64,000 nt of DNA from Mixophyes australis (lineage: Eukaryota > Chordata > Amphibia > Anura > Limnodynastidae). Shown piece after piece: positions 1 to 64,000 of the stretch (position 1 is the stretch's first letter; each line of letters opens with the position of its first letter). The notes beneath the pieces were generated by a model. That model did no database searches. It was given only the letters and a program-made list of their open reading frames with translations, and was not told the origin of the DNA. The stretch is taken from contig JAVHZZ010000003.1 of assembly GCA_036250195.1 (NCBI GenBank), forward strand, positions 331,251,694 to 331,315,693, in the 5' to 3' direction. The position numbers and the translations under genes were made by a program.

Positions 1-2800
1 GTGACTGAAAAAAAAGTCCGCTATCTGATTGTAATAGGGTCTCTAGATGGCCAATTGGTAACTATTGTGTCCTTATATACCCCTAATTCGCGCCAGGTTC
101 CCTTTCTCAGATCTGGCTTCTGTGACATTGAAGCCCATACACAGAGCACCATGATTATCATGGGCGATTTTAACATAGTCGCTGATTCCAAGTTAGTCCA
201 CTCTCATACCCCTTTTTCCCCGGTCTGCAGATAATTTGGTGGGTCCCTCTGCAACATTCTCTAAGCTCATCGTGAAGTTCGGCGTTTATGATGTCTGGAG
301 GGTCCAGGCTCTGTTGGAGCATGATTGTACTTATCACTCCACAGTCCATAATACCTAATCTTGACGGATAAGTGGTCATTACAGAACACTAAATCAGCTG
401 ATATCCTGCCGATATCATGGTCCGACCATTCTCCCGTAGTCTGGACATGGCGATTCACCAAACCCTGGTTCCTGGCACCTGTCCCTGTACCTCCTTTGTT
501 TGTTGGAAGCTAGAGATGCACTCAAGCAAACGTTAGACACCTACATTGAAACCAACTCCCCAGGGGACACCTCTTCAGCTTCTGGTGTGAACTTAAAGCT
601 GTGTTTCGGGGCTCTGCTATTCAAACTGGAGCGAGACTTAAGCGTTCCTCCCTTCACCATCAGAGAGAGATGGAGACGGAGCTGTCTTCCCTTGAATCCC
701 TTAACAAAACTCTTCTACAGATCTGAAATCCTAAATTGCCCTGTTAAAAGGCCAACTGCAGAAACTACTGTACACACATACCAAACAAGCTCTGACTAGG
801 TTGAAACAGAAATTCAACATGACGGGTAATAGGACGGGTTGACTGCTCGCTAGGAAGCTGAGGGGACAGCAAGCCCAAAATCATATTAAACACTTGCAAC
901 TACCTTGGGAACAAGAATCTCTAATCCAAGGATATTGCTAAAGCCTTCATGGCTTATTACTCTAAACTTTATAATCTGAAGGAGGACACCCCAACCGATC
1001 CCCGCCTTAATAGCGGATTTTCTGTAGGATGTCCATCTCCTATGATACCCGATGACTCAAAATTGTCCCTCAATGCCCCATAGACACAACTCGAGATCCT
1101 GTCTGTTATTAAATCATTGCCCAAAGACAAAGCACCAGGGCCAGACGACTTTATTAACTTCTACTCCACATTTTAGACAGAGCTTGTCCCAATTCTAGAA
1201 CGAGTGTTCAATGAGGGCTCACAACAAGGGCGCTTTCCAGCAGAAATGCTGGAATCGCATAAAGTGACGATACCCAATCTGGGAATAGACCCAACCGTGT
1301 GTCATAACTATAGACCTATTGCCCTTCTCAATTCCTACATAAAAATGTATGCCAAATTAATAGCTTATAGACTTAACCCCCTTATCCCGACTCTTGTACA
1401 TCTCGACCAGGTCGGATTTATCTTGAGCAGAAAGGCATCTGACAATACTCGCAAAGTAATCAACATTATTGAACAGGCCAATAAACACAGTCATGAATTA
1501 GTGCTACTGTCATTAGATGCTAAAAAGGCCTTTGACAGACTCCAGTGAGAATACATGCACCAGGTCTTCATCCAATTTGAGTTTGATCACAAGATCCTGG
1601 TGTCCCTTCTTGTCTTGTACAATGGCCTCTCAGCTTGTGTATACAGCAATGGCTTCACCTCTGACAGATTTCCAAACACGAATGGCACTAAACAGGGATG
1701 TCCCCTGTCACCTCTTATTTTTGTACCCATTGAACCTTTTGCTGAACAGATTAGACTGAACACTCAGTTTACTGGTGTTGAGGTAGCCAAAAACAAAAAT
1801 AAATTGTGTTTTTATGCAGACGATATTTTGTTGTTTGTGATCAGCCCGGAGACCTCGCTACTAATCCTCCATGACACGTTGTCTAGCTACGCTGACGCCT
1901 TGTATTTTAAGTTAATTACCTCCAAACGGAAGCCTTACCTATTAATGTACCAGAGGCTCGTTTGGCCTGCTTGAAAGCAAAATTTCAGTACACCTGGAAG
2001 ACCCTTACTCTCCCGTATCTTGGGATATTGATCACTCCACCTATAGATACTTTGCTTGAAGCCAACTACAGTCCCCCTTTTTTGCATTTGACCAAACTAA
2101 CATAGTATTGGCAGTGTCACAAGGTCTCCTGGCTGTGCAGGATTGCTGCATTTAAAATGTCTTTACTGTTGTACCTGTTTCGCATACTCCCTTTTAACCT
2201 TCCTAAGATATATATTGACAAAATATGCTCCTTACTCACTACATATGTTTGGAAGAACAAAGTGCCAAAACTTGCAGCTCGGGTCATGACACGCTCGAAG
2301 AGGGCTGGAGGCCTCACCCTCCCTGACATGGCTAAATATCAGGAAGCGACAGATCTGGCCCAGATACGGGAGTGGTCTCTGCCAGCTAGCTCCAAGCCTT
2401 TGGTTGACCTAGAAAGAAACCTTTCCCAAGCCTTACCCAACTTACTCTGGGTATCTAGTGCAAGGCACCCAATATCTACCTAACTTCCCAGACTCACGAA
2501 AGATGCCCTCACGGTTTGAGATAAAAAATTTAGGGCAACGCAAGACTTGACCCTTCCTATGACCAATCATACACCGTCTGCTCTAACCAAACTTATCCCC
2601 AACCTTCTTCTCTCTCTTTGAATTAGTAAGGGCATCACCTCCCTCAAGGCCGTCTACTCCGACCAGACTCTCTTATCCTTTACACAACTGAGAGAGCATT
2701 TCAACATACCTAAGAATGACCTTTACAAATATTTACAAGTCCGACATTGGCTCCCCTCTCCCCGCTCCCAACAGCTCTTATTACAACACTCCATCCCCTA
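1..2800 (+). pseudogene. L1/Tx1 ORF2 remnant (endonuclease-reverse transcriptase)
   Basis: This is the coding remnant of the LINE. The open pieces are 1-234 (endonuclease, GDFN), 1204-1548 (RT fingers, VHLDQVGFI and DAKKAFDR), 1555-1974 (RT palm, GCPLSPLIF then YADDILLF) and 2157-2483 (thumb and C-terminal region). They lie in different frames, separated by stops and small indels. In a working element this protein would nick target DNA and copy its own RNA from the nick. Here it cannot make a full product. No complete ORF1 is visible because the window starts inside the endonuclease. The family call rests on motif wording; the exact clade within L1/Tx1 is uncertain. Confidence 0.82.
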
Positions 2801-3715
2801 CTCTGCACTAGACTGACACCGTATTCCACTAAGGCAGCCACCTTTTTTTGGTATGAGCACCTCTCCAATGGGAAAGAGTTTGAGAAAACCTCTTACCAGC
2901 TTCTGTGGTAAAGAGACATTGGCAAGAGTTCGATCCAACCCAATGGGAGTTTATTGTCCGCATGACTAACCGTATGTCTCGCTGCTTAAACCATATGGAG
3001 ATGAGGTATAAACATTCTTCATCTATTTGACCACAGTCAAATTCCATAAGATCTGGCCATAACACTCCAGCTCTCGTTGAGGTGACTGTGGAGAGACCGT
3101 TGACATTTTTCACATCTTTTAGACTACCCTGGATTTGGCCCTCTGTGGACCTTAGTGTTTGCATTAATAATGACTGTTACTAAACTCACTATCCCTCCTT
3201 GCCCAGACTTTGCCCTCCTACACACCTTCCCTCCCAGACCTCCATGGGAGACCGTTATCTCATTAAGCATATACTCATTGCTACCCGAGCTGCAATTGCC
3301 CAGGCTTGGAAGACGCCACACATTCTCCCATCTCCAAAATTATCTCTAAAGTCCAATTGAGCTGCGAAATGGAAACCATATGGGTCCCGTACTCCTCCTC
3401 CGCCGCATCCCCCTCACATGAAGTGGTTTCCGTGGCAAGAATATATTTTGACCCACCCTATCTACCTTAGCTCCCCTTCTACACAAGAAGCCCTCTCACA
3501 GTAAAATCTATTTACCTCCTCGATGTTGTGCTTCAGTCAGACTGGTCACTTTAGATATGTTTCTTGTTTTTTGACTGTAATGTATACTAATGCTGTATTG
3601 TTTGATTTTTTTACGTGCATTCTACCCCCTCCTCCTTCCCATTTTCATTTTCCTTTCTGTACCCTTAACAATTAAAATTTTCAATCAAAATCCTTGTTGC
3701 AAAATAAAAGCGATT
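1..3715 (+). mobile_element. Decayed L1/Tx1-type LINE, cut by window start
   Basis: The sequence reads in order as an apurinic-type endonuclease fragment (the MGDFN motif near 170), an RT N-terminal region (KAPGPD at about 1128, NYRPIALLN near 1297, a DAKKAFDR block near 1520) and an RT catalytic block (FYADD, YADD at 1813-1824). A C-terminal GGLTLPDMAKYQ-type motif follows near 2310, then a non-coding 3' part ending in an AATAAAA-like tail near 3710. The order and the KAFDR/RPIALLN wording match the vertebrate L1/Tx1 clade. Many stops and frame changes make it a fossil. Its 5' end lies outside the window. Confidence 0.85.
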
Positions 3716-4103
3716 ACCTAACATATTTACTTTGTATGGCATTACAAGCTTCCCCTGTGGATCAACTGCACTCCCCTGCACTGTCCCAGAGAAGTTACAG
3801 AGGAGAAGCAGACAGAATGCAAGCTGCAAGGTAAGTGGGGCCTTCAGGCAGTTACACTAACTTTTTAAGTGCCTCTGGCTCTTAAGTGTTGTAGAGCTAC
3901 TAAGCACAGAGGGCAAGCTGGAATTTGTATTTCTACAATAGCAGGAGAGCTGCAGGTTACACTGGTAAACAAACAGCAACGTAATACACACAAAATTTTC
4001 CACTGGCATCTTGAAATGCATTCCCTCTATGGGCCCTTCATGCTCCAGTTCTACACTGCTGTTTTCTTTTCCTTCAACTCCCAGCAAGTATGATACTATG
4101 CAA
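3716..4103. other. Unassigned intergenic DNA
   Basis: I see no gene or clear repeat here. The short open frames on both strands have no recognisable motif. Confidence 0.5.
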
Positions 4104-4111
4104 TGCTATTA

Positions 4112-4401
4112 CATACTTGCCAACTCTCCCGGATTGTCCGGGAGACTCCCGCATTTTGCGAGAGTCTCCCGGACGAGTTTAGCAATCTCCCTGATAGGAA
4201 GGGGGAAAAATTTAGTTTAAACGCCGCGATTCACCCGGAATCGCGGCGTTTAGCCCCGCCCCCACTGTAAAATGACGCGATTTGCGTCATTCCGTCACGG
4301 GGGCGGGGCCAAAATGACGCGATTTCGCAGCCCCGCCCCCTGCACGCCCACGGCCCAGCCGGCATCTCCCGGAAAAACAAAAAAAAATGTTGGCAAGTAT
4401 G
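4112..4401. mobile_element. hAT-type MITE with perfect 8-bp target duplication
   Basis: The 290-bp element has terminal inverted repeats CATACTTGCCAAC and GTTGGCAAGTATG. It is flanked by the identical 8-mer TGCTATTA at 4104-4111 and 4402-4409. An 8-bp duplication is the hallmark of hAT transposition. The interior is GC-rich, with nested palindromes (CTCCCGG/CCGGGAG, and CGCCGCGATTC with its complement), and has no coding capacity. It is related to the elements at 6988-7359 and 5169-5390. Confidence 0.9.
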
Positions 4402-4409
4402 TGCTATTA

Positions 4410-4954
4410 TGATATTATGCCATATAGTATACTGTATGAAAAACACAGATTTCCAAGGAAGTTCGCCACCAGCCAATGCTCACAGTGCAAATCCACCAGA
4501 ATACTTTGCTATTGGCAAAGCCGGAACAACAATGGACCTGGTGGGGCTGCAGCCTCAGGCCTCTCCATAAATTTAGGCCCAAGCCAGCCAGGAGCAAATT
4601 CTATTTCTGTTGTCATTTCTTTTTCTGCTTTTCTTTTACCCAATTGAAAGCAATGGGAGAGGGCGGAGCTTAATGTGGAAGGGAGCAGATCTAATCGGGT
4701 CGGCCCTGTAAGTTATCTAATTGAGACAGCAGCCAGGCAACAAATCAGACTGCTGCTAGGCTGCCTGTCATGGCAGAGCAAGGCTTCATAGCTTTTAGCC
4801 TGGACAGATGAGGCTTTCTTTCCTGCTCTCTGCAGTAAACTTTCACTCACAGATGTCAGCAGGTAAGTACAAGGGGTGGGAGGATGGGGGCATTACAAGG
4901 CTGGGGGAGCTAGTGTTATATGCCTGTGATTGTGCATGTATATTGCATTGGGTT

Positions 4955-4957
<3 letters not shown>
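4410..4957. other. Unassigned intergenic DNA
   Basis: Non-coding as far as I can tell. There are short open frames on both strands, none with family motifs. It leads into the TA/TG microsatellite. Confidence 0.45.
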
Positions 4958-4958
<1 letters not shown>

Positions 4959-5011
<53 letters not shown>

Positions 5012-5165
5012 GTGTGTGTATGTAAATGGCACTGTGTGCATGTTTATTGCATTGTGTTTGTGTGTGTGTGTATGTATATGGCATTGTGTGTGTTTGTGTG
5101 TGTGTGTGTATGTATATGGCATTGTGAGTGTGTGTATGTGTATGTTTATGTCATTATGTGTGTAT
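4959..5165. repeat. Compound (TA)n / (TG)n microsatellite
   Basis: A TA run at 4959-5007 is followed by TG-rich sequence with repeated ATGGCA(C/T)TGTG blocks to about 5165. The Tyr/Ile/Val/Cys-rich open frames on both strands are artefacts of the repeat. Confidence 0.95.
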
Positions 5166-5168
5166 AGC

Positions 5169-5390
5169 ATACTTACCAACTTTGGCAGCAGGATGTCCAG
5201 GAGGGGGCTCCATGATGAGGGTGTGGCCATGCAAATTGCATCGTTAGGCCCCAGGATAACACTTTTAGATCCGCCCCCACCTACTTCACTAATGAAGAGG
5301 GCGAGATGTTGCCCTTCTCTACAGGGAGTCCTGGAGTACTCCCAAAAATTCGTAAGTCTCCCGGACATTCCGAACTGACGCTCACTGGAC
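5169..5390 (-). mobile_element. Decayed partial copy of the hAT-type MITE
   Basis: CATACTTACCAAC at 5169 resembles the MITE terminus. Read on the minus strand, the other end carries CGGAATGTCCGGGAGACT, matching the first 30 bases of the copy at 6988. It therefore lies in inverse orientation with an eroded outer terminus. I could not find a target duplication. Confidence 0.6.
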
Positions 5391-5885
5391 GATTTTTGTT
5401 TTGGACACCGTTCTCTGTAAATTGTAGGGACTGTTTTGTGCAAAATCCCCGGAGATCAGCAGTTTCTGATGTATTCAACCAACCTGTCCTGCACCAACAA
5501 TCATTTCACAGTAAAGTCACTTTTATCACATTTTTCTCTATTCTGGTCTGAACAACTATTGTAATTTTGACCATATTTGCATTACCTAGCAGGTGTTCAG
5601 CTATACCTAAGAAAGTGGAAAGAGAATGTGTGTGTATGTATGTGCAGTGCCCTCAACTCCATCTAACACCTTTTGGTTGAACTGGAACAGAGATTGCGGG
5701 CCAGGCTTTCTCATCCAACATCAGTACCTGACCTCTTAAACGCTCTACAGAATGAATGGGCACAAATTCCCACAGAAACACTCCAACATCTTGTGGAAAG
5801 CCTCCCAAGAAAAGTGGAAGCTGTAAAAGTGGGATCAACTTCACATATAAGTATATGAATTTTCAAGCGTCCGAATCCTTTAACC
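5391..5885. other. Unassigned intergenic DNA
   Basis: No gene, RNA or repeat structure that I can support. Confidence 0.4.
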
Positions 5886-5888
5886 ATA

Positions 5889-5979
5889 CAGTGTGTGTGT
5901 GTATGTGTATGTGTGTGTGTGTAAGTGTGTGTATGTATGTGTGTGTGTGTGTGTGTGTATGTATGTGTGTGTGTGTGGT
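5889..5979. repeat. (TG)n microsatellite with TATG interruptions
   Basis: About 90 bp of GTGTGT interrupted by TATG. It produces spurious His/Thr- and Val/Cys-rich open frames. Confidence 0.95.
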
Positions 5980-6671
5980 TATTTATTGGTAGATACTTCA
6001 AAATTTAAGAGGCGAGGCAAGGACATGCCTTCTCAATTAAGCTACAAATACGCACTTCAGTAAAGCACAATTGGAAATTAATACATTTTAGGCTATTTCA
6101 TCTGTTATTAAATTAAGGGATTTGGGAACCATTCAAATAGAAATAAATACACCCATCATAGTTTGCAGATCCAGGCTTGAGAACAAATAATCTAACACAG
6201 AGTAGTGTTCCTGTAAAAATAAACCAGACAGAATAAAATTATATTTTCATAAACATATGTTGGCAATAATAATTAATAAGTTCATAATGTAATACATTTG
6301 CATCCATCAGTCTGAGCAACAAACACATGAATTCCACTTTGACTCATAATTAACATATTTGGCTGCCTTCACGCACAGTAACACATTTATAAATTAATTA
6401 ACATAGACTGTATTGAACATTTATGTGCGCAACACTGTTTCAGCTTAAAGGTTATTTAAAAGCTGCATTAGATATGTTTGCTGACCTCATTCCCACATAT
6501 AACAGGCGTGCATTTACTTTTGAAGATCAATTTAATGATGGACATTATTATTTATGGTGCACAGTTCAATTGTTTTCTGTTTTGAGAAGGAATCCACATG
6601 AAATGTGATAACCTTGTTCCGGACCAATCTGCAGTGGCATTGAAGCTGGATCGGTGGTAGTCATTATTTCA
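5980..6671. other. Unassigned AT-rich DNA
   Basis: AT-rich with no coding signal. A 61-codon open frame at 6423-6608 has no recognisable domain. Confidence 0.45.
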
Positions 6672-6968
6672 GCTACAATAATGGCGACAAAACTTACACC
6701 GATGTAAAAATTCCAATGAATATAAGGGAGGAAATAGAGATTTACCATATAACAGACATACGGCTTTAAGATGGCGATGGTAGGACCCGCCGCCTGCATA
6801 ATGTAATCCAGGCAGCGGGTTATAGAGTCACAATTTACATCTGTCAGGAATGAAGCGTGTGGGGAATGTTGTATGTCTGTTATATGGTAAATCTCTATTT
6901 CCTCCTTGTCGCCCTTATGTTAATCTGAATTTTTACGTTGGTGTAAGTTTTGTCGCCATTATTGTAGC
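6672..6968. repeat. Foldback element, two arms of about 90-98 bp
   Basis: The left arm (6672-6761) and right arm (6871-6968) are reverse complements with modest divergence. Both contain GCTACAATAATGGCGACAAA and the motif GGAAATAGAGATTTACCATA. The right arm has a short extra segment. The spacer is about 110 bp. This is typical of a foldback MITE, but I see no clear target duplication, so the superfamily is unknown. Confidence 0.75.
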
Positions 6969-6987
6969 CGGGAAAAAGCACCTCACC

Positions 6988-7359
6988 CATACATGCCAAC
7001 TCTCCCGGAATGTCCGGGAGACTCCCGAATTTCAGGTAGGTCTCCCGGAATCCCGGGAGAGCTGGCGATTCTCCCGCATCTGGCCCATCTGCCCACTTTA
7101 ATAAAATTAGAGTCGGCATGTACGGGCGGAGGGGGTGGAGGGGGCCGGGCATCGTGATTTGCATAATGTTGGCCCCGCCCCCAGTGATGTAGTGCTAGTT
7201 TGGGGTCTTTTTAGCAATGTAAAAAGACCCAAAACAGGCATTACATCACCAGAGGAGGGGCCAAATGATGCGAATTGCGAGGCCCGCCCCCTCCACCCAT
7301 ACACCCCTCATGCCCTCTAGGATCTCCCAGACCCGGCCAAAATAAGGTTGGCAAGTATG
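6988..7359. mobile_element. hAT-type MITE, 372 bp, perfect 8-bp target duplication
   Basis: The ends are CATACATGCCAAC and GTTGGCAAGTATG. They are flanked by identical ACCTCACC at 6980-6987 and 7360-7367. The CTCCCGG-rich head matches the 4112-4401 element, and the interior includes a GGTCTTTTT/AAAAAGACC palindrome. There is no coding capacity. Confidence 0.9.
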
Positions 7360-7367
7360 ACCTCACC

Positions 7368-10300
7368 CAGCTGGATTGTGAGCTGCGACAGTAACTGCAT
7401 GGACCATGAATGAATTAGCTTTTTATTGGTCTGTGTGGCCACACTCCATAGACACTGGTATGGCTTACAATAATGGTGGCATTATATTTGTAATAAGAGA
7501 CAGCCTGGGCTGGTTCCTACTATTAACAGTGAAGCTGACAACATGGGGTCATCATGTTATAGACTGGGCTAAAGCTTCTAAGTGTCCGCACACAAAGTAC
7601 ACCCTGACCACACCTATTGATGTGGGGGGAAAACATATAACAGTGCTTTGCAGCACCATTCATGTCAAAATATAAATAGTTTTTGCTGTTCTTGAGAATC
7701 TCATATGCAAAGAAATAATCTCATTTTACAATTACTGAGAGGAGCACTGCTAAACAATTTAATGAGGAGAATGCAATGGACAGTATTTTTTAATGTGATG
7801 TAGCATATTTAAGGCCAATTGCTCCACGTTACAGAAAAATCCCTTATTTGGAAAGCGCATTCAGGAATAATTGTATATAATTGGTGGGTTTCCATTCATA
7901 TTTTAAAATGTAAAGACAAAAAAAGTTTTAATAAACTCCTAAAAGTCAGGGCAAAATATAAAATTAAAATGACACACTTAAAAAAATACTGAAATACTGA
8001 GAAATATTGAAATAAATATAGCTATTATTCCTATCAAATAAAATATAAAATATTTATAAAATCATGCTGTCACTGAATATCACAAACAATCTACGGTCTT
8101 TATTTAGATGGTATTAGTGGGGCTTTTGATTACCAATATGGTCAAATGGTCATGCAATGTTTTGGGAGAGTAATCTGCTCTAGAGCTGAGCAGTGTGTCT
8201 GCATCCCTGCATTGCGTTTCTTGTTATCATGGCATTCCAAATAATTATACACAGTCTTATCGAGATATATACAGTTCATTTTATGTAAAATTCAGGTGTA
8301 CTTGTGTGATCCAATCTATTTATAGAGACAAATTCCTAACAATTTCTTCTGAAAATGATAGACTAATAATGTAGGCGTAATTACATATATTTTCACAATT
8401 GTTTCTTAATGACAAATGGTAATATTATTTTCTTTATTATATCAAAGAAACATGAGACCCATATGCTTCTTCAATATGCCCTATCCACAAATTGCTATAA
8501 ATTGATTTTATCTGTAATCATAGAGAAAAGTGCAATTATTTGTTTTTATTGAAGTGCAGCATAGAGCAGATTATATAACATTTCTCTATGACATTTCAAC
8601 TAAGATCTATTGATGTCAACTGAAAGCAATGATCTTATTTAACAGCCCAGCTGTGATTTTAATGGGTGAAGGAAAAACAAATCTGGTCAACAGACTATTA
8701 CTGAAACATCCCGCCAGCAGTATTAATAGTCAACCAGCTGTTTCTCTTTAAAATGCCCTATTTCATGATAATACATCTTGAAATGTTATACATATTCTAT
8801 AATTATGTGTTTATTTACCTCCCATTTTTTTCTTCATTGCTTCAATCTGTAATTTAATATGTCCTTTAAAAGAACAGTTTTAGTTTTACTAAACTTAAAA
8901 TGGATTGTTTGGTTAAACAAAATATTTTAATTTTCACCAACTTGTCACCAATGGACATACAGGGGCCTGATTCAAATCAGAACGAAACTTGGACGCAACT
9001 TGCATTTTTAAAAAGAGCACGTAACTTTTGTGTATGTATGCCAGTATTCAAATCCAAGTGTATCAGAGGAAAAGGTACTGATGTGAATAAGATAGTAACT
9101 CACTTGCAAGATGTAAAGAGTGCACAGGCGTAATTTTGTTTTAAAAAATGTCTTATTGTTTTTGGAGCAATTGCACCTTTTCTGACTACATGCATGTTTA
9201 CTCCTAATTCACATCTGAACACACATCCGTGCATTTCCTTAATTATCCTACTTTATCTTATTACTCCAAAACACTAATGTTTCCAGACAACAAAATAATA
9301 TTAATCCTTTCACTGCATTACCTCATCAACCTGCACTAGTCCAATTTATATTTTTTATAATAAATAAAGAAAAAAACACATTTAAAAAACTTTAGAACAA
9401 AGTTATAAATATTTTTTTAATCAAATCCAGATATGTTTGTATTTTTTCTGTTACTTTTTTCTATTTATTTATTTTTAAATCAAAATGTGTAGTAGGGTGG
9501 GTTTTGGTTCTGTAACTGGAAAATAAAAAAAATTAAATAGTACATTTTAACATCACTCCATTTTTATATGTTAGAAACATATCTTTGCTCTATGGGGCTA
9601 GTTCAGAGGTGCTACATTAATAGAAATTATCCAAAATATTCATCTTAGTGTTAACACATTACTACCCAGAGGGCTGCATTTTGGGGACACATGCAGATGT
9701 ATTGTTGGGGTCCGCTGTATTTAAAGACAAACACTTATTAGGGCCACTAAGTCATACGCCTGTATAATAATAATCTTTGCCTAGGCAAATTCAGATTTAG
9801 CAAATAAATGATTTTAGAGTCTTATACTTTTCTGCAGAACCAACATATTAAAATATACTACAATTTTATTAAATTAAGATGCTTACATTCTTCTTCTGGG
9901 GCCTGGGATTGGCTCCCTGTCTCCTCCCGCTGTGCTTCCTAGGGGTTCCTCCAGGGGCTCCTACTCTGCCTCCTCCTGGCCTACTCCCTCCCTTCCTGTT
10001 GGTGGTGTTGATAGCAGCATTGTGTTTGAAGACACATTAAACAAGCTACATTGCTATCTAGAATACTTCTCTTCTACACTGGGATATAACTACATGGGCC
10101 AGATAAAACTTCAATCATATGTATTTATTTGTAATTGTGAATTTTCCTCCTAATGTCCGCAAGGAGCTGTGTGGTTGTCTCCTGCGGAGGTCATTCCAGT
10201 GGCACTGAAGCTGAGCAATAGAGCACCTACTACCCATTCTGCATCACAAACAAACCCTTGGCATCCCTATAGGCTGCATTTTTGTCTCCATTGCAGACAT

Positions 10301-10979
10301 ACTGTGGGACTGAACTCAAGACATGGTCAAGCAGATCAGCTCCATCCAAGAGAAGCTTGCTGAGCATATATTTGCAAGTGAATGAGGCATTTCAACATTC
10401 TTCACACTGATTGGCTCTCAAGACACGTATGGGCACAGGAACGCAAATCTCGGTACTCTTCAAGACCATATCTAAACGGGCGGATATAGTTTCATTTAGT
10501 TTATCTATACTGGAGTTTGGAGTTCCTGCATATTGCCATCAGACAATGTCCCAATGATCCAGCTAATAATGACACACTGTATGCTGAACTACTCTTGGGC
10601 TTTATATATATTTTAATTTTATATCACCTATAGTGGAACAGCCACTCTAGATAAGTAAAGAGATGAGTAGAGAAGACATTAGCAGGAGGGTGAGGGCTGA
10701 CAGAACCTCATTGATACATTAAAAAATTATATCAATGAATCTCACTTAAACGGTGAAGTTCATTGCAGCTAGACCACAAGTGGGATCTAGCTACAACTAA
10801 CCAATCAGAGCTGTCAGTTGTGTTGTCTATATCTTTTTTTCTTCTCCCCTTCAAGTTGATCATAATGGCATCTTGAGTACGCAGCTGCACAGCGATGCAC
10901 TTAAAGCATATAATATACTTTAAACATCTCTTCATGCATGTGACAGGCCAAGAAAAATGTCCACTGAACTCCATTTTAT
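7368..10979. other. Long AT-rich intergenic stretch
   Basis: About 3.6 kb, mostly AT-rich. None of the open frames (for example 7406-7675, 8900-9133, 9932-10153) shows codon bias or a domain that I recognise. The 9,890-10,390 part is more GC-rich and may be an old repeat, but I cannot classify it. Confidence 0.5.
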
Positions 10980-11515
10980 TGTTCTTATACTTTTATTGTG
11001 TGTATTATGAAATGCTTATGTAAGCAAGACAAAGTCGGGATATGTCTATATACATATATAAGCTAGGCGTTGTCCCAGTGCTAACTGCGCATGTACTGGA
11101 AAGTCCCGTGCAACTTCACTGCTAATGTACTTGCGTAGAATAAGTGAAACTGTTACTCATAGCTGTACCAATACGAAGTTCTTAATTTTGCTTATACCTT
11201 ATATGTTAGTAATGCCCTTAGTTTCCTTTCTATAAAAGCTGGTTTTGTTGCGACACAAGTTGCCTCGTCCTGGACAGTCGGTAATAGCGCTAGTCGTTTG
11301 TCGAGAGAGAGTCCCTGGATAATTGCTGATTAAACATATTTCTAAGACAACTATCGAAGCTAAGTATGTTATTATATTTTTTACTTTGCAATAAAATATT
11401 GATATTTGATCTTTGTGATCACGATTCTGTAACTCCTTGCAACCTGAAAGAACCTGTAAAACGTTTCACCGGAAACAATGCAGTAGAAGCATTTAACGTG
11501 CATTGCCGAGTCGCA
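10980..11515 (+). repeat. Possible LTR fragment
   Basis: This stretch has an LTR-like order: a TATAAAAG box at about 11232, a TTGCGACACAAG-type leader region after it, and AATAAA at about 11390, ending where the LINE begins. I could not define TG/CA ends or a target duplication. It could be part of a retroviral or gypsy LTR, or unrelated DNA. Confidence 0.25.
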
Positions 11516-14284
11516 CATATCCCTCTTCCTTGACAACTTCGCTGCCTGGCTCCCTCACTACCTTTCCTCTGACCTTCCATCCATCATACTTGGCGACTTT
11601 AACATCCCTATTGACAACTGCTCTGACCCTGCCACCATCAAACTTCTCGCCCTCTCCACCTCACTAGGCCTCACCCAATGGACCTCTTTTCCCACCCACT
11701 CTCATGGTCACGCCTTGGACCTCGTCTTCTCTCATCTCTGTGACCTCTCTGACTTCTCTAACTCTCCCTTCCCACTCTCTGACCACCATCTCCTCTCCTT
11801 CACTCTCTCCTCTTGCCAAGCTCCCACCTCGCCTAAATCTACCTTCACTAGACGCAACCTTGATGGTATTGACCCTACTGCTTTCTCCTCCTCTCTCGAA
11901 ACTCTCCTCTCACCTCTTCCCTCCCTGACCTGCCCCAACCAGGCGTCCTCTCTCTACAACCTTTCCCTCACTACTGCCTTTGATGCTGTTGCCCCGGCCT
12001 CCTCTATCCACCAGCGCCGCCTCATTCCCTAACCCTGGCACTCCAACCTTACCCGCTTCCTCCAAAAGTGCTCTCGCACTGCTGAACGACTCTGGAGGAA
12101 ATCTCGCTCCCTGGCCGACTTCCTCCATTTTAAATTTATCCTCACCTCATTCTGCTCCGCCCTCTCCCTTGCTAAACAATCCTTCTTTAAGTCCCTCATT
12201 TCTTCTCACTCCTCCAATCCTCGCCGTCTCTTTGCCACCTTCAACTCCCTCCTCTCTCCATCCCGCCTTCCCTCTCCGCCTCTGACCTTGCCACCTTTTT
12301 CACTTCTAAAATCGAGGCCATCAGACTTAACTTCTCCTCCTCCCATGCCTCTCTTCCCGCCCTTTTCCCTCCCCCTCCCCCCAACATCTAACCCTGGTGC
12401 TCCTTCTGCCCCATCTCGGGTGAAGAAGTTCGCTCACTTATTCTATCCTCTCCACCCTCCACCTGTCCTCTCGACCCTATCCCCTCTCGCCTCCTTCATT
12501 GTCTCTCTTCCACTGCCTGCTCTTACCTCGCTCACCTCTTTAACCTTTCACTCTCCTCTGGAGTAGTCCCCTCCTCATTCAAACACGCTCTTTTCTCTCC
12601 TATCCTCAAAAAACCTAACCTTGACCCCATCTCACCTGCTAACTATCGCCCTATCTCACTTCTCCCATACACCTCCAAACTACTTGAGAGGATTGTCTAC
12701 AGCCGCCTCACCAAACACTTCTCGGACTACTCCCTCCTCGACCCTCTCCAATCAGGCTTCCACCCCCTCCACTCCACTGAAACTGCCCTGGCCAAAGTTA
12801 CCAACGATCTCTTATTAGCCAAATCCAAGGGTCACTTCTTCCTACTCATCCTCCTCGACCCCTCTGCGGCCTTCAACACCGTTGACCACCCCCTTCTGCT
12901 ACAAACTCTTCTCTCTCTTGGCCTATCTGGTTCTGTCCTCGCCTGGTTCACCTCATACCTCGCGAACCGCTCCTTCTCGGTATCCAAGTCTGGCTCCTCC
13001 TCCACCCCCTCCCCTCTCCCTGTTGGAGTCCCTCAGGGCTCTGTTCTCGGCCCTCTTCTTTTTTCGCTCTATACCTCCTCCCTTGGTGCTCTCATCTCCT
13101 CCTTCGTTCTTCAGTATCACCTTTACGCTGACGACATCCAACTCTACATCTCCTCGCCCGATCTCTCCCCCTCCCTTCTCTCTAGTGTTTCCGACTGCCT
13201 CTCGGCCATCTCCTCCTGGATGTCCTCACGCTTTCTTAAAATTAACATCTCTAAAACTGAAATAATTGTCTTTCCTCCCCCCAGGCTCCCCTTCCACCAT
13301 GACCTCTCTATCACTGTCAACAACACCTCCATCTCCTCTGTCACCCAACTTCGCTGCCTGGGCGTTATCTTCGACTCCTCTCTCTCCTTTACCCCCCACA
13401 TTCAATCCCTTGCCCAAGCCTGTCGCTTTCAACTTCGCAACATTGCCCGCATCCGGCCTTTTCTCTCTCAGGATGCCACCAAATCTATCATCCACGCTCT
13501 CATTATCTCACGCCTCGACTACTGCAACCTCCTCCTCACCGGCCTCCCCCTCTCCCGCCTCGCCCCCCTCCGCTCTATTCTGAATGCGGCTGCCAGACTC
13601 ATCTTCCTCTCTCGCCGCTCCTCCTCCACTTCCCCTCTCTGCCTTGCCCTACACTGGCTCCCCATCCCCTACAGAATCATCTTCAAACTCCTGACCACCA
13701 CATACAAGGCACTCTCCCAGTCTACTGCCCCCTACATCTCCAACCTCCTCTCCATTCACACTCCTGCCCGCTCCCTGCGCTCGGCCAATGACCGTCGCCT
13801 CTCCTCCTCTCTGATTACCTCTTCCCACTCCAGAATCAAAAGATTTCTCCCGGGCAGCCAACCTTCACTGGAATGACCTCCCTCGCTCCGTCCGTCTCTC
13901 TCCCACTCTAAGCTCCTTCAAACGGGCACTAAAAACCCACCTGTTCCTCAAAGCCTACCACCCTTCCACCTAACCCACTCTCCCCTCCCTCCCTCCTCCC
14001 GTCCCCTCTTCTCTCCTTTACATCAACTGGCCCCTTTTGTACCTGAGTTTTGTTCACCCTCCCTTAGGATGTAAACTCATTTGAGCAGGGCCCTCTTCCC
14101 TCCTGTGTCCTTACCTACTCTTCTGCTCCGTCTTTTCTGCATTAGCCTGCTTGGAGCTCCTGAATTGTTGGTATTTTTGTTTACTGCTCAGTAATGTTTT
14201 ACCCTGTACTGTCTATCGTCTGTGCATTGTACGGCGCTGCGGAACTCTTGTGGCGCCTAACAAATAAAGGATAATAATAATAAT
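11516..14284 (+). mobile_element. 5'-truncated L2-type LINE with ATA tail
   Basis: It reads as endonuclease C-terminal part (LGDFNIPID near 11,597, then LDLVFSHLCD and SDHHLLSF), connector ([12 protein letters not shown]), RT, and a C-terminal block ending near 13,970. A 3' untranslated region follows with CGGCGCTGCGGAA and AAATAAAGG, then an ATAATAATA microsatellite tail at 14269-14284. That tail type is characteristic of CR1/L2-group LINEs, which end in short repeats rather than poly(A). The plus strand is strikingly pyrimidine-rich. The 5' boundary is approximate. Confidence 0.85.
12400..13876 (+). pseudogene. L2-type LINE reverse transcriptase, mostly open
   Basis: One frame stays open for about 490 codons from near 12,400 to the stop at 13,876. 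It holds [12 protein letters not shown] (RT fingers), [13 protein letters not shown] (palm, first catalytic Asp kept; the usual AAFDTVDH reads AAFNTVDH), [16 protein letters not shown] and YADDIQLY at 13124-13147. The L2 thumb/C-terminal block follows ([35 protein letters not shown]). After 13,876 the family's usual ending ([17 protein letters not shown]) continues in another frame, so a single frameshift truncates the protein. Upstream, the endonuclease pieces lie in broken frames. This copy cannot be autonomous, but decay is limited compared with the two L1 copies in the window. Confidence 0.8.
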
Positions 14285-15858
14285 ATCTTGCAACTCAGAA
14301 GAAATATGCCAATGCAACATTTTTAGGACATAGATTGTCAATGAGCATTACGAAATGAAGTTTGGGAGCTGGTGAAGCAGGGAAGATTGCATTATTGTAG
14401 AAAATTTTTGATTTTCTGTTCAGGTTACTGAGCGTCTCCATTTTTGACAGGAGATTGAATAGTGTTAATAGTTTTAGAAATGGTTTGCTATTTGTTTGCG
14501 TCATATATTCATGTTCCATCTGCACACTTGAGTGGCATAGTTCTATTTTGTGTATATTTATCATTCAACTTCTGAGCAAGAAGGGAATCCGCCCTATCTC
14601 CCTCTTTATAATACTTCTTCTGAAGCCAGGGGAAGATTTTAGCCACATTCTTAGAAAGTATTTAGTTTGGTTTTAGAGGACTTGGTGTTCAGTGGTGGAG
14701 ATACAAATTAACCACACCCCTTAGGGATGGATTCAATTGTAACATGACACATGTCTTTAAAATATTCCTTTTAATGAGGTGTATCTGGCTCCCTGATAGG
14801 TCTGGTGCAAGATTCCAAGTTGACGATGGTCGTGTCTTTGCACCAGACGTATCTATATATGCTATATTTAAAATTTCACACATATTCAGTAGAAGAATAC
14901 TGTACAGTCGCATATTTGCTTGAATGTAAAATTCACACTTTTACATTTAATTCTAATTCGGGTTCAGTGTGCTTGTCATTCACTATAAGCAAACTTTTTT
15001 TTATATAATATAATTTAAATAAACTGTATTTAAAGAATGATGTGTAAAGACATTTCAATTTCAATTCATATGCCAGATGTATTTTCAATTGACAATTACA
15101 CAATACACTTTTATGTAATCCCTCCATGTGGGTTTATTTCCATCTCAGAGATCTTTTTCTTTGATTTTCTTGTTGTGCTTGGTCTATCTTATTAAAAATA
15201 TACTCAAAGTTAATAATTCTAAATCGTTCTGCGATCTCTTGGTGCAGAAGCATTTAAGGAAATAACACTAGTGAATATCAAAATTTATTTTGTGTTCTTG
15301 AATAATGTAATAAATATATGGATAAACAGGTCCAATGACGTTGTCTTAGAAGTTACCAAACATTCTTACAAATTTTCTTTTGATGCAGTATTTGTACTTA
15401 TTATAGAAATAAAGGTAGAGTAGCACATTTGGAGCATAATTTTGAGGCATTGCCTATCCACATCCCTTGCATACTTCCTTGCTTTTTGGTGTTACTGGAT
15501 TATGCTTGATCAGGAGTATACTGTAGTACATGCCAGTAAGTGTTACAAAGGGTAGTTTTAGCATGACATTTATAATCATTTTACTATTAAAGAAATATGC
15601 GTGACAGCAGAAACAAGTGTGTGGGGGAAGCACCATTTTTTTCATTGGTACTGGGAGTAATATATATTGTTATAAGTTTGGGACAATGCTTCCCACAATA
15701 GTATATGTAATATTTTTGGCTTTTTTTCAAAATATCATTAGTCTAGGACAGGTCATATGCAGAGGTGGTAAATGCAGTCTGCAGTAAAGGAGGAAGTGTA
15801 GAAGTGCAATACATGATCATTGCTGTCCATGCCTTAAGCACCATTATTGGACATAAGG
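14285..15858. other. Unassigned intergenic DNA
   Basis: AT-rich with no gene or repeat that I can support. Open frames here are short and lack motifs. Confidence 0.5.
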
Positions 15859-16315
15859 CTATATTATATACCAGTTAACCCGTGCATGATACTCATGCAT
15901 TCTAGTCAAATCAAGCTACTTAAGGTGTTAAAAAGGTTCTTGTCATGCCTTTGGGTCATAGCCCAGGCCTCAACCACCAACCACTCCCCACTGTCACCCC
16001 CGGCAACCACCAACCACTCCCCACTGTCACCCCCGGCAACAACCAACCACTCCCAACTGTCACTTCTCCTTCAAGAAATATATATATATTTTTTTTAAAT
16101 CTTTATAAACACTTTTAACAATTAACAAATTAAATTAACAAATTAAAAACATCTTAGTATACCAAATTTCAGCCCTTTCTGAATTTTTTTTCCACACACA
16201 CTAAGAATTTAGTAGGTCAGTGTATAACTCCGCCCAGCAGGTGGCGCTGCAGCTTGGTTTTATTTTTTCCACACACAGACAGACTAACACACGCCACTAG
16301 ACATTTATATTATAG
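15859..16315. repeat. Unclassified repeat with internal 33-bp tandem units
   Basis: The ends are loosely complementary (CTATATTATATA at 15859, TATATTATAG at 16306-16315). Inside, a 33-bp unit beginning CAACCACCAACC repeats almost three times from 15971 to about 16068, and a GGTGGCGCTGCAG block sits near 16242. It looks like a non-autonomous transposon. The family cannot be decided by eye. Confidence 0.4.
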
Positions 16316-16494
16316 ATTTTTGTTTGCCCTCTCATATTCCCCTGATGAGGTCCGCTGGAGGCTATGCAAAACTTTTTTAAGCCCGCTTCAATCACACATT
16401 TTATTAAAAAATTATACATTTATGTCAAGATACTCTTTCATTTTGCAGTTGTGGTGCACTGTCTATATTTTGTTTTATCTAATAGCATGTTAAC

Positions 16495-16510
16495 TGCTTA
16501 ATGCTAATGT
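16495..16510. repeat. Target site duplication, left copy
   Basis: TGCTTAATGCTAATGT here is repeated exactly at 23894-23909, on the other side of the Penelope-like element. Confidence 0.9.
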
Positions 16511-18030
16511 CAAAACAAATACACATAAACGGGGCGCTAGTTACCCTATAAAAATCGATCAAGATGCAGCTATCTAAACGGGATCTGGACCCGTCAAGGT
16601 ATAAAAACTAATGCAATAAAGTAAGATAGCGCAAAACTCAGATCGATATAAAATTTATTACAAATGCATGTGTATCAAAACATAATAAACATTTACTACA
16701 CTATAATCTGGTTAAATGATTACAATGTTGGAGGAGACCTGACAGTCATGGGACTAAATCAGTGGCATAGTATCGTTATATATGTCATAGTGAAAATATA
16801 AATAGTCCACTAGAGCAGTAACACTTAAGGTATGTAAAATGTGTCACATATAAACAAAAGACCTAGTTCAAAGAGCTTTCAGACACTGATAGATGTCCTG
16901 AATACCATGGAGATAAGCTGCTGGGAATATGATGTAATAGTGATTATCACTATGCAGATAGTTAAAGATCTCATCAAAGAGAGTCTAGTACACAAGTAAC
17001 AGCATGCAGTGAACAAAAACGATGAACAGGTAATTCCAATTGATAAAACGTGCTTAAATAGTCTCCAATTAGAACATTGATTGGAGTGTGAATTCAGAGG
17101 AATTGCAGAGGGCCTCCGTTAAGAGATCCGTCTCATTAAGTTTCCAGACTGGTTTGAATGTGCACCTCTATACAATAAATCTCCTCAAAATATCATATGA
17201 CAACAATCAAGTCCAAGCCGGTATGAGGATATAGCACGCTGCAAGTCGGGCTCAGCGTCCTCCAGCCGTAGTTTCATTCGTATTAGCATCCATTGAAATA
17301 GATAGTGAAAAGTGGTGAATAATCACATTGAGTTCAGTGTCCTCTGCCTGCAGATCAAACCATGTCGGCATCCGTTTTTCAAAAGAGGTGCAAAGATCGA
17401 TATGTAGTTAACAAGCAGAATGAGCTCAGTCCGACCCCGGGGTGTGGGAAAGAGAGTAGTATGTTTCTGCCACGTCTCTAGGTCTCTAAGTCTCCAGGTC
17501 TCCGATGGATAGGTGCACTTTGCCTGACGCGTTTCTCGGCACTGACTTGCCGTTTCCTCAGAGGCAATGATAAAACAGCCACCTGCAAGGGGGCTGTCAT
17601 ATACCCATCATAATCAGTCACGTGACCGGAACTATCCAATATGGAACAGAGTGTGCGTGTAACTCTGATTGAGCCAATATAATCCTACATGTCATTAATT
17701 CAAAAGTAAAATTAAACATTCCTACATTGTAAGCTACTGCATGACATTGAAATTTTTAAAAGAAAAGAAGGGGGAAGGAGAAGGGAGGGATACCAGGCTT
17801 AAAAATTTGCAGACCAATTGAATAATTGGTCCACAACATAAAAATAATGTATTTACACATATATCAAAGCTTATCCTACTTGAATATCCATAGTTACAAG
17901 TAATAATAATACTATGAGCCTAGTACAGATTTTCCTTAAAATGGATATGGATTAATATGGCCTGATACATGAACTTGGACACTTCAAAATATAAAGCAAA
18001 AAACTATTGGATAGCATATTTGTCGGGCAT
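16511..18030 (-). repeat. Penelope-like terminal repeat (3' copy)
   Basis: About 1.52 kb, repeated in direct orientation at an offset of 5,507 bp (22018-23537). It follows ORF2 on the coding strand and carries a hammerhead-like motif at 17520-17567. I noticed no mismatch between the copies. Confidence 0.93.
17520..17567 (-). ncRNA. Hammerhead-ribozyme-like motif (3' repeat copy)
   Basis: On the minus strand the order is TTGCCT (stem I 5' side), CTGAGGA (core CUGANGA), a CGGCA/TGCCG hairpin (stem II), GAAA, a very short CGCG stem III, TC, then AGGCAA, which pairs perfectly with TTGCCT. This is the type I hammerhead layout. Penelope-like elements are known to carry hammerheads in their terminal repeats. 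The stem II base next to the core is A-A rather than a G-C pair, so activity is uncertain. Confidence 0.7.
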
Positions 18031-18171
18031 CTTGGGTATATGTAGAAAACAGCCCTCACTAATTGGTATAATCACCAAACTAAAATATGGAAAAAGTTAC
18101 ATGCATTACTACTAAGTTGGTATCTATAAATGTATTAAAAAAAGGGTTGAACATTCTTGGAAATTGGAGCC

Positions 18172-18175
<4 letters not shown>

Positions 18176-18210
<35 letters not shown>
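18176..18210 (-). repeat. Poly(A) run on the coding strand of the Penelope-like element
   Basis: About 34 T on the plus strand between the ORF2 stop and the 3' terminal repeat. It is part of the 3' untranslated region. Confidence 0.85.
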
Positions 18211-18217
<7 letters not shown>

Positions 18218-18393
18218 TAACTAGCATCTATAAAATAGAATCCGGAATAAAGAGTAAAGAACAATGAAAAATAATAAATACAAAAATCAAATCAGCCTTT
18301 TGGAAACCACAAAAATAGTGTCAACATAGGACTCAAGAAGCCTCAACTATCTAAAAAACCCAACGATGTAAAGAGCGAACATAAGTAGTATAT

Positions 18394-21048
18394 TCAAACG
18401 TTATTAAGCTCTATACTGTCGTTCAGGCCATGCGGAGACATGGTATCGAGTTTGAAAATCCAAAATGCTTCACGTTTACACAACAGGTTGAACCTATTGC
18501 CTCCTCTCTTGGTTTTCTCGATGTGTTCTATTGCTCTTATTTTCAGTCCTGATAAATTACTATTTTGACAAACATTGATATGTGAAGATAGACTATGTGT
18601 TCTGATTTTATTGATTATGTTGCGTCTATGTTCCAGGAAGCGTGTGGCTAGTGTTCTAGTAGTCCGTCCTACATATTGGACTCCGCAGGAGCAGTTGATA
18701 AGATAGATTACAAAAGTAGATTGGCAATCCATAACTTTCTTGATAGAGAAACTTTCACCTGTTCTAAATGATGAAAAGTTGCACACTTTATGATCTGTGT
18801 AACTACATGTGATACATCTGAGTTTCCCACACTTATAGAACCCATTCGATCTACTGAGCCATCTAGTCGCCGGTTCAATAGACTTCGGAACATGATTGAT
18901 TTTGTCAAAATGTTTAAATAGACTCGGAGCTAATGTTTCTTTGAGGTTTCTAGATCTTTTAAAAACCACCATATTATTGGTCTTGATGTCATTACTTATA
19001 AAGTTATCCAATCTTAACAAAGAAACATTTTTATTAATGGCTCTTTTTATCTCACGTGCTGCACAGTTATACTGTGTAACGAATGTAAAGGTTCTAGAGT
19101 CATGTTGCATATCTTTTTTCTTGTTTGATTGAACCAGTAGCTCAGATCTATCAATTTTGTCCACATCTAAAAGCGCGTTATCCAAGATGGAATCAGGATA
19201 TCCCTGTTCCTGGAATGCTGTGTATAATTTTTTAGAGTGGGTTATGAACTCCTCAGGTTGTGAACAGTTTCTTTTGATACGTAAAAACTGTCCCTTGGGA
19301 ATGTTGTCTCTCCAAGGTTTGTAATGATTACTCTTATAGTGAAGAAAATTAAAAGCATCTATATCTTTGGAATAATTAGTGGTTGTTATTTGATTGTCAA
19401 CAATCTTAACTGTAATATCTAAAAAATTAATCGTTGTAGGGTGAAAACATGTGGTGAAACGAAGCCCAAAGGTATTAGAATTTAGATGGTCAAAAAATAG
19501 GTGCATGGTGGGGAGATCCCCATCCCAAATGAAAAAGAGGTCATCTATGTAACGGCCATAGAGGACCAGGTTCGCCGCGAAAGCAGAATCCCATATGTAC
19601 CGTTCCTCAAAAAGCCCCATATAGAGATTCGCATAACTCGGTGCGAACCTAGTCCCCATGGCCGTCCCTCTAATCTGCAAATAATATTTCGAATCAAACA
19701 AGAAATAATTATGATTCAAAATAAATTCAATGGAGAGCAATAGAAACTCTGAAAGTCTATCGTCAGAATTTTCATGTTTATTCAAGAAATATTTTACGGC
19801 CTCAAGGCCCAGATCGTGGGGTATATTAGAATAGAGGGCTTCAACATCACAGGTGATGAGATAAAAAGAGGGTTTCCAATTAATGCTGCAGATCAAACGT
19901 AGAAAGGTGGTGGTATCCTTAATATGGGATTTAAGTGCTATTACAAATGGTTGAAGATGAGTATCTACAAAAAATGACAAATTGCTAGTCAGTGCACCTA
20001 CACCGGAGATGATGGGTCTCCCCGGTGGGGACACAAGCGACTTATGAATTTTTGGTAAATGGTAGTATGTTGGTATAATTGGATGTTTTGAAAATAGAAA
20101 CCAATATGTTTCTTTGGAAATGATACTAGAAGTAAGTGCTTGGTCAAGTAAATTATGAAGTTTCTCCTGGAACAACAGGGTAGGATCATAGGACAATAGG
20201 ACATAAAAACGATCATTGTTCAGCTGTCTCATTGCTTCCACGTGATAATCTGCAACATCCTGTATCACTGTGCCTCCACCCTTATCCGCCGGTTTAACTA
20301 TTATGGTATTGTCTTCCATCAGATTTTTAATGGCTAATCGTTCTTGAGGAGTCAGATTATCCCTAAATGGTTTGTGTGAGGTTGATTCGCAGATATGTTG
20401 AAAGTCTTCCATAGTACTTTTGAAAAAACTCTCAATGAAAGGACCCCTATATTGCAGGGGATAAAAGTCAGAAGGATTTTTGAACTTGTGGACAGATGTA
20501 GAAGTATTAATATTGAATAGTTCAATCTCGGAATTGGAATCAGAATTCCAATTATCCCGTTGCAATGATTCCAACTCGGATAAGGCTATATTGTCACCAT
20601 CGTCCAAAACAATAGGAAGTAAATCGGTTTTCGCTTTTTTGATGGCCTTAATAGCGAAATAGCGTTTCCTACTTAGGGCTCTAGTGAATCTGTTCAGATC
20701 CACAAAAAGATTGAACAAATTAGGTTTAACTGTGGGTGCAAACTTAAGACCTTTTTGTAGCAACGATAAGTCAGCTTGTGTTAGTTGCTTAGAGGAGAGG
20801 TTAAATATACCCTTGCCACTTAATAACGACGTACGTTTTTTGTGTGTTTTAGTTGCACCTCCTCTAGAGCCTCGTATTCTTCCTCTCTTGTTCTTTTGAG
20901 AGTAGGTGAATTTAACTCTTCTGCTCTTAATACATGTGGATTGGGAGGGTGACCCTTCCCTAAAAAAGACACAGAGGAGGAGGGAGGAGGAAAGGATCCT
21001 ATAGAAACAGCGGTAGTTTGTGAGGCCATAGTGGTAACTGAACCACAC
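18394..21048 (-). CDS. Penelope-like reverse transcriptase with GIY-YIG endonuclease (ORF2)
   Basis: This is an uninterrupted 884-codon frame. Conserved sequence starts near residue 80 (GIFNLS). Motifs seen: KPADKGGG at 252-259, LPKIHK near 331, DVEALYSNIP at 401-410 (RT motif A, Asp401), GTAMGTRFAPSYANLYM at 461-477 (motif B), YIDDLFFIW at 500-508 (motif C, Asp502/503) and NFLDITV near 541. A Cys/His cluster follows (C740, C745, C748, H753). The GIY-YIG nuclease runs from about 780 to 876 (VIYLI..CGVQYVGRT, R803, H807, E860 in REAFWIFKL, N876). The protein should nick DNA and reverse-transcribe element RNA. The first ATG lies inside ORF1 in another frame, and the N-terminal 70 residues do not look conserved. 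Translation probably enters this frame by -1 shifting at 20835-20841 rather than at that ATG. Confidence 0.93.
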   Translation of the reverse strand: MWFSYHYGLTNYRCFYRILSSSLLLCVFFREGSPSQSTCIKSRRVKFTYSQKNKRGRIRGSRGGATKTHKKRTSLLSGKGIFNLSSKQLTQADLSLLQKGLKFAPTVKPNLFNLFVDLNRFTRALSRKRYFAIKAIKKAKTDLLPIVLDDGDNIALSELESLQRDNWNSDSNSEIELFNINTSTSVHKFKNPSDFYPLQYRGPFIESFFKSTMEDFQHICESTSHKPFRDNLTPQERLAIKNLMEDNTIIVKPADKGGGTVIQDVADYHVEAMRQLNNDRFYVLLSYDPTLLFQEKLHNLLDQALTSSIISKETYWFLFSKHPIIPTYYHLPKIHKSLVSPPGRPIISGVGALTSNLSFFVDTHLQPFVIALKSHIKDTTTFLRLICSINWKPSFYLITCDVEALYSNIPHDLGLEAVKYFLNKHENSDDRLSEFLLLSIEFILNHNYFLFDSKYYLQIRGTAMGTRFAPSYANLYMGLFEERYIWDSAFAANLVLYGRYIDDLFFIWDGDLPTMHLFFDHLNSNTFGLRFTTCFHPTTINFLDITVKIVDNQITTTNYSKDIDAFNFLHYKSNHYKPWRDNIPKGQFLRIKRNCSQPEEFITHSKKLYTAFQEQGYPDSILDNALLDVDKIDRSELLVQSNKKKDMQHDSRTFTFVTQYNCAAREIKRAINKNVSLLRLDNFISNDIKTNNMVVFKRSRNLKETLAPSLFKHFDKINHVPKSIEPATRWLSRSNGFYKCGKLRCITCSYTDHKVCNFSSFRTGESFSIKKVMDCQSTFVIYLINCSCGVQYVGRTTRTLATRFLEHRRNIINKIRTHSLSSHINVCQNSNLSGLKIRAIEHIEKTKRGGNRFNLLCKREAFWIFKLDTMSPHGLNDSIELNNV

Positions 21049-21914
21049 GGGTCCTCTGTGGGTTGACTGTTATGTGAAGTACTGTTGATGGTGCCTGATG
21101 TGATACTGGCACGGTTCTCTGACAAAGAGGTATTCATTTTGCTGTTCCTTTGTAGAAACTCTGAGGCGGAGGTATGTAAGCGCGTATTGGAACCGTAATT
21201 GTACTGTTCCCTGACAGAACCCTTTCTCTGTAATTGTCCGGACCGAGTCGATCTATTAGGACTTATGTCCCGTGGTCCGTATATGTCCCCAGAAGTTGAT
21301 TTGTGGGATTTAGTAACAAAATTAGGATAATCAACTTTAGATCTACTCCTACTTCTAGGGTGTCTGCCAGAGGGTCTGTTGTAAGACCTAGTTCTCTCCA
21401 TATCATAATCCTCACAATCTCTCCTGAATTTAGCTTCCTTACGTGATATCAAGGATCGTTCAGATTCAACCATACGTCTATTGATCTTTAGATCTCTTTC
21501 TTTGAAACTTTCATGATTCTCAAAAGGTTTCAAGGATTCCTGAATCTTTTCAATTTCTTTTTGCGTGTTATCTATTTTACAATTTCTATACTTAATTAAC
21601 AGTTTCATCAAACTCATCGAACAGTTACCTAAAATAGTATTCCATTCATTGGTAAAGCAGTTGTCATCCTGAAAAGAGGCAGTTTTAAATATACGCAAAC
21701 CTCTTGGGATGATGTTGTTATCTACATACTTCTGGAGGGAGATTTGATCCCACCAGTGTCTGGTTTCTATTAGGCATAAAGTTTCAAGCTTATTGAAAAG
21801 ACGATACATATCTACATCATTATTGTAGGCAATTTTGGGAGGTGAAGGAATCACACGTGTGAGGTAACCCTGCCTCCTCTCCAGCCTGTTATGAACACAT
21901 TGAAGTGGTGCCAT
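20820..21914 (-). CDS. Penelope-like element ORF1, function unknown
   Basis: This 364-codon frame starts just downstream of the 5' terminal repeat and overlaps the RT frame by 229 bp. The N-terminal part (about 30-110) is hydrophilic with a WWDQISLQKYV motif. Residues 110-175 are Lys/Glu-rich and likely coiled-coil. A basic Ser/Arg-rich stretch follows near 180-195 (RHPRSRSRSK), then a Ser/Thr/Asn/Pro-rich linker. This composition suggests an RNA-binding, self-associating chaperone-like protein, by analogy with other retroelement ORF1 products; I recognise no catalytic domain. The frame lies +1 of the RT, with a slippery heptamer five codons before its stop, so ORF1 is probably made both alone and as the N-terminal part of a fusion of about 1,170 residues. 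Confidence 0.82.
   Translation of the reverse strand: MAPLQCVHNRLERRQGYLTRVIPSPPKIAYNNDVDMYRLFNKLETLCLIETRHWWDQISLQKYVDNNIIPRGLRIFKTASFQDDNCFTNEWNTILGNCSMSLMKLLIKYRNCKIDNTQKEIEKIQESLKPFENHESFKERDLKINRRMVESERSLISRKEAKFRRDCEDYDMERTRSYNRPSGRHPRSRSRSKVDYPNFVTKSHKSTSGDIYGPRDISPNRSTRSGQLQRKGSVREQYNYGSNTRLHTSASEFLQRNSKMNTSLSENRASITSGTINSTSHNSQPTEDPCGSVTTMASQTTAVSIGSFPPPSSSVSFLGKGHPPNPHVLRAEELNSPTLKRTREEEYEALEEVQLKHTKNVRRY
20835..20841 (-). promoter_or_regulatory. Probable -1 ribosomal frameshift site (A AAA AAC)
   Basis: On the coding strand the heptamer AAAAAAC is read in ORF1 as ACA AAA AAC, so its first base is the third base of a codon. This is the register needed for tandem -1 slippage. A -1 shift here enters the RT frame directly, upstream of its conserved start (GKGIFNLSS). 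The ORF1 stop follows five codons later. I did not identify a downstream pseudoknot with confidence. Confidence 0.7.
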
Positions 21915-22015
21915 AGTGATGTCGCTGAGGGAAAATAAACCCCCTTATAAAGCTCCAATATCCAAAGAATGAAATAAGCTGCCCCCAATGCAGCCAGAAA
22001 AAAAGAATTTACAAT

Positions 22016-23537
22016 GTCAAAACAAATACACATAAACGGGGCGCTAGTTACCCTATAAAAATCGATCAAGATGCAGCTATCTAAACGGGATCTGGACCCG
22101 TCAAGGTATAAAAACTAATGCAATAAAGTAAGATAGCGCAAAACTCAGATCGATATAAAATTTATTACAAATGCATGTGTATCAAAACATAATAAACATT
22201 TACTACACTATAATCTGGTTAAATGATTACAATGTTGGAGGAGACCTGACAGTCATGGGACTAAATCAGTGGCATAGTATCGTTATATATGTCATAGTGA
22301 AAATATAAATAGTCCACTAGAGCAGTAACACTTAAGGTATGTAAAATGTGTCACATATAAACAAAAGACCTAGTTCAAAGAGCTTTCAGACACTGATAGA
22401 TGTCCTGAATACCATGGAGATAAGCTGCTGGGAATATGATGTAATAGTGATTATCACTATGCAGATAGTTAAAGATCTCATCAAAGAGAGTCTAGTACAC
22501 AAGTAACAGCATGCAGTGAACAAAAACGATGAACAGGTAATTCCAATTGATAAAACGTGCTTAAATAGTCTCCAATTAGAACATTGATTGGAGTGTGAAT
22601 TCAGAGGAATTGCAGAGGGCCTCCGTTAAGAGATCCGTCTCATTAAGTTTCCAGACTGGTTTGAATGTGCACCTCTATACAATAAATCTCCTCAAAATAT
22701 CATATGACAACAATCAAGTCCAAGCCGGTATGAGGATATAGCACGCTGCAAGTCGGGCTCAGCGTCCTCCAGCCGTAGTTTCATTCGTATTAGCATCCAT
22801 TGAAATAGATAGTGAAAAGTGGTGAATAATCACATTGAGTTCAGTGTCCTCTGCCTGCAGATCAAACCATGTCGGCATCCGTTTTTCAAAAGAGGTGCAA
22901 AGATCGATATGTAGTTAACAAGCAGAATGAGCTCAGTCCGACCCCGGGGTGTGGGAAAGAGAGTAGTATGTTTCTGCCACGTCTCTAGGTCTCTAAGTCT
23001 CCAGGTCTCCGATGGATAGGTGCACTTTGCCTGACGCGTTTCTCGGCACTGACTTGCCGTTTCCTCAGAGGCAATGATAAAACAGCCACCTGCAAGGGGG
23101 CTGTCATATACCCATCATAATCAGTCACGTGACCGGAACTATCCAATATGGAACAGAGTGTGCGTGTAACTCTGATTGAGCCAATATAATCCTACATGTC
23201 ATTAATTCAAAAGTAAAATTAAACATTCCTACATTGTAAGCTACTGCATGACATTGAAATTTTTAAAAGAAAAGAAGGGGGAAGGAGAAGGGAGGGATAC
23301 CAGGCTTAAAAATTTGCAGACCAATTGAATAATTGGTCCACAACATAAAAATAATGTATTTACACATATATCAAAGCTTATCCTACTTGAATATCCATAG
23401 TTACAAGTAATAATAATACTATGAGCCTAGTACAGATTTTCCTTAAAATGGATATGGATTAATATGGCCTGATACATGAACTTGGACACTTCAAAATATA
23501 AAGCAAAAAACTATTGGATAGCATATTTGTCGGGCAT
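22016..23537 (-). repeat. Penelope-like terminal repeat (5' copy)
   Basis: Direct copy of 16511-18030, upstream of ORF1 on the coding strand, so it should hold the promoter. The second hammerhead-like motif lies at 23027-23074. Confidence 0.93.
23027..23074 (-). ncRNA. Hammerhead-ribozyme-like motif (5' repeat copy)
   Basis: Identical to the motif at 17520-17567, at the same place in the other direct repeat. Two motifs per element would allow processing of tandem or read-through transcripts. Confidence 0.7.
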
Positions 23538-23542
23538 ATTTG

Positions 23543-23893
23543 TCTGCATAGTGATAATCACTATTACATCATATTCCCAGCAGCTTATCTCCATGGTATT
23601 CAGGACATCTATCAGTGTCTGAAAGCTCTTTGAACTAGGTCTTTTGTTTATATGTGACACATTTTACATACCTTAAGTGTTACTGCTCTAGTGGACTATT
23701 TATATTTTCACTATGACATATATAACGATACTATGCCACTGATTTAGTCCCATGACTGTCAGGTCTCCTCCAACATTGTAATCATTTAACCAGATTATAG
23801 TGTAGTAAATGTTTATTATGTTTTGATACACATGCATTTGTAATAAATTTTATATCGATCTGAGTTTTGCGCTATCTTACTTTATTGCATTAG
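23543..23893 (+). repeat. Inverted stub of the Penelope terminal repeat
   Basis: This 351-bp piece is the reverse complement of 16608-16958 (and of the equivalent part of the 5' copy). It joins the 5' repeat through a few filler bases around CATATTTGTC. Such inverted partial copies are common at the 5' end of Penelope-like insertions and reflect how they integrate. Confidence 0.92.
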
Positions 23894-23909
23894 TGCTTAA
23901 TGCTAATGT
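23894..23909. repeat. Target site duplication, right copy
   Basis: Exact repeat of 16495-16510, directly after the inverted stub of the Penelope-like element. Confidence 0.9.
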
Positions 23910-25047
23910 AACAGACCAGTAAACTTTAATTTAAATTAGAATATATAGATTTAGAGCAGATAATTGTTTCTTCAAAAGATGTATTAAAGCATCGCAGAAG
24001 CCACCGGAAAAACTGATTTAGGGCTCTGGGGGGGAGGAGCCACTTGAATAAACTACAGCTTTTAACATAGAATAAATATATGTGGCTGGAGCCTCCACAA
24101 ATCTTAACCTGGCTATTTTAACACAGGTTTTCACATTAAACTGCAAAATAAGTCACACACTTTATATTAAATTAAAACTGTCACAGTGCTTGATTTTCGC
24201 TATAAACGTATTTTAGTATAATATCAATTAAAGTCAATAGGATTTAACATTTCAATAATTAGGTCAGATTTGTTTTTTGTTTTGCTTATAATACTTGGTT
24301 TAACGTGTTTAAACTTTACTCCAGGTTAATCATTCTAAATTATGATCCGCTATTGTAGAAACATTCAAAAAAATGCATGTACATTTGTGTCTTGAGGTGT
24401 TAAGTGTTAACCCTTCGATTGCTGGTGTGGGCATTGCTAACCTGTGTGTGCCAGTGTGCGACAGTATATTGGTGTCCTATTGCCCTTATTCAGTAGGTGG
24501 TGGCAGAACCTAGGGGTGTATGGGTGTGAGAGTGCTGTTTGGGGATGATTCAGCAGATCTATAACCTGTGTGATAGGTGAGAGAAATATTGAGCGCTGGA
24601 ATCTCGTGTAACCCCATACAGTAAACGCCCAAAGACAGGGAAGCTGGGAGAGCATTCGTGACAAAATGTATTAATGTGTTAAATTCAGAATCAATTACAA
24701 TGGTTCTGTAATGTTAATACAGAAAGAATTGTGGAAATTAATTACTGTTGGTAATTTCAATTTATGTTCAGGGGAAATTGTGAGTTATTTGAAAAAAGTT
24801 CAAGGCTGCCAATATTTTTTACCAAAATTATATTGTTGCACTTAAGTGTACAAAATTGTACCACTTGTGCAAATACTACTATTTTATGAACATATGAAGA
24901 TAGATACACTATTTTTATACGTGCATATATGCATCCTTTCTTATGTTTGGAGCACAAATGCATCCACTTCTAAGTCTTTTGCATAACTGCATATGTGTGT
25001 AAATGGTGTAGATGATAATAAGGAACTAAGAAAGGTGAATGTGAGCT
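23910..25047. other. Unassigned intergenic DNA
   Basis: AT-rich and without genes. The 24,390-24,670 segment has GAGCGCT-containing repeat-like sequence that could be an old retroelement end, but I cannot support a class. Confidence 0.4.
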
Positions 25048-25204
25048 GTATATCCCAGTGCCGTAACTAGACATTTTGGTGCCCTGGGCGAGACAGGGCA
25101 CTGGCGCCCCCTATCTAAGTGGGAGTGGCATTTGACAAGTGGGTGTGGCCAGCCTAATGTGGGTGTGTCTAGCACTTTACTGAAAGAATTCGTATATGTA
25201 TAAT

Positions 25205-25207
<3 letters not shown>

Positions 25208-25261
<54 letters not shown>
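25208..25261. repeat. (TA)n(CA)n microsatellite
   Basis: Dinucleotide run inside the hAT-type element. Confidence 0.95.
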
Positions 25262-25262
<1 letters not shown>

Positions 25263-25948
25263 GTGGTGGGATTCCAATAAATTAAGAACCGACTCTCTGC
25301 CCTAATGACTATTTAAAGCATGCAAAAAATAACTCTGACTGATCTATAAATGCCCAGCACACTGTGTATATCTCAGATGACACGTTTGAACATTTATATA
25401 TAACTGCTGCTTATACAAAGCATTTCAAGACATTGTTATAGAAACAAAGGGGAGACAGGGGGGGGGGGATAGAGAAACCAAATTAGGGTACAAGCAGCAG
25501 TAAGACAGACTGGCAAACATGGAGGGAAGGAAAGGGGGGGACCATACCTTGCACATCAGTGACCCATTCATTCTGAAGGAGCCTCTGAGCGCTTCCACTT
25601 CTACTGCACAGCGCGCCCCAGCACACCTCAGATGAAGCCACTCAATAATAGTGCCGGCAGGAAGTAGGTTCAGAAGCTCTCCTGTGATACATGTGGTCAG
25701 AAGCGGGGACGGGGCATTCACATGTAAACAACAGAAGATTGTGCCTGTAAAAAGGACATAGCCGTGCTGTGCCTAACTAAGGCAGCGCACAGCTGAAAAG
25801 TGCAGTCTATATCCCAGCCTCCCCCCATGCTGACGGCAGCCTCCTCCACCCCACCAGTGAAGAGGGCAGAGTGATTGATTAATCATCGCCCCCCCCCCCC
25901 CGCAAGCTAGTCCAACGCTGGCAGCGGAGCCTTTCACTCACGATGTGC

Positions 25949-26046
25949 CTTTGACTTCTGCATGTGCGTTCCACAGACAGGAAGTTCGGTATTTGTAACT
26001 TCCTGTCTGTGGAACGCACATGCGTTCCACTTCGGAAGTCAAAGGC
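25949..26046. repeat. Long hairpin inside the hAT-type element
   Basis: The arm CCTTTGACTTCTGCATGTGC...GGAAGTT pairs with AACTTCC...GAAGTCAAAGG around a loop of about 10 bases. One side carries an extra block of about 15 bases (CATGCGTTCCACTTC). Confidence 0.85.
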
Positions 26047-26164
26047 TTTTCTTAACACTGGCAGCAGAGCTAGGTAGCGGGCGGCTGCTGCGCCCTCTTT
26101 GGGCTTGCGCCCGGAGCGACGGCACCGCCCGCACCACCCTAGTTACGGCTCTGGTATATCCTAT

Positions 26165-26510
26165 TGTCATCATCATCATCACTATCACCATTTATTTATA
26201 TAGCACCACTAATTCCGCAGCGCTGTACAGAGAACTCACTCACATTAGTCCCTGCCCCATTGGGGATTACAGTCTAATTTCCCTATCACACACACACAGA
26301 CAGACACAGACTAGGGTCAATTTGTTAGTAGCCAATTAACCTACTAGTATGTTTTTGGAGTGTGGGAGGAAACCGGAGTACCCAGAAGAAACCCACGCAA
26401 ACACAGAGAGAACATACAAACTCTACACAGGTAAAGCCACGGTTGGGAATCGAACTCATGACCCCAGTGCTGTGAGGCAGAAGTGCTAACCACTAGGCCA
26501 CTGTGCTGCA
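26165..26510 (-). mobile_element. tRNA-derived SINE with L2-like tail, copy 1
   Basis: On the minus strand it starts GCAGCACAGTGGCCTAGTGG, with a good A box (TGGCCTAGTGG) and B box (GTTCGATTCC) in the first 75 bp: a tRNA-like Pol III promoter. The body contains the GTGGGAGGAAACCGGAG block (plus-strand wording). The 3' end (TGTACAGCGCTGCGGAA..ATAAATAAA then TGATGATGA) resembles the tail of the L2-type LINE at 14,230-14,284. This suggests mobilisation by L2-type machinery. Confidence 0.8.
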
Positions 26511-26620
26511 ATCAATCAGATTCTAGCTGTCATTTTGTAGAATGATAATTAGAATCTGATTGGTTGCTATAGGCAACATCTACACTTTTTCAAACCCGCA
26601 GTTTAGTAAATATTACCCTT
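26511..26620. mobile_element. Truncated long-TIR MITE remnant
   Basis: AATCAGATTCTAGCTGTCAT is followed by the complementary arm GATTGGTTGCTATAGGCAAC and CAAACCCGCAGTTTAGTAAA, matching the right half of the elements at 43568-43740 and 55868-56044. The outer left arm is missing, probably lost where the SINE joins. Confidence 0.75.
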
Positions 26621-26661
26621 AAAGTCAAGCTACTTTCCAAGACTCAGAAGCAAATACAAAT

Positions 26662-26902
26662 ATGGCATGGAAGGAATTCCTTTCTCCAGATGGGACCAAT
26701 GCAGAGACATACATGAAAAGCCCCCTATCCCTGAAAAGGAAAAAAAAAACACGAGTCCGTATAGGGAAGCAAGGAGGACAGGGATTAAGGGGAAAAACTG
26801 AAATTCAGAAATTGAGGCACCAGTCAGAGGGAATCTTCAACATTAGTAAGACTGATCTAACAGCACCACACATAAGAATATTAGACAAAGGTCTAAATTT
26901 TA
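26662..26902 (+). pseudogene. N-terminal fragment of a second Penelope-like element
   Basis: The open frame reads a basic stretch then QSEGIFNISKTDLTAPHIRI and LDKGLNF. This aligns with the start of the conserved part of ORF2 in the full element (GKGIFNLSSKQLTQADLSLL, QKGLKF). The protein sequence ends abruptly at 26902, where a SINE copy begins. It is on the opposite strand from the full element and clearly diverged from it, so it is a separate, older lineage. Confidence 0.7.
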
Positions 26903-27204
26903 ATAATTCCGCAGCGCTGTACAGAGAACTCACTCACATTAGTCCCTGCCCCATTGGGGATTACAGTCTAATTTCCCTATCACACACACACAGACAGACA
27001 CAGACTAGGGTCAATTTGTTAGTAGCCAATTAACCTACTAGTATGTTTTTGGAGTGTGGGAGGAAACCGGAGCACCCGGAGGAAACCCACGCAAACACAG
27101 GGAGAACATACAAACTCCTTACAGATAAGGCCATGGTCGGGAATTAAACTCATGACCCCAGTGCTGTAAGGCAGAAGTGCTAACCATTATGCCACCGTGC
27201 TGCC
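26903..27204 (-). mobile_element. tRNA-derived SINE, copy 2
   Basis: Close copy of 26206-26510: same AATTCCGCAGCGCTGTACAG start and the same tRNA-like head at the far end (GCACGGTGGC and GTTTAATTCC, a mutated B box). The final tail beyond GCGGAATT is missing, and it joins the Penelope-like fragment directly. Confidence 0.8.
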
Positions 27205-30200
27205 CTATATTATGTCATAACATATCTACAAATCGAGTTTCCTTTTCGTTATTTAGTACTTGTGGGCTTGGGGGGTATCTATAAATCAGTAATGTATAGA
27301 TTACAGTACTTGCATTTACAAACATAAAATTGAATTTAGAGAATTCAACACTTTAAAGCGAACTTGTCATCTACACACAGTGTAAGCTACCATTTTGTGA
27401 ACTGAACCAGTTTAAGACTATCAATGTGCTGTCCAGTGACATCATTATAGTTTTCCCTGACTAATATACACAAGAACTGACTTATAATCATGAGCAGGGC
27501 TCACGGTAAGCATGGCAGGAGGGCGCTGTGCTTGCTGAGGCGCCCTGCCAGTCTGTCCACTCTGAAAAAAAGGTAAAGGGGACTCATTGCACATGCGCAA
27601 AATTCCAGGGAGGGGGTGTTGGAAACGCCAGCACCGGCCTGTTTATGAGGTACTTCAGAAAGAAAAAAAACATTCATGGGTCCTATAAAGTCCGTAAATT
27701 ATATCTTGTGATTATCTGTCCAGTCCACAAAATAGCTTCCTCTACTGTGTGTAAGTAACAGGTCCACCTTAAAGAGAAAATAAAATAGGAAAAAGAAATG
27801 AAAATATGTATGTTTAGTTATAAACACAGCCAATGACAGAGTGAACTATAAAAGTAAATACAAGTAATAATATTTAGGTAGCGAAATGTGACTGATCTGT
27901 TCATTATGGAGAATACAGACACTTTATATTATCGTTTTAATCAGATTACTGTGTAAAATTTGTATCAGCATGTGCACGGAGTCTAGAAAACTGTGCAACA
28001 GAAATCATATTAACATGCAAATCATACCATGTGGCAGTAATTTATACTGACTTATGGGCAGGATGGATTCATGACCATGCATATAATTATCAGGAGAAGT
28101 ATATTTAATTACATAATTGTGATGAAAAAAATAATTAATATTGATCTTTGGGTGATATATCAAGTGTGACATAGATTTTATTATTCACTCAGCTATATTC
28201 CACTCATCATACGCAGGAGTTGACATCACCGGATCAATCTGGAAGTAAATAAGTGACTCCGTTGGAATCCTACGGTCTCTTCATACCCCTCTCTCCGCTT
28301 GGAGCTTTCTTCCACCACAGTTAGTGGTGGGTCAGGCGGCTACACACGCAGCTGTGAACCGCGGATTACACAAGGACCATCATCTGATGCAGTGCGTGAA
28401 GTTATTCGCGAGAGTATTCCGCTAAAGCCTAAAAGGCTACACTATTATTCACCCATGATTCCAGTCTGCATCATGAAGGAGTGGGACTCCAATCTATAAC
28501 CATCGGACACACAGTGATCTTAAGGAGATGATTCTCTAATGGTATAAATTAACGGGTGTGTAGAACGATGCATCTAATTCCAATCAGAGACAGTGAATAC
28601 TATAATATATCTTACTCATTTATGTGCCTTTATCCATCTATGGGGTATGAAGTGGAATACACTTTTCATGGTGAACTAATACTATAAAACCAACTGGAAG
28701 CGGAGGCTTCAGATTATCTTTACTCCGTACGGAGCTATACATATGGCTATATAGATATTATTATCCATCGGAAGAAGTTTTTTATTATTATATGTGGACT
28801 AATAACTACGGCAATAATCAGCATTTTTTTCTGGGAGGAATTTGCAGAGCAATGCTCAATTCTTATATTTTTTGACCACAATATCGGCTACAAGGTATAC
28901 AGCTGTTATACATATTGCTAATAGTAGCGGTGTGGTTCCAACAATTTAGACTCATGAGCACTATTACATATGGTTTTTTACAGCCAATGAATTGTTATAT
29001 TATTCTATGTCACAGTGCACTGTGACGTAGATTCTGTATATCTTTCCTCCTATTATCATCATTTAAGCATCAATAGGTAATATATGTATGATTTTATTGT
29101 GATATTAAATACTATTTTATACATTTGACCACTCGTGATCTGCTATTTATGCTCTACTAGCCATACTGGTAGATAGTTAGATTTGAGCGCTGCATTCGTT
29201 TTTTGTAGCTAATTCTATATGTCGAAGTAACGATGTGTGATTCTCTTAATATAACAACCCATTTAGGTATATAACATTATATTGTACTGTATCATATTAT
29301 AGACATTGCTGTAAGAATGCGTCCAGATGACTGTCAAAGATGTGACAGTTATCATAATCAGGTTCTTCCTTAAGCTGTTTGAAAATGACATTTAACTAAA
29401 TTGACCCAAACAAGCCTTCCCCCCTCAACCAATAACAAACAACCTTTGTGGGAAAACAGTTTGTGATTGGCTGAGTGGCGAAGACTTGTAGCTCCACAAT
29501 AATATTTAATCTAATTTTTTTGCATTGCACCTTGGCATCCACCACACCAGCAATGCCAGGATATGCTACAGTGTTATTCAGCAAAAGTCTAATCTTCCTT
29601 TGGGGACCCACATATTTTGCAGGGCAGATTCTCCTGGGGCTGATTTTACATTATGACCCACACTGTGAGTTTCTTTTGCACATTCTTTGTACCCCATTTT
29701 GGGAGGGAGACATTTTATTTTCAATTTCTAAATAGCTTTGTATAAAGGTGCTCACTGTCTTTTTTCTTATATCAGATGTACATTTTACATACATATAACA
29801 ACCAATTTATTGTAAACATATTTGAATCTTTCATCACTTGTTCGTATGTATTTATTTACACTATGGCTGTAATTATGATAATTTACATTCAGAATAATAA
29901 TTATCTACTGTAAATGCATTTATTCAGGAGGACACACTATTGACTGTGTTTTATAATGTTAGTCAATTGAAATTATACACTTTTTAATGAAACTTAAATG
30001 AGCTATATAATAACTATAGTGATTACCCATATGATGATATACTATGCTGTGTATTTCTTTTTCTACTGGATCCTTGTCTGTCATGAGTTTTTGTGAAAAA
30101 CCTGAATCAGTACAAAAAGTGCACTGAAAGCCATTCTGCTCAATTGGGATTGTGTGATAAGCTGTTTCACAACTCTGGAAAGATTTAGTATTGAAAACAT

Positions 30201-32057
30201 TGTTACAAATGAACATGTACCGTGATGTCCTCAGCTAGTGCCAGGATGAGTACAAATGGAAAGCTCGTGCAAATGTACACGTCGCTTTTAGATGAAAATG
30301 GACTTGTCATCCCCAAATAAAAGCCCGTTAGTGTCTTTAAATCAAGAATTGAGCATTTGACTACTTGACTGTGTAATGATCAGAATGAAAATGTTAAACC
30401 TTTCATTCTCTCAAAAGCTATGGCTACAGAGGCAAAATTCTTTTTTGAACCTATGTCTTCCCTTCTATTAAAATATTAGGACAAGCATGGCAGCAAATGA
30501 GCAGGGTGTTGGCAGAAAAAAAATGAATATGGGATAAACAAATAAGCATTTCTGCAAAAAAGTACAAAAGATGTTTTCAATTAGCAGCAATGAGCCAAGC
30601 CAAAATGTAATTTAAGATTACCTGCTGCTTGCAAATATTTGTGGGTGCTTCCACGGGAATAAAGTGATCGTTCCCTAGGTATTGTGCAGATGTTTTGCCA
30701 ATACCACTTAAGCTATGCCGCAAAATGTCCATCTCACACTACATTTGTAAATTTGCATTTTGCACAATTTATAGTCTATAGAGTTGGAATGACGAAGGTT
30801 GAATTATTTTGCTCTGTGGTGCGGTTGGAGTATTGGTAAAACTAGTAAAACAAAGCATTCTAATATATATGCCGGCTTGGCACTACCACTAGGCAAAATA
30901 AGATGGACACCTACAGCACCAACATTTCTGGGGCATCTAAAACACTGAGTTACTACATTTAATATTTTAAAGTAGCACCATTTGCTAACGGCCCAAATGC
31001 CCTTTTCACATATAACACTACCTAGCTTCCCATATTCACATATGAAATGTGAACTTGGAAGGAAGAATAATAATACTAATTTAATTCTCATGTGTGACAA
31101 GGTGTAAAAGGATGGGGGGCCTATATGACAAGGGGAGGAAGGCTTGGGGGCATAATGTGTGACGAGGAAAGGTAGGAGGGCATAATGTGACCCAGGACCA
31201 GGAGAGAGGTACTTGCAGTAGGACCACATGATTCTCTACTACATGTCAATTGTAGCATGCAATATAACGTACTTTGACATGTAGTTGATAGTCATGTGGG
31301 GTCAGGACCTGTGGCATACTTCTGCACATGCCCCTTCAGGGTCCCAGATCATCTTAATTCACCACCAGCACTTAAGGCCAAATTTCCATGAAGAAATGGG
31401 CAAAATGATGTACTCAAATGCAGAATGAGGTGAATGATCAAAGGAACAGTTTCTCATTTCTAATCTAGTGCCATGCAGAACCCCTAGGCATTTGGTAGTT
31501 TCTATAGGGTAAGGAGGGCATTCTTGTTTATAGGACTGATAAATAATCTAGTGAAGGCAAAAAAGACCTGTTTTGTTAGATCTACCTTTTTTATGCTTTA
31601 CTTTAAGTTTTTGATAAATTTTCTTAATTGTGCATTGAAATAATTTCAACTGATAAATAATCTAATGAAGGCTGGAAGGGACAACCTTTGCCCCAATCCC
31701 CAACAACTCCCTTTCTTATTTTTTCATTAGGTTTTTGATTAATTTTGTTGAAGGTGCACTTCAATTTTACAATAGGGCCTGATTTATATAAATTATATGC
31801 ATTTCAGTAATGTGTATGTGTACCAAAATATACCTGTATTAAGATTTCAGTGTATTTTATACTTGGTGCCCCTCACGCCAGGAGAGGGGAACAGGGATGG
31901 TCAAGCATGAGTTGAGTATACAAGTGTAGCCCACTCCCTAGATAGAATGTAATTATACTTGGACACATCCCCAGATAAGCTTCTTAGGAGGTGTACCTTT
32001 TTCAGGTATCAGAGGCATGTTGTAAAGATATGATGTCATGATGATGATACCAGATGC
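27205..32057. other. Long unassigned stretch, with one possible retroelement end
   Basis: I see no credible gene. The 28,200-29,220 part is compositionally distinct and ends in a GATTTGAGCGCTGCATTCG block. It might be a terminal repeat of the Penelope-like lineage seen at 26662 (low confidence). Around 31,537-31,770 two diverged copies of a unit of about 115 bp lie in tandem (GATAAATAATCTA(G/A)TGAAGGC). The 141-codon open frame at 30804-31229 has no recognisable features. Confidence 0.4.
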
Positions 32058-33269
32058 ACTCCCTAGTGTTAGGGTTAAACCTGCCTTGCATCCTGTGAAC
32101 ACTCACATCTGCCATGTGCTTCAGCTACACAGGTGTGTCCCCTGTGTAAGAATTGTTCCATGCATATCCACTTTCAATAAGTTCTGAGCTGAAGTGCAGG
32201 CGTGCCTTGCCCTGTGAGTTTATTGGAACACTTCACTATTTAAACCCTGACTAACCATGCACTCATTGCCAGTGATAGCATTTGACATACATGCTCTTCT
32301 CTCCCTTATCCTGATCTGTTTGTACCTGTCCCTGCATTGGTTCCTGTTCAACATTTATTTGTATTCTGATTTCTGGACTGCACCTTAAAGTTTTGCTAAT
32401 TCTGGCATTGGTCATTTTGGACATGTGGTGGTCGAGACGGATGGGATTTCCTTACCTTACCTTGTCCTCCAGACACAAGTCAGGTTCCCCTCTGTTCGGA
32501 CATCCGGTGGTCAGGAGATAAATACTTCAATGAAAGGGACAAGGATTGGTCAAACAACTTGGGTTTATTAAGAAAGCGGTAAGGATAATTTTGGTAAGCC
32601 ACCGCGCCACTGACCCCTTCAGCTCGATGGTAATGACAAAATAACCGTTTGATCAGCATAGAGCACAATAGCATTTAACATATAATATAAACCTGGTGAG
32701 TATAAGGCACAATAGCGATAACATCTTCAATATCAATAAATCAATTTTTAGGTAAATCACTTAATATTAACATTTATCTAAAACATTTGGTGCACCAATA
32801 TTATCTCTGGTAATGTTACCATATTTTACACTCAGTCCTGGGTTAAACTGTGCACAGGAATTTTGTAGTGTTTAAATATCCTGCAGAGGTTTCCAGAAGG
32901 GTTAATAATCCCGATTAAGTCTCTGTACTTTCTCTCTAAAAGGTAGATGTTAAACTGTAGGCAGTGTTAAAGATTATAACAAAACACAGGACTGTTGCTC
33001 AATTCAGTCACAAGATGGCGCTGTTCTCTCATCACTCTTCCCTCTGACGCTGGGGTGTGTGCAATACACTGCAGGCTAGGATTTTACCTTGAAAAGGTTC
33101 TGCAGTTCGTGTAGACTGTGTTGGAGCCCCACTGTGTGTCCCCAGCGGTTCTCCAGCCGTGTATGCAGGCAATGTCACCAGTTCCAGCAGCAGATCAGTC
33201 TCTTATGTCAGCTTCCCCTTTCTTGTTGCTATATCACACACTCCTCCTTCCTGCACATCCTCCTGGGTA
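32058..33269 (+). repeat. Possible old LTR-type sequence around the gypsy insertion site
   Basis: TGTTAGGG at about 32069 begins a stretch with the style of gypsy LTRs (TATTTAAACCCTGAC, repeated CTG/TTC-rich text to about 32,480). The following 800 bp are unassigned. I could not fix ends or a duplication. Confidence 0.25.
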
Positions 33270-33274
33270 CGTAC
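33270..33274. repeat. Target duplication CGTAC, left
   Basis: Matches 39718-39722 exactly, directly outside the two LTRs. Confidence 0.93.
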
Positions 33275-33484
33275 TGTCACGGGCACTAGGAGTCTTTACC
33301 CAGGGATCACCAGATGGTAGGTTTACCAGAGCAATGTAGATGGTAATAGCGTACTCTGGTAGCTGGGTGATCACGGAACATGAAATGATGGCCGATGAGA
33401 TGCTCAGGAAAGTCTATGACTAGCAACACTGGTAATAATGAGGTAATAATACACAAGGAACTGTATGGACAAGGAACGTGAAGG

Positions 33485-33750
33485 TAGTCAGTGGTCTGCG
33501 ATAGCAAGTTGTACCACTGCTATAGTGAGGAGGAATGTCCAACAGAAACAAGGAGGTGATGAGAGTCAGCGGTCTGCGGGTAGCAAGTTGTACCGCTGTC
33601 TGAGTGAAGGAATGGAATCCAAGTGGAGGTATCCGGGTAGTCAGTGGTCTGCGGTAGCAAGTTGTACCACTGCTATGTGAGAGGATAATGGAACAGGTGA
33701 TACCGGAAACAGGGATCAGTGGTCTGACATCAGCAAGTTGTACCACTGAA
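33485..33750. repeat. Tandem repeats in the gypsy LTR, array 1 (also at +4330)
   Basis: Four diverged units share TCAG(T/C)GGTCTGCG.TAGCAAG and TTGTACC(A/G)CTG, beginning near 33488, 33574, 33639 and 33716. Each has an internal short palindrome (CAGTGGT / ACCACTG). The same array lies at 37815-38080. Confidence 0.8.
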
Positions 33751-34509
33751 TATATATGTGAGGAAGTGCACAAGGGAAGACTGCAACACAGGATATACAC
33801 AGGCACCTTATACACGATCCACAGTAATATGCACAATATAGATATATATATATATAAATGACTGAGCAGGTCTGCAATCTAGGAAGTCTCTTGAAGTAGT
33901 CCAGCACAATGATAACACAGTCAATGATAGCAATAGACTCAGCGGATAGCAGACTCCAGAGAGAACCAAACACAGTCCAGCAAGATATGCAATACACAGC
34001 ACAGTCAATGAGAAGTATGCATACCGTGGTTCAGCAGTAGCAGTCAGATGGGAATGCAGCGGTACCTGAGCGGCTGGAGACCGACTGGATAGGAAGTCCC
34101 TGGATAGGTGAGGCAGCGGTCTAGCAGGTGCAGAGCACAGGTGAGTAGACCAACAGGGACACAAATCCACAGGAGTCAGCAACACGTGGAACTGGACTCA
34201 GAAGGGACCCAGGAGAATGGAGATGATCCAGCAGAGGGTAGTAGATGAAATACAAATCCAATGCTGTCAGGAGGGTAGAGACCAGTGGGACACGTGAAGG
34301 CGTGGAGAGCGGATCAGCAGGAGATGGACGATAGCGCTGACCACAGCAGCAGGACTCAGCGGCACACGGAGGTAACCAGTAGCAACCACAGGAACCAACA
34401 GCGATGGGACACCGGAGTGCAGCGCAGGCCAGGAGCTGTTGATCACGAAGTGTAGCAGATAGTAATGCAAGCGGCAGTCTCGAGGAAGATACAACAGAGA
34501 TGAGGTAAG

Positions 34510-35135
34510 TCTGCAGTGCACAGGGCAGCGGATAGGAATCAGCTGGCAGTCACGATGATGAACACAGGCGAGTTGCAAGCAGAAGACTGTAGTGCACGGA
34601 GGCAGTGGATAGTAATCAGCTGGCAGTCACGATGATGAACACAGGCGAGTTACCAGCAGGAGACTGTAGTGCACGGAGGCAGCGGATAGGAATCAGCTGG
34701 CAGTCACGATGATGAACACAGGCGAGTTGCAAGCAGGAGACTGTAGTGCACGGAGGCAGCGGATAGGAATCAGCAAACAGACTTGATGAGAAGCAGGTGA
34801 GTGAAGTAAAAGCTGGAGTGCACGGAGGCAGCGGATAGCAATGAGCAAACAGTCACATTGAAATAAAATAACGTTGAAGTGGTTTAGAAGACTGTAGTGC
34901 ACGGAGGCAGCGGATAGGAATCAGCAAACAGTCACGATGATACAGTTGATGGTAGAAGTGGTATGGGAACCACAGTAGTAGAAGTGGTTTAGAAGACTGT
35001 AGTGCACGGAGGCAGCGGATAGGAATCAGCAAACAGTCACGATGATACAGTTGATGGTAGAAGTGGTATGGGAACCACAGTAGTAGAAGTGGTTTGGAAA
35101 CCACAGGGATAGAAGTGGTTTGGAAACCACAGGAA
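34510..35135. repeat. Tandem repeats in the gypsy LTR, array 2 (also at +4330)
   Basis: Multiple units of about 70-115 bp share GACTGTAGTGCACGGAGGCA, GCGGATAGGAATCAGC and CAGTCACGATGATGA. Towards 35,100 shorter units, GTAGAAGTGGTTTGGAAACC-like, follow. The second copy is at 38840-39465. Confidence 0.85.
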
Positions 35136-35320
35136 TCAGCAGCGCTGAATACACGAGGAATACAGGAACACCTTCAGAGACTCATGGGGAATGAGACTCC
35201 AAGATCAGGCCACGTGGTGTTGACCACAGGTGCTTAATATAGGGAGTGTTGCCTGATCTGCCAATTGAGTTAAAGGGGTATACACTGAAGTATAGAAAAG
35301 GGCTGCACATGCGCAGACCC

Positions 35321-37591
35321 TCAGGATGGCGGACGGCCACGGTTCCTAAATGTCCGGGAAGAGGCACTCACGGTCCGGTGAGTGACAGTACCCCCCCTTT
35401 TAAAGGTGGGCACAGAACGCCTGGAACCGGGCTTGTCCGGATTTTTGGAGTAAAACTTCTTCAAAAGGGCAGGAGCATTAAGATCTTCAGCTTTGATCCA
35501 AGAGCGCTCCTCAGGACCAAAGCCCTTCCAATGAACGAGGAAGTGGAGGACTCCTCGCGAAATTTTTGCGTCTAGTACCTCGGTAATCTCGAAATCCTCC
35601 TCCTGATGGACTTGAACTGGCTGGGGAGCTGAGGGAGGAGTTGAGAAACGGTTGATAATAAGAGGTTTGAGCAAGGATACATGGAAGGCATTAGAAATCC
35701 GAAGATTCTTAGGAAGAAGGAGTTTCACACATACTGGATTGATAACTTGAATGATCCTATATGGACCAATAAAACGAGGGGCGAATTTCATGGATGGAAC
35801 CTTCAAACGAATATTTTTTGTGGATAACCAGACACGATCTCCAATTTTTAGTGGTGGAATAGCCCGCCTCTTCTTATCAGCGAAAGATTTATATTTGACA
35901 GATGTCTTCTTTAAACAGGTTCTGACCTGAGACCAGATATTTTTAAAGGTCTGACAAACAGTTTCCACCGCAGGAACTTGGGTGGGCGGGAGGGCAGGAA
36001 ATTCCGGAAAAGACGGATGGTGACCGTGAACCACCAGCACTTGACTTTTTGAAGATGACTCCTGAGATCCATCTTCAACGTCCGATGACGTCATGAACGC
36101 CCGATGAGGAGGAAGGCGTTCAGACTGAACTTTATCACACAGATCCGTAGATGAAGGATCTTGTGGAGGAGGACCTGGTGGAATAGACGAATGCTGTCTT
36201 TTGAATGAAACCACTTGGGAGAGACAACGATGATGACATTCAGTTCCCCAAGATGTAACTCGAGGAGTGCGCCAGTCAATCTGGGGAGAGTGACACTGAA
36301 GCCATGGAAGGCCTAAGACAATCGGACTTGTCGTAACAGGAAGGATCAAAAACGATATTTCTTCATGATGCAGGGCACCAATCTGAAGGGTTACTGGAGA
36401 CGTACTCTGGGTGATGAGACCGTTGATGAGACGTGATCCATCTATAGCCGTCACAGTAATGGGTGTTTTTAAGGTAATCACTGGTAGAGACCATTGATTT
36501 ACTAATGATTTGGAAATAAAATTTCCTGCTGCTCCGGAATCAATCAATGCCTGTGACTCAAAGGTTTTGGTAGCACAGGAAATCGTAACGTCAAAGGCGC
36601 AGACTTTAGATTTCATGGAAGATGGAGAGGACTCCAGGAACCCTAACCTTATCTCCCCAGTATTGGTTAGAGCCCGGCATCTCCTGGGACAAGAATTGAG
36701 CATATGCGTAGAATCGGCACAATAGATACAAAGTCTATTCTTTATTCTTCGGTCCCTCTCCTCTAAAGTTAATTTGGAGCGACCTATCTCCATGGGTATC
36801 ACCGGAGATGAAGCTGGGTGAAATTGAGGATTTGAGAGAGGAGGTGTTTTAACCGAAGTTGTTTTCTCAGGTTCTCTTTCACGAAACCTCAGGTCTACCC
36901 GATGGCAAAGAGAGATCAAATCTTCTAAAGAGGAGGGTAGTTCTTGTGAAGTCAGTGCGTTTTTAATTTTATCGGAAAGCCCCTGCCAGAAGGCGGCAAC
37001 TAGTGCTTCAGTGTTCCACTGAAGTTCAGAGGCTAAGATCCTAAATCGAATGACGTACTGAGCCACAGTGCGAGATCCTTGGCGAAGACGGAGAATGCTG
37101 GATGCAGCGGAAATGACACGACCTGGTTCATCGAATACACTTCGGAACGTGGAAATAAACTCGGCACTATCCTGTAACAATGGATCGTTTCTTTCCCACA
37201 GAGGGGAAGCCCATGCGAGAGCTTGTCCAGAAAACAATGAAATAAGATAGGCCACTCTGGAACGATGGGTAGAAAAATTTTGAGGTTGGAGCTCAAAATG
37301 AACTGAGCATTGAGTAAGAAAACCCCTACAAGTTTTGGGGTCTCCATCGTATTTTGACGGAGTAGGCAGGTGAAGCGTGGAAGCTGTAAACACCTGGGAT
37401 GGCACTGGGGAAACGGAGGAAGGCACAGGAGCATCAACAGTAGTTGTGGCATCTTGTACAGACGGTCTTTGGGAGGCTAAGGCCTGGTAACACCGCAGTA
37501 AATGCCGTTGGCGAACTTCCTGTTGCTCAATACGAGTAACCAGATGCCGCAGCATCTCTTTGGCTGTAGGTTCCGAATCTGGGTCTGTCAT
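35321..37591 (-). CDS. Gag-protease joined in frame to integrase C-terminus and chromodomain
   Basis: 756 codons with no interruption. In order: coiled N-terminus; Gag capsid region (about 70-235, LPTPSKYDGDPKTCRGFLTQ, FSGQALAWASPLW); CCHC zinc knuckle C288-X2-C-X4-H-X4-C301; aspartic protease (LIDSGAAGNFIS, Asp351; ILPV..IVLGLPWL near 416-431); a linker (490-523); then the integrase GPF/Y region (HPSFPE at 525, IGDRVWLSTKNIRLKVPSMK, FAPRFIGPY near 603-611, NAFHVSLLKPL); and a chromodomain (about 667-712, EITEVLDAKISRG, FLVHWKGFGPEERSWI). RT, RNase H and the integrase zinc/DDE core are absent. The join lies between an LPPHR motif that normally precedes RT and the HPSFPE motif near the integrase end. 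The start ATG is 13 nt after the LTR. The product could assemble and bind chromatin but needs polymerase and integrase in trans. Confidence 0.93.
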   Translation of the reverse strand: MTDPDSEPTAKEMLRHLVTRIEQQEVRQRHLLRCYQALASQRPSVQDATTTVDAPVPSSVSPVPSQVFTASTLHLPTPSKYDGDPKTCRGFLTQCSVHFELQPQNFSTHRSRVAYLISLFSGQALAWASPLWERNDPLLQDSAEFISTFRSVFDEPGRVISAASSILRLRQGSRTVAQYVIRFRILASELQWNTEALVAAFWQGLSDKIKNALTSQELPSSLEDLISLCHRVDLRFREREPEKTTSVKTPPLSNPQFHPASSPVIPMEIGRSKLTLEERDRRIKNRLCIYCADSTHMLNSCPRRCRALTNTGEIRLGFLESSPSSMKSKVCAFDVTISCATKTFESQALIDSGAAGNFISKSLVNQWSLPVITLKTPITVTAIDGSRLINGLITQSTSPVTLQIGALHHEEISFLILPVTTSPIVLGLPWLQCHSPQIDWRTPRVTSWGTECHHRCLSQVVSFKRQHSSIPPGPPPQDPSSTDLCDKVQSERLPPHRAFMTSSDVEDGSQESSSKSQVLVVHGHHPSFPEFPALPPTQVPAVETVCQTFKNIWSQVRTCLKKTSVKYKSFADKKRRAIPPLKIGDRVWLSTKNIRLKVPSMKFAPRFIGPYRIIQVINPVCVKLLLPKNLRISNAFHVSLLKPLIINRFSTPPSAPQPVQVHQEEDFEITEVLDAKISRGVLHFLVHWKGFGPEERSWIKAEDLNAPALLKKFYSKNPDKPGSRRSVPTFKRGGTVTHRTVSASSRTFRNRGRPPS
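35388..35401 (-). promoter_or_regulatory. Polypurine tract
   Basis: AAAAGGGGGGGTAC on the minus strand lies directly before the 3' LTR. It is inside the coding frame, where it encodes part of FKRGGT. Confidence 0.85.
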
Positions 37592-37602
37592 GGCCTGATC
37601 TT
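37591..37602 (-). promoter_or_regulatory. Presumed self-priming primer-binding site
   Basis: AAGATCAGGCCA begins 2 nt after the 5' LTR and overlaps the first base of the ORF start codon. There is no TGG-type tRNA-binding site here. The sequence is fully complementary to 39531-39542. Confidence 0.65.
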
Positions 37603-39530
37603 ACTGTCACGGGCACTAGGAGTCTTTACCCAGGGATCACCAGATGGTAGGTTTACCAGAGCAATGTAGATGGTAATAGCGTACTCTGGTAGCTGGGTGA
37701 TCACGGAACATGAAATGATGGCCGATGAGATGCTCAGGAAAGTCTATGACTAGCAACACTGGTAATAATGAGGTAATAATACACAAGGAACTGTATGGAC
37801 AAGGAACGTGAAGGTAGTCAGTGGTCTGCGATAGCAAGTTGTACCACTGCTATAGTGAGGAGGAATGTCCAACAGAAACAAGGAGGTGATGAGAGTCAGC
37901 GGTCTGCGGGTAGCAAGTTGTACCGCTGTCTGAGTGAAGGAATGGAATCCAAGTGGAGGTATCCGGGTAGTCAGTGGTCTGCGGTAGCAAGTTGTACCAC
38001 TGCTATGTGAGAGGATAATGGAACAGGTGATACCGGAAACAGGGATCAGTGGTCTGACATCAGCAAGTTGTACCACTGAATATATATGTGAGGAAGTGCA
38101 CAAGGGAAGACTGCAACACAGGATATACACAGGCACCTTATACACGATCCACAGTAATATGCACAATATAGATATATATATATATAAATGACTGAGCAGG
38201 TCTGCAATCTAGGAAGTCTCTTGAAGTAGTCCAGCACAATGATAACACAGTCAATGATAGCAATAGACTCAGCGGATAGCAGACTCCAGAGAGAACCAAA
38301 CACAGTCCAGCAAGATATGCAATACACAGCACAGTCAATGAGAAGTATGCATACCGTGGTTCAGCAGTAGCAGTCAGATGGGAATGCAGCGGTACCTGAG
38401 CGGCTGGAGACCGACTGGATAGGAAGTCCCTGGATAGGTGAGGCAGCGGTCTAGCAGGTGCAGAGCACAGGTGAGTAGACCAACAGGGACACGAATCCAC
38501 AGGAGTCAGCAACACGTGGAACTGGACTCAGAAGGGACCCAGGAGAATGGAGATGATCCAGCAGAGGGTAGTAGATGAAATACAAATCCAATGCTGTCAG
38601 GAGGGTAGAGACCAGTGGGACACGTGAAGGCGTGGAGAGCGGATCAGCAGGAGATGGACGATAGCGCTGACCACAGCAGCAGGACTCAGCGGCACACGGA
38701 GGTAACCAGTAGCAACCACAGGAACCAACAGCGATGGGACACCGGAGTGCAGCGCAGGCCAGGAGCTGTTGATCACGAAGTGTAGCAGATAGTAATGCAA
38801 GCGGCAGTCTCGAGGAAGATACAACAGAGATGAGGTAAGTCTGCAGTGCACAGGGCAGCGGATAGGAATCAGCTGGCAGTCACGATGATGAACACAGGCG
38901 AGTTGCAAGCAGAAGACTGTAGTGCACGGAGGCAGTGGATAGTAATCAGCTGGCAGTCACGATGATGAACACAGGCGAGTTACCAGCAGGAGACTGTAGT
39001 GCACGGAGGCAGCGGATAGGAATCAGCTGGCAGTCACGATGATGAACACAGGCGAGTTGCAAGCAGGAGACTGTAGTGCACGGAGGCAGCGGATAGGAAT
39101 CAGCAAACAGACTTGATGAGAAGCAGGTGAGTGAAGTAAAAGCTGGAGTGCACGGAGGCAGCGGATAGCAATGAGCAAACAGTCACATTGAAATAAAATA
39201 ACGTTGAAGTGGTTTAGAAGACTGTAGTGCACGGAGGCAGCGGATAGGAATCAGCAAACAGTCACGATGATACAGTTGATGGTAGAAGTGGTATGGGAAC
39301 CACAGTAGTAGAAGTGGTTTAGAAGACTGTAGTGCACGGAGGCAGCGGATAGGAATCAGCAAACAGTCACGATGATACAGTTGATGGTAGAAGTGGTATG
39401 GGAACCACAGTAGTAGAAGTGGTTTGGAAACCACAGGGATAGAAGTGGTTTGGAAACCACAGGAATCAGCAGCGCTGAATACACGAGGAATACAGGAACA
39501 CCTTCAGAGACTCATGGGGAATGAGACTCC

Positions 39531-39542
39531 AAGATCAGGCCA
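39531..39542 (-). promoter_or_regulatory. Predicted transcript 5' end, self-primer sequence
   Basis: TGGCCTGATCTT on the minus strand is the perfect 12-nt complement of the presumed primer-binding site at 37591-37602. It sits at the right distance from the TATA-like element to be the first bases of the RNA. This matches the Tf1/sushi self-priming arrangement. Confidence 0.65.
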
Positions 39543-39564
39543 CGTGGTGTTGACCACAGGTGCT

Positions 39565-39571
39565 TAATATA
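39565..39571 (-). promoter_or_regulatory. Predicted TATA box of the gypsy promoter
   Basis: TATATTA on the minus strand begins 26 nt upstream of TGGCCTGATCTT, the proposed transcript 5' end. No other TATA-like element is as well placed. Confidence 0.6.
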
Positions 39572-39717
39572 GGGAGTGTTGCCTGATCTGCCAATTGAGT
39601 TAAAGGGGTATACACTGAAGTATAGAAAAGGGCTGCACATGCGCAGACCCTCAGGATGGCGGACGGCCACGGTTCCTAAATGTCCGGGAAGAGGCACTCA
39701 CGGTCCGGTGAGTGACA

Positions 39718-39722
39718 CGTAC
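39718..39722. repeat. Target duplication CGTAC, right
   Basis: Matches 33270-33274 exactly. Confidence 0.93.
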
Positions 39723-40814
39723 TTTCAGTTCAACTGTCAACTGTCAACTGTCATTCCCACTGTGTCTTCCTCAGCCTCTAGTAACCCCTTGTAGCCCTGC
39801 ATTTTAAAAGCATTTATGCACTTCCTCTGTGCTGTTCAACAGGGTTTTTGGGGCACCACAGACACCTGAAACCTGATTGCTTCATTCAGTTTGGTTCTTC
39901 CTGCCAGTGTTTCCTGTCTCCAGCTATGCATAAACTCAGAATCTCCAGACACTGTATACGTTACTTATTCTTTGCTCTACAGTAGGGCTTCACAGTTATT
40001 ATTGGACTCTGAACATTTGCATCAGCCTTGTTACAAGAGACTTTAGTTACTACCTTGCATCAGAAATATCTTTAGTATTCTGCTTCATATTTTGCATTTC
40101 CTCAGACTTATCAGTCTTATTACTGCTTGATTTCTGTGCTACCTTGTGCCTTATTATCAGACCAGCACAACCTCAGAGATTGTGTTCATTTCCTGTATGC
40201 TTATTACCTCTTCAATAAACTCCATATTGTTTGTTACTACAAAAAACCTTGTTACTCCTCTGATTTTCAAACATTAAGCCACTCCTGATTAGCTGGTTGC
40301 ATATTGAACCCTCGCAAAGATTATACTTCATTTATTAGCAATGTGTCTTTATTATCTCCCGTTACTGCTGTTAATTTGGATTTCTTATTTATCATTTCTA
40401 TTTTGACTACTGCAGAAAAGTAGATTCTCATTGGATTTATTTATTGGAAAGTGGTAAGCGGCAGAAGTGGGTTGCTTGTATTTTCATTAAAATTTTGTAT
40501 GTAAAATGTGACTTTCACATTATTAGTAAAACTGTCAAGACACTATTCTCTTGTGTATAAGGCACATCATTACATTAAATGTGTACAAGTTGCTTAAGTA
40601 TGTACATTTGTACGTCAGATGCATGCCTGACATAGAAGTACTGCTGTGTTTTGAGTTGTATGCTTCTTTAGATACGTGCTATTCAACAAAAACACAGACC
40701 ACCATTTTTTACGCTGTTAATTTAGCAGAAAAGAGGATAAATGGGATATGTGAGGGTAAGTTTGGTGGGGCATAGAACCGTTATTACTAACAATGAGATG
40801 GATTCCAACTAGGG
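39723..40814. other. Possible LTR-like sequence, then unassigned DNA
   Basis: 39,723-40,270 has CTG/TTC-rich text and an AATAAA near 40213, like the R region of a gypsy LTR, but I cannot define its ends. The remainder shows nothing I can support. Confidence 0.25.
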
Positions 40815-41060
40815 CCCTATCTGTGTGGAGTGTGCATATTGTCCCCGGTTCTGTGTAGATTTCCTCCGAGTGCTATGGTTTCCTCCCACAGTCCAAAAAC
40901 ATACTGACTTATGACAAAATTGACCCTAGTGTGTGTGTGTGTGTAATAAAGGAATTTAGATTGTAAACTCCAATGGGTCAGGGACTGATGTGAATGACTA
41001 CATATTTACAGTGCTGTGTACTTTTAATGAGGCTTGTCTTATACCTCATTGGCACTACAT
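40815..41060 (+). mobile_element. Old SINE fragment
   Basis: TGTGTGGAGTGTGCATATTG, GGTTTCCTCCCACAGTCC and AAAAACATACTGACTTATGA match, in reverse orientation, the bodies of the SINE copies at 26165 and 26903. The tRNA-like head is missing. It is more diverged than those copies. Confidence 0.7.
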
Positions 41061-43567
41061 ATATAAAATATAATAGATAATATATTAAAATAATAAAATT
41101 GCTAGTTTTCCAGAGTAGGGGGACATAAATAGGTTAGAATTGGGTTAGAAAATCTATAGGTCTGTAGTATTTCCAACACTTTTATACTCAACATGCACCA
41201 AATTTTTGTGTGTACGTTTGGGGCACAAAATGCGCCAAACTATAAATTAAGCCCAATAGGTTCATTCAATACATTTTAATATGCGGCTAATGTGGTGTAC
41301 AGGCAAAAAAATGACTTTGAACATGCATTGTTTTGATGGTAAGAAAATGCCGGTTTGCACATACCATAATTGACAAGCCAGCTACTATTAACTCCAGTTT
41401 TCCTGAATCTATGAGCGCAGGCTAGCAGAGGAGACATGATTTAAGTTTCCTCTGCTTTTGCCTAGCGTGCCTGTTAGTTAGTCTGTGTCACAATGCCACT
41501 TCATCTCTCATTCTAATACAGAAGTGTCATACGCATTATTTTTCACACAGAATTCAGCTTAAAAGCTGGAGTTCATAGTCACACCAGTTTTGAAGCCACT
41601 GGGTTCCTAGATACCTACCAAGACATATGGCTTTGTGGAACAAGATGGCTGCATTTGCGCTAGAGCAGAAGTTTGCACAAGCTGAGTTGAAGAGTGAATC
41701 ACAGTGAGTAGTGCTGTACCTAGTTTTGGAGAGCAGTGTAGGAATGGCAGCAGCGAGATTACTGAAATTAGTTAAGGGGGTGGAGAGTGTGAAATTTTAG
41801 GCACCTTCCTTGCTGTGCTGATCGATACATGGTTATTTCTACTATGCAAATGGACTTGAACATTGCACCAGCTCAGAGCTGTGGGTCTTTGGGTCTCATT
41901 TTATACTTTAAATGGGACTTGTCTTACACCTCCATGTTGCACTTGGCAGTGAAGTGCATTTTAAGGAAAACTCTGACCATTCTAACATAATGCTTCAAAC
42001 ACACAGAATTGTTGCATGTAATACAGAAATGGTCATTCAAACTCATGATTACTTTATACCATAAATGAGGCTAAAGCAGTTTTTTTTTAGAAAAACAAAT
42101 ATGTTTATTTTATTAAAAGTGGGTGGTAGAAGATTGGACTTTGACATTGACTTTGACATTCATGCACACCGAAGGGGTTAATTTATTAAGCAGTAGGTAT
42201 GAATAGCCACCAATTAACAATGCTGCAGACAATATCAATATCAATATTGGTCGGAGAATGAACAAATGTCAGTAAGTATGTATGTGTACAGATCCACTAT
42301 TTTTTGGACTATCAGTGTCAAATCATATTGATTAGGCTCTGGGAATGTATGGTAAAATGCCTAAAAATGTTGATGAAAATTTCACTTCAATAAAAGGATC
42401 AAACATAAACCTTTTGAAGTTCAATTTAATTGAAGATTCTTTATAGTTTAGTGGAGATAACACTTTTGTGGTCAACATCATGCAGCCTATCAATCGGCTA
42501 GGAACCTGATGAATTGATAGGCTGTGGTCTTATGAATATTGGTTGAGGCCAAGAAATGGCTGCCTCGACTGTGAGTATGTACAATTTAACATCACAGACA
42601 GGGTGAGCAGCTATTGACCTTGGAAGAGTCTATAGACACTCTACAATCATAATATAATGATTATAGTCTATAATCACAAGTGTTTTCCCATACTAGCCTC
42701 TTATGATTGACTGGTGCTTGGTAAACCAGTTAGGAGTGGCTGAGAGTGAAGCATTGTCTGTGTCAATAAGAACACAGACATTCACCCCAGTGACTCTCAG
42801 TGGGGCAGTCACATAATGCTTTAGGCTCTTTTATTTTTTGTCCCACAGAGTTACAACTTTCATATTGGACTATAAAGAGACAGAATAAAGAGGAAATAAG
42901 ATTTTAATTTACAATTATATAGAGACCAAATGCATTACTGTGAGTCTTTTAATTTTATAATAAAAATCTTAACCATTGTGTGCCAGCTTATTATTTGCTT
43001 ATTTATACTATATTAGTATACCGAGGAGGCAAAGTTGGTGGTGCTGTTTATGGAGTTTTAGGACTGTCGTGGTTGTTTTTGAAAGATAAGATTAGACATT
43101 AGTCATCATTAGCAAATTCTTCCTTGCGCCAACAGACAGCTTGATCCGGGGAAAAAGTTGATAATGATGAATATCGTGTTTTTGCTTCAGATGCATCTCT
43201 ATACCAGCTATAAGTTGGTAGTGATGATCTGGCATATCTTTGCTCGAGAACCATCTACATGCTAGATTTTAAGTTAGACATATCTTAATATATCATATAA
43301 CTGAAAATACAGCCATAAAATTACTCAAAATACTAAGTTTGTATATTTATATTTGTAGTTTAAAGAGAAGTAAGTCCCATGTTAAAGAAATATTAATTGC
43401 TAGTTTTGGTACCCATCTGAAAAAGGTCACCTTGTGGTGGCAGGCGGGCATCCACAGTTTGATCAAAATGTGCACTAAGGATGTCCAGTTTATTAATAAG
43501 ATATATTGTATTTTAGTGCAGAGTTTAACATATGTCTGTCTTCAATCATGTAGAAATGTGGTCTTAG
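41061..43567. other. Unassigned intergenic DNA
   Basis: No gene that I can support. Short palindromic stretches occur but no defined element. Confidence 0.45.
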
Positions 43568-43740
43568 GGGTATCTCTAGTAAACTGCGGGTTTGAAAAAG
43601 TGGACATGTTGCCTATAGCAACCAATCAGATGCTAGCTGTCATTTTGTAGAATGTAATAAATAAATGATAACTAGAAGCTGATTGGTTGCTATGGGCAAC
43701 ATCTCCACTTTTTCAAACCCGCAGTTTAGTAAATATACCC
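43568..43740. mobile_element. Long-TIR MITE, 173 bp
   Basis: Nearly the whole element is an inverted repeat: GGGTATCTCTAGTAAACTGC...GGTTTG with CAAACC...GCAGTTTAGTAAATATACCC. The inner arms read AACCAATCAGATGCTAGCT / AGAAGCTGATTGGTTGCTA. It is the same family as 55868-56044 and 26511-26620. Confidence 0.85.
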
Positions 43741-46700
43741 ACGTAGGGTTTAAAATGTGCACCTGCATTTGTATTTTTAATTGTGTATCAGTAACAGCAC
43801 CTTTCAATGTAATGCATTGTGTGTGCGTGTATGTATGTGTGTGAGAGAGAGAGTGTGCTATATTGAATATTTCTTTAAGCTAAAAGTAAAATGTACCACA
43901 ATAGATTAAATATATGTCCAATGTCATTAATATTTTCCAAAGTCTGCACTAACCTGTCTTTCACATGAATTAAAGCACGAGTTAACAATGTCATTTTATT
44001 TGAAATTTAAATATAAACATGACCAAGGTCTGAAAACAGATTTATTGCATCCCAAGCACTATATCTTTTAGTCCTGCATGACAAATATTTGTATTTCATT
44101 GTGCTTGCTGTTACAGTACATCAAATTGATTGACCAATAAAATAATGAGTGTTTAGCAAATGATGTCTATTTAAATTTATTAGCTGCACACAAGAGGATC
44201 GTTAAAAAAAGGCAGCACATAAAAACATAGTAAACTATATTGAGAGCATGACCCAGAGTTGGCTAGGAAACACAATAATAGTGAAATAGCAATATTGTTA
44301 ATATTTCTTCTACATTTTTTCTGTAAACGACATAATAAAAGTAAAGCACATCACATGTTAGAGTGCTGGCTTATATATGAGTTTCTGGTCTTTTTAAAAT
44401 GTTTTATTACATTTTAATAAATGGGTGAATTGTAATATAATTATTCTGATTCCATTATTACAAGTGGATGTCAGCTACTCTCAGCCATTCATGGGTCGTG
44501 ATGATCATGTAAAGATTTTAAAGTCTGGATAACCTAAGGCTATGCTACTAATTAAACACAATGAATCATGAAAACGTTGATTTGGTGTCATCCAATGTAA
44601 ATGTATGGTTGGATCATATATTTTAATAATGCTTAGAGTAAAAGTACCAAGGTTATTTGTAACAAGCAAAGGGCAAATGCTAATCAATGACATGGAATTA
44701 TTGAATCAAGTGCTTTATCTATGAGAATTAGCTTAACCTGAAAGAGACTATATATAGGAACCTCACACTCATTGAGACCTAAAAACAGGGTCATAGTGAA
44801 AGCAGGAAGAGAATCCAGCTGGACCGTTGTAGGCACGGGTTTATTCAAAAGGAAGGTCTGAAGACAGGTCAATGTCAAAAATGTAGAACAGGTAATCAGA
44901 CAGGCAGGGGTCAAAATTAGAAAAAGTAATTAGCCAGGACTATAAAATCAATAGGGATACATATACAACAGGGTTTAACAGGTAGGAGCAACAGATCTGA
45001 CAATCAGACCACTGATGGAAAACAAGGTTCTCAGTATTGGTGTGTTCTTAAGTCTATTGAAGTCACATTTCACCTCAGGATGTGCCTTGGCCAGGGGCCA
45101 GAGGGAGGGTTTAAATTACCCAGGGTTCCCTTGGGGGTCAGGCTATGGTGATGATAGTGGGTGTGGTGGGGTCCCAAGTCACTGTGTGGACCAATAGCTT
45201 TCTAATGGTCCACATGGTCCCACACCCAAAGACATAGCAAGGAATGCTTGTTCTGCCCAAATCCTCTTATAAGCCGGTCCTTAGCCCCACAGATGCTACC
45301 ATCTTCCATCCATGCACTTTCCTCTAAAGTAAATACACAAAAGTAGGCACATAACACCCCAAATGAGCATTGGGGCTGTGGTTTTCCACTTATGTGGTTT
45401 GTAAATGTAATAAATGTAAAGAAACCCTGGATAGCTGCTGGGTGGACCATCCAGATGTACCAGTGCAAAGCAAGGTGTTTTGCGGAGAACATTAAATGCG
45501 CTTCCCTGACTTCCTTTATAATAGTAAATTTTATTACCATGTTTTTATACCATCGGTAACAGTAATTTTTGCTACTCTTAGATACAGCGCAATAATTGCC
45601 TGCAAGTATATATAATATTAAGAGCATGTGGCTGAAAGCCAGAAGGGAGTCAGAAATATCAAGGAATGCATTCAGTAAATGTTTCATAAAGGCACATAAA
45701 CTATGATACTTTACCATATGAACCAGTGTATACAGTAACAAACACTGTCTCCACAATGCTGTTTGATTACGTCATTATCTTAGCATGTCTTAAAAAAATG
45801 ATACACTAGCTTAAAGAAAGAATTGCAAAATACACATAACAGAGAAATAAAGCAAAGGGCACTGTGGCACAGATGAAAAACTAATTTGCAATGTTTCTGA
45901 AAGGGCAGGAAAGAAACATAACTAACTTGGCATTATAATAACAAAAATCTAAACACAAATAAGAAGTAATTCAATATACTCAAAACTCCTTTTTCCTAAA
46001 GGTCTGTACCTTTGAAAATAGTTTTTTGTAGATCAATGACTTGTGTTATCACATGATGTTAACCCACTTAACTCCTGAATTTCTTCTCCTATAGTAACAT
46101 ATCTCCCAAAATTTGAGCTACCAAGGAAAACTATGATTTTTAAGAGCAGGTTTTCTCACTGTCTATCTCTTATGAGGACAGGACAGGAAGAAATATGGAA
46201 TAATCAGAAACTATTTCAACTACACCTTAGAACGGAGATGCTGGAGTAAATTGAAATATTTTGGCATGTGAAAGTCTTCACATGGTTCTGTTCACAATGG
46301 GATTTTACTCCCACACTGGAGGTACTGTAATTAATTCCAGTGAGCATTGTGAGGTCTTACCTTACAGTAATATACAGAGGCTCATTTATAGTTGGATGTA
46401 CATCTGTTTGCTTGTTTTTCCTTTGTTTTTTTAAATATGCATTTTGTTACTGCACATGCATACAAAACATATATATGCATAAACCTGCTATGCACGTTTT
46501 GTCGCTACCCAATAATGATTGTAGAATCTCGATTTGTGTTTTCAAAGCACAAAGTAATTTATTATCCAAAAGTAGCAGATTAGTGATGCGAAATAAAACA
46601 AGTACAGCCGATACTTATCGCATGCACTCTGTATCCAGTGAACAGTCATTCAGGTCTGAAGGCTGTGATCAAAGAAGACTGGTCCCTAAGCCCAGAGCCC

Positions 46701-49181
46701 CTGCTTATATGCAGTCAGAAATACAGTAAAACAATGCAGATGATGTGGCTTGCTTCTATTGGTCCAGGCTTCAGGAAGGTCCAGTGTACTGCAGGTCATG
46801 GGCCAGTTCAAACCAAAATATCCAAAGCTGGGGGTCATCTCTCCAAAGGATGTGCTCCGACTTTCCCGCCAAGAATCCAGTCTCAACTAGTCTATTTGCA
46901 TTTTTACAGTTGGTATCACTTTAAACATTTATTCCCTAACATCACTAACTAGAGTATGCAATATGCGATCTCTCCAGTGAATAAACCAGACAACTGCTGA
47001 TGAATAGGGGATTAAATTGATACTAAACATGACACAGTTCCTGCAACCTAAATCTTGGGTTTCACTAACATGCATATAACTTATAATATTAAACATAAAT
47101 ACTGCTATATTTTGACATAAATAACTATGTGTTGCAACTACAATTAATGTGTACTAATTACAAATGTGTGTGTTCGTGTGAATGTGTGTAAAAGTGTAAA
47201 ACCTGTTATTGCCACGTGTTGCGGCTGGATACGCCCTTCCACGCTGTAGCGTGCTCTACGCATAATTTCAGACAAAGGAAACCAAGTTTGCTCGATATTA
47301 ATTGAAATGACTTTATCCAATTTGCTGACTTTGACATACCCTATGAAGATTTGGTCGCATCTGACACTTATGAATCATGATAGAAGGAGGAGAGAAGGTG
47401 CAGGAGGCAAGTGTAGGTCAAGTACGGTAAGAGAGTGCTCCTGTAAATGAGAGTGAAGTAGACCAGGCCGCCGCTGCATATGCACCATTTCTCTTGCTGA
47501 TGCTCATACACACACTGATGATGATGATGCATTACCTACTCGCTTCAAATTGGTCTATTGCATCTTGACCCATCCCAATGATAGCACTTAATTCTTTAGC
47601 TTGGCAGCTATATTATATGACATTGAGGCCTTCTATTCGCATTAACTGTTATTTCCATTTGCACTGTGTAAGACTAGAAACAAACATGATTGCGGCACAA
47701 TTTCTGTTTTAGATACACAGCAAATATTACATTGTTTTATATTTAAAAAAAATCAATAAATCTGAAAAGACTACTATACAGGTAGTGGACAAAAATGGGT
47801 ACACCAATATAAAGTTACTTAATAAAACATTAGTCCATCATGTGTGGCCTATATGTGGCGTAACATTGAGTCCAATGTCTGGATATGTGCAGGAGGGAAG
47901 CAGCACTATTCTTCCACAAGACAGTCACTCAACTGATACCTTGATTGTGCTGGAAAACACAGCCTCAGGAATTGTTCCACAATATTCTCTTAAATGCTAA
48001 ATTTGGTTCAGACTGAGAAGGTCATGACACTTGAATATAGCCATTGTCATGCTCTTCAACCATTTACTGTAGTGTATAATTGAATTTGTTCTGTAGGCGG
48101 AATTAAGTATTTAATAATTAATATTCAGTATTCATGAGGTGTTTGGAGGTTTGCAGAAAGCAGTATTTGCAAAGATATACTTGGTCAGTAGAAAAAGTAC
48201 TTCAGAATCTAAATGTTGATAATTTTTGAATTAGAATAGACAACGTGGTCAGCCATAGCTACATAAGCGGTACTGTGCAGGATAGGAACAGATAGTTGCA
48301 GATGCTCAATACTATATCCAGCATATTGATTTAATCCAGTCATCTCCAATCTATGATCTTTTCTCACAACCTTCATGATTCAGACTGTGATTGTATCCTT
48401 GTTTTAATCTGGAATCTGGACACAGTCCCTGGATATGGTGAGGAGCATGATGTGTCGGTTCTTAGACTAATGTTGAGAAATTCGTCAACAGTCCACTCTT
48501 GTGTCTGGTTCCTACACTTCAGGACATAAGTATAGTAGCATAATTCTGAGACGCATAGCCAGTGCCTGGATGCTATTCTAAATGGATAAGATTTATTGGC
48601 CTCCAATCAGCATCATGGATACATTTCCATTAAATGCTATAGTCATCAAAGTTCTGCAAGGCAGGGTTAAGTACATGGCAATTTATAGGGATCCTGGACA
48701 TGAGGACCTCCTTGATTATGCCATGTAGATGAAGGATTTGGTAAGCTGAAATATTTTCGAATTCTTATTTAGGCTTCTTCACTATATAATTTACTCAGGG
48801 TCAACTTAAGCATTAGGAAGAGCAAACATGTGTAACCCCCTGTCACTTTGTATAGTAATGAGATGCATAGGTGGTTGATCCTTATTTGCACTTTCCTCCA
48901 CCATAGCTAGGTCTTTGGTGTTGGCATAATTGAGTAGAGGGCTGCCTCTCATGTGCATTTTACAGCAATGTCTATTAAGTGTAGACAGTTGTGTTGCAGT
49001 GTAGCAGTATAGTGCAATAGATATCACAGTAAGTGGACTTCAGACCATCTCTTCATTGCAAAATATAATATCTTTATATACATGCCTTCTTCACTACAAT
49101 ACTTGGTTTGCAAATAATAACAGTTGCATTTACAAAATTAGACATCTGCTTACTCCTCCTGCATATACTTAAGCTACTTTT
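43741..49181. other. Long unassigned stretch with LTR-like pieces
   Basis: I see no credible gene. A short TG/AG microsatellite lies near 43,820-43,855. Segments 44,800-45,200 and 46,550-46,990 have the look of decayed LTRs (TTTATT near one end, repeated CAGG(T/C)AA-type text), but ends and duplications could not be found. The 184-codon minus-strand frame at 45202-45756 has no recognisable domain. Confidence 0.35.
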
Positions 49182-49199
49182 AAAATGGTGTTTCAGCGC
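49182..49199. repeat. Probable target duplication of the L1 copy, left
   Basis: AAAATGGTGTTTCAGCGC differs at two positions from AAAATGGTACTTCAGCGC at 52342-52359, on the other side of the LINE. Confidence 0.6.
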
Positions 49200-52100
49200 C
49201 ACAAGGCCAGGCCCCTGACGGCTTCACACAAGACTTTTATACCTCCTTTCAGCCCGAGCTGACTCCTGTCCTTATTATTCTATTAAATTCGGTCACCAGA
49301 GATACATTCCTTCCCGCAGAAATGCTTGAGGTGCAAATAATTGCCATCCTAAATCCAGGCAAAAATATATCCCACATCCACAACTACCATCTCATAGCGC
49401 TCCTTAACTCTGATCTGAAAATTGTTGTCAGGCTAATTGCTAACTGATTAAACCCCATCCTGCCATAACTGATTCATTTAGATCAGGGGGGCTTTGAGCC
49501 TGGTAAACAGGCACCAGATAACTCAAGGAGGGTATTAAACATTATTGAGACACATTCCGCTAGCTCTGTATTACCTACTGCTACTATCACTAGATGCCGA
49601 AAAGGCTTTTGATAGGTTCGACTGGGAATACACGTCTGCGGTTTTAAGCAAATTTGAGTTCGATGGATCTTTCCTCCAAGTTATCGCCACTTTGTACACT
49701 ACTCTTTTGGCCAGGATCTTCAGCAATAGGTTCCTCTCCTCTTCCTTTCCAATCGCTAACAGCACCAGACAGGATTGTCCCCTCTCCTCACTAATTTTTG
49801 CACTGGCTATGGAACCCCTTATCACCAAGATTAGAATGGCTGATGATGTCAGGGGGACCAATATTGGTACCACTCACCACAAGATCTGTCTTTTTGCAGA
49901 TGATGTTCTCCTATTTGTCACAGCACCTGAGTCCTCTTTACCTGCATTATCCTGAATCCTGCAGGAATATATTTATTGGTCTCATATTATAAACTTAACA
50001 CCTCCAAATCAGAGGCATTGGGGGTCGCCTTCACACAGGACTGCCTAAAGTCCCTAAAACCATTATACAAATTCCAATGGTGCCCCTTATCTATGACATA
50101 TCTAGCTATACGTATCCCCCCACCAAATCCTGCATCAGTGTCAGGTGCCGTCTCCGCACTAGCACTATGTACAGGAGACGGGCGCTTGTGTCCTCCCGAC
50201 AGCCACGTCCAGTTGCCTAGCAATGGGACGCTCTCTTGTTTTCACATGCACGCTGTGTCTGCGCATGTCCAGCAGACTTGCGTCCTGTTGCTAGGCAACG
50301 GGACGTTTCCCTGCTCACCTGTCGGCGGTCAGAGCCTCTGACCGCCGAATCTCGTTCACCCATTTAGGGTTCACCTTATTGTTTATAAAGGATCCTCTTG
50401 TACCATTAGCATTTCAGAGTATTGGTTCACTGCCTGCTCCAGCATCTCCTATTACTTCTGATCCCTGCATACTTCGGTTTGACGCGGCTAGTTCTCTACT
50501 GCTCTACTGTGTTAAGTTTTGGTATCTTGCTGCTCAGTTGGTTCGATTGTTGGCTTGATATGACTACTCGCTGGCTCTGACCTGGACCATTTGACTACAC
50601 CTGTCTACTACTGTCGCTACACCAGTGACTGTATTGGAGAACTGCGTACCCTCTGTAGCTAAGCCCAAACTCCCTTTCGGGGGTCCCTGGTGAATACCGA
50701 GGTTACATTAGACTTCACACCTCCCTGTTCAGTTGTGCTAATACCAGTTAGCGGCCACCTCTGCAAATTCCGTGACAATCAGTGATTGAGTGCAACTACC
50801 AAACACTGCTGTGACAATTTCACATGCTCACCAAATCCTGGGCACATTTTGAGATCTCTTGGCTGGGAAGGGTGGCTGCCATAAAAATGATGTTGCTTCC
50901 GAAGATCCTGTATTTATTCCATTCCATCCCCTACTTGTTCCCTGGACTCTTCTCAATAAATTCTATACTATCGCATTCAACTTTATTTGGCGTAATAAGC
51001 GCTCTAGGCTCTCCAGAGAGCGAATGTTCCGATCGAAATGCAGAGGTGGTCTGGCTACTCCTAAATTAGAAACTTATCAATATGCCGCCCTGCTGGACCA
51101 ACTTAGAGACTAACAGGCCCCTTCTCACTCAACCCTTGGGTGCCCATTGAATAATACAGTTCCTCTCCATTCCTGATGGCAGACCTCCTGTAGCTAGCTA
51201 AGCCTAGCAGACCGATTTACGCTACTTCCCTCCGCATTGTTAAAGACTCTCTTATTGTTTGGGATAAGATGATGCTCCTGCCACCAGACTATCACTTCCC
51301 CTCTTCTAGTCTCTCTACTATTGCCTTGTCACAACTGATCCCAGACCTCCATCTTGACTTTTGGCATAGGCAGAGAGCTAGGCGAATACAGGACCTTCTG
51401 GACAGTTGCTCGCTTCCTCCCTTTTTCCAGCTACAAGCCCAGTACGACATTCCAGCTCGAGATTTCTATAAGTATCTTCAGATTAGACACTGGATACAAT
51501 CTCACCCATGACATCCTCCGGTGCTGAGGCCAGATCCCCCCAATGTTCAATTGTCGCTCTCCTCTGCTGACACTCATGAATTGTCAGTTCAGGCTGCCTG
51601 GGAAACTGATTTGGGGATCACTGTCTCTGCAGAGGATTTGGGAGAAAATCTTTCAAAACATTTATAAAATGTCTAAGTGCATCAACCTTTCGGAGAAGAT
51701 GATTAAGATTAATTGCACAGGCTATAATTCACCCCAGATAAGCTCCACAGAATCTGGCCCTCAGAATCTAAATATTATTGGAGGGACTGTGGCACTTTTA
51801 CAGTTGTATCTTCCCCATCTCCAGCTCCACAACAATATGTCATATATACTCATCACAACTAGGTGCAATAACCCAGATTTGTAAGTCTCCACTACCTCCA
51901 CCCCTCTTTAAAATTATCATCAAAATAAAACAAAGTTATGAGATGGAAACCATTGGTTTGAAATACTCTACATCCATATCCTCCCCGCTGATCAAGTGGT
52001 TCCCGTGGTATGAATATTACATGGAACACGGACCACCACAAGATCCTTAATCTCTAGTCCGGCCTCCCTGAGCCTCAAAGTATTGACAGTCCTGATTGTA
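49200..52100 (+). pseudogene. L1/Tx1 ORF2 remnant, RT to C-terminus
   Basis: The best open piece, 49545-49955, contains the RT palm: SLDAEKAFDRFDWEY, FPIANSTRQDCPLSSLIFALAM and CLFADDVLLFVTAPESS. After the LTR, 50859-51113 reads [19 protein letters not shown] and a [19 protein letters not shown] motif, the usual L1 C-terminal signature. Further pieces run to about 52,050. Frame breaks and stops are frequent. The endonuclease is missing because of 5' truncation. No product is expected. Confidence 0.8.
50139..50777 (+). mobile_element. Solo LTR, 639 bp, with 5-bp duplication
   Basis: Begins TGTCAGGTGCC and ends CCGTGACA. It is flanked by ATCAG at 50134-50138 and 50778-50782. A TATAAA at 50384-50389 suggests plus orientation. 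The ends resemble those of the gypsy LTR at 33275 (TGTCA...TGACA), so a Ty3/gypsy origin is likely. No internal region remains, as after LTR-LTR recombination. Confidence 0.88.
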
Positions 52101-52341
52101 CCCTTTTGACATGCTATTTGTCTCTAAATATGTCTCCTTCCTTCCCTCCCTTGCTATCCCTCCCCCCTTTCCATCTATTTCTGGTATACAGTATGTCTTA
52201 TGACTCTGTATGGTGTTTTTGTTTCATGTCGGCAATGTTGATTGTACAACTTTTTGATATCATTGATTGTACCCAGTAACCATTGCTATGTCTGTTTTGT
52301 ATCTTTTTTTAAACTAAATAAAAAATCATTCAAGATAAATA

Positions 52342-52600
52342 AAAATGGTACTTCAGCGCACATATAGATCTGCCAGCAGGGCTTACTTTTAAATGGTGCC
52401 TTAGCGCACATATATTTCTGCAGCATTTACATGAGAATTGGTGCCTCAGTGCACGTTTGTTTTCTTAGCAGTGTTTACTTTTGAATTGGTGCCACAGAAC
52501 ATTTAGTTCTCTCAGCAGTGTATGCTTTGAAATGATGCATCAGTACATATTTATTTCTTTTAGCAGTGTTTATTTTTACTGCTTTCACACTGCTTCAGGC
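52342..52600. repeat. Diverged tandem repeat, unit about 60 bp
   Basis: Four to five units share AATGGTGCCT(C/T)AGCGCA-like and TCT...CAGCAGTGTTTACTTTT-like blocks. The L1 copy lies at the edge of this array. Confidence 0.7.
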
Positions 52601-53861
52601 AGTTTTCCCCACTTGACACTAAGCTAACACACATATGCAGCTCTGACACCTCCTCTGTATAACTTTCAGCTGTAATTCATCCCTCTTCAGTTGGGATGGA
52701 CTATAACACTCTTTTCTAATGTTCTCTCTGCCCCTCCTAGAATTTTTACAACTTTTTCTTTGTAGCAGCCCTCTGGCTCCTGAGGGTCTCTTTAAATAAA
52801 CTCTAGGCAAGCTGTCACCTGCAGCAACTCTACCCTCTTTCAATGGGGGTGTTTGGTGCTTTTGCTTCTCCTTATACAGGGGATTCTTTCCCCTTAACAT
52901 ACTTGTACTTCACTATGCAGATGACAGTTGCTCTCCCCTTCTATCGCTGATCTACCCTTATTAGGTGGTCTCAATGCCAGGCTTTCCTGACATGGGGACT
53001 TTCCTCCTATTTGTATCACTGCACCATGTGGCAGCCATCCTTTGGTGACACAGCTACGTGCATCACTGCCTATCTCCTTCCCACGAAGCCCGGCCCCTCA
53101 ACTCCTAGCTTATATTTATATTTTCTTAGAAAATACTCTTCTTCACACATTGTAAAAATGACATCATGTATAGGTAGCGCTGACATTAGAAATTTCTGAT
53201 TCCATGCTGATAATAATCGCAAAATAAAAATGTATGATATATAAATGACTTATACACACTGACAATTCTGTTGCAGCTACAATCACATTATGCTATCCCT
53301 TGGCATAGCAAAACAGAACTTTAATGTTTCAACCAGGAGAAACTTTGCAACTGTGAATTTAACTGGCGAGTACCTATTGTACCCTAACATAATAATTCTT
53401 TATGAGGTGCACAATTGTTTATGTGTATATTTACAAGGAATAAATTAAACACTTTTACAATAAACTTGTGTTAAGTAAAAAAAACATTTGACAATATAAA
53501 CACACATAGGGGATGAATCGATAAATGTAAAAGACTGTAAATGCTTTGGTTAATCATTTTTAATTGAACCAATTATATACAAATGCATTTCCTTTGTTTA
53601 GTTGCTAGTCTAAGCCTGTGTACTGTATGCAGAAAAAGACTAAACAATTGCTATGCCTGGAACAAAATAAATGCTGACAAATAATGGAAAGCAAGAGAAC
53701 AGTACCCTTGTGGCCTATTGCATTGAAGTAAATTTAGTTATTGCAGATGGCATTTGTGCAGAGGAGAGCGGGGAGAGGACAGTTTTTATTCTTTGCCTAT
53801 TACAATTTTGCTCAGATTAGTTTGGCTCGGAGAGAGAGGAAGGTTCCAAAGTGACAGCAAC
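52601..53861. other. Unassigned DNA upstream of BFSP1
   Basis: This should contain the BFSP1 promoter and 5' untranslated region. I see no convincing TATA box close to the start codon. The reading frame of exon 1 is open back to 53754, but the extra residues do not resemble filensin. Confidence 0.4.
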
Positions 53862-54235
53862 ATGTACAAAACTAGTTACTTGCGAGAAATTCGCAAAGAG
53901 AAATATGAAAGGTCTGATGGCTTTGATGAACAAAGTGTTGTAGATATTAGAAACCTTGGCTTATCGCAGGCACAAGGACTGGAAAACTTGCAGGAGCTAA
54001 ATGAGAGGTTTGCCAATTACATAAATCGGGCTAGAGTACTAGAACAAAGAAATGCCATCTTTAGGAAGCAGTTGGAGACCTTCCAAAGAATGGATGAGAT
54101 TTCCGGCCTGGAAGAAGCTTTTGCAGAACAAATTGAGCTGAATCGGCAGAGAATCCGTGAGTTATCTTCCGATCAGTCCAAACTTGAGAGAGAGTACAAA
54201 GATGCCCAGAGAATGGTTGACGAATACAAGAACAA
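53862..54235 (+). CDS. BFSP1: Filensin (beaded filament structural protein 1), coding exon 1
   Basis: This exon encodes the first 124 residues and two bases of codon 125. The start MYKTSYLREIRKEKYE fits the filensin start, which is why I chose 53862 over the upstream in-frame ATG at 53754; its context (AACATGT, A at -3) is fair. A short head of about 38 residues is followed by rod coil 1A (about 40-75) with the intermediate-filament signature ELNERFANYINRARVLEQRN. Linker and early coil 1B follow (LEEAFAEQIELNRQRIRELS). The donor GTGAGT lies at 54236-54241; read-through would stop at once (TGA 54237-54239). Filensin assembles with phakinin into beaded filaments of lens fibre cells. Another intermediate-filament gene is possible, but the head sequence and the RMDEISGLEEAFAEQIE-type text fit filensin best. 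Confidence 0.9.
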
Positions 54236-55755
54236 GTGAGTAATGTGAACCTTTTCTATTACAGTAAGCAGAAACAATACATTAGAACTGAATAACAATC
54301 TTTGAACTGCTAAGAAAGATAGTGTGGAGATAATACCATAAGTATTGCATCTTTTGAACATCTTCCAAAAATGAAAAATATTTTAAAAATTGTAAAATGC
54401 TTAGAAATACCCAATGCAACTGAGACCATTTTTCATCACAGAAAAAGTTAAAAAAGTTTTATAAATGTGTCATAAAACAAGGTAGTTAAACTTAAACTGA
54501 CAATAATAACAGAATGCACATTTTAACACTATTTCATACATCGACTGCATTGAGTGATTTATGATAAAGGACATTTAAAAGTTGTTTGCTAAAAGTGTAG
54601 TTATTCATTTCCTTTTTTATTTTGTTTGGATATGTTTTGGCTTCTTAGGGATTGTATATATAGATTAACTAAATGACAAATTAATATACTTATTATAGTT
54701 AGATATACACTCACTTTTAGCAATACTAACATGCCTATACCTGTTTCATGTTATTTTACTTGTATGTTAGGCAGGTCTAATATAATTTATATATACATTT
54801 ATAGGCACCTAGACATCCGTATATAATTGGTTAGTACTGCTGCCTTTTTTTAATATATATATAATATATTTATTAAGAAATAATTTCTAATTAAACTACC
54901 AGGCAAGGAGGAGTTGCTAAATAAATTAGTATATTTATGGATATAGTTATGAGTTAATACAAGTTTTGTTTTCCTGTTTTAGCTCCTTTTGAAAATAAAT
55001 ACATGAAAAGCAAATAAAAGTATGGCTACTACAATATGCTATCAAAGCAAAAAACACAGTCTAAGATGCATAAAAAAGATATTCTGTTCAGATAAAAAAA
55101 CAGTAATTGATATAATTCTGTACAGATCCTGAGTAAATTCTTATTGAAATTCTGTTATTGTAATGTACTTCATAATATACTGTATATGTGCATTTAGAAT
55201 TTGAAAAATAAATACATACAACACTAGGGGTATCCAATAAACACCAAACAGGTGTTTCAGAAATAATTAGGCATACAATTGAACTATGAATGTCTTTGGT
55301 TATTCTGGTAAACAAAATATGGGGTGTCAACCCTGTAAATACCATGACAACCAATGCAAAATAAATATTTTTTTTATAATTATTTAAATTACATTAGAAA
55401 ATAATTATATTCAGCAGTGTGACTTTTAACTATTTGAGTAATTATATATTGTTACACTTTTTAGAAGACAATTTTTTTTTTAAAACTGCTAACTTACCAA
55501 AATGCCTGGAAATTAAAGTTTATTTTTTGTTTTTATCTAAAGAGTAAGATTTAATTCCTGCTTATTCATCTATCTTAATGAATGCTTGATAGATTTTCTG
55601 ATACTCATAAGAAACCATTATAAAAAAAAGAAAAAAGAAAAAAAAATTCTATTTTTAAGTCTTCAGCAAAAACATTTATCATATATTTCTATATTAGTAT
55701 TAGTTTTGTACTTTAACTAAAAAGGTAGTGGGATTTATTATCAATCTAACATATT

Positions 55756-55768
55756 GATGATGATGATG

Positions 55769-55816
<48 letters not shown>
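55756..55816. repeat. (ATG)n(AAT)n microsatellite in BFSP1 intron 1
   Basis: A few GATs are followed by about 18 AAT units. It gives a Tyr-rich spurious open frame on the minus strand. Confidence 0.95.
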
Positions 55817-55818
<2 letters not shown>

Positions 55819-55867
55819 TATAATAATGTATTAACGAATTGAGCTCCAGTAGATTTCTGTAACCCTC

Positions 55868-56044
55868 AGGGCTAGATTTACTAAGCTGCGGGTTTGAAAA
55901 AGCGGGGATGTTGCCTATAGAAACCAATCAGATTCTAGCTTTCATTTATTTAGTACCTTCTACAAAATGTTAGCTAGAATCTGATTGGTTGCTATAGGCA
56001 ACATCCCCACTTTTTCAAACCCGCAGCTTAGTAAATCTAGCCCT
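55868..56044. mobile_element. Long-TIR MITE, 177 bp, in BFSP1 intron 1
   Basis: The ends AGGGCTAGATTTACTAAGCT and AGCTTAGTAAATCTAGCCCT are perfect reverse complements. The inverted repeat continues through CTGCGGGTTTGAAAAAG and on to the CCAATCAGATTCTAGCT region with a few mismatches. I found no clear target duplication, so the superfamily is open. Confidence 0.88.
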
Positions 56045-58298
56045 TAGTGTGTAATGTCTATGTCTTTGTATTGTTCTCACTAATCTGAGCACAAAAAAAA
56101 TAATAACACTTGAACCCATTTATTTAAAAATACATACAGCATATACTGTATTTGCCTATGTTTCTTGACAAGCAAATTGAGGTACATCAAAGTGAGGGAT
56201 GATTACTTCAAAAGTTATTGCTTGCTAAAGCAATGCAAAATTTCTCTGTTATTTGGCCACAAAATGGGACTGCCCAATAATTGTCACATGCCTCCATTCT
56301 CTGCTGTTTCCACAGAAGTGGATATACTCCAGTCATCAGGGACATGGAAATTCCACTAAATCTTCTAACTATATTTCATACCACTAACAGATACCAGGTT
56401 AAAAGGTTTACTCAATGTGCAGCACTGTGCCTGAGCTACTGGTTATTTTAACTATTGTGTGGTAGTATAAATTCTAGCTTTGCTATTCCATTTTTGATTG
56501 CTTTGTCTTTTGACCATCCTTCTCTGCTTGTGACTCTGATCTTCAGCTCTTTTTCTGATACTGATCCTTTACTGCCATACATGACCTTTAATATTGATTC
56601 TCAATTTCTAGTCCTTTTTACATTTGCCTATGCCTCGTGGGGCAAACTTTGGGCCAAGGCCTTGATGAGGTCCTTGAAGAAGACCAGACAATCATTTAAA
56701 CCGAGCCAACTGCTAGGGGCCCAGTCTGTTCAGTTCCACAGTATTTGATACCTCCTGCAGTACATGATAGTTTGCTCCAGCTATGGACCTCGCTGGCATT
56801 CTGTTGCCTACTTTGGCTATTGACTTTTTCAAGTGGAGAAGCAGGAAGCTAATCAAGAACACACTATCTAGTCAAGGTCTATCTACACACTTTGATTTGC
56901 TTCAAGTGTCTATTGCTAATGGCATCACAATTTGATCTGGTAATTCTGTTCCTGCATCTGCCATAACTGTCTCTGAACAAGGCATGCCCATTCCCTCGCC
57001 ACCTCATATCATTTGGAATACTGAAATATCATCTGCCAAATCAGATTATATAATTTATCTTCTTTTCAGAGAAGCTTTAGTCAAGGCCTCACTCTTTGGG
57101 GAAGGGAATGGTCTTATTATACATAACTCTATTGTTATAGGCATTTCAACATTTTGCAAAGTTTGTGATGGCTTGTTCAGGTTTCTTATGCTAATATGCA
57201 AGTTCTATGAACTTGGTTGGAATGATTAAGCTCTAGTCACATTCTGGCAAGGACTTTGTGACAATATGTAGGATGAATTTGTAGGACTCTATATTTTAAT
57301 GCCTAGAAAGCTCAAGAGAGGCCATTATGTGCAGCATCAACAGCTTTCCAAACAAATGAAATATATTTTATCATGTCATTCGGTTCCAGATCTTTCATGA
57401 ATTTGTGGGCTTCTGGGAATTTTATTGAATAAACCCCTCTACATTAGAACCAATGATGACAGTGTGATTTAAGGGAGCAATATATTTCAAAACTGCTCCT
57501 CTCAATTTACAAGTTGGGGTCCTTAATAAGGAACCTTTATGCTTTGTCTAAATCTTTAAATCCAGTTCTTCTAGGGTTGCCATGGTTCCCACAATAACTC
57601 CCAGCTATTGATAGGTAAGGACAATAAAGTCTTTTCTTGGGCCACTTTATGTTTTGATGTCAGGTCTGTAACCCTCTCCTTCATAATGCTCACAATTTGC
57701 AGACGTCAACTGTAAATGCAAGAAATAAACCTTACCAAATCACTTTCCATTACTTTGTGTAATCAATGTAATAACGGTAGCACTACTTCTAGAGTTTGTG
57801 TGTATCCTCTTTCTGTAGCAAACAATCAAGAAAAGAACTTGAAAAGGGGATTCATTTCTAAATACACTTTACCTGCTGTAGCTGGGAAAAACTGAGGTTT
57901 GCAATCTGTAGGTGAACATCTACTTATTTAGACTCCACATAAGTAACTACTAGAAGCTTAGAGGGTCCACTCTCACAGTCTGTGACAAGTACATAACAAT
58001 TTGTGTAACACTACATAGCCATGCCCAATAACATAATTTTGGAGGGAGCCTAGTAATACAGTCTGGTCCGTCCGTCCCCCCCCCCCCCTCTTCCACACTC
58101 AGACACGACCTAGTGCAGTGATTCCCTATTTCGGTACTTATGTGCCTCCAAATTTCCAAGGACGTGACTCCAAGGACGTACCATAAAAACGCAAATAGTG
58201 TCATCAATCCATGGTCACCTTAGTGAACAATAAACACTGTATTTCTGCCTTATTTCCATAGTTTATTTTGCCCCTTACTGTTTTCTTGTGATTCACAG

Positions 58299-58359
58299 AT
58301 ACAGAAGTGAGTGTGAGTATCAGCTAGTTCTCAAAGAAAATCTTGAACGACTAAACAAG
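58299..58359 (+). CDS. BFSP1: Filensin, coding exon 2 (61 bp)
   Basis: The acceptor TTCACAG (58292-58298) and donor GTAAGA (58360-58365) bound a 61-bp exon. Joined in phase with exon 1 it completes codon 125 (Lys) and adds YRSECEYQLVLKENLERLNK, coil 1B sequence of filensin type. A 61-bp second exon is typical of vimentin-type intermediate-filament genes, which supports both the exon and the phase. The remaining exons lie beyond the window or further into the DIRS-rich intron. Confidence 0.9.
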
Positions 58360-59035
58360 GTAAGATGATGATACATGAGCTTTTGTGTGGTTCATAAAAA
58401 TGGCAATTGAACTAAAATGACAAAACTGGTGTAAGGCTGAAACAAAGCATGTTCTCCCATGTTGCTCCACTTTGTTTGCATATGTCTTGTTTAACCAGAA
58501 TTGGAATCTCAACTAGTTATTGTCTCACATATAATCAAATTCTATAATAAAAAGCATGTGTGCCAGTTAAAAAAAACAGACCTACACACTGTATGTGATT
58601 CATCACATCGAAATTTGTTTGAAAATGTTTCATTACTTACCAACTTTCACTGCCTGGTCTTGAGATGGCGGTAGGACTGGTTTCTCAAATAAAAAGTTGT
58701 TCTGAAGTATCTAGGTGTACAGCCTACATATGTGTGCTCGAAAGAGAAAAAGAACGTAAGCAAACACATGTATTACTACCTTACAAAAACAGTACATTAG
58801 ATGTGGGCTAATGTTGCTTATTGTTAATTATGAGGATATTATAAGTCACTGAGGATTTCAATAAGCGTGTTAAGGTGGTTCAGTACTTTTATACAGGCAA
58901 CTGATCTTCAAGGTTACTCATAATATTACTAATAATTTACATAAAGTTCAGTGTTAATACCTTTTATCCTTACACCAATACCTTTTGTGTTATACTCCAT
59001 AACCATACTTAACTAAAATAACCACAAGGACACAA
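58360..59035 (+). other. BFSP1: Start of BFSP1 intron 2
   Basis: Begins with GTAAGA. No features seen before the DIRS-type element; the intron continues to the window end. Confidence 0.6.
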
Positions 59036-59775
59036 GATATAATTTTGGCAAAAAGGTCGCAGTTTATTTAATATAACATATTTCTTAAACTCTGATGGCG
59101 GCAAGAGCAAGGCAGTCAGCTAACAACCAATCTTGAAACCAACACAGCGTAAGGTAAATCTCAAATACCACTGTCCCAAGACTTTACGAAACGCAGGTCT
59201 TTAACATTGGCCGGTACTAAACTTGGCGTCATTGCGACTGCCCCCTTCTGGACTCACATTGACGCGCCTGCCCAATGGCACGCCAAGGGACCCTACACCA
59301 AAGAGGACCAAGAGTCAGGTTACTGCAATAGGGGTAGTGACGTGCGGCCGATTCAAAGGTAGCACCTTCGATTAGTGACTGACTGCACTTCTCTCCTACT
59401 CACCGCTGAGACCCTTTAAAGGGTCCCCAGCCCACCACAGAGCACTAACTAAAGACCATAACTGCCTATAAAGATGACAAATGAACAACTCCAACCCCTT
59501 ATTTGTTAAATGAACTCCATGAGGGTGTAAAAAAAAGTGTGCCTTACCGTAATCTATGGGTGAGCTATCCCTAAACCTCCCAAAGCGATTACTACTTTCT
59601 CTGTAGCTTTATTGTTTTTTTGATGATTGACTGCATAATGGGAGCAGAAATGGGGGCTCTCCAGTAAAGACGGGGTGTGACCAACACATTTTTATCGTTG
59701 GCCACCTAGCATGCATTGCTCTCAAATCCTCTCTCATATCTAAATCATATATAAAATTAGATCCAAGGATTTGAA
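59036..59775 (-). other. Non-coding sequence, probably 3' part of the DIRS-type element
   Basis: No open frame with motifs. It follows the hydrolase domain on the element strand, so it may be its 3' untranslated region, or another insertion. Confidence 0.35.
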
Positions 59776-60010
59776 TCAACCTAGATCATTTCCTCCAGCA
59801 TGCACTAAAAATATATCTGGGGGGCCAAATTTAAGTATCTCATCCTCCTTTAGGGGCATGAGCGAATGCCATAGAAGTCCTCTTCTTCCAACCCATTTTA
59901 TTGTTACCAGGTCAGTAAATAAGGACCAGTTATAGGCAAGATTATGTTTCTCCACCCAAAAAAACATATGAGTGGTCCATGACCCATATGTTAATCCTCC
60001 GATTCAGAGT
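59776..60010 (-). pseudogene. SGNH-hydrolase-like domain of the DIRS-type element
   Basis: Downstream of the recombinase, the open frame 59776-59967 reads FFWVEKHNL, KWVGRRGLLWHSL and PDIFLVHAGGNDLG. This matches the hydrolase-like domain seen in some vertebrate tyrosine-recombinase retrotransposons (WxGxRG and HxGGNDLG blocks). Just upstream, in the neighbouring frame, VMDHSYVF keeps the Ser of the usual GHS(Y/F)VF block but with Asp in place of Gly. A homopolymer of seven T at the boundary probably caused the frame change. The role of this domain in the element is unknown. Confidence 0.65.
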
Positions 60011-60566
60011 ACCTAAGACCAAAGAATATGACTCCTTTGGGCACTTACATAACTATGCTCATTTGAGCGAATGTATATCAGTGGATTCGATAATGGGATC
60101 TGACCTCTGCACACAACAGCAGGCCATAATAACTATATCAATTCAATATTAGAAGCATAAATACCAAGCAGGTCCAGGTGCCACCATGGGACCGCTTTAC
60201 CCTTCAAGATTGATACGTGTGAGAGATTACATCCCACCAAGCGTAATCCTTACATCTAGGACCGCTTTACCAAAAACCAAGCGTATCCAAATATGTGAAC
60301 GCTTTAACACTTACTTTTCCTAATTATTTTGACTATAACCAGCTGTACAAGCTGTTATAAAATTATGTTAATGATTGTGACAGATAGGAAAGGGGGAGGG
60401 GGGTTGAGCATTAACCCATATGAAGGGCAAAAAACCCACAAACCCGGAGGTCAATAGCCAATAGCCAATGCAGGGAGAAACGGGAAAAATCCCTTCATTA
60501 CCTCGCTAAAAGCGACAAGGAGCATAGCCCTGGGTTACTGAAGTGGCGAGACAATAGCCTTCAACA
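60011..60566 (-). other. Spacer between recombinase and hydrolase domains
   Basis: Non-coding as read. It probably belongs to the DIRS-type element; a G/A-rich block lies at about 60,383-60,405. Confidence 0.4.
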
Positions 60567-61330
60567 CTATGGTTGTGAATGTAAATATAACTTGTAGGCT
60601 TCTGGCTTCCATCGGCCAATAGCCTGTATGTCAGAAGGGGACGCGCCTTTCTCGCCCGCAGCTATAGCCGCCCCAATTCTAAAGGAATGGGTGCCATAAA
60701 GAGACGGATCCAAGGGAATATAAACTAAGAAACGTCTAAACAAAGCATTGGATTGAAATTTTAAAAGGGGAACCATCAGTGTGTAACAGCCACATCTCTC
60801 CCTCTTTTGGGCGAGCCAATAAAAATTTTGAGCACAATACCACCGGGCGTATGCCTGGGTCATTTTGTGCTGATAAATTGAACCAATGGCATTTATTAAA
60901 TTGGTCAGTTTTTGAGGGGGGTAACTTACAAGCAACATAAGAGTCTGTAATATGTGTGTATATTGTTATTAAAGCATTGCCTATGTAAGTGCTAGATAGC
61001 GCTACAAGCTCGCTTATCCTGAATGCACCATGGAAAGCCAGATAAAAGGCATTGCTGAACATACTTCATATGGATCGGCTGCAAGCACCGAAAGCTCTCT
61101 CACCAATTATTTTAGGACCGCAACAGAAATGGGGTGCCTTGTATCAGCTTCAAAAGGGCATTCTCTCGCCCAGCCCCTCAAAGCTTTAGTGATCATGAAG
61201 CCCTTGGTGGGATCTGAAACACTAAGCAAACTCGCTATAAAATACATACCGGACAGGGTAGCTGCCATAATGGATTTTGAAGCACCTACTCCACATGAAG
61301 TCTAAAATGAGGTCGGTCTGACCTGGAGAA
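60567..61330 (-). pseudogene. DIRS-type tyrosine recombinase
   Basis: The N-terminal part (61,063-61,305) reads ITKALRGWARECPFEADTRH. The core includes AFYLAFHGAFRISELVAL (box I Arg), SKTDQF, and, after a frame change near 60,740, YGTHSFRIGAAIAAGEKG (H-X-X-R) and IQAIGRWKPEAYKLYLHSQP (Trp, and the Tyr nucleophile region). This enzyme would insert a circular DNA copy without making target duplications. All four signature residues appear present, but the frameshift prevents a full product. Confidence 0.82.
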
Positions 61331-61429
61331 GGACCTCTTGACTACGAATTCAGGAACAATTGCCATTGCTGCTAGTAGATGATGCCAAGAAAGATTCCGC
61401 CAGGCACATTATACCGACTCGACCCTCTG

Positions 61430-61893
61430 TCAAGCGGAAAGGGGACAGGGCATTGCAATTAGCTGAGCATTGGGTGCCAAGGACCGGAAGCGACGCCATT
61501 GAAAATGGGATATAGAGTTAACCACGTGATTCTCTATGCCTGGAACATGCCTGGTCCAAAACAATATATCAAACTCCAAGGAAAGCTTAATCAATCTGCG
61601 CAACAGGTTAACCGCAGGCAACGAGGATGAGGTTTGCTGGTTAATGGCCTGAACCACCCCGAGATTGTTGTACCAGAACACTACGTTCCGACCCGACAGG
61701 CGCCTGGACCATAACTCCAGGGACAACACTATGGGAAACAATTCTAGTACCAAGAGTTTCTTTACTAACCTGTTTTACAGCCACTCCTTAGGCCATGGAG
61801 CGACGTACCCTTCACCTTGGAAAAAAGTTCCGAAGCCGTGAGCTCCAGAAGCATCCGTGTGAACCTCTAAATCCAAATTAGACACTGAGCGAT
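61430..61893 (-). pseudogene. DIRS-type RNase H domain
   Basis: Read from the LTR edge: LEVHTDASGAHGFG (first catalytic Asp) then WPKEWL followed by an in-frame TAA near 61,777, then LELFPIVLSLELWSRRL, the Glu-bearing block. It continues VFWYNNLGVVQAIN, where families usually have a DN pair, and HVPGIENHVVNSIS, where AD is usual. So two expected Asp positions are Asn, and one nonsense codon is present. The text is otherwise well kept. The domain is inactive as written. Confidence 0.78.
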
Positions 61894-63092
61894 TGTTACG
61901 AATCATGCTTGATACTGGTCTCATTAGTCAGAGCTAAGACTCAGCACATGACCTGGTGCTGAGTCTTAACTAGGGTTCAGAATAAGGAGGCAAGACATGG
62001 ATGTTGTTTCTTCAATACTACAATGAGTAGATAATAAACATATATATAAATATGCACAGATGACACAAATTAAGTATAATCTATGGATGTATAATATAGA
62101 TATCACATATAATGGAGAAGCATAAATACTTATAGATGTCACAGCTAATACGTGGAAGTATTAGTAACGTACATAATACAGAAATAATGAGAATGTTTAG
62201 ATTAATGGAAGCAGCGACAAGTGCTGCAAATCACAGGGAGAACATATAGCAATGCAAGCATCAATATCCGAGAAGGCATAGTACTGGGACTGAGGCAGAG
62301 AGGAATCCAGAGTGGAACACCACATACAGCAATGTAGGGAGACACGATATGTCACAGTGCAAAGATGGAGAATCCGGCAAGTTTAAGCACACAGGAGGGT
62401 TGGTAATTAGCTATGGCAGAGCGTAGCCATGATTGTAGCAGAGGCAGTGATACAATGCAGGTGTCAATTAGTCGCAGCAGAGCGTGGCAAGGTGATATAC
62501 ACAACAGCAGTCTTGTTCACAGCACAGATGATATCAGCTACAATAACCACAGCAAAGATGAGAATAGTCAGCGCTCTGCGCACCACAGAGAAAGTAGCAA
62601 TAACCAATGTCCAGGATACCACAGGGATCAGTAATTAGTAGATGACACTACACAGAGATGCAAGGTAAAGTCTATACACCACAGAGTCCAGGAATTAGCA
62701 GTGTAAGAGAACCAGCCTGTTTGGTTTGACAAAGGTTCTTATAGAGCAGGGTTGAAGGTAATGAGAGTCTGTGTATCACAGTAAAGGCACACATGAGAGT
62801 AAACAGAGTCTTGTAATATGTACATGAAGATACTTGCAGCAAGGAAGTCTCAGGAGAATAGCTCCCGCACTTGGTTAAAGAAATGGAATTCTTTCACAAG
62901 GAAGACACAGGGTCAGGATACACAAGGGTCTATGGAGTCAGGGTAGCAAACAAGTTGCACTGACAGTGAGCAGGTGTCAGTGCTGAGTTTAAGCAGAGCA
63001 GGTTTGAATGGCCCGCCCTGATGGCGAGTCATGTGATCCCCAGGAGAACAGAGCAGACAGGGAAAGTAGCAAACCTGGACAGGGTTGTTACA
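61894..63092 (-). mobile_element. Solo LTR, about 1.2 kb, inside the DIRS-type element
   Basis: TGTTACGAATC...GGGTTGTTACA, flanked by GCGAT (61889-61893) and ACAAT (63093-63097), which would be a 5-bp duplication altered by two G-to-A changes. Removing it keeps the RT-RNase H reading frame without a break. The layout (GC-rich end with CATG and GGCCC text near the right edge, repeated CAGCAGAGCGT.GC) resembles the gypsy LTR at 33275 in the same orientation. Confidence 0.7.
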
Positions 63093-64000
63093 ACAATCTG
63101 GCCAAATACATACGCCATTAAAATCTCGCAAAAATGTCGGCCAAATCCGAAGGTCTCCTCGGATTTCAGCCGCTAGACGAAACCGCGCATGCGGCCTCGT
63201 TATCCAAGCTGTGGCTAATTGTAACCTCCTGCAGAAAATCCTTCCCATAGGAATGACTCTGCACGCAAAATTCAATAATCTCAGCAGAGACTGTATTCGC
63301 CACAAGGAACTAGTGTCCGAGCTAAGAACCTCTACAATAATTGATCCCAACTTATCAATCTTTTCCTTGTGTAGATGACAACATCCAACAATGGTGTCTA
63401 TTTCTATACCCAAGAAAGATAAGCAAACAGCCGGACCTTCAGTTATGTTGTGGGCTATAGGAACTCCCATAACAGCAAAAAGAGATTTTGCCACAAACAA
63501 GACCTCCAAACAAACAATAGATGAGCCCAGGGCCATGAACAAAAAATCATCCAAATAATGCACTAAACCAACGTGGCCCGTTCCTGCTTGTATAAACCAA
63601 TGCAGGAAGGAGCTAAAGCGCTCAAAGAACGCATAAGATACCGAACAGCCTATAGGAAGGCAGCGATCAATATAATAGCCATCCTGCAGTTTAAAACCCA
63701 TAAATCTAAAATATTCTGGGTGGAGAGAAAGAAGCCTAAAGGCGGATTTTATGTCCAGCTTAGCTAAAAGCGAACCCCTTCCATATGATCTAACTAGGGC
63801 AAGTGCCTCCTCAAAAGACTGGTAAGTAACTGAGCTGTGTCTCACATCAATGACATCGTTCACTGAAAAACTCGGGGGGTGAGATAGGTGCTGAATTAAG
63901 TGATATTTACCTGCCACTTTTTTTGGTACATTTTGAAAATGGGGGAAACTCAAAAGGACCAATCATGTGTCCCAAGGCAACCTCTTTATTCACCTTGGAA
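63093..64000 (-). pseudogene. DIRS-type reverse transcriptase, partial
   Basis: The open frame begins near 63,962 and runs through PKKVAGKYHLIQHLSHPPSF, SLLAKLDIKSAFRLLSLHP (motif A, Asp in KLDIKSAFR), CLPIGCSVSYAFFERFSSFL (motif B) and VHYLDDFLFMALG (motif C, YLDD). It continues with the LSFLGIEIDT and RIQSLLRLLNFACRVIPMGR blocks typical of DIRS RT. Catalytic residues look intact. The expected preceding text (GHMIGPF type) is in another frame at the window edge. At 63,092 the frame runs into the inserted LTR, which adds about 60 foreign codons before a stop. Without that insertion the same frame continues into RNase H. Confidence 0.83.

Follow-up and report, generated by a model that had tools for sequence, protein, structure and literature searches.

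A -1 ribosomal frameshift at the heptamer U UUU UUA (20967-20961, minus strand) most likely links ORF1 of a Penelope-like element (PLE) to its reverse transcriptase (RT)/GIY-YIG frame, giving an ORF1-RT-EN fusion, a reading to which we assign a probability of roughly 0.88 on the basis of sequence comparison. Most ribosomes would translate ORF1 through to its stop at 20822-20820, and a minority would slip back by one base on the heptamer and then read the RT frame, the two products resembling retroviral Gag and Gag-Pol. We infer from the comparison of relatives that ribosomes truly slip here, at some efficiency, and that the fusion would be the working RT.

The element lies on the minus strand of the window, by which we mean the whole stretch of 64,000 nucleotides analysed, itself part of a 3.13-Gb assembly. 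It is read as a young, complete PLE with near-identical pLTRs, a 16-bp flanking repeat and two open frames, arranged as follows:

16495..23909, minus strand: entire PLE insertion with its flanking 16-bp direct repeat TGCTTAATGCTAATGT
22013..23540, minus strand: upstream pLTR copy, direct repeat of 16506-18033, 1528 bp
16506..18033, minus strand: downstream pLTR copy, direct repeat of 22013-23540, 1528 bp
23543..23894, plus strand: inverted pLTR fragment at the 5' end of the element, 352 bp
20820..21914, minus strand: ORF1, helical domain and predicted disordered tail with the slip site, ending NVRRY-stop
18394..20967, minus strand: RT/GIY-YIG frame (ORF2) from the slip site onward, 857 aa by coordinates

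The element has pLTR repeats, an inverted pLTR fragment and a target-site duplication, all hallmarks of PLEs, the duplication being read from the 16-bp repeat at 16495-16510 and 23894-23909. The 1528-bp pLTR pair lies 5507 bp apart with a single mismatch, at base three counted from the edge, and the inverted fragment is 100% identical over 352 bp to 22114-22465 and 16607-16958 in inverted orientation. As the pLTRs are practically identical, the insertion was probably recent. Hammerhead ribozymes occur in the pLTRs of some PLEs, not all (PMC11167929). None was found in the pLTR here, an Rfam scan of the window giving nothing at gathering and a search of 21900-24000 to E 5 giving two weak matches, neither of them a ribozyme. 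The named proteins among the best relatives are mostly from frogs, which suggests a frog host, and relatives were not found in viral contigs.

ORF1 encodes 364 aa from the ATG at 21914 to the stop TAA at 20822-20820. Its fold model (mean pLDDT 57) contained confident helices at residues 32-65, 85-131 and 135-171 and a low-confidence tail, and the protein is modelled as a helical, coiled-coil-like domain, confidently predicted for residues of about 32-171, followed by a long tail. Comparison of this fold with the PDB led to 112 matches at E <= 10 and none at E <= 0.001; ORF1 alone had 0/919 candidates at E <= 0.001 in the protein collection, and of 4323 candidates for a six-row profile, 2 matched at E <= 0.01. 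From stop to stop, the open RT frame covers 18394-21069 (891 residues), with the motifs PADKGG, LPKIHK, YIDD and QYVGRT. RVT_1 was detected at E <= 0.01 in 17/22 aligned proteins, the window protein not being among the matches; the RT core of the latter is recognised by the motifs YIDD and LPKIHK. C-terminal to the RT, the window protein matched GIY-YIG with 17.5 bits (E 0.0053), under the cut-off of 22.6, and contains the motif QYVGRT; 9/22 aligned proteins, the window's included, matched this family at E <= 0.01. No protease family was detected in Pfam scans of the ORF1 and RT frames. Both frames are whole in three of 21 long copies (the window and 20 others), namely in the window, L042 and L051, with ORF1s of 364, 365 and 347 aa and RT frames from the heptamer of 857, 857 and 854 aa respectively.

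Four heptamers of the form X XXY YYZ stand in register in the ORF1 frame when it is read from its upstream stop. They start at 21942, 21225, 20967 and 20841, and the last two of them fall within the ORF1/RT overlap:

20961..20967, minus strand: T TTT TTA, proposed -1 frameshift heptamer, within TCT TTT TTA (S-F-L) in ORF1
20835..20841, minus strand: AAAAAAC, in register, two RT-frame lysine codons (AAA AAA)

The first-pass annotation had placed the slip at AAAAAAC (20841-20835, read ACA AAA AAC in ORF1), which is indeed present and in register, and a -1 slip there would lead into the RT frame with both frames open; TTTTTTA at 20967-20961, 126 nt upstream of AAAAAAC, had been overlooked. The -1 link between ORF1 and the RT/GIY-YIG frame proposed there is well supported by the comparison described below, with TTTTTTA as its site instead of AAAAAAC. 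The overlap of 229 bp given there is correct with the GTG at 21048 as the start of ORF2, and is 250 bp from stop to stop.

Junctions were collected in three sets from one genome, the copies being related to one another. For set A, 40 DNA matches to window positions 20500-21300 were scored and the best 30 kept (69-100% DNA identity, the window copy L009 included); this query includes the site as 7 of its 801 bases. For set B, the window RT protein gave 55 scored matches, of which 20 were taken at 59-63% identity, with outliers in open-frame length deliberately included. Set C consisted of 20 junctions from matches to P0001, an Ascaphus gene model, chosen before the junctions were seen. P0001 is labelled calcium uptake protein 2, and its sequence is RT-like. 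TTTTTTA was found in the -1 register in 54 of these 70 junctions (window included), corresponding to 27/30 in set A, 13/20 in set B and 14/20 in set C. It was out of register in seven (L067-69 and L073-75 in set B, L083 in set C), and no intact site was detected in nine: L027 is unrelated sequence and L064 is unrelated upstream, a single base is changed in L029 (A) and L038 (G), and L082, L086, L090, L091 and L098 carry N/K-rich linkers. On a tree of 29 loci (L027 omitted), parsimony required two changes for the 7-nt window of the heptamer, both falling where L029 and L038 differ, compared to six for AAAAAAC, the median of 290 windows being 16; TTTTTTA is not alone in its conservation, as equally low scores were obtained for windows within 20898-20884, which is doubly coding. 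That F-L is always spelled TTT TTA is unexpected, since TTT accounts for 45/65 Phe codons and TTA for 37/138 Leu codons in five pooled ORF1s, the site included. TTTTTTA is retained across divergent families, in our judgement beyond chance, and AAAAAAC in only part of them. In a genome-wide pattern count for the near group, six pyrimidines followed by AGG at approximately the right distance occurred in 49 places, compared to 0 in the controls; this count takes any six pyrimidines, T6 or not.

The surroundings of the heptamer are similarly constant. An RT-frame stop lies 0-21 nt upstream of it in 19/27 in-register loci of sets B and C, and 9 nt from it in L030-L038. In six of the 27 (L079-81, L085, L088, L089) the stop codon abuts the heptamer, so that the RT frame begins exactly there. 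Downstream, the ORF1 stop follows 48 codons past the site in 25/30 loci of set A and 45-49 codons past it in 27/27 in-register loci of sets B and C. Where the run has grown to T7 (L065, L087, L093), the TTA still ends in phase, which fits tRNA slippage. Slippage of a polymerase, in transcription or reverse transcription, on the T run might also fuse the frames by adding a U, and both the homopolymeric nature of the run and indels in C and A runs between copies are in its favour; such slippage would, however, require neither the T TTT TTA phase nor the final A, and as both are kept, even in T7, we consider it to have a negligible chance of being correct. Some in-register copies, L076 and L093, have an ORF1 broken upstream, and TTTTTTA would therefore be kept in them by descent.

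AAAAAAC, in comparison, varies among the relatives. Of the 30 near loci (window included), 11 have AAAAAAC, 17 have AAAAAAT, which could likewise serve as a heptamer, and two have lost it, so that 28/30 retain one or the other; no such heptamer is found at this position in 13/20 of the more distant loci of set B, and AAG is used for a lysine there in 4/15 representatives. Conservation in relatives had been the check proposed together with this site, and a heptamer lost or out of register in relatives with both ORFs intact is the outcome that had been named there as speaking against it, a test that applies to AAAAAAC. The A run can be explained by the RT-frame lysine codons, and AAAAAAC was rejected as the slip site. 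Moreover, a slip at AAAAAAC would bypass a conserved RT-frame stretch upstream of it, KRGRxRGSRGG, and folding of the window 3' of AAAAAAC, also suggested earlier, revealed nothing notable (z +0.83). Although AAAAAAC is a canonical heptamer in register, it is thus very probably not the slip site, and we would give it very little weight as the main one, though in some copies it might contribute a small amount of slippage.

Between TTTTTTA and the ORF1 stop, the sequence appears to be read in both frames:

20823..20960, minus strand: doubly coding stretch, read as LKRTREEE...NVRRY in the ORF1 tail and as the basic QKNKRGRIRGSRGG...HKKRT in the RT frame, from codon-position signatures and alignments

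Pairwise differences between 16 representatives (L014, L027 and L029 dropped) were distributed over the three RT-frame codon positions as.278/.114/.491 past the ORF1 stop and as.226/.107/.296 in 20904-20842, and this codon-position pattern in 20904-20842 indicates that the RT frame would be translated, and hence constrained, already upstream of AAAAAAC. In the last four ORF1 codons, the corresponding values for the ORF1 frame were.163/.081/.554, a constraint suggesting that the ORF1 stop is a genuine end of the frame. From the slip onward, the RT-frame peptide (FFR...KRGRxRGSRGG...KK) was recognisable in 15/15 representatives, L026 among them with an internal stop, all of which had been selected for carrying the heptamer. 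The N-terminal RT-frame residues had been regarded as unconserved, which does not apply to the stretch between TTTTTTA and AAAAAAC, and the 'ATG-derived first 70 residues' described for ORF2 do not exist, since no ATG of the RT frame falls within the overlap and the first Met of this frame comes at residue 220 of 891. Initiation within the RT frame could nevertheless be imagined as a non-AUG start, as reinitiation after the ORF1 stop or, in some deep families, at an ATG just past the heptamer, and an ATG is in fact present 7 codons past the heptamer start in 9/27 deeper in-register loci. This deep-family ATG overlaps an ORF1 Trp codon, however, and 0/20 long window-group copies have an RT-frame ATG up to AAAAAAC; initiation would furthermore leave unexplained why the peptide of the RT frame can be recognised starting at the heptamer (FFR). 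Such a start is, in our view, very improbable.

As the conserved TTTTTTAG after a C/T tract resembles a splice acceptor, splicing was examined at length. An upstream exon would then be joined to the RT frame at TTTTTTAG/G and the heptamer would be its pyrimidine tract, in agreement with the long C/T-rich tract before and the purine-rich stretch after the site in the window group, and with the introns that PLEs are said to retain (PMC3846280, in the part consulted). Most deep loci, however, have no pyrimidine tract, and in 11/14 in-register loci of set C the 20 nt upstream contain 8-14 purines with T6A still kept. L089 reads TTTTTTATTAAAG, in which TTTTTTA is followed by TT, and consequently has no acceptor AG. 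T-to-C changes in the run were observed in 0/29 homologous near loci (L027 omitted), though the tract upstream varies. Finally, a search within ORF1 revealed no well-scoring GT donor common to eight ORF1s, the best common donor in phase reaching 0.7-2.3 of about 8.6 bits with a donor matrix and encoding the conserved WWD. Splicing at TTTTTTAG therefore remains a serious rival, but a weakened one with a small chance, if a larger one than we would give any of the other alternatives.

A fusion as expected from slippage at TTTTTTA would make sense, since ORF1 is, as judged by profile comparison, a homologue of the N-terminal domain found in relatives for which one single ORF is predicted: a profile of the N-termini of seven such relatives scored ORF1 with 29.5 bits, compared to 8.2 for the best of 1000 shuffles. 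These seven are predicted proteins that join the N-terminal domain to the RT, with longest contigs of 2.8-4.6 kb. Similarly, the predicted Dendrobates gene model P0015 (1197 aa) joins an ORF1 homologue to the RT with S-F-L at the position of the shift site. Fusion without slippage also occurs, as ORF1 and RT share one frame in 5/70 junctions: L067-69 are one-frame copies of 1177 aa in which a C run is one C longer than in L065, an additional A distinguishes L073 from L072 at the lysine pair, and L075 has one T more than its relatives. These variants show that the fusion can be made permanent, and some of the copies may simply be damaged. One-frame copies and relatives predicted elsewhere as single ORFs with the ORF1 domain are also what might be expected if the two frames had arisen by ordinary decay, that is, by an indel in a former single ORF. 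However, the same offset, heptamer and distance to the ORF1 stop are found in families too distant to figure among the 55 top matches of the window RT, at protein identities under about 59%, the last ORF1 codons are constrained in the ORF1 frame, and three copies have both frames whole, which makes decay an extremely improbable explanation.

A stimulatory RNA structure was sought downstream of TTTTTTA, where one candidate was found:

20943..20960, minus strand: small hairpin GGGAAGGGUCACCCUCCC directly 3' of the heptamer, weakly supported, near relatives only

In seven near families, alignment folding of this abutting hairpin gave z -2.4 for 40 nt (2/100 shuffles as low), -1.85 for 80 nt and -0.45 for 130 nt. 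When 12 families were pooled, a common pseudoknot-free 3' structure was not found by alignment folding. For single sequences, z ranged from -4.3 to +1.0 in the 30 nt downstream in 15 representatives, and was below -2 in the 50 nt downstream in two of ten deep loci (L095, L097). A spacing of 0 between slip site and structure is unusual among known sites.

HIV-1 gag-pol shares with the window the -1 direction, an upstream ORF, an RT downstream and a stop in the 0 frame shortly past the site. The window element differs in being a PLE, in having no protease family in the Pfam scans and in the lack of a strong common 3' stem in our searches. The heptamer itself, U_UUU_UUA, is the HIV shift site according to the sections of PMC5009743 consulted. 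L1 and TART resemble the window in having ORF1 or gag followed by an RT ORF, and differ in that the same sections describe separate initiation for L1, presumed separate initiation for TART and frameshifting for gag expression in HeT-A; they name no U_UUU_UUA overlap of the window kind for any of the three, and no occurrence of Penelope was found in the 300,000 of 475,107 characters covered (PMC5009743, a 2016 frameshifting review). The canonical PLEs Penelope, Poseidon and Neptune have, like the window, an RT, tandem pLTRs and an inverted fragment, and a GIY-YIG-type C-terminus to which that of the window protein is a putative counterpart. They encode EN and RT in one single ORF according to the part of PMC11167929 consulted, whereas the window has a separate ORF1 and an RT frame without its own ATG. 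Eleven frog Penelope sequences were analysed in PMC7140322, in the available parts of which Penelope is not named among the examples of two-ORF clades. Frameshifting as an expression strategy of PLEs is not reported in the consulted parts of PMC3846280, PMC5408684, PMC11167929 and PMC7140322, and no report of it was found in the literature searched, a scope that excludes Repbase and the 2006 PLE survey; an earlier mention of two ORFs or of frameshifting in frog PLEs is possible.

More generally, it seems likely, with somewhat less confidence than for the window itself, that an HIV-type U_UUU_UUA sets the ratio of ORF1 to ORF1-RT-EN in an old amphibian PLE lineage, as an independent Gag/Gag-Pol economy without a conserved conventional 3' stem, some lineages having gone back to a single frame or to N/K-rich linkers. 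If true, the Gag/Gag-Pol solution would have evolved also in the telomerase-related, third class of eukaryotic retroelements, ORF1 alone would presumably have a job, in RNA binding or particle assembly, that calls for more of it than of the RT, and the shift site would be an easily tested control point for PLE activity.

Many protein records of relatives start inside or just before the RT domain and are consequently without the ORF1 part, a point of relevance for annotation.

Three copies of the Penelope-like element (PLE) from the same genome (L067-L069, on G000 contigs C4, C10 and C5) each carry a single open frame of 1177 aa. Downstream of the T run of the TTTTTTA heptamer, which is intact in these copies, the C run is C11 instead of C10, and it is this replacement that brings ORF1 and RT into one frame. 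A further copy (L039, G000:C2:154133500-154140500), with 99.9% identity to the window element across the 801-bp junction query (match L010), has an interrupted ORF1 and a whole RT frame.

Within the overlap, CAAAAGAACAAGAGAGGAAGA (window 20898-20878) is doubly coding and purine-rich, and alignment of the near families showed its DNA to be almost invariant. Splicing enhancers are likewise purine-rich.

Inspection of the junction sequences of PLE families L082, L086, L090, L091 and L098 revealed no TTTTTTA. Their RT frame is open upstream, with a length of 867-1054 aa, and they contain N/K-rich linkers reminiscent of the N-rich inserts reported for rotifer Penelope (PMC3846280).

The following other features were found in the window.

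11487-13876, plus strand: frames with endonuclease and RT motifs, LINE-type element, named by eye
33420-33878 and 37750-38208: two identical 152-aa frames, flanking 35321-37600
35321-37600: gag/chromodomain-like 759-aa frame, between the two identical frames
53727-54239, plus strand: frame similar to an intermediate-filament protein's first coil, named by eye
62913-63962, minus strand: RT-like frame, another retroelement, named by eye

The identical 152-aa frames are likely LTRs, and together with the 759-aa frame they form a Ty3-type element, named by eye. The frame at 53727-54239 is probably a host exon.
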